From assembly GCA_937951455.1 (NCBI GenBank), contig CALFBU010000125.1, positions 1 to 19,935 on the forward strand: a DNA stretch of 19,935 nucleotides. Reading direction: 5' to 3'. Position numbers and translations under genes: made by a program. The notes beneath the pieces are model-generated. The model searched no databases, had not been told where the DNA came from, and was given only the letters and a program-made list of their open reading frames with translations. Each line of letters opens with the position of its first letter. Within the stretch, counting starts at the first letter, position 1. Source of the DNA: an uncultured Rhizobiaceae group bacterium (lineage in GTDB: Bacteria > Pseudomonadota > Alphaproteobacteria > Rhizobiales > Rhizobiaceae). Shown piece after piece: positions 1-19,935 of the stretch.

Positions 1-1
1 G

Positions 2-835
2 CTTTATCAGATCATCAACAAGACGGATCGCGAAATTGCTGCTGCGCGTGTTGAATCTGCCAAACAGGCACTTGCAGCCTCCGACTCACACCTTGAGCGT
101 TTGATAACCTTGCGCAAAAAAGGTCTGGTTGCTGAAAGCAAGGTTGATGAATTGCGTCGCCAGCAGGCCAATACCGTTGGGCGCCTGAAAGAAGCTGAAT
201 ATGATCTTGAGCGCGCAACAGCAATGGATTCCGTCTCGGTAAGACGTTACTTCAACCATAAAGAGTTTGTCTCTGACCTTGATATGCTGGCGCTTGAAGT
301 TGAAGAAGCCAATGCCAAGGTCATGGCTGCGAGCATGCAGGTTGAAAAACTTGAAGTAGAAAAAATCCGCATGATCATCAAGGCACCCTTCGATGGCCGT
401 ATCGTTTCTGTGAAGCAGCCTGGTAATATTATGGTGCTTCGTAACGAACAACTTTTCACCATTGAAAAGCATGAGCAGCCAACTGTGACGGCTTTCCTTG
501 ATCAAGAACAGATTTTGACAGTCGGCCTGCATGATGAGGCGAAAGTCTTTATTCCTGCACTCGATCGCCATATCACGGCAATCGTTTCTAAGATCGACCG
601 AAACTCGGCTTTCATAAACGACAAGGCATCTCATTACGTTTGGGATGACCAAAAAGGAAAATCGGCCACCGTTTCGCTCAAAATTGAATTAACTCAAGAA
701 GAGCGAAACTACATATATGCAGGTCTGCCTGCTGTGGTTGTTTTCCCTAAACGTTCAACGAGTGCGATTTATAATCAGCTTGGAAATACGGTTCTTAAAT
801 TAAAAGGTATCTTCCACGATGAAACTTCAATTTGA
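2..835 (+). CDS. alg44: Alg44-like membrane-fusion (HlyD-type) protein, 5'-truncated
   Basis: The reading frame is open from base 2, so the gene starts left of the window and only about 277 C-terminal residues are visible. They show a long charged alpha-helical hairpin (roughly the first 120 residues, e.g. KVDELRRQQANTVGRLKEAE), then a lipoyl/barrel-sandwich segment (IIKAPFDGRIVSVKQPGNIM) and a beta-barrel region ending GLPAVVVFPKRST, the usual HlyD/membrane-fusion layout. In Pseudomonas, Alg44 joins an N-terminal c-di-GMP-binding PilZ domain and one membrane helix to such a periplasmic domain, and works with Alg8 in alginate polymerisation and export. The PilZ part would lie outside the window, so that assignment rests on the overlap with the alg8-type gene downstream (17 bp). 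A plain HlyD adaptor is the alternative. An in-frame TTG at 101 is internal, not a start. Confidence 0.75.
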   Translation, partial: LYQIINKTDREIAAARVESAKQALAASDSHLERLITLRKKGLVAESKVDELRRQQANTVGRLKEAEYDLERATAMDSVSVRRYFNHKEFVSDLDMLALEVEEANAKVMAASMQVEKLEVEKIRMIIKAPFDGRIVSVKQPGNIMVLRNEQLFTIEKHEQPTVTAFLDQEQILTVGLHDEAKVFIPALDRHITAIVSKIDRNSAFINDKASHYVWDDQKGKSATVSLKIELTQEERNYIYAGLPAVVVFPKRSTSAIYNQLGNTVLKLKGIFHDETSI

Positions 836-2414
836 TACCTCGAAGCATGTAGACGACCCGACCCATTGGCCAAAAGGATTTGCGAAATGGACACCTGGTG
901 TATTGCTGGGAATCTTTATGTATTTGGGACTGTGTCTAATCGGATTATTGACCGTACCGAATACAATATTTGACAATAAGACATTGGTCATAACGTTTAC
1001 CATTGGCGGGCTTGGGGCCTGGCGATATGGGTGGTGGTTTACGCATGCAATTCGCGCAATCATTTATGGCCACATTGTCTATCCGAAGTTCAAGCGTGAA
1101 GGGCAGAAAATCTGGGAATCAGGTTGGCGTCCGCGTCATCTGCATTTTATGATGACGACCTACAAGGAACACCGTGAGATCACCGAAATGGTGGTGCGGT
1201 CAATCGTCAAGGAAATACATAATTCTGGTGTGCCTGGAACCATTTGGTTAGGCTCATCTGACCGATTTGATGAAGATATCATCTCCGATTTTCTCAAACG
1301 CGAAGCCATGGACGTGGATGTTACGCTTCGCATCATACGTCAGAACGTCTCTGGAAAACGCGCAGCCATTGGCCTGGTGCTTCGCGCCATGTGTCGCTTG
1401 CCTGTACTGGATGATGATTTGATAATCTTTATGGATGGTGATTTCGTTTTGAGCGAAGGGGCGATCGGCCGATGCATGCCGATGTTCAAATTGCACCCAG
1501 AATTACAGGCTGTGACGACAGACGAAGAAGTAATTTGTATTGGCCCGAGATGGATTGAACGCTGGCTGCAAATGCGGTTCTCACAGCGCCGTCTTGCCAT
1601 GCAGTCGCATGCCCTTTCCGGCCGAGTGTTAACCCTGACTGGCCGCATGTCTGTCTTCCGCGCCAAAAATCTCAAGCAGCTTGAATTCATTCGCCTTTTG
1701 GAGGCCGATCATCTTGAGCACTGGCTATGGGGCAAGTTTCGTTTCCTTTCAGGTGATGACAAAAGCACCTGGTTCTACATGCTCAAGCATGGTTCGCATA
1801 TGCTTTATATTCCTGACGCGCTTGGTTACACGATTGAGGTCATCGAAGGCTCGGGCATGGAGCGGATGGTGCAAAACTTCCGTCGCTGGTCCGGTAACAT
1901 GCTGCGCAATGGACAGCGAGCCATCATGCTGGGGCCACGTGCCATGCCGTTTTTCATCTGGTGGTGTCTGATCGACCAGCGTCTCTCCATGTGGACCATG
2001 TTGGTGAGTCCGGTTCTGGCCGTTTCTGCTGCCTTTCTGGTGGGCGTCGAATATTTGCTTTCTTATGTGATTTTCATCGCGATCAGCCGTCTGATGTTGT
2101 CGCTTGTTTTGTGCACATACTCACGCAAGGTACAGCTTTCTTACTCATGGATCCTTTACCTCAATCAGGTCATCAACGCTTCTGTTAAAGTCTACTGTAT
2201 ATTCAGACTGTCAAAGCAGCGTTGGTCAAACAGAGGCAACCAAAGTGCCGGTATGAATGGCGAAAGTTTCATAGAAACATTCAGAAACTGGATGGCTTCC
2301 CTATGCACTACGGTTGCAGTTGCGCTGCTCTTTCTATCGACGGTTCACTACACAAATCTGGTTGATATTCCAAGCTACATACAGCTGCGAGATGCGCTTC
2401 CCGTACTGAACTAA
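819..2414 (+). CDS. alg8: Alg8-like polymannuronate synthase (GT2 membrane glycosyltransferase)
   Basis: Processive GT2 synthase of 531 residues (Pseudomonas Alg8 is about 494) that would polymerise GDP-mannuronate across the inner membrane. Visible features are N-terminal membrane segments at about residues 26-46 and 55-75, a cytosolic GT-A domain with the DGD metal/nucleotide motif at 206-208, the Alg8-typical FLSGDDKSTWF segment (309-319), the QNFRRW motif (352-357; QxxRW class), and C-terminal membrane helices at about 377-435 and 493-510. SGDDKST plus QxxRW separates it from most cellulose and hyaluronan synthases. The ATG at 819 lies inside the end of the alg44-like gene (17-bp overlap) with an AAAGG about 12 bases upstream, so the two are probably translationally coupled. 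Alg8 activity in Pseudomonas needs c-di-GMP sensing by Alg44. No terminator follows the stop codon. Confidence 0.88.
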   Translation: MKLQFDTSKHVDDPTHWPKGFAKWTPGVLLGIFMYLGLCLIGLLTVPNTIFDNKTLVITFTIGGLGAWRYGWWFTHAIRAIIYGHIVYPKFKREGQKIWESGWRPRHLHFMMTTYKEHREITEMVVRSIVKEIHNSGVPGTIWLGSSDRFDEDIISDFLKREAMDVDVTLRIIRQNVSGKRAAIGLVLRAMCRLPVLDDDLIIFMDGDFVLSEGAIGRCMPMFKLHPELQAVTTDEEVICIGPRWIERWLQMRFSQRRLAMQSHALSGRVLTLTGRMSVFRAKNLKQLEFIRLLEADHLEHWLWGKFRFLSGDDKSTWFYMLKHGSHMLYIPDALGYTIEVIEGSGMERMVQNFRRWSGNMLRNGQRAIMLGPRAMPFFIWWCLIDQRLSMWTMLVSPVLAVSAAFLVGVEYLLSYVIFIAISRLMLSLVLCTYSRKVQLSYSWILYLNQVINASVKVYCIFRLSKQRWSNRGNQSAGMNGESFIETFRNWMASLCTTVAVALLFLSTVHYTNLVDIPSYIQLRDALPVLN

Positions 2415-2426
2415 AAGTGCTTTGCC

Positions 2427-2477
2427 ATTTGCAAATCCACTTTCGCAAATTGCAAAAATATAACCAGTTTTGCAAAA
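2427..2477 (+). promoter_or_regulatory. Cluster of GCAAA repeats, putative upstream activator sites (copy A)
   Basis: GCAAA begins at 2431, 2445, 2452 and 2472, and ATTTGCAAAT at 2427-2436 is a perfect 10-bp palindrome. Two copies 7 bp apart followed by one 20 bp on are matched by a similar arrangement ahead of algD (6663, 6670, 6692). The cluster ends about 45 bp before the sigma-54-like -24 element, a plausible place for an enhancer-binding protein. The binding role is inferred. Confidence 0.45.
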
Positions 2478-2518
2478 TGAAAAAATTATAACGTATTGAA
2501 ATAATTGAAGAAATAAAT

Positions 2519-2534
2519 TGGCATTCATTTTGCA
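2519..2534 (+). promoter_or_regulatory. Sigma-54 (RpoN) type -24/-12 promoter of the O-acetylation operon
   Basis: TGGCATTCATTTTGCA matches the sigma-54 consensus TGGCACGRNNNTTGCW at both invariant dinucleotides with correct spacing (GG at 2520-2521, GC at 2532-2533). Transcription would begin near 2545, leaving a leader of about 18-20 bases that includes the GGAG ribosome site at 2554-2557 ahead of the ATG at 2564. The same kind of element recurs ahead of algD. Confidence 0.65.
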
Positions 2535-2563
2535 AATGATTCTGAGAAAGACTGGAGACTCAA

Positions 2564-3886
2564 ATGCCAAAGACTCATAAAACAAACAAAAGATTGTATT
2601 TGCCCATGATGAGCGCAGCTTTTGCGCTGGGTGCTGCACCTGCCTTATTGACGTTTTCCGTTGACCCCTATCAGATGTTCTCGTCAAAAGATCGACCAAC
2701 AGCAATCAATGATATTGCCGAAAAAGCACATTACCCGCTTTGGAAACTGGCAAAGTTTGTTCGCGGTTCACATGACACAATCATTTTGGGTGACAGCCGT
2801 GCACGTGCTTTGCGTGATAAATATTGGCACGAATTGAACATGCCAACAGCGCTTAACCTTGCCTATGGTGGCGGTACCATTCCAGAAATCTACAGCACCT
2901 TCAGTCTCATTAAATCTGACCCTGCAATTAAAAACCTGGTTGTGGGCGTACAACTGCGCAGTTTTGATGAAGACCACAAGGGGGGCATGAACAGGGTTCC
3001 TGAAGCCGTTGAACTGGTTCGCCACAAACTGGAATATTTGAAAAACTGGAATGTGTTTCAAACCACGTTAAAAGTGTTTGAAAAGGAAAATGAAGAGGCA
3101 ATTAGTCAATATGGTTCTTTGGTTTCCAAAGCCAATGCCGGCTCGTTAGGCAGGGAAGGTAAAACATCGCTATCCAAATTATTGGAGCCGGATGTCTGCT
3201 TTGGATGCGATATGCCCTCCGACCTCAAGCCTTTGGCCTATCAAAAAACGCGCACGAAGTTCTCTTATTCAGGACACCACAGATATAATAGTGCAGGTTG
3301 GGGTTATACCATTCCAGATTATAATTGGGATGATTTTCGTAGAGCCTATCAAATTGATACGCTCATTCCGAACCTTCCGAAAAAACATGCAACCCAGGTT
3401 AGAAAAAATGCCAAATCGGATTGGCGTGGCTTTGAGTTTTCTCAAAACTACTGGAAGCATTTTGAGGAAATGGGTGAGTGGGCGAAATCAGAAAATAGAA
3501 ATCTGATTTTTGTCATACCGCCTACCATTACTGACCTGCAAAATACGATCCAGGAAAATGGCTTGGGTAAAATCAATCACCAATTGCGCGTGAAACTGGC
3601 TGAACTGGGTACGGTTGTTGATCTGGATTATCCAACCGGTCTGACGCAAGATGCCAGTCGTTTTAACGATGCCTATCACTTCGATTCAAAAGTGGCGCGC
3701 CAAATTGTTGGTCAGGTAGTCCCTCTAATCACCAAAAACAAAGACGCACTCAAGATGGTTATCAAGCGTGAGAAAGACGTCAAATGTCACGTGAGCGATC
3801 AAGCACAACGAATTCAAGTTAGCCAGGCAATTGGTTTGTCCGAAGGGCAAAACTGCCGCGTATGGAGTATGCAAAATGACCGATGA
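2564..3886 (+). CDS. Periplasmic SGNH-hydrolase-like protein, putative polysaccharide O-acetyltransferase partner
   Basis: Protein of 440 residues with a basic N-terminus and one hydrophobic segment (about residues 11-32), read as a signal sequence or anchor that puts the rest in the periplasm. SGNH features are visible: GDSR at 76-79 with Ser78 as likely nucleophile, a Gly-rich AYGGGT turn (100-105), and DAYHFD at 369-374 supplying candidate catalytic Asp369 and His372. A CFGC pair (212, 215) and two C-terminal cysteines could form disulfides. In alginate O-acetylation, AlgJ and AlgX are SGNH-type periplasmic enzymes fed acetyl groups by AlgI; this gene shares an operon with algI, so the analogous role is inferred. 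It is not recognisably AlgX (no carbohydrate-binding module seen). DltD-like proteins are another comparison. GGAG six bases before the ATG supports the start. Confidence 0.72.
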   Translation: MPKTHKTNKRLYLPMMSAAFALGAAPALLTFSVDPYQMFSSKDRPTAINDIAEKAHYPLWKLAKFVRGSHDTIILGDSRARALRDKYWHELNMPTALNLAYGGGTIPEIYSTFSLIKSDPAIKNLVVGVQLRSFDEDHKGGMNRVPEAVELVRHKLEYLKNWNVFQTTLKVFEKENEEAISQYGSLVSKANAGSLGREGKTSLSKLLEPDVCFGCDMPSDLKPLAYQKTRTKFSYSGHHRYNSAGWGYTIPDYNWDDFRRAYQIDTLIPNLPKKHATQVRKNAKSDWRGFEFSQNYWKHFEEMGEWAKSENRNLIFVIPPTITDLQNTIQENGLGKINHQLRVKLAELGTVVDLDYPTGLTQDASRFNDAYHFDSKVARQIVGQVVPLITKNKDALKMVIKREKDVKCHVSDQAQRIQVSQAIGLSEGQNCRVWSMQNDR

Positions 3887-5084
3887 AAAGAAAACACAAT
3901 TTGTTTCGTTTGCAATTTTGGCATCGCTATCAACTGTGATTGTTGCAAGCGCATTGTCCTTGCACAAACCTGATATGCAATCAGCTTATGTGCCAGATCC
4001 AGTCACAAAAAAAGAGCTCTTGATGGCGCGCGGGTTTGTTAAAAACAAGGATTGGCAAAAGGCAGCAGAAATTTTGGAAAAGAATGCTGTTGGCGCTAAC
4101 GTGCAGGCTAAATATGAATATGCAATGCTGTATGCAAAAGGCTGGGGTGTGCCTCGCGACTTGGAAAAAGCGCGTAATCTTTTGTTGCAGGCAGTTCAGC
4201 GTCCTTTTGAAGATCGTGCAAAGGCGGCTTTCGAACTGGGCCGCGTATACAGAATGTCCAAAGGCGATGATTGCGCGCGCATTGCCTTTGAATGGTTCAC
4301 CAAGTCGGTGCAATGGGGATATATGAAGGCTCATAATGAGCTTGGAAAATCATATTCCCGAGGCATTGGTGTTAAGCAAAATATAGAGCTTGCTCTAAAA
4401 CATTATCGCTATGCTGCAGTTCATAATTCGTCTTCGGCGGTAATTCCCCTGATTGAATTATTGGCCAAAGGCAGCGCATCCATGCCTGCAAACCCTGAAA
4501 AAGCCGCAGCTATTTTAACGGAGTTTATGCCCAAGCTCGAAATGGCTGCAAAAGCAGGCGATGCGCAAGCTGCGAGATCTGTTGGCCGACTGCATTTAAA
4601 CGGATTGATACTTGAACCCAATAACGAAGAAGCAATTCGTTGGCTTTCCATGGCTGCGGGTCTCGGCGACGCGATCGCAATGCATGACATGGCGATGTTG
4701 CTTGTTGAAACGAAGAAAGAACAGGCCATCAAGGAAGACATTCTGGAACTGCTCAATGAGAGTGCAAGAAGAAATTATGCTGCAGCAATTACAACGCTTG
4801 GAAGGTTGCACCTTAAAAGGAAGTTCGGTTTGCCGGAAAGAAAATCCGTTGAATTTTTCAACAAGGGGATCGCAGCCGGGCACCCGGGTTCAATGGAAGA
4901 ACTGGGTCGCCTGTATCTTAAGGGTAAGCATGTTCAATACAATCTGGTCAAAGCACGCGAACTTGCGGAGCAGGGTACCTTGTTAAAACATACTGGCAGT
5001 AAAAAACTGCTGGATGAGATTAAAAAAGCGGAAGCAAAGAAAAACTTGGAAGCTTCCGTATCGATTACCGAAAGAGAGGGATAA
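3876..5084 (+). CDS. Sel1-like repeat (TPR-type) protein, AlgK-like
   Basis: Protein of 402 residues built mostly of Sel1-like helical repeats, with units such as AKYEYAMLYAKGWGVPRDLEKA, AHNELGKSYSRGIGVKQNIE, AARSVGRLHLNGLILEPNNE and SMEELGRLYLKGKHVQYNLV. The N-terminus has one hydrophobic stretch after a short charged segment (about residues 8-29), so it is probably exported or anchored in the inner membrane. AlgK of Pseudomonas is a Sel1/TPR periplasmic scaffold that helps localise the AlgE porin; operon position suggests the same job. Unlike AlgK, no lipobox cysteine is visible near the N-terminus. The ATG at 3876 is chosen because GGAG lies at 3864-3867 and the signal segment follows directly; an in-frame start at 3831 would add 15 residues of unrelated sequence. 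It overlaps the SGNH gene by 11 bp. Confidence 0.75.
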   Translation: MTDEKKTQFVSFAILASLSTVIVASALSLHKPDMQSAYVPDPVTKKELLMARGFVKNKDWQKAAEILEKNAVGANVQAKYEYAMLYAKGWGVPRDLEKARNLLLQAVQRPFEDRAKAAFELGRVYRMSKGDDCARIAFEWFTKSVQWGYMKAHNELGKSYSRGIGVKQNIELALKHYRYAAVHNSSSAVIPLIELLAKGSASMPANPEKAAAILTEFMPKLEMAAKAGDAQAARSVGRLHLNGLILEPNNEEAIRWLSMAAGLGDAIAMHDMAMLLVETKKEQAIKEDILELLNESARRNYAAAITTLGRLHLKRKFGLPERKSVEFFNKGIAAGHPGSMEELGRLYLKGKHVQYNLVKARELAEQGTLLKHTGSKKLLDEIKKAEAKKNLEASVSITEREG

Positions 5085-5088
5085 ACCC

Positions 5089-6594
5089 ATGGTTTTCAGT
5101 TCACTTGAGTTTATTTATCTTTTCTTGCCACCTGTTTTGGTTGGTTTTTTATGTCTGCGCGCATTGCGTATGGAAACCGCGATTATCTGGTGGCTCATCA
5201 TGGCTTCTCTGGTTTTCTACATGTGCTGGAGCCCAAAGCATCTGATCTTGCTACTCTTCTCGGTAGGGTTCAACTATTTGGTTCACCTAATCCTGAAGTG
5301 GAATAAATCGTTCACCGTTTTAACGCTAGGCATCACCGCAAATTTATTGATGCTGGGTGTTTTCAAATATGCAGATTTTTTCATCGGCAACTTCAACGCT
5401 GTCACTGGCGTGGAGGTCGCTGAACTCGGATTGATTTTGCCGCTTGCAATATCGTTTTATACATTCCAGCAGGTGTCGTTTTTGCGCGATACCTATCAGG
5501 ACAAGCTGGTCAATTGCGACTTCAAGAAATACGTTTTGTTCGTGACGTTCTTTCCGCAGTTGATTGCCGGGCCGATCGTTATGCAACGTGATACGATCCC
5601 ACAATTTACCATGAGCCATTTTAACAATCGCTATATTACAAATATCATGGCTGGTGCGACGCTCTTTTCAATCGGCCTTTTCAAGAAAATTGTCTTGGCA
5701 GATGGCATTGCTCCCATGGCCAATGCGGTTTTCACAATCGCTGATCAAGGCGGTAACGTACCGATGGAAGCCGCCTGGCTCGCCGCTATCGCATATACTT
5801 TTCAAATCTATTTCGATTTTTCAGGTTATTGCGACATGGCATTAGGTCTTGCACTAATGTTTGGCATTCGCCTGCCAATCAACTTTAACTCTCCCTATCG
5901 CTCCTCGAGCATCGTTGAGTTCTGGCGTCGTTGGCACATTACTCTATCCAGGTTTTTGAGAGACTACCTTTACATCCCGCTAGGTGGCAACAAATCCGGC
6001 TTGTTGGGAACACGAGGCAACCTTGCAATCACCATGTTATTGGGTGGGCTTTGGCACGGTGCTGGCTGGAATTTCATCATCTGGGGCGCGCTACATGGTG
6101 GCTATCTGATGATAAACCATGTGTGGAGTGGGTCTGTAGCGGGGCAGTCTGTCCGCACAAATATGAATTCATATCTTTATGCATTCATGGCATGGTCGGT
6201 AACGATGTTCGCTGTAATATTCGCTTGGGTCTTCTTTAGAGCCGAAACCTTTACGGGTGCTGCAATCATGCTGCAATCAATGCTCGGTATGTCAGAATAT
6301 ATTGGCATAAGAACAGCGCAAGAAATCATCCCTGACTTTGATCTTGCACCCTACATGCTGTTGGCTATGACGATGATTGTGGTCTTGTTGCCAAACAGTA
6401 TCGAGTTCACAAGCAAGTACAGACCTGTGCTCGACACCGCCAAGGAAATTGGAAAGCCGCTGTTTAGCGTCTTTCAGCTTCGCTGGTCTCCAAGACCGGC
6501 CTGGGCAGTTGCCTTTACTGCGATAGCGCTTGTGTCAGTCATACAGATATATCGTTTGAACGACCTGACTGAGTTCATCTATTTCAACTTCTAA
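5089..6594 (+). CDS. algI: AlgI-like MBOAT O-acyltransferase
   Basis: Polytopic inner-membrane protein of 501 residues (Pseudomonas AlgI about 520) that passes acetyl groups across the membrane for O-acetylation of the exopolysaccharide. MBOAT signatures are clear: FFPQLIAGPI (154-163), YFDFSGYCDMA (241-251), the NSPYRSSSIVEFWRRWHITL block (267-286), and GGLWHGAGWNFIIWGALHG (319-337) with the invariant His323 and second conserved His336. The ATG at 5089 follows the preceding stop by four bases with an AGAGAGGG ribosome site in front; the longer frame from 5014 overlaps the upstream gene and is unlikely. It is the last gene before the terminator at 6614. Paired with the SGNH gene two positions upstream, it should form the acetylation module. 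AlgI and DltB-type proteins share motifs, but the neighbours favour alginate. Confidence 0.9.
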   Translation: MVFSSLEFIYLFLPPVLVGFLCLRALRMETAIIWWLIMASLVFYMCWSPKHLILLLFSVGFNYLVHLILKWNKSFTVLTLGITANLLMLGVFKYADFFIGNFNAVTGVEVAELGLILPLAISFYTFQQVSFLRDTYQDKLVNCDFKKYVLFVTFFPQLIAGPIVMQRDTIPQFTMSHFNNRYITNIMAGATLFSIGLFKKIVLADGIAPMANAVFTIADQGGNVPMEAAWLAAIAYTFQIYFDFSGYCDMALGLALMFGIRLPINFNSPYRSSSIVEFWRRWHITLSRFLRDYLYIPLGGNKSGLLGTRGNLAITMLLGGLWHGAGWNFIIWGALHGGYLMINHVWSGSVAGQSVRTNMNSYLYAFMAWSVTMFAVIFAWVFFRAETFTGAAIMLQSMLGMSEYIGIRTAQEIIPDFDLAPYMLLAMTMIVVLLPNSIEFTSKYRPVLDTAKEIGKPLFSVFQLRWSPRPAWAVAFTAIALVSVIQIYRLNDLTEFIYFNF

Positions 6595-6613
6595 CAGCTG
6601 ACAAAACAGACTT

Positions 6614-6645
6614 AAAATAGCGGGCATCTGACCCGCTATTTTTTT
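6614..6645 (+). terminator. Rho-independent terminator after algI
   Basis: Perfect 11-bp stem AAAATAGCGGG (6614-6624) and CCCGCTATTTT (6632-6642) around a 7-base loop, continuing in a T-run to 6645. It lies 20 bp after the algI stop and separates this unit from the algD promoter. Confidence 0.9.
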
Positions 6646-6660
6646 GTTCAATATTAGACT

Positions 6661-6697
6661 TTGCAAAACGCAAAAATAATCTTTTCATAATGCAAAA
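6661..6697 (+). promoter_or_regulatory. Cluster of GCAAA repeats, putative upstream activator sites (copy B)
   Basis: GCAAA begins at 6663, 6670 and 6692. The 7-bp spacing of the first pair equals that at 2445/2452, and the third copy lies 22 bp on (20 bp in copy A). The last repeat is 69 bp from the GG of the -24 element against 48 bp in copy A; the difference of 21 bp is two helical turns, so the same face would be kept. The role is inferred. Confidence 0.45.
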
Positions 6698-6759
6698 AAT
6701 ATGAAGAAATTTAACGATTAAAAACAGACAAGTAGTTGAATTAATTGAATAAAAATAAC

Positions 6760-6775
6760 TGGCACGAGAATTGAA
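6760..6775 (+). promoter_or_regulatory. Sigma-54-like promoter of algD (degenerate -12)
   Basis: TGGCACGAGAATTGAA has a perfect -24 element (TGGCACG) but reads TTGAA instead of TTGCA at -12, so one of the two nearly invariant positions is off. The 28 bases up to and including TGGCA (6736-6764) match 2496-2523 ahead of the O-acetylation operon at about 23 of 28 positions with one gap, which argues for a real, related promoter. The leader to the algD ATG would be about 30 bases with AGAGGAA at 6803-6809. Confidence 0.5.
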
Positions 6776-6815
6776 ACAGGCTGTGTAAATCATCATCTAC
6801 CAAGAGGAAAACAAG

Positions 6816-8219
6816 ATGAATGCACTAGCAAAGAAGTATGAATTTGAGCACTCAACTGTCTTACCAGAAGTTGACTTTAACAAGCCAGCGATTTCAGTTG
6901 TAGGACTTGGCTATGTGGGCGCTGTATCAACGGCGTGTTTGTCACAACTAGGCCACCGCGTAGTCGGCGTCGATGTTGATACCATCAAGGTTCAACAAAT
7001 CGAGGAAGGCTCTTCACCGATCCATGAAAAAAACCTAGGTGAATATCTTCAGGATGGTGTGGCAAATAATCTAATATCAGCGACGACTGATCTTGTGGGT
7101 GCCGTAGTTGATACTTCAGTTACATTTCTTTCAGTAGGTACGCCAACCAGCAAGGATGGTGGTTGCGACTACCGTTATATTGTTTCAGCAGCTCGTGCGA
7201 TAGGCGAAGGTCTGCGCCAGAAAAAATCATATCATGTCGTTGTCATGCGTTGTTCAATCCCGCCAGGTGCAACACTTGATGTGATGGTTCCGGAAATCGA
7301 AAAAGCATCTGGCCTTAAGATGGGTGATGACTTCGGCATTGCTTTTAATCCGGAGTTTCTGAGAGAAGGTACTGCCATTGAAGACTTCTATGCACCACCA
7401 AAAACAGTGGTCGGTGCAAATGATGAACGCGCGGCAAAAATTGTGGCAGACATCTACAAGCCGGTCGATGAAAACGTTCTGATGACAACCATCGATGTGG
7501 CTGAAATGGTCAAATATGTCGATAATGTTTGGCATGCAACCAAGGTAAGCTTTGCAAACGAAATCGGTCGCATCTGCAAGCCATTGGAAATCGATAGCCA
7601 CAAGGTGATGGATATCTTTGTACAAGATACGAAGCTAAATCTCTCACCATATTATTTGAAACCGGGCTTCGCCTTTGGGGGATCGTGTCTACCCAAAGAG
7701 GTACGTGCGGTTGCACATTTGGCAAACAAGCTTGATGTTGAAACGCCGCTCATTAGCAACTTGTCCGCATCCAACTCACTTCAGATTAATGCAGCGACTG
7801 AGATGGTACGCAATTCCGGCCATAAGCGAATTGGTTTTCTGGGACTTGCTTTCAAGGCAGGTACGGATGACCTGCGTGAAAGCCCGATCCTTGAAGTGAT
7901 TAACGCACTTGTTCAGGAAGACTATGAAGTAACGACCTATGATCCAGCAATTGACCCGAACACTCGTATCGAAAATCAATTCACATATGTTGAACATGTT
8001 TGCCCACATCTGAAACCGATGGTTGACGCGCTACCGGATATGATGCGCGCAAATGGCAATCAAGTCATTGAGCAGAGCGACGTCATCGTCGTCACTCAAA
8101 ACACGCCCGAAATTCAAGAACTTGTCGCATCCGCATTTGGTCGCGTCGAAGTCATTGATCTTGTGCGTGTCTTTAAAGATCAACCGATGTTTCAGGGTTA
8201 CCAAGGCATCGGATGGTAA
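6816..8219 (+). CDS. algD: GDP-mannose 6-dehydrogenase (AlgD)
   Basis: Oxidises GDP-mannose to GDP-mannuronate with two NAD+, the committed step of alginate synthesis, in the cytosol. The 467-residue protein has the Rossmann motif GLGYVG (30-35), the NPEFLREGTAIEDF block (178-191), EMVKYVDNVWHATKVSFANEIG around 230-251, and the active-site GFAFGGSCLPKE segment with Cys291. FKAGTDDLRESP in the C-terminal third and the GIGW ending closely follow Pseudomonas AlgD (which ends GICW). These features fit GDP-mannose better than UDP-glucose dehydrogenase, as do the alginate neighbours. It is about 30 residues longer than Pseudomonas AlgD, mostly an N-terminal extension before the Rossmann fold; the ATG has a good AGAGGAA site and no internal ATG precedes the fold. 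It heads a two-gene unit with the RTX gene. Confidence 0.93.
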   Translation: MNALAKKYEFEHSTVLPEVDFNKPAISVVGLGYVGAVSTACLSQLGHRVVGVDVDTIKVQQIEEGSSPIHEKNLGEYLQDGVANNLISATTDLVGAVVDTSVTFLSVGTPTSKDGGCDYRYIVSAARAIGEGLRQKKSYHVVVMRCSIPPGATLDVMVPEIEKASGLKMGDDFGIAFNPEFLREGTAIEDFYAPPKTVVGANDERAAKIVADIYKPVDENVLMTTIDVAEMVKYVDNVWHATKVSFANEIGRICKPLEIDSHKVMDIFVQDTKLNLSPYYLKPGFAFGGSCLPKEVRAVAHLANKLDVETPLISNLSASNSLQINAATEMVRNSGHKRIGFLGLAFKAGTDDLRESPILEVINALVQEDYEVTTYDPAIDPNTRIENQFTYVEHVCPHLKPMVDALPDMMRANGNQVIEQSDVIVVTQNTPEIQELVASAFGRVEVIDLVRVFKDQPMFQGYQGIGW

Positions 8220-8272
8220 ATCCCCAACAAACTAAAACAATAATAAACAACATAACAGCAGAGGCATAAAAT

Positions 8273-10036
8273 ATGACTGTAGATACAGACATGAATATCT
8301 CCCTCATTCAGGGCACGAATGGAGAAGATAATATTACAGGAACAGGTCGTTCAGAAGTAATTTCTGGCAATCACGGCGATGATACTATTCGCGCACTAAG
8401 TGGCGACGATGACGTTTACGGCGGTTCTGGTAATGACACACTTTATGGCCAGGGTGGTAACGATACCATCTACGGAAACGGTAAACCGGCCTATGTCGAT
8501 TTGCAAAATCTGGTCATTCAAAACGCAACAACCGCAACCGTTACGTTCGTCGATGAAGGTGCCGGGTATCGAAACGCGCTCGGCGTTTATGAAATTGGCC
8601 CAAATGGCGAAATTACAAATGTCCAAATCCTGTTCGCCAATGCGTCGAAACAAGGTAGCGGCGGCGATTTGATTAGTAATCAATCATTTGTACAGTTTGA
8701 TGTCAGTGCTGGTGCGCAATTGGGTTTCTTTGTCGTCTCCAATGGCTACGGCAAGGGTGCTGATAACCGTGAAGCGCTTGAAGGTCTTAATGGCACTTAT
8801 GAAATGCGTGCGCTGGATGGTGGTCCTGCGGTAGTGGGTGCGCCGATGGAATTATGGTATATCGACAGTACAACAGGTGAAGAATATCACGTAAAAAGTC
8901 AGTTTGGTCATGATATCTTCCACTCAACAGGTTCCGTACCAACGGATCTCGCAACAAATCCTGATAACTACCTGCATGTTGTTGGCCGTGCCAATGCTGT
9001 AGGGGGTGATCTTCTGCTTGGTTTTGAAGACATCAGAGGTGGTGGCGATAACGACTATGATGATACCGTCATCAACGTCGATATTGGTCAGGATAATATT
9101 GTGGCACTTCTGCCAACACCGTCTGGCAATGGCAGCAACTTGCCGGATGATGACATTCTGTACGGTGGCGATGGCAATGATGTCATGTTCGGCATATCCG
9201 GTGATGACCGTCTTGAAGGGGGGCGCGGTAATGATGAATTGTCCGGCAACTCCGGCAATGATGTGCTCTTCGGTAATGATGGTGCTGATATCTTGAACGG
9301 AAACTCTGGCAACGATGTCCTGAATGGTGGCGCAGGGATCGATGAACTCTTCGGCAATTCAGGCGATGATACGCTGTCAGGTGATGGTGGCAATGACACA
9401 CTTTCCGGTGGCAGTGGTAACGATCAACTGTTTGGCGGCTCGGGTGCAGATGATATTTCTGGTGGCTCGGGAGAAGACGTTCTACATGGTGGCAGTGGCA
9501 ATGATGCCATGAACGGCAATAGTGGCAATGACACGCTTTACGGCGAAAGTGGCGCAGATACCCTGAAAGGCCATTCCGGTAACGATTCCCTGTTTGGCGG
9601 CGACGGTGCTGATAAAATTGTCGGCGGCGGTGGGGATGATATCCTCTCTGGTGGCGCTCACAATGACAAAGTATACGGCGGATCAGGCGCTGACGTAATG
9701 TCGGGTGGTGATGGTAATGATTATCTGACCGGCAGCAGTGGTAATGACATTATCAATGGCGGCGCTGGCAATGATAAAATCAGAGGCGGCAGCGGAGAAG
9801 ATACTTATGTCTATGACCTTGCTGACGGCCATTTGGGAAGTGACAGGCTCTATGATTTTGAAGTCATCGATACCATTTCAATCGAAAACAGCGACTTCAG
9901 TTCCTATGAAGATTTGTCAGATCACATAGTGCAATCGGGCGATGATGTGACGATCAATCTTGAAGATCAAGGTATGATTACAATTCATGACATTAATCTT
10001 GCCACGCTAAGCGAAGACAATTTCGTATTTGCGTAA
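8273..10036 (+). CDS. Secreted RTX calcium-binding protein with a DUF4114 domain
   Basis: Acidic, Gly/Asp/Asn-rich protein of 587 residues without a Sec signal. Order: six degenerate RTX nonapeptides (about residues 14-70), a DUF4114-type domain (about 72-275, with AGYRNALGVYEIGPNGE, SQFGHDIFHS and LLLGFEDIRGGGDNDYDD), a second RTX array of 24 consecutive nonapeptides of the GGxGxDxLx kind (about 292-507), and a C-terminal tail (508-587) that ends in hydrophobic/acidic residues (DNFVFA), as in type I secretion substrates. RTX repeats fold into a calcium-bound beta-roll after export. It lies 53 bp after algD with no terminator between, so it is probably cotranscribed; an AGAGG at 8260-8264 precedes the ATG. 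It recalls the R-modules of Azotobacter AlgE epimerases, but no catalytic epimerase or lyase domain is present. A matrix protein or polymer-binding role is inferred. No type I exporter is in the window. Confidence 0.85.
   Translation: MTVDTDMNISLIQGTNGEDNITGTGRSEVISGNHGDDTIRALSGDDDVYGGSGNDTLYGQGGNDTIYGNGKPAYVDLQNLVIQNATTATVTFVDEGAGYRNALGVYEIGPNGEITNVQILFANASKQGSGGDLISNQSFVQFDVSAGAQLGFFVVSNGYGKGADNREALEGLNGTYEMRALDGGPAVVGAPMELWYIDSTTGEEYHVKSQFGHDIFHSTGSVPTDLATNPDNYLHVVGRANAVGGDLLLGFEDIRGGGDNDYDDTVINVDIGQDNIVALLPTPSGNGSNLPDDDILYGGDGNDVMFGISGDDRLEGGRGNDELSGNSGNDVLFGNDGADILNGNSGNDVLNGGAGIDELFGNSGDDTLSGDGGNDTLSGGSGNDQLFGGSGADDISGGSGEDVLHGGSGNDAMNGNSGNDTLYGESGADTLKGHSGNDSLFGGDGADKIVGGGGDDILSGGAHNDKVYGGSGADVMSGGDGNDYLTGSSGNDIINGGAGNDKIRGGSGEDTYVYDLADGHLGSDRLYDFEVIDTISIENSDFSSYEDLSDHIVQSGDDVTINLEDQGMITIHDINLATLSEDNFVFA
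9146..9793 (+). repeat. RTX nonapeptide array (24 repeats of about 27 bp)
   Basis: In-frame tandem coding repeat, each unit a variant of G-G/N-x-G-x-D-x-L/I-x. DNA copies are divergent, so this is a protein-level repeat. Regular GND/GAD/GDD calcium-ligand triplets recur every nine residues without interruption. Confidence 0.92.
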
Positions 10037-10056
10037 GAGTAAATTTGCTCCACCTC

Positions 10057-10086
10057 AAAGGCCGATTGAAAAATCGGCCTTTTTTT
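10057..10086 (+). terminator. Rho-independent terminator after the RTX gene
   Basis: Perfect 11-bp stem AAAGGCCGATT (10057-10067) and AATCGGCCTTT (10072-10082) with a GAAA tetraloop, continuing in T to 10086, 20 bp after the RTX stop. It marks the end of the algD unit. The remaining 111 bp to the next gene hold no convincing promoter. Confidence 0.93.
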
Positions 10087-10197
10087 GATCCAATCTCGGT
10101 AGAGCGATGAGATAAAGATCTTCAATTTCCAAATGCAATATTGCTACTGTCCATTTAACCGAATATGGTCGAGATAGTTTTGTTGTAAAGCCATTAT

Positions 10198-12534
10198 TTG
10201 ACTGGGAAGCAAGTGCTTAGAAAATTCGTAACGCACGTTTATGGCAATCCATTCATGTATTGTTTGCTCCTGTTGGCCCTTTTAAAATCTGGAACAATCC
10301 AAACCGATGCAACGCCTTACGGGGATGGGCGACGTATCATGGTTTGGCTAGCCTATTTACAAGAATCTGCCAACGGGTTTGCACATTGGTTGCCATTTAG
10401 AAACGGTGGTATGCCGCTGTTTGCCGATCCGGAACAATTTTGGGCGTTAATGCCTTTTGTAAATGCTTCAAGTCCAAACGCAAATTTGCAGCTTAATATT
10501 CTACTCTACATATACTGCATTTTACCATTTTTCCCCGCATGGTTCGTGGCCAAACGAATAGGCATTGCACCTGTATGGGCAGGACTGGCAGCTCTATTTG
10601 TTTCATTCAATGGATACATGATCATAACGGAGCAAAGTGCGAGATTTGCAGCTTTTATAAATCTCACAACACTATTGGCAGTTTTTGCTATTTTGCTCAG
10701 GCCTCAAAAAGGCTTGCGTGATTTTACCGAAATTACCATTCTGGTAGGCGTTTGCCTGAGCGTGGCCTTTCAATACGCCATTGTTCATATTCTGTTGATC
10801 TACTCGGTTATGTTATTTAGCCGACGCTCGAGTAACACCACAACATCACGTCACTTTTTCAGAGCAAGTTTGATTACGGCTGTCATAGGCGTCGTTTCCA
10901 TCATGCTTGCAATGATTTTAGTCCTGCCCGTATTCGGTCACCTGCTGGATATTCGTACTCAACAAGGTCAGTTTTTTTATCTGCCTAATTTGAAAAACGG
11001 GCTGGAAAGTTTTCTTGGGCTGGTTCTGCCGTTTACATCAAAAGGTGATCCTGTTTTCACATCCCTGCTGCTTATCCCCGCGATCGTGATCGCTTGGAGC
11101 TTTGGCATTCCAGAGAAAATGAAGAAGTTGGCGATCAAATTATCATTGCCTATCGCATTTTGCTTCTTATTTCTTTTGATGGTTTTGCCTGTTGCAGGGC
11201 CGCCGCTTGCGACCATCTATGAAAACATCCCGATTATTTCGACGATAAGACAATTGGGTTACGCTCTGGGTGTCTTATCAATGTTTGTCCCGTTTTTTGC
11301 TTTTGGCATATTTGCATTTGTAAAAGACAGAAAGACAACTGCGCTGGGGAAAGCTGGTCGCGTCCTATGCTGTTCGTATTTTTTACTGAGCGCAATTTCA
11401 GCCCTCGCTTTTGGCTTGGGAAAACAAAACCTGACTTCAGATATCGCGGTCATCGCGGGCAGTATTTTGCTCCTGATCATGGCGTTATATTTGTTAATGC
11501 CGCGTCTTTTCAAATACGATGTTTTGAAAAATTTCCATACCTTTGGTTCATTGGGCTTCGTTCTTGCTTTCATCTCCATACTTTTTCTTTTGCCAAGCGC
11601 ATTTTATGAGCGCCATCCCGATCGCCCCAAGTTAAAACTGCACGTAACAAACGAACGCCAATTTTCAGAATTCAAAAAAATTATTTCTGAAGACCCAGCA
11701 CAATATTCCAAAGTTCTTACCAGTGCTTCAGGCAATCAACTGGGTTTCTTATACGCTTCCACGCGCACCATCGGTGGGTTCAGTACTTACATGCCTGAGA
11801 GCTTTTCTTATGTGATGCGTTTGCTTAGCCCCAAGATTGATTGGAAAACACAAAGACCCCATTGGGTTAAACGGGTACCCTGTAAAGACTATGATGCAAC
11901 AGCGCTTGAAATGATGAATGTGAATTATCTGATTTGCGTCAAAAATAGGGTTGCTACAAATTTGCCGAAGGGATTTGAAATTGTAGCAAGCCAAAATCGA
12001 TATGCTTTGCTCAAACGCAGGGATGCAAGCGCACAATCGTTGCGTGTTTATTGCCGATACCGTGTTGCACAACAAACAAATCCGGACCTGCTGCGTGATG
12101 ATATTCTCAATGCTTATTCAAAAAGACAATTGCTTATCCCTGAGGATTTTGAAGAAACGAAGCAAGATGCAAATTGCCCCAATGATGATTTTGCTGAAGC
12201 CGATGTTGTCAAAAAAACCGACAAGCCAGATGAAATGGTTCTTGAGGTTTCAAGCAAACAAAGCGGCACGCTGGTTGTTCCAGATAACTATAACGCTGGA
12301 TGGCGCGCAACGGTTAATGGTTCACTGCAAACGGTACTCCCTGCATTCTTCGCATTTCGAGGTGTTCGAGTGGAGGCAGGAAACAACATCGTCAAATTGG
12401 AATATCGGGACCGATATTTTGAGACAGGTGCGCTTGTCTCAGGGGTGACATTGGCGCTGCTATGTTTTATCTGGATTATGTCTTTTGTTTTCAGTTTTAA
12501 AAGGCGCAAAGAGAACCACGTTTCCAATATCTAA
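10198..12534 (+). CDS. YfhO-like GT-C membrane glycosyltransferase
   Basis: Large polytopic protein of up to 778 residues: about ten to eleven hydrophobic helices between residues 20 and 470, a soluble, probably periplasmic segment (about 475-735), and a last helix (about 742-765) with a basic tail. The first extracytoplasmic loop is acidic (TDATPYGDGRR, then FADPEQF), as in GT-C enzymes that use polyprenyl-phosphate sugars. The segment DNYNAGWRATVNG, then FRGVRVEAGNNIVKLEYRD, is the YfhO-family hallmark near the C-terminus. YfhO proteins glycosylate lipoteichoic acid or lipids in Gram-positives; here the acceptor is unknown. The frame is closed upstream at 10186, and the first start is TTG at 10198, with GTG at 10213 and ATG at 10255 as alternatives; none has a good ribosome site, so the start is uncertain. 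With the GtrA-like and GtrB-like genes downstream it could be the transferase of a three-component system. Confidence 0.75.
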   Translation: MTGKQVLRKFVTHVYGNPFMYCLLLLALLKSGTIQTDATPYGDGRRIMVWLAYLQESANGFAHWLPFRNGGMPLFADPEQFWALMPFVNASSPNANLQLNILLYIYCILPFFPAWFVAKRIGIAPVWAGLAALFVSFNGYMIITEQSARFAAFINLTTLLAVFAILLRPQKGLRDFTEITILVGVCLSVAFQYAIVHILLIYSVMLFSRRSSNTTTSRHFFRASLITAVIGVVSIMLAMILVLPVFGHLLDIRTQQGQFFYLPNLKNGLESFLGLVLPFTSKGDPVFTSLLLIPAIVIAWSFGIPEKMKKLAIKLSLPIAFCFLFLLMVLPVAGPPLATIYENIPIISTIRQLGYALGVLSMFVPFFAFGIFAFVKDRKTTALGKAGRVLCCSYFLLSAISALAFGLGKQNLTSDIAVIAGSILLLIMALYLLMPRLFKYDVLKNFHTFGSLGFVLAFISILFLLPSAFYERHPDRPKLKLHVTNERQFSEFKKIISEDPAQYSKVLTSASGNQLGFLYASTRTIGGFSTYMPESFSYVMRLLSPKIDWKTQRPHWVKRVPCKDYDATALEMMNVNYLICVKNRVATNLPKGFEIVASQNRYALLKRRDASAQSLRVYCRYRVAQQTNPDLLRDDILNAYSKRQLLIPEDFEETKQDANCPNDDFAEADVVKKTDKPDEMVLEVSSKQSGTLVVPDNYNAGWRATVNGSLQTVLPAFFAFRGVRVEAGNNIVKLEYRDRYFETGALVSGVTLALLCFIWIMSFVFSFKRRKENHVSNI

Positions 12535-12562
12535 TTTTCATCCGTAACAAGAATGGACCGAC

Positions 12563-12904
12563 ATGACAGGATATATAATTCTTGGCGGACTGAGAAACAT
12601 TTTCAGCCTTGGTGTTTTGACCTATTTGACACACATAGGCCTTCCAGTTTCCTTTGCTCTATTGATCGTGCTGTCAATGGATTTTGTGCTCTACTCAATA
12701 CAGGTCAGATATTTTGTGGGAACGGTTAACTTGCTCACCGTGGCGAAGGTTTTTGTGTTTCTCTATTTTGCAAACCGTTTTTTGCTCTGGGGGCTGTATG
12801 ATAAAATGACGCTTCCGATCTACATCGCTCAGGCAATCTCAGTGGTCATATTAATCATTGGCGGATACTTCTATTTAAGATCAAAACGCCAACTTCCCTT
12901 GTAG
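12563..12904 (+). CDS. GtrA-like small membrane protein (putative lipid-linked sugar flippase)
   Basis: Small protein of 113 residues with four predicted membrane helices (about residues 4-24, 28-46, 60-80, 84-104) and a basic tail (LRSKRQLPL). Size, helix count and the ILGGLRNIFSLGVLTYL start resemble GtrA/DPMS-flippase-like proteins, which are thought to flip polyprenyl-phosphate-linked sugars to the periplasm. It sits between a GT-C enzyme and, further down, a GtrB/ArnC-type synthase, the partners expected in Gtr systems. It follows the GT-C gene by 28 bp. The match is by overall pattern and not by a diagnostic motif, so a generic four-helix membrane protein is possible. A weak TGGA lies five bases before the ATG. 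Confidence 0.6.
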   Translation: MTGYIILGGLRNIFSLGVLTYLTHIGLPVSFALLIVLSMDFVLYSIQVRYFVGTVNLLTVAKVFVFLYFANRFLLWGLYDKMTLPIYIAQAISVVILIIGGYFYLRSKRQLPL

Positions 12905-12920
12905 ACGAGAAAAATCACTT

Positions 12921-13805
12921 ATGGAAAAACTTGAAACAAGACTTGAGGCATTTATTGCAAATTTTGATGTTGAGAAATTATGCAAGGATTGCGCTCAGCC
13001 TCTTGGCATAAGTGAGCTTGATACGAGAGAACTTTTAAACACATATCTGAATGAAGCGAAGAGCAATATTCATCTCATCACGCCATACCTGAGAAAAGAT
13101 ATCAGAATTCTGGAAGTGGGTAGCGGCATCGGAATTTTGACCGCTTTTTTAAAAAGCGAGGGCTACAATATCTTGGGAATTGAGCCAGGTGCGCAGGGTG
13201 GTTTCAGCTTTATGACTTCCATGCAAGATGCGGTTCTGCGCCAAGTCGCCCCGCAACTCAAACCTGAAATTCTCACCATTGGCGCAAGCGAACTTGATGA
13301 AAATGTGCATGGTACATTTGATCTGATTTTCTCAATACATGTGATGGAACACATTTTTCCGCTTGATAGCGCAGTTAAGGCAATGGCAGGTGTCTTGTCT
13401 GATGGTGGTATTATGCGCCATCTTTGCCCCAATTATAATTTTCCGTTTGAGCCGCATCTGGGAATTCCACTTGTGCCATTTTTTCCAAAAGTAACCCGTT
13501 ATATTTTACCCAAGAAAATCAAAGCCAATCAATCTATTTGGGATGGCGTAAATTTCGTGACGTCATCAAGGATAAAAAACCTTGCCTCAAAAAATGGTTT
13601 GAAAAGCGAGTTTGAGCGAGGTGTTATGGCGAGGTTTTTCATGCGTCTGCAAAGTGATACGACATTCGCAAACCGGCATCAGGGTTTGATAGGACATTTG
13701 GGAAAAATGCGTTTTATCGGAAAGCTGATTGGAGTGATTTTCAAATTAATTCCACCGGCTCTAGCGACGCCCATGATCATGACTTTGACACACGATAAAA
13801 AGTAA
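12921..13805 (+). CDS. Class I SAM-dependent methyltransferase
   Basis: Soluble protein of 294 residues with the SAM-binding motif I ILEVGSGIG (63-71), an acidic loop IEPG (87-90), and the motif FDLIFSIHVMEHIFPLD (133-149) typical of Methyltransf_11 enzymes. The later region CPNYNFPFEPHLGIP (169-183) is common in methyltransferases of glycan and lipid clusters. The N-terminal 60 residues are helical and charged. Substrate is unknown; its place between the GtrA-like gene and a second methyltransferase suggests a sugar, a polyprenyl-linked sugar or a polymer end. A GAGAAA stretch lies about ten bases before the ATG. Spacing of 16 bp from the gene before implies one transcript. Confidence 0.82.
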   Translation: MEKLETRLEAFIANFDVEKLCKDCAQPLGISELDTRELLNTYLNEAKSNIHLITPYLRKDIRILEVGSGIGILTAFLKSEGYNILGIEPGAQGGFSFMTSMQDAVLRQVAPQLKPEILTIGASELDENVHGTFDLIFSIHVMEHIFPLDSAVKAMAGVLSDGGIMRHLCPNYNFPFEPHLGIPLVPFFPKVTRYILPKKIKANQSIWDGVNFVTSSRIKNLASKNGLKSEFERGVMARFFMRLQSDTTFANRHQGLIGHLGKMRFIGKLIGVIFKLIPPALATPMIMTLTHDKK

Positions 13806-13849
13806 TCCGCACTGGAACGAAAACAACGAAACTGGAAAGTAGCGGCAAG

Positions 13850-14470
13850 ATGGAAAAAACAACGGGCGCGTATAGGCTAACGCAGGTCTCTGCCATATAT
13901 GATTTTTATCAAAAGGCACTTGGTTCGCATCGTGCCAGAAACACAATCGTATCAAATCATATTCGCCCAAAAGAAAATGACTTCGTATTAGACCTTGGCT
14001 GTGGCTCGGCAGAAGTGCTTCCCTTTTTGGGAGACGTAAACTACGTGGGCATTGATCGTAATCAGGGGCATATTGATAACGCCAAGTCGCAATTTGCAGA
14101 TCAGGGAATATTTCATTGTGGTGACTTTTCGGATGCCAGGAATTTTTCCAAAGAGGGCTATGACCTGATACTGTGCCTGGGCCTTTTGCATCATCTCGGT
14201 GACAAGGAAGTGCAGGATCTCGCTAAACTTGCCAAAAGTCTTTTATTGCCTGATGGGCGTCTGATTGCGGTCGACCCGGCCTTTGTGGAAAATCAAAATC
14301 CAATCGCCAGGAAACTGGCGCAGTGGGACTCTGGACAAAATGTACGCATGCCCGAGCAATATTGCAGTTTGCTTTCTAACAGCTTTTCGAATGTCAGTTT
14401 CAAGGTCTATAACAATCTGCTTCGGGTGCCTTATACCCATTGCATAACGACTGCTCAAAACCAGGAATAA
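13850..14470 (+). CDS. Class I SAM-dependent methyltransferase
   Basis: Protein of 206 residues with motif I VLDLGCGSAEVLPFL (46-60), an acidic YVGIDRN (65-71) that should bind the SAM ribose, CGDFSDA (90-96), and the motif YDLILCLGLLHHLGDKE (104-120), the usual post-motif order. It is distinct from the preceding methyltransferase (shorter, different C-terminus), so this is not a recent tandem duplication. The C-terminal part around NLLRVPYTHCI shows no further known domain. Probably cytosolic; substrate likely a nucleotide- or lipid-linked sugar by context. It starts 44 bp after the previous gene with only a weak GGAAAG upstream, so start choice is fair. Confidence 0.8.
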   Translation: MEKTTGAYRLTQVSAIYDFYQKALGSHRARNTIVSNHIRPKENDFVLDLGCGSAEVLPFLGDVNYVGIDRNQGHIDNAKSQFADQGIFHCGDFSDARNFSKEGYDLILCLGLLHHLGDKEVQDLAKLAKSLLLPDGRLIAVDPAFVENQNPIARKLAQWDSGQNVRMPEQYCSLLSNSFSNVSFKVYNNLLRVPYTHCITTAQNQE

Positions 14471-14540
14471 TTGACCTTGGCAAACTCACGCTATAACAGT
14501 GAAGCCAAGCAAAATCCAAAGTCTAGTGAGTTCTGTGTAA

Positions 14541-15485
14541 ATGAAAAAATTTGAAATTGTAACGGTAACCGGTGGTCTTGGATTTATTGGAAAACACTTT
14601 GTAAGACGTTGTCTCGAACAGGGCTGTTTTGTCCGCAACATTGATAAAGTCAGCTATGCAGCTGACCTGACGGTTAAGGAAGAGTTTGAGCAGCACGAAA
14701 ATTATCGTCTCTATGAAGTTGATGTTGCAGAAATTGATTATCTGCCAGAATCCGATGTCATTGTTAATTTTGCTGCAGAGAGCCATGTTGATAATGCAAT
14801 CACATCAAATCATGCGTTTTGCGTAACGAATTTTTTGGGAACGCAAAACCTTCTTGAACTTGTCCGTTCAAAACAAGTGAATGAAAGACCGTTGTTCATC
14901 CATATTTCCACGGATGAGGTTTATGGCGATATTATTGAGGGCAAGCATGATGAAAACCACCGTCTTGTTCCCTCCAATCCGTATTCAGCTTCAAAGGCTG
15001 CAGCTGACATGTTGGTCAAAAGCTGGGGACGTACCTATGGCATCAACTGGCAAATCCTGAGGCCAACCAATAATTACGGTGAACACCAATATCCTGAAAA
15101 GCTGGTGCCAAAAAGTGCATGGCGCATGCGTCGTGGTCAGGCTGCACTGATGCATGGGGATGGAAGTTACATTCGTTCCTGGTTGCATGCAGAAGACACA
15201 GTCGATGCCATCATGACCGTAATGGAAAAAGGTGAACGCGACAGTATTTACAATGTCGGCAGCAATATTGAATTGCAAAACATTGAGGTGCTTCGTGCCA
15301 TCGCCAAACATTTGAACGTGCCAGAAGATATAGCCTGGAAATCAACTGGCAATCGACTCGGGCAGGACGTAAGATACAGCCTTGACGATCAAAAACTGCG
15401 GTCTTTGGGTTGGGAGCCTAAAAGAGAGTTTTTCTCTGAACTACCAGGAATCATAGACAGTTTCGATTTTAAACGTTTTGCCTGA
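14541..15485 (+). CDS. NDP-sugar 4,6-dehydratase (RmlB-like, extended SDR family)
   Basis: Protein of 314 residues (RmlB itself is about 355) with the NAD-binding motif TGGLGFIG (10-17), NFAAESHVD (76-84), the 4,6-dehydratase catalytic triplet T124-D125-E126 in HISTDEVYGD, and the Tyr148/Lys152 pair in YSASK. The stretch LRPTNNYGEHQYPEKLVPK, later HGDGSYIRSWLHAEDT, is characteristic of dTDP-glucose 4,6-dehydratases. It would make a 4-keto-6-deoxy sugar for the aminotransferase next in line. The base sugar nucleotide (dTDP-glucose or other) is not fixed by sequence, and no RmlA or RmlD is in the window. It is somewhat short because the N-terminal and mid-loop segments are compact. No clear ribosome site precedes the ATG. 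Confidence 0.87.
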   Translation: MKKFEIVTVTGGLGFIGKHFVRRCLEQGCFVRNIDKVSYAADLTVKEEFEQHENYRLYEVDVAEIDYLPESDVIVNFAAESHVDNAITSNHAFCVTNFLGTQNLLELVRSKQVNERPLFIHISTDEVYGDIIEGKHDENHRLVPSNPYSASKAAADMLVKSWGRTYGINWQILRPTNNYGEHQYPEKLVPKSAWRMRRGQAALMHGDGSYIRSWLHAEDTVDAIMTVMEKGERDSIYNVGSNIELQNIEVLRAIAKHLNVPEDIAWKSTGNRLGQDVRYSLDDQKLRSLGWEPKREFFSELPGIIDSFDFKRFA

Positions 15486-15509
15486 CAACTTTGAAAGACG
15501 CTTCAAAAC

Positions 15510-16658
15510 ATGAAAGTTGACTTCTATCATCATCAGCTCTCCAGCGCAGATGCCAAGGGCATTGCGGATGTTTTGGATACGCCTTTTTTGACAACCGGAA
15601 CGATCTGCCAACAAGTTGAGAAGCAACTGGCGGAGTATTTTGGTGCGCCTCATGCCATGCTTGCTAACAGCTGGACCAACGGTGCTCTGGCAACCTTAAT
15701 GGCCATGGGAATAGGGCCGGGCAATGAGGTTATTGTGCCGGCAACCACCTTTGTCGCCAGTGCAAATATCGTCGAACTACTTGGCGCAAAAACAGTGCTC
15801 GTTGATGTTGATCCTGGAACCTTGTTGATTTCTCTCGAAGCGGCAAGCAAAGCAGTTACCAAGAATACCAAGGCTATCATGCCCGTGCACCTTTATGGAC
15901 AGATGGTTGATGTGTCTAAACTGCGCAAGATAATTGATGAGGTTAGTCATGGCGATCAATACATCTATATTCTTGAAGACAGCGCACATTGCTTTGAAGG
16001 CAGCTTAAATGGAGCCAAACCCGGGCAATTTTCTGACGCATGTGCATTTTCATTTTACGCAACCAAAAATGTGACATGCGGTGAAGGCGGGGCGGTCATC
16101 TTTCGCAACGCCAGCCTTTACGAAAAAACGCGGGAAACGCGTCTGCACGGAATGAGCGCAACCGCAGTGGATCGTTTCAAAGGCGGCAAATACAATCACT
16201 GGGACATGATGCAACTGGGCACAAAGGCAAATTTGCCAGACCTTCTTGCCGTTCTCTTGCCAAGACAAATAAATGAAATTGATGACCGCCTGCCACTACG
16301 ACAAGCGCTTTGTGATAAATATTATTCAGCGTTTGAAAACACTCCAATTCGACTGGTTGAAAAAGTGGAAGGCTGTAAGGATGCATGTCACCTCTTCACA
16401 ATAGGCGTGCGCGAAGACTTTCGTGACGAGGCAATCAATATACTGAACGAAAATGGCATATCGGTTACCGTCAATTTTCGCGCACTACCCGATTTAACTT
16501 ACTACGGTGATAAATATCACGAAACCAAATCAAGCTGTCTCAATGCCATTGCATGGGGAAGGCAAACGATTAGTCTGCCCTTGTATCCCGGTTTGAGGGA
16601 AGACCAACAAGACCACGTCATCGACACCGTTCTAAGCAAAATCGTACCGCTTCTTTGA
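15510..16658 (+). CDS. DegT/DnrJ/EryC1/StrS-family PLP-dependent sugar aminotransferase
   Basis: Protein of 382 residues, typical for the family. It has a PATTFVAS segment (77-84), HLYGQMVD (127-134), the LEDSAHCFEG motif (155-164) with Asp157 for the PLP pyridine nitrogen, and FSFYATKN (180-187) with Lys186 as likely Schiff-base residue, followed by GEGGAV. It would transfer an amino group from glutamate to the keto sugar made by the neighbouring dehydratase. His160 stands where many C3-aminotransferases have Gln; this leans toward C4 amination but is weak evidence. It starts 24 bp after the dehydratase stop. The C-terminal region (NENGISVTVNFRALPDLTYY) matches the usual dimer-interface part. 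Regiochemistry and product are unknown. Confidence 0.88.
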   Translation: MKVDFYHHQLSSADAKGIADVLDTPFLTTGTICQQVEKQLAEYFGAPHAMLANSWTNGALATLMAMGIGPGNEVIVPATTFVASANIVELLGAKTVLVDVDPGTLLISLEAASKAVTKNTKAIMPVHLYGQMVDVSKLRKIIDEVSHGDQYIYILEDSAHCFEGSLNGAKPGQFSDACAFSFYATKNVTCGEGGAVIFRNASLYEKTRETRLHGMSATAVDRFKGGKYNHWDMMQLGTKANLPDLLAVLLPRQINEIDDRLPLRQALCDKYYSAFENTPIRLVEKVEGCKDACHLFTIGVREDFRDEAINILNENGISVTVNFRALPDLTYYGDKYHETKSSCLNAIAWGRQTISLPLYPGLREDQQDHVIDTVLSKIVPLL

Positions 16659-16706
16659 TGAACCAATCTGGCGTGAGCCATGCACTGAAATAATTCGGAT
16701 TTTCAC

Positions 16707-17432
16707 ATGCCCCGCACCGTCGTAATATTGCAATCCAATTATATTCCCTGGAAAGGCTATTTCGACCTTGTCAATAGTGCCGATGTCTTCGTTATTTATG
16801 ATGAGGTACAATTTACAAGAAGAGACTGGCGCAACCGCAACAAGATAATCCTGAACGGAAAATCGCACTGGCTATCCATACCTGTCGAAACCAAAGGCAA
16901 GTACGAATTGCCCATCAACCAAATCAAGGTTTCAGACCATCAGTGGGCAAAAAAACACTGGGCATCGATCCGCCATGCCTATGGCAAGGCTGAACATTTC
17001 GCCAGCTATGAGGCACAACTTGCCAAAGCCTATGAAAAAGCAGCGAAGCTGGACTATCTGACAGACATCAATATCCTCTTTCTTGAACTGCTTTCAGACT
17101 TTTTGGACATCACTCACAACCTCGCGCACAGTCATAAAATACCTAGGACCGCAAGTTATCCGACAGGACGACTGGTTGAGATCTGTCAAAGCCTTGAGGC
17201 CCAAAGATACATTTCCGGCCCCTCAGCAAAAGCATACATAGAGAAAGATCAGTTTGAGAGAGCTCAAATTGAACTTTGTTACGCGAATTACGCGGACTAT
17301 CCTCAATATAACCAAACTTCAGAAACATTCGAACACGGTGTCAGTATCCTCGATCTATTGATGCATGAGGGGCGCGGTGCTAGACAACATCTAAAGTCAG
17401 TGTCTAACTCAAATGGTCTGATCAGTCCGTAA
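16707..17432 (+). CDS. WbqC-family protein
   Basis: Protein of 241 residues matching the WbqC-like family along its length: LQSNYIPWKGYFDLVNSADV near residues 8-27, VIYDEVQFTRRDWRNRNKI (29-47), HWLSIPVE (54-61), then AYGKAEHF. The C-terminal third has YISGPSAKAYIEKDQFE and ends near ISILDLLMHEGRGA, also typical. The family is named from O-antigen clusters and is often found beside DegT aminotransferases and NDP-sugar enzymes; its chemistry is not firmly assigned to my knowledge. By context it may complete or modify the amino sugar. No signal peptide. It follows the aminotransferase by 48 bp with no strong ribosome site, and 62 bp separate it from the next gene. Confidence 0.85.
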   Translation: MPRTVVILQSNYIPWKGYFDLVNSADVFVIYDEVQFTRRDWRNRNKIILNGKSHWLSIPVETKGKYELPINQIKVSDHQWAKKHWASIRHAYGKAEHFASYEAQLAKAYEKAAKLDYLTDINILFLELLSDFLDITHNLAHSHKIPRTASYPTGRLVEICQSLEAQRYISGPSAKAYIEKDQFERAQIELCYANYADYPQYNQTSETFEHGVSILDLLMHEGRGARQHLKSVSNSNGLISP

Positions 17433-17494
17433 GCGTTTAACTCAAATCAAAAAATTATGGTACTGCCAGCTTATATAAAGAAAAAATTTTGTAG

Positions 17495-19120
17495 ATGAAA
17501 ATTTCACTCGTAACACCGCTTTATAATAGCGCTCCGCATCTTGAGGAGCTTGTTCGACGTGCCATTGCTACAATTCAGGAAATCACCAGCGACTATGAAA
17601 TTATATTGGTCAACGACGGTTCTCCTGATGCGTGTTATACGATTGCAAAGCAACTGGCAGAAAAAAACAATCGCATTACGCTGATTGATTTATCCAGAAA
17701 CTTCGGCCAGCATCCCGCACTCATGACAGGTCTGGGCGCTGCTACCGGTGATTACATTTTTATCTGCGATAGCGATCTCGAAGAAGAGCCTGAGTGGATA
17801 GGGTCTTTTCTTCAACACATGCAACAATCGGAGGCTGATGTTGTTTTCGGCGTTCAAACAGAAAAGAAGGGCAGCCTTTTTTACCGCGCTGCCAGACGCC
17901 TGTTTTATTCTAGCCTGAATTTATTATCCGGTATCAAGTTCCCGCTTAATATCACAACCGCAAGGTTGATGAGCAGACGCTATCTTGATGCGATGCTGCA
18001 GTATAAAGAGCGTGAACTTTTTGCCGCTGGCGTTTGGCACATGACCGGGTTTAAACAAGTGCCTTATCCCGTTGCCAAGCCAGCGCGCAGTGCAACGACG
18101 TACAGGCTGGGAAGTCTTGTCAATATTTTTGTAAATGCGGTGACAGCCTTTTCTACCCGCCCGCTAAAAGCAATTTCATTGGTTGGCATTGTGATATCAA
18201 TTCTGGCGCTGGTTTTGATTGCCTATTTGATTTATTTCAAACTCTTTAATGACTCGGCTCTTCCAGGCTGGACATCGGTCATTGCCACGACACTGCTGGT
18301 GGGTGGAATTATCATATTCTTTAACGGCATTATGGCAATTTATCTCGCCAAGATTTTTACCGAGGTAAAGCAACGCCCGCTTGCGACTGTAAGGGAAGTA
18401 ATTGGCGGACAAGCGACTGCGCTTGTTGGAAACAGACAAGCAGTTATAACGAATGATGCATTTGACGATTGTTACATGGAAATTATCGCGCATTATGAAA
18501 CCTGCCTTGAAACGCACAAAACAGGTGCAAAAGCCGTTGACTGGAAAAATGAGGAAAACGCAGAAATTCGCTATGCCGTGATGCTGGATTTGATTCAGTT
18601 AGGCAAAGAGAAGGTTCGGGTGTTGGATTTTGGCTGTGGCCTTGGCGGTTTGAAAACCTATATCGACCAGAATAACTTTCACCATATTGAATATGAAGGC
18701 CTGGAAATTTCAAAAGCCTATGCAAAAGCTGCGCGGAAAAACCATCCAGGTGTAAAAATACACTGTCTTGATATTTTGACAGATAAACTCAAACTTCCAC
18801 AGTATGATTACATCTTCATGAACGGGATATTCACACGCCGTGAAACCATGACGGAAGCCCAGATGTTTGAGTATTTAAAAAGCGTAACCACCAAGCTTTT
18901 CCCGTTTGCAAAGCAGGGTTTGGCGTTTAACGTCATGTCAGAAAATGTGGACTGGAAGAGTGATGAACTTTTCCATCCCGATCATAGTGCGCTAGCAAAA
19001 CTGATATCAAAATCTTTGTCACCCCATTATACGTTGCGTAATGATTACGGTCTTTATGAAACCACCTGCTACATTTATCGTGAAGCATCTCCATCCAACC
19101 CTTTATCGGATCAGCAATGA
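17495..19120 (+). CDS. GtrB/ArnC-like GT2 glycosyltransferase fused to a SAM methyltransferase
   Basis: Protein of 541 residues with two parts. Residues 1-225 are a GT2 domain (VNDGS at 39-43, CDSDLEEEPEW at 91-101, SRNFGQHPALMTGLGAATGD at 67-86), and two membrane helices follow at about 226-248 and 260-286, the arrangement of GtrB, ArnC and DPM1-type synthases that put a sugar on undecaprenyl phosphate at the cytosolic face. Residues about 350-530 are a class I methyltransferase with VLDFGCGLGGLKTYI (376-390), GLEISKAYAKAA and FMNGIFTRRETM. The frame is uninterrupted, so the fusion looks natural. The GT2 half could load a sugar onto polyprenyl phosphate and the other half methylate it; that coupling is inferred. 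Ribosome site is weak (AAAGAAA). Its TGA overlaps the next ATG. Confidence 0.83.
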   Translation: MKISLVTPLYNSAPHLEELVRRAIATIQEITSDYEIILVNDGSPDACYTIAKQLAEKNNRITLIDLSRNFGQHPALMTGLGAATGDYIFICDSDLEEEPEWIGSFLQHMQQSEADVVFGVQTEKKGSLFYRAARRLFYSSLNLLSGIKFPLNITTARLMSRRYLDAMLQYKERELFAAGVWHMTGFKQVPYPVAKPARSATTYRLGSLVNIFVNAVTAFSTRPLKAISLVGIVISILALVLIAYLIYFKLFNDSALPGWTSVIATTLLVGGIIIFFNGIMAIYLAKIFTEVKQRPLATVREVIGGQATALVGNRQAVITNDAFDDCYMEIIAHYETCLETHKTGAKAVDWKNEENAEIRYAVMLDLIQLGKEKVRVLDFGCGLGGLKTYIDQNNFHHIEYEGLEISKAYAKAARKNHPGVKIHCLDILTDKLKLPQYDYIFMNGIFTRRETMTEAQMFEYLKSVTTKLFPFAKQGLAFNVMSENVDWKSDELFHPDHSALAKLISKSLSPHYTLRNDYGLYETTCYIYREASPSNPLSDQQ

Positions 19121-19785
19121 CGAAAAAGAAACTCGTAATTTTCGGTTCAGGCGAATTGGCTGAGGTGGCTGCATTTTATTTTGCGCACGATACGCAGCGT
19201 GAAATCGCCTGTTTTTGTGTGGATGGTCAATTCATCGAAGAAGACAGTTTCGCAGGTCACCCGATAGTGCCATTTGAAGAAATTGAAAAATCACACCCGC
19301 GAGCAGAACACGATTTTTTCGTGGCTGTTGGTTATTCGGGCATAAACAAACTGCGCGAAGAAAAATGCGCGGAAGCCATGGCCAAGGGCTATGAACTGAC
19401 AAGTTATGTTTCAAGCAGGGCAACTCTATTTCCAGGTTTCGAGCACGGATGGAACAACTTCATTCTTGAAGACAACACCATCCAGCCCTTCGCCCGAATT
19501 GGCAATGGCGTCACATTATGGAGCGGTAATCACGTCGGCCATCACAGTACTATAGGTGACTTTGCCTTCATCAGTTCCCATGTTGTTATTTCAGGTGGCG
19601 TCAGCATCGGCGAGCGTTCTTTTATCGGAGTCAACGCCACGCTGAATGATCATATAACCATCGGCAAGCGTTGCGTGGTTGGCTCTGGGGCGCTGGTTAC
19701 AAAGGATCTGGAAGATGAAAGCGTCATAACAGCAGAACCTTCAAAACGTTCAAAAATTCCAAGCTCACGTCTGAGAGGATTTTGA
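19117..19785 (+). CDS. NeuD/PglD-like sugar N- or O-acyltransferase (left-handed beta-helix)
   Basis: Protein of 222 residues with an N-terminal nucleotide-sugar-binding Rossmann-like half (LVIFGSGELAEVAAFYF, residues 6-22; FFVAVGYSGINKLR, 67-80) and a C-terminal left-handed beta-helix of hexapeptide repeats (ARIGNGVTLWSGNHVGHHST, IGDFAFISSHVVISGGVSIG, ERSFIGVNATLNDHITIG). His142 or His143 in HVGHHSTIGD is the likely catalytic base by comparison with PglD. Such enzymes acetylate amino sugars or sialic acids; with the RmlB-like and DegT enzymes in the same run it likely N-acylates the amino-deoxyhexose. The ATG at 19117 overlaps the preceding stop (ATGA), implying translational coupling. The acyl donor is presumably acetyl-CoA, though other acyl groups are possible. 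Confidence 0.85.
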   Translation: MTKKKLVIFGSGELAEVAAFYFAHDTQREIACFCVDGQFIEEDSFAGHPIVPFEEIEKSHPRAEHDFFVAVGYSGINKLREEKCAEAMAKGYELTSYVSSRATLFPGFEHGWNNFILEDNTIQPFARIGNGVTLWSGNHVGHHSTIGDFAFISSHVVISGGVSIGERSFIGVNATLNDHITIGKRCVVGSGALVTKDLEDESVITAEPSKRSKIPSSRLRGF

Positions 19786-19786
19786 A

Positions 19787-19935
19787 ATGCGGGCGCAAAG
19801 AGCGGGGCTTATATTTACAGCGGAGCAAGGCCCCGAATGGATGAAAACCCATGCCGCTTATCCAACGCCGGTTTTGATCTCTGATGAGATTTTGCGGATT
19901 TTCATGGTAGCAAGAGATGAAGAAAATCGAGGAAG
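19787..19935 (+). CDS. N-terminal fragment of a five-bladed beta-propeller (GH43-like) protein
   Basis: An ATG at 19787, one base after the previous stop, opens a frame that runs off the right edge (49 full codons). AGAGGA at 19774-19779 is a good ribosome site. The visible part includes GLIFTAEQGPEWMKTHAAYP and EILRIFMVARDEENRG. A W-x-x-x-HA-x-x-P stretch followed by a LRIxxxxRDxxNR segment is the start of the GH43/GH32-like beta-propeller proteins that often sit in polysaccharide and glycolipid clusters. Function cannot be judged from 49 residues; the family contains glycosidase-like and glycosyltransferase-associated members. Confidence 0.6.
   Translation, partial: MRAQRAGLIFTAEQGPEWMKTHAAYPTPVLISDEILRIFMVARDEENRG

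Follow-up and report, generated by a model that had tools for sequence, protein, structure and literature searches.

Two intergenic regions of the window, the 19,935-base stretch of DNA analysed here, very probably carry real sigma-54 promoters that belong to one locus-specific regulon driven by a LuxO-like activator. One of the promoters precedes a putative acetylation operon and the other the algD operon (Table 1). Together with a regulator and a kinase encoded on an adjoining contig, C18, they appear to form a Syp-like sigma-54 polysaccharide switch, a type of control familiar from biofilm genes of Vibrio, acting on alginate genes in a little-known relative of rhizobia. Among the matches listed in a search of CC-licensed PMC papers, none described alginate genes of Alphaproteobacteria as controlled by sigma-54 or a LuxO-type protein.

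Probable promoters and enhancer boxes of the locus

The two sigma-54-type sites which the initial annotation had placed before operon-first genes both read GG-N10-G(C/A), with the correction that TGGCA and TTGCA of the first are six and not seven bases apart. Its estimate that the flanks agree at about 23 of 28 positions with one gap became, on recounting, 24 identical positions with one gap (2496-2523 against 6736-6764), and the likeness extends beyond these flanks: in local alignment the SGNH and algD intergenic regions are alike over approximately 110 bp (score 32; shuffle mean 15.4, sd 2.7; reached by one of 2000 shuffle pairs), also when the promoter cores are taken out (score 28 against a shuffle mean of 14.9, reached by none of 2000). 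The suggestion that matching flanks point to shared regulation is supported; control would, however, lie mainly in LuxO-type boxes further upstream, and the flank partly overlaps IHF-like sites.

These boxes, of the form TTGCA-N3-TGCAA, had not been noticed in the initial annotation. Three precede the SGNH promoter and two the algD promoter, each one mismatch off TTGCANNNTGCAA and 44-94 bp upstream of the GG. Only six boxes with at most one mismatch are present in the whole window, five of them at these two promoters, and the box count of either intergenic region was reached by none of 1000 shuffles of that region. Sigma-54 sites were scored out of 13 against a consensus, and IHF-like sites against the IHF consensus WATCAANNNNTTR.

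Table 1. Features of the locus in the window, in order of position.
Feature	Position	Strand	Remarks
3' part of alg44	2..835	+	PilZ N-terminus of alg44 on contig C18
alg8-like glycosyltransferase	819..2414	+	GT2 family; 2 of the 120 relatives listed carry the source name Alg8
LuxO-type box TTGCCATTTGCAA	2422..2434		1 mismatch; centre to GG 92 bp
LuxO-type box TCGCAAATTGCAA	2443..2455		1 mismatch; centre to GG 71 bp; 21 bp from box 2422..2434
LuxO-type box TTGCAAAATGAAA	2470..2482		1 mismatch; centre to GG 44 bp
IHF-like site TAACGTATTGAAA	2489..2501	-	8/9 consensus positions; centre 25 bp before GG
Putative sigma-54 promoter, SGNH/Sel1/MBOAT operon, TTGGCATTCATTTTGCA	2518..2534	+	GG-N10-GC
SGNH-like protein (name from the initial annotation)	2564..3886	+	Opens putative acetylation operon
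Sel1-repeat protein	3876..5084	+	
AlgI-like MBOAT O-acyltransferase	5089..6594	+	
Terminator-like hairpin	6614..6642	+	Closes acetylation operon, between algI and algD
LuxO-type box TTGCAAAACGCAA	6661..6673		1 mismatch; centre to GG 94 bp
LuxO-type box TTTCATAATGCAA	6683..6695		1 mismatch; centre to GG 72 bp; 22 bp from box 6661..6673
IHF-like site CAAGTAGTTGAAT	6729..6741	-	8/9 consensus positions; centre 26 bp before GG
Putative sigma-54 promoter, algD operon, CTGGCACGAGAATTGAA	6759..6775	+	GG-N10-GA; non-consensus -12 kept in relatives
algD, GDP-mannose 6-dehydrogenase	6816..8219	+	Best PDB match 1mfz, E 8e-118
RTX calcium-binding / DUF4114 protein	8273..10036	+	Next gene of the algD operon

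The window continues to the left on C18 through a 356 bp overlap at 96.6% identity (C18 12845-13200, window 1-356), in a genome assembly that is 71.7% complete. The third promoter copy which the initial annotation proposed to look for ahead of the alg44/alg8 unit is present on C18 with three boxes, one of them perfect, which brings the SGNH, algD and alg44 promoters to one perfect and seven one-mismatch boxes (scored with TTGCANNNTGCAA; reached by none of 1000 shuffles each). A fourth sigma-54 site, TTGGCCTAAGCTTTGCA, is divergent and lies 53 bp before the GMP gene of the GMP/PMM unit on the same contig. The alginate-type genes identified at the locus are alg8, alg44, algD, GMP and MBOAT, arranged in four units; for the SGNH-like protein neither a Pfam model above cut-off nor a PDB match was obtained.

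Genome-wide scans with single patterns had little specificity. With at most one mismatch, TTGCANNNTGCAA gave 176 matches against 48 for the reversed pattern, which includes ACGT and for that reason makes a poor control; TTGGCA-N6-TTGC gave 577 matches on the two strands against 174 for its control. The compound pattern TGCAA-N55-85-TGGCA-N6-TTG produced 20 matches in the genome against two for its reversed control, and four of the 20 fall in three alginate promoters. Eight of the remaining 16 matches were retrieved, of which four were re-found, all lacking boxes within two mismatches, and four were not re-found, so the regulon is not extended beyond the cluster. Autoregulation of the kinase gene was considered and rejected: among 11 loci there was no upstream box with at most one mismatch and the best sigma-54 scores were 7-9, the exception being L034 with a score of 10, 18 bp before the start.

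A LuxO-like activator next to a hybrid kinase

The enhancer-binding regulator gene which the initial annotation proposed to look for nearby is found on C18, where it is the next gene to that of a hybrid histidine kinase (PAS-PAS-HisKA-HATPase-REC-HPt); here, and likewise in relatives, both genes adjoin polysaccharide genes. Roseibium album CECT 5095, a culturable relative, has a similar layout, with the alg44 site followed closely by kinase and activator, although the 10 kb retrieved from its locus contained no algD. The activator has a REC-AAA+-Fis HTH architecture with intact GAFTGA, its best PDB match is LuxO (E 1e-135; next protein 1e-93), and LuxO is also the best of 109 NCBIfam models, with 582 bits below an equivalog cut-off of 800, which argues for a LuxO-like protein and not LuxO itself. 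The HTH segment SPSTIYRK equals LuxO residues 421-428. The kinase reaches 352 bits with the NCBIfam LuxQ model, far under the cut-off of 1200, and RpoN is encoded on C171 (PF04552, E 6e-68). GSFTGA or GAFSGA replaces GAFTGA in nine activator orthologs checked. LuxO-type proteins are also found in relatives without alg8, so the family is not alginate-specific.

It is improbable that the promoters are sigma-54 promoters driven by another enhancer-binding protein, such as the C78 protein, NtrC or one missing from the assembly, whose incompleteness leaves room for this. Seven PF00158 matches are present in the genome, four of them strong, and among the strong ones NtrC and NtrX are without GAFTGA. 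The C78 protein does have GAFTGA and an HTH, and by eye it shares seven of 11 residues that are critical in the HTH of V. cholerae LuxO, as does the cluster activator; a rule that would assign proteins to the family by these residues was abandoned, since the C78 protein satisfies it about equally. Its HTH type, however, reads GRSTLYRK, against SPSTIYRK in LuxO and the cluster activator, and C78-like proteins occur in Hyphomicrobiaceae with alg44 regions which score below 10 for sigma-54. The fit of the boxes to the LuxO motif and the presence of a LuxO-type gene inside the locus favour the cluster activator.

Conservation in relatives

Conservation was analysed in the best 80 of 117 loci, with upstream counts restricted to plus-strand genes that have enough preceding DNA and, for algD, to rows of at least 50% identity. 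A sigma-54 site scoring at least 10/13 was found upstream of alg44 in 46 of 72 cases, of SGNH in 41 of 50 and of algD in 16 of 28 (shuffles 1.4-3.1%), as well as in 15 of 19 loci with the divergent GMP layout (shuffles 3.3%). The SGNH and algD promoters are both kept in other genomes, at similar positions and in many genera. Boxes with at most one mismatch lie upstream of 23 of the 46 alg44 sites, 20 of the 41 SGNH sites and seven of the 16 algD sites (shuffles 2.5-2.9%), so that roughly one in two regions with a sigma-54 site is without such a box, and in the loci L039, L040 and L043 hardly any box is recognisable although activator and promoters are present. Where boxes of this quality are found upstream of sigma-54 sites, 73 of 79 are 60-116 bp from the GG, while gaps between successive boxes are of 21-22 bp in only 12 of 28 cases. 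In de novo dyad counting TTG-CAA and GCA-n3-TGC rank among the most enriched words, and an IHF-like site of at least 8/9 occurs in 12 of the 16 algD linkers, compared with 20% of shuffled sequences. The distances cluster, with a best period near 11 bp among eight tried; the p-value for helical phasing was set aside because the rows are related. At sequence level, motifs, boxes and conservation support the earlier proposal that the SGNH and algD operons are under one sigma-54-linked control.

The weak -12 element pointed out at algD in the initial annotation is kept in relatives, the -12 C being absent in all 16 algD sites found and present in 40 of 41 alg44 sites. Because every algD site found lacks this C, the committed step would probably be the least readily opened promoter of the set.

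That the likeness of the promoters reflects one duplicated intergenic region, uninformative on present regulation, is very unlikely. The SGNH/algD similarity does span more than the motifs, and on C18 the region before alg44 is similar to the SGNH region as well (score 32, reached by none of 500 shuffles), though its likeness to the algD region is weak (score 21, reached by 16 of 500). In relatives, however, linkers and spacers vary while the -24/-12 elements and boxes hold similar distances, so that selection would have maintained even the products of an ancient duplication. Equally hard to credit are ordinary sigma-70 promoters or read-through from alg44-alg8 with idle sigma-54-like sites: no terminator-like site was found in the stretch scanned between alg8 and the SGNH gene, and one sigma-70-like match is present in each stretch scanned before SGNH and algD, but shuffled sequence yields about as many such matches (0.7 and 1.0), algD is preceded by a strong terminator-like hairpin, and the sigma-54 sites are kept at similar positions across many genera.

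A link between the sigma-54 sites and the LuxO-like activator is also suggested by their distribution. With activator presence assigned by hand at an identity cut of approximately 45%, the alg44 site was found in 42 of 48 rows with an activator ortholog and in three of 23 without, and the algD site in 16 of 17 and none of 10, one row being unknown in each comparison. It should be noted that L045, L046, L073 and L083 were scored as without, though these loci encode LuxO-type HTH proteins of 31-34% identity, that L095 was left as unknown and was placed among rows without activator in the tree display, not in the contrast analysis, and that L084 is absent from the tree. After correction for ancestry there are about five independent contrasts (3.8 with and 0.1 against; median p 0.125), and only three when seven gammaproteobacteria, L044 and L095 are dropped; with so few contrasts the co-occurrence is just suggestive. 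G064, a 94% complete genome of the same genus (that of L077, by coordinates), has alg8 and lacks an activator ortholog; in its 400 bp ahead of alg44 there is neither a sigma-54 site of at least 9 nor a box within two mismatches.

Proposed mechanism and comparison with known systems

From these elements, their conservation, their gene neighbours and the protein families we infer a scheme in which the hybrid kinase would transfer phosphate to the product of the following gene, the LuxO/SypG-type response regulator. Once activated, the regulator would bind the TTGCA-N3-TGCAA boxes, which often form pairs spaced by 21-22 bp, or about two turns of the helix, and for the most part lie 60-116 bp upstream of the -24 element. 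With possible assistance from IHF bending of the linker, its GAFTGA loop would drive RNA polymerase-sigma-54 open at four promoters, those of GMP/PMM and alg44-alg8 (divergent, with a common enhancer), of SGNH-Sel1-MBOAT and of algD-RTX, the last of which may act as a built-in gate at the committed step.

More tentatively, a LuxO/SypG-type sigma-54 switch might be common, and possibly ancestral, for alginate-type polymers in many Alphaproteobacteria with the locus and in some gammaproteobacteria (Colwellia), with one enhancer working in both directions and an algD promoter kept deliberately weak so that GDP-mannose dehydrogenase fires last. If this were true, the quorum-sensing use of LuxO in Vibrio would represent a single offshoot of a more general surface-polysaccharide switch. 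The proposal names a candidate regulator, its binding sites and a signalling kinase, all concrete and testable, for the alginate-type slime of these Alphaproteobacteria, and would link polysaccharide control far outside Vibrio to the LuxO/SypG family; the conserved off-consensus -12 of algD offers a natural test of the tuning of sigma-54 promoter strength inside one regulon.

The Syp, Scv and Rbd polysaccharide loci of Vibrio are described as transcribed by sigma-54 with a locus-encoded LuxO/SypG-type response regulator (SypG, ScvE), and the HPt-bearing hybrid kinase SypF of V. fischeri is thought to phosphorylate the SypG-type regulator (PMC10162802; PMC8941931). The polysaccharide locus analysed here likewise has its own enhancer-binding protein with an adjoining hybrid kinase. 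Unlike Syp, its identified genes are alginate-type, its host belongs to the Alphaproteobacteria, its boxes fit the LuxO motif (the only motif against which they were scored), its alg44 enhancer is common to the divergent GMP/PMM promoter, and its algD promoter carries a conserved off-consensus -12. We would say that the locus works like a syp locus and do not call it one. As in the LuxO/qrr promoters of Vibrionaceae, the activator is closest to LuxO and the boxes fit the LuxO motif, TTGCAWWWTGCAA (PMC10162802), and are repeated upstream of the sigma-54 site; in contrast to that system the targets are biosynthetic operons and not small RNAs, and the activator scores below the NCBIfam LuxO cut-off and is by eye identical at seven of the 11 critical HTH residues.

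The parallel drawn with Pseudomonas in the initial annotation is looser than proposed: RpoN is somehow involved there, but in P. aeruginosa strain PAO579 AlgU drives algD, whereas the action of RpoN is reported to lie upstream, via algW and pilA (PMC3684759). The alginate operon starts with algD and has some RpoN link in both cases, whereas the sigma-54 site here lies at algD itself and the genes are distributed over four units.

The alginate region and its candidate promoters

The window is contig C125 of a 2.32 Mb assembly that is 71.7% complete, and carries the 3' part of alg44, alg8, SGNH-like, Sel1 and AlgI-like MBOAT genes, algD (the top PDB match of its product is GDP-mannose 6-dehydrogenase) and an RTX gene. 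The conservation set consisted of the best 80 of 117 loci from GTDB genomes scanned with an Alg8 alignment; the nearest of these belong to uncultured 'Rhizobiaceae group' bacteria, with alg8 at 91-92% identity. Contig C18 of the same assembly ends in alg44, and because its positions 12845-13200 overlap window positions 1-356 within this gene it is the left-hand neighbour of the window; the 96.6% identity of the overlap points to a strain mixture in the assembly.

The initial annotation had placed the SGNH and algD genes under one control, on account of sigma-54-type promoters with matching flanks, and had envisaged a third copy ahead of alg44/alg8 and an enhancer-binding regulator gene nearby. 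The likeness of the flanks holds, with 24 identical positions and one gap, and spans about 110 bp of the two upstream regions; both the third promoter and a LuxO-like activator gene are found on C18. A fourth site precedes GMP, and the distances from its GG (the -24 element) to the centres of the alg44 boxes are, by coordinates, 90, 118 and 139 bp. The joined 32.8 kb of C18 and the window contain 16 GG-N10-G sites with a score of 10 or more. Five of these have boxes no more than 140 bp upstream, namely the four promoters and a further site that lies within the box array.

Features of the alginate region on the window and on C18
Feature	Contig	Position	Strand	Remark
Hybrid kinase	C18	5139-8126	+	
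LuxO-like activator	C18	8140-9519	+	GAFTGA present
PMM	C18	9557-10300	-	eukaryotic PF03332 (HAD) type, beside GMP
GMP	C18	10312-11772	-	
Boxes, GMP-alg44 gap	C18	11907, 11935, 11956		11907 perfect
Candidate fourth site TTGGCCTAAGCTTTGCA	C18		opposite to alg44 site	53 bp before GMP start
Candidate third promoter TTGGCATGTGTTTTGCT	C18	12021-12037		before alg44
alg44 start	C18	from 12063	+	PilZ domain
SGNH boxes	window	2422, 2443, 2470		each 1 mismatch from LuxO motif
IHF-like site	window	2489-2501		centre 25 bp before GG
Candidate sigma-54 promoter, site 1 TTGGCATTCATTTTGCA	window	2518-2534		before SGNH gene
algD boxes	window	6661, 6683		each 1 mismatch from LuxO motif
IHF-like site	window	6729-6741		centre 26 bp before GG
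Candidate sigma-54 promoter, site 2 CTGGCACGAGAATTGAA	window	6759-6775		before algD
RTX calcium-binding / DUF4114 protein gene	window	8273-10036		directly 3' of algD

The activator and its putative enhancer boxes

The activator is composed of REC, AAA+ (with GAFTGA) and Fis-type HTH domains. It matches LuxO in the PDB (5ep0, E 1e-135; next protein, of the NtrC family, 1e-93) and the LuxO model of NCBIfam with 582 bits, under the cut-off of 800 (next model 381). By eye, the activator shares seven of the 11 HTH residues described as critical in V. cholerae LuxO (PMC11407668), and the two proteins agree throughout segment 421-428 (SPSTIYRK); the activator is LuxO-like, not LuxO. RpoN is encoded on C171. 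The genome has seven PF00158 matches, four of them strong, among which NtrC and NtrX lack GAFTGA and a protein on C78 has it. The NtrC-like protein, on C249 (L024; 1730-3178), is without GAFTGA and thus may not act on sigma-54. GSFTGA or GAFSGA replaces GAFTGA in activator relatives at loci L030, L031, L059, L062, L142, L152, L153, L179 and L181, in the first four beside an intact alg44 sigma-54 site.

Palindromic TTGCA-N3-TGCAA boxes lie upstream of both window promoters, the LuxO enhancer motif being reported as TTGCAWWWTGCAA (PMC10162802); one more occurs elsewhere in the window at up to one mismatch. When all sigma-54-bearing upstream regions were pooled, the distance to the GG was 60-116 bp for 73 of 79 boxes, and 12 of the 28 intervals from one box to the next measured 21-22 bp. 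Boxes with at most one mismatch are present in 23/46 alg44, 20/41 SGNH and 7/16 algD regions that bear a sigma-54 site (shuffles 2.5-2.9%), and at two mismatches in 36/46, 30/41 and 11/16 (shuffles 16-20%). In dyad counting with no prior motif, TTG-CAA and GCA-n3-TGC were among the highest-ranking words.

The linkers were scored with an IHF consensus. Sites of at least 8/9 occur in 12/16 algD, 26/41 SGNH and 15/46 alg44 linkers (shuffles 20%, 20% and 9%), often 24-26 or 34-38 bp upstream of the GG; the organism's own alg44 linker scores only 7. IHF-like sites overlap the matching flanks without filling them, and the window copy before SGNH supports the IHF reading for site 1. Looping at sigma-54 promoters is often IHF-assisted (PMC7057263).

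We infer transcription, binding and signalling alike in this alginate system. In its working it would be like the Vibrio syp and scv switches but, unlike them, it concerns alginate genes, and we do not class it as a syp locus. For the Vibrio switches, the sigma-54-dependent regulator ScvE is described, with loci from 28 genera, two of them alphaproteobacterial (PMC8941931). The role of RpoN in alginate was reported as indirect in P. aeruginosa PAO579 (PMC3684759), and older comparative work tied exopolysaccharides in general to sigma-54 (PMC3162934).

Conservation and co-occurrence

On a 13-point consensus, sigma-54 sites scoring at least 10 in the expected 90-bp stretch, own genome included, precede alg44 in 46/72, SGNH in 41/50 and algD in 16/28 upstream regions (shuffles 3.1%, 2.8% and 1.4%), and a GMP-side site of at least 10/13 is present in 15/19 loci of divergent layout (shuffles 3.3%). 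That these sites are idle, expression coming from ordinary sigma-70 promoters or read-through from alg44-alg8, seems to us very improbable. Just as improbable is that the regions are alike merely through duplication of one intergenic region, which would make the likeness uninformative on present regulation; the alg44-SGNH resemblance counts toward such an origin, being as strong (score 32, 0/500 shuffles) as that of SGNH and algD, and the alg44-algD likeness is weak (score 21, 16/500).

For the -12 comparison, sites were scored without the -12 C to avoid biasing the count. This C is absent from all 16 sites in the 28 algD regions (12 A, 4 T) and present in 40/41 alg44 and 27/38 SGNH sites, the 11 exceptions all belonging to the Roseibium-like group of the alg8 tree; the Fisher value of 3e-13 is not independent, as rows share ancestry. 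The algD -12, earlier called weak, is indeed off consensus, but the weakness is kept in relatives. Since spacers vary between species the pattern cannot be put down simply to recent copies being identical, and the algD promoter is probably tuned rather than decaying.

With activator orthologs defined by an identity of about 45% or more, the alg44 site is found in 42/48 cases with and 3/23 without an ortholog (one unknown), the SGNH site in 39/44 and 2/6, and the algD site in 16/17 and 0/10 (one unknown). This co-occurrence is suggestive only, because the alg8 tree (71 rows) offers about five independent contrasts (3.8 in agreement and 0.1 against, median p 0.125), and only three without seven gammaproteobacteria, L044 and L095. 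Within the genus the ortholog is present in 3/12 genomes and alg8 in 4/12. One of these, G064 (94% complete; L077 by coordinates), has alg8 and no activator match above 41%; in the 400 bp upstream of its alg44 there is no GG-N10-G(C/A) site of at least 9 and no box at up to two mismatches. At Roseibium-type loci such as L058, L060, L061, L063 and L069 the activator lies, by coordinates, just outside the fetched locus, adjoining the kinase. The gammaproteobacterial alg44-alg8 loci of Colwellia (L045, L046, L073) encode a protein with a LuxO/SypG-type HTH 18-20 kb in, and at two of these loci a box at up to one mismatch precedes alg44.

Accompanying genes

A second surface-glycan gene run (10198-19785) encodes a YfhO-type membrane protein, methyltransferases, an NAD-dependent epimerase/dehydratase, a DegT aminotransferase and a glycosyltransferase-methyltransferase fusion, and contains no LuxO-type box at up to one mismatch. 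A relative of the PF03332-type phosphomannomutase occurs in 13 of the best 80 of 117 loci. In 20 of the 42 loci with an algD match, an RTX match lies no more than 2.5 kb downstream of algD; as a guess, the RTX protein could be a secreted calcium-binding partner of the polymer.
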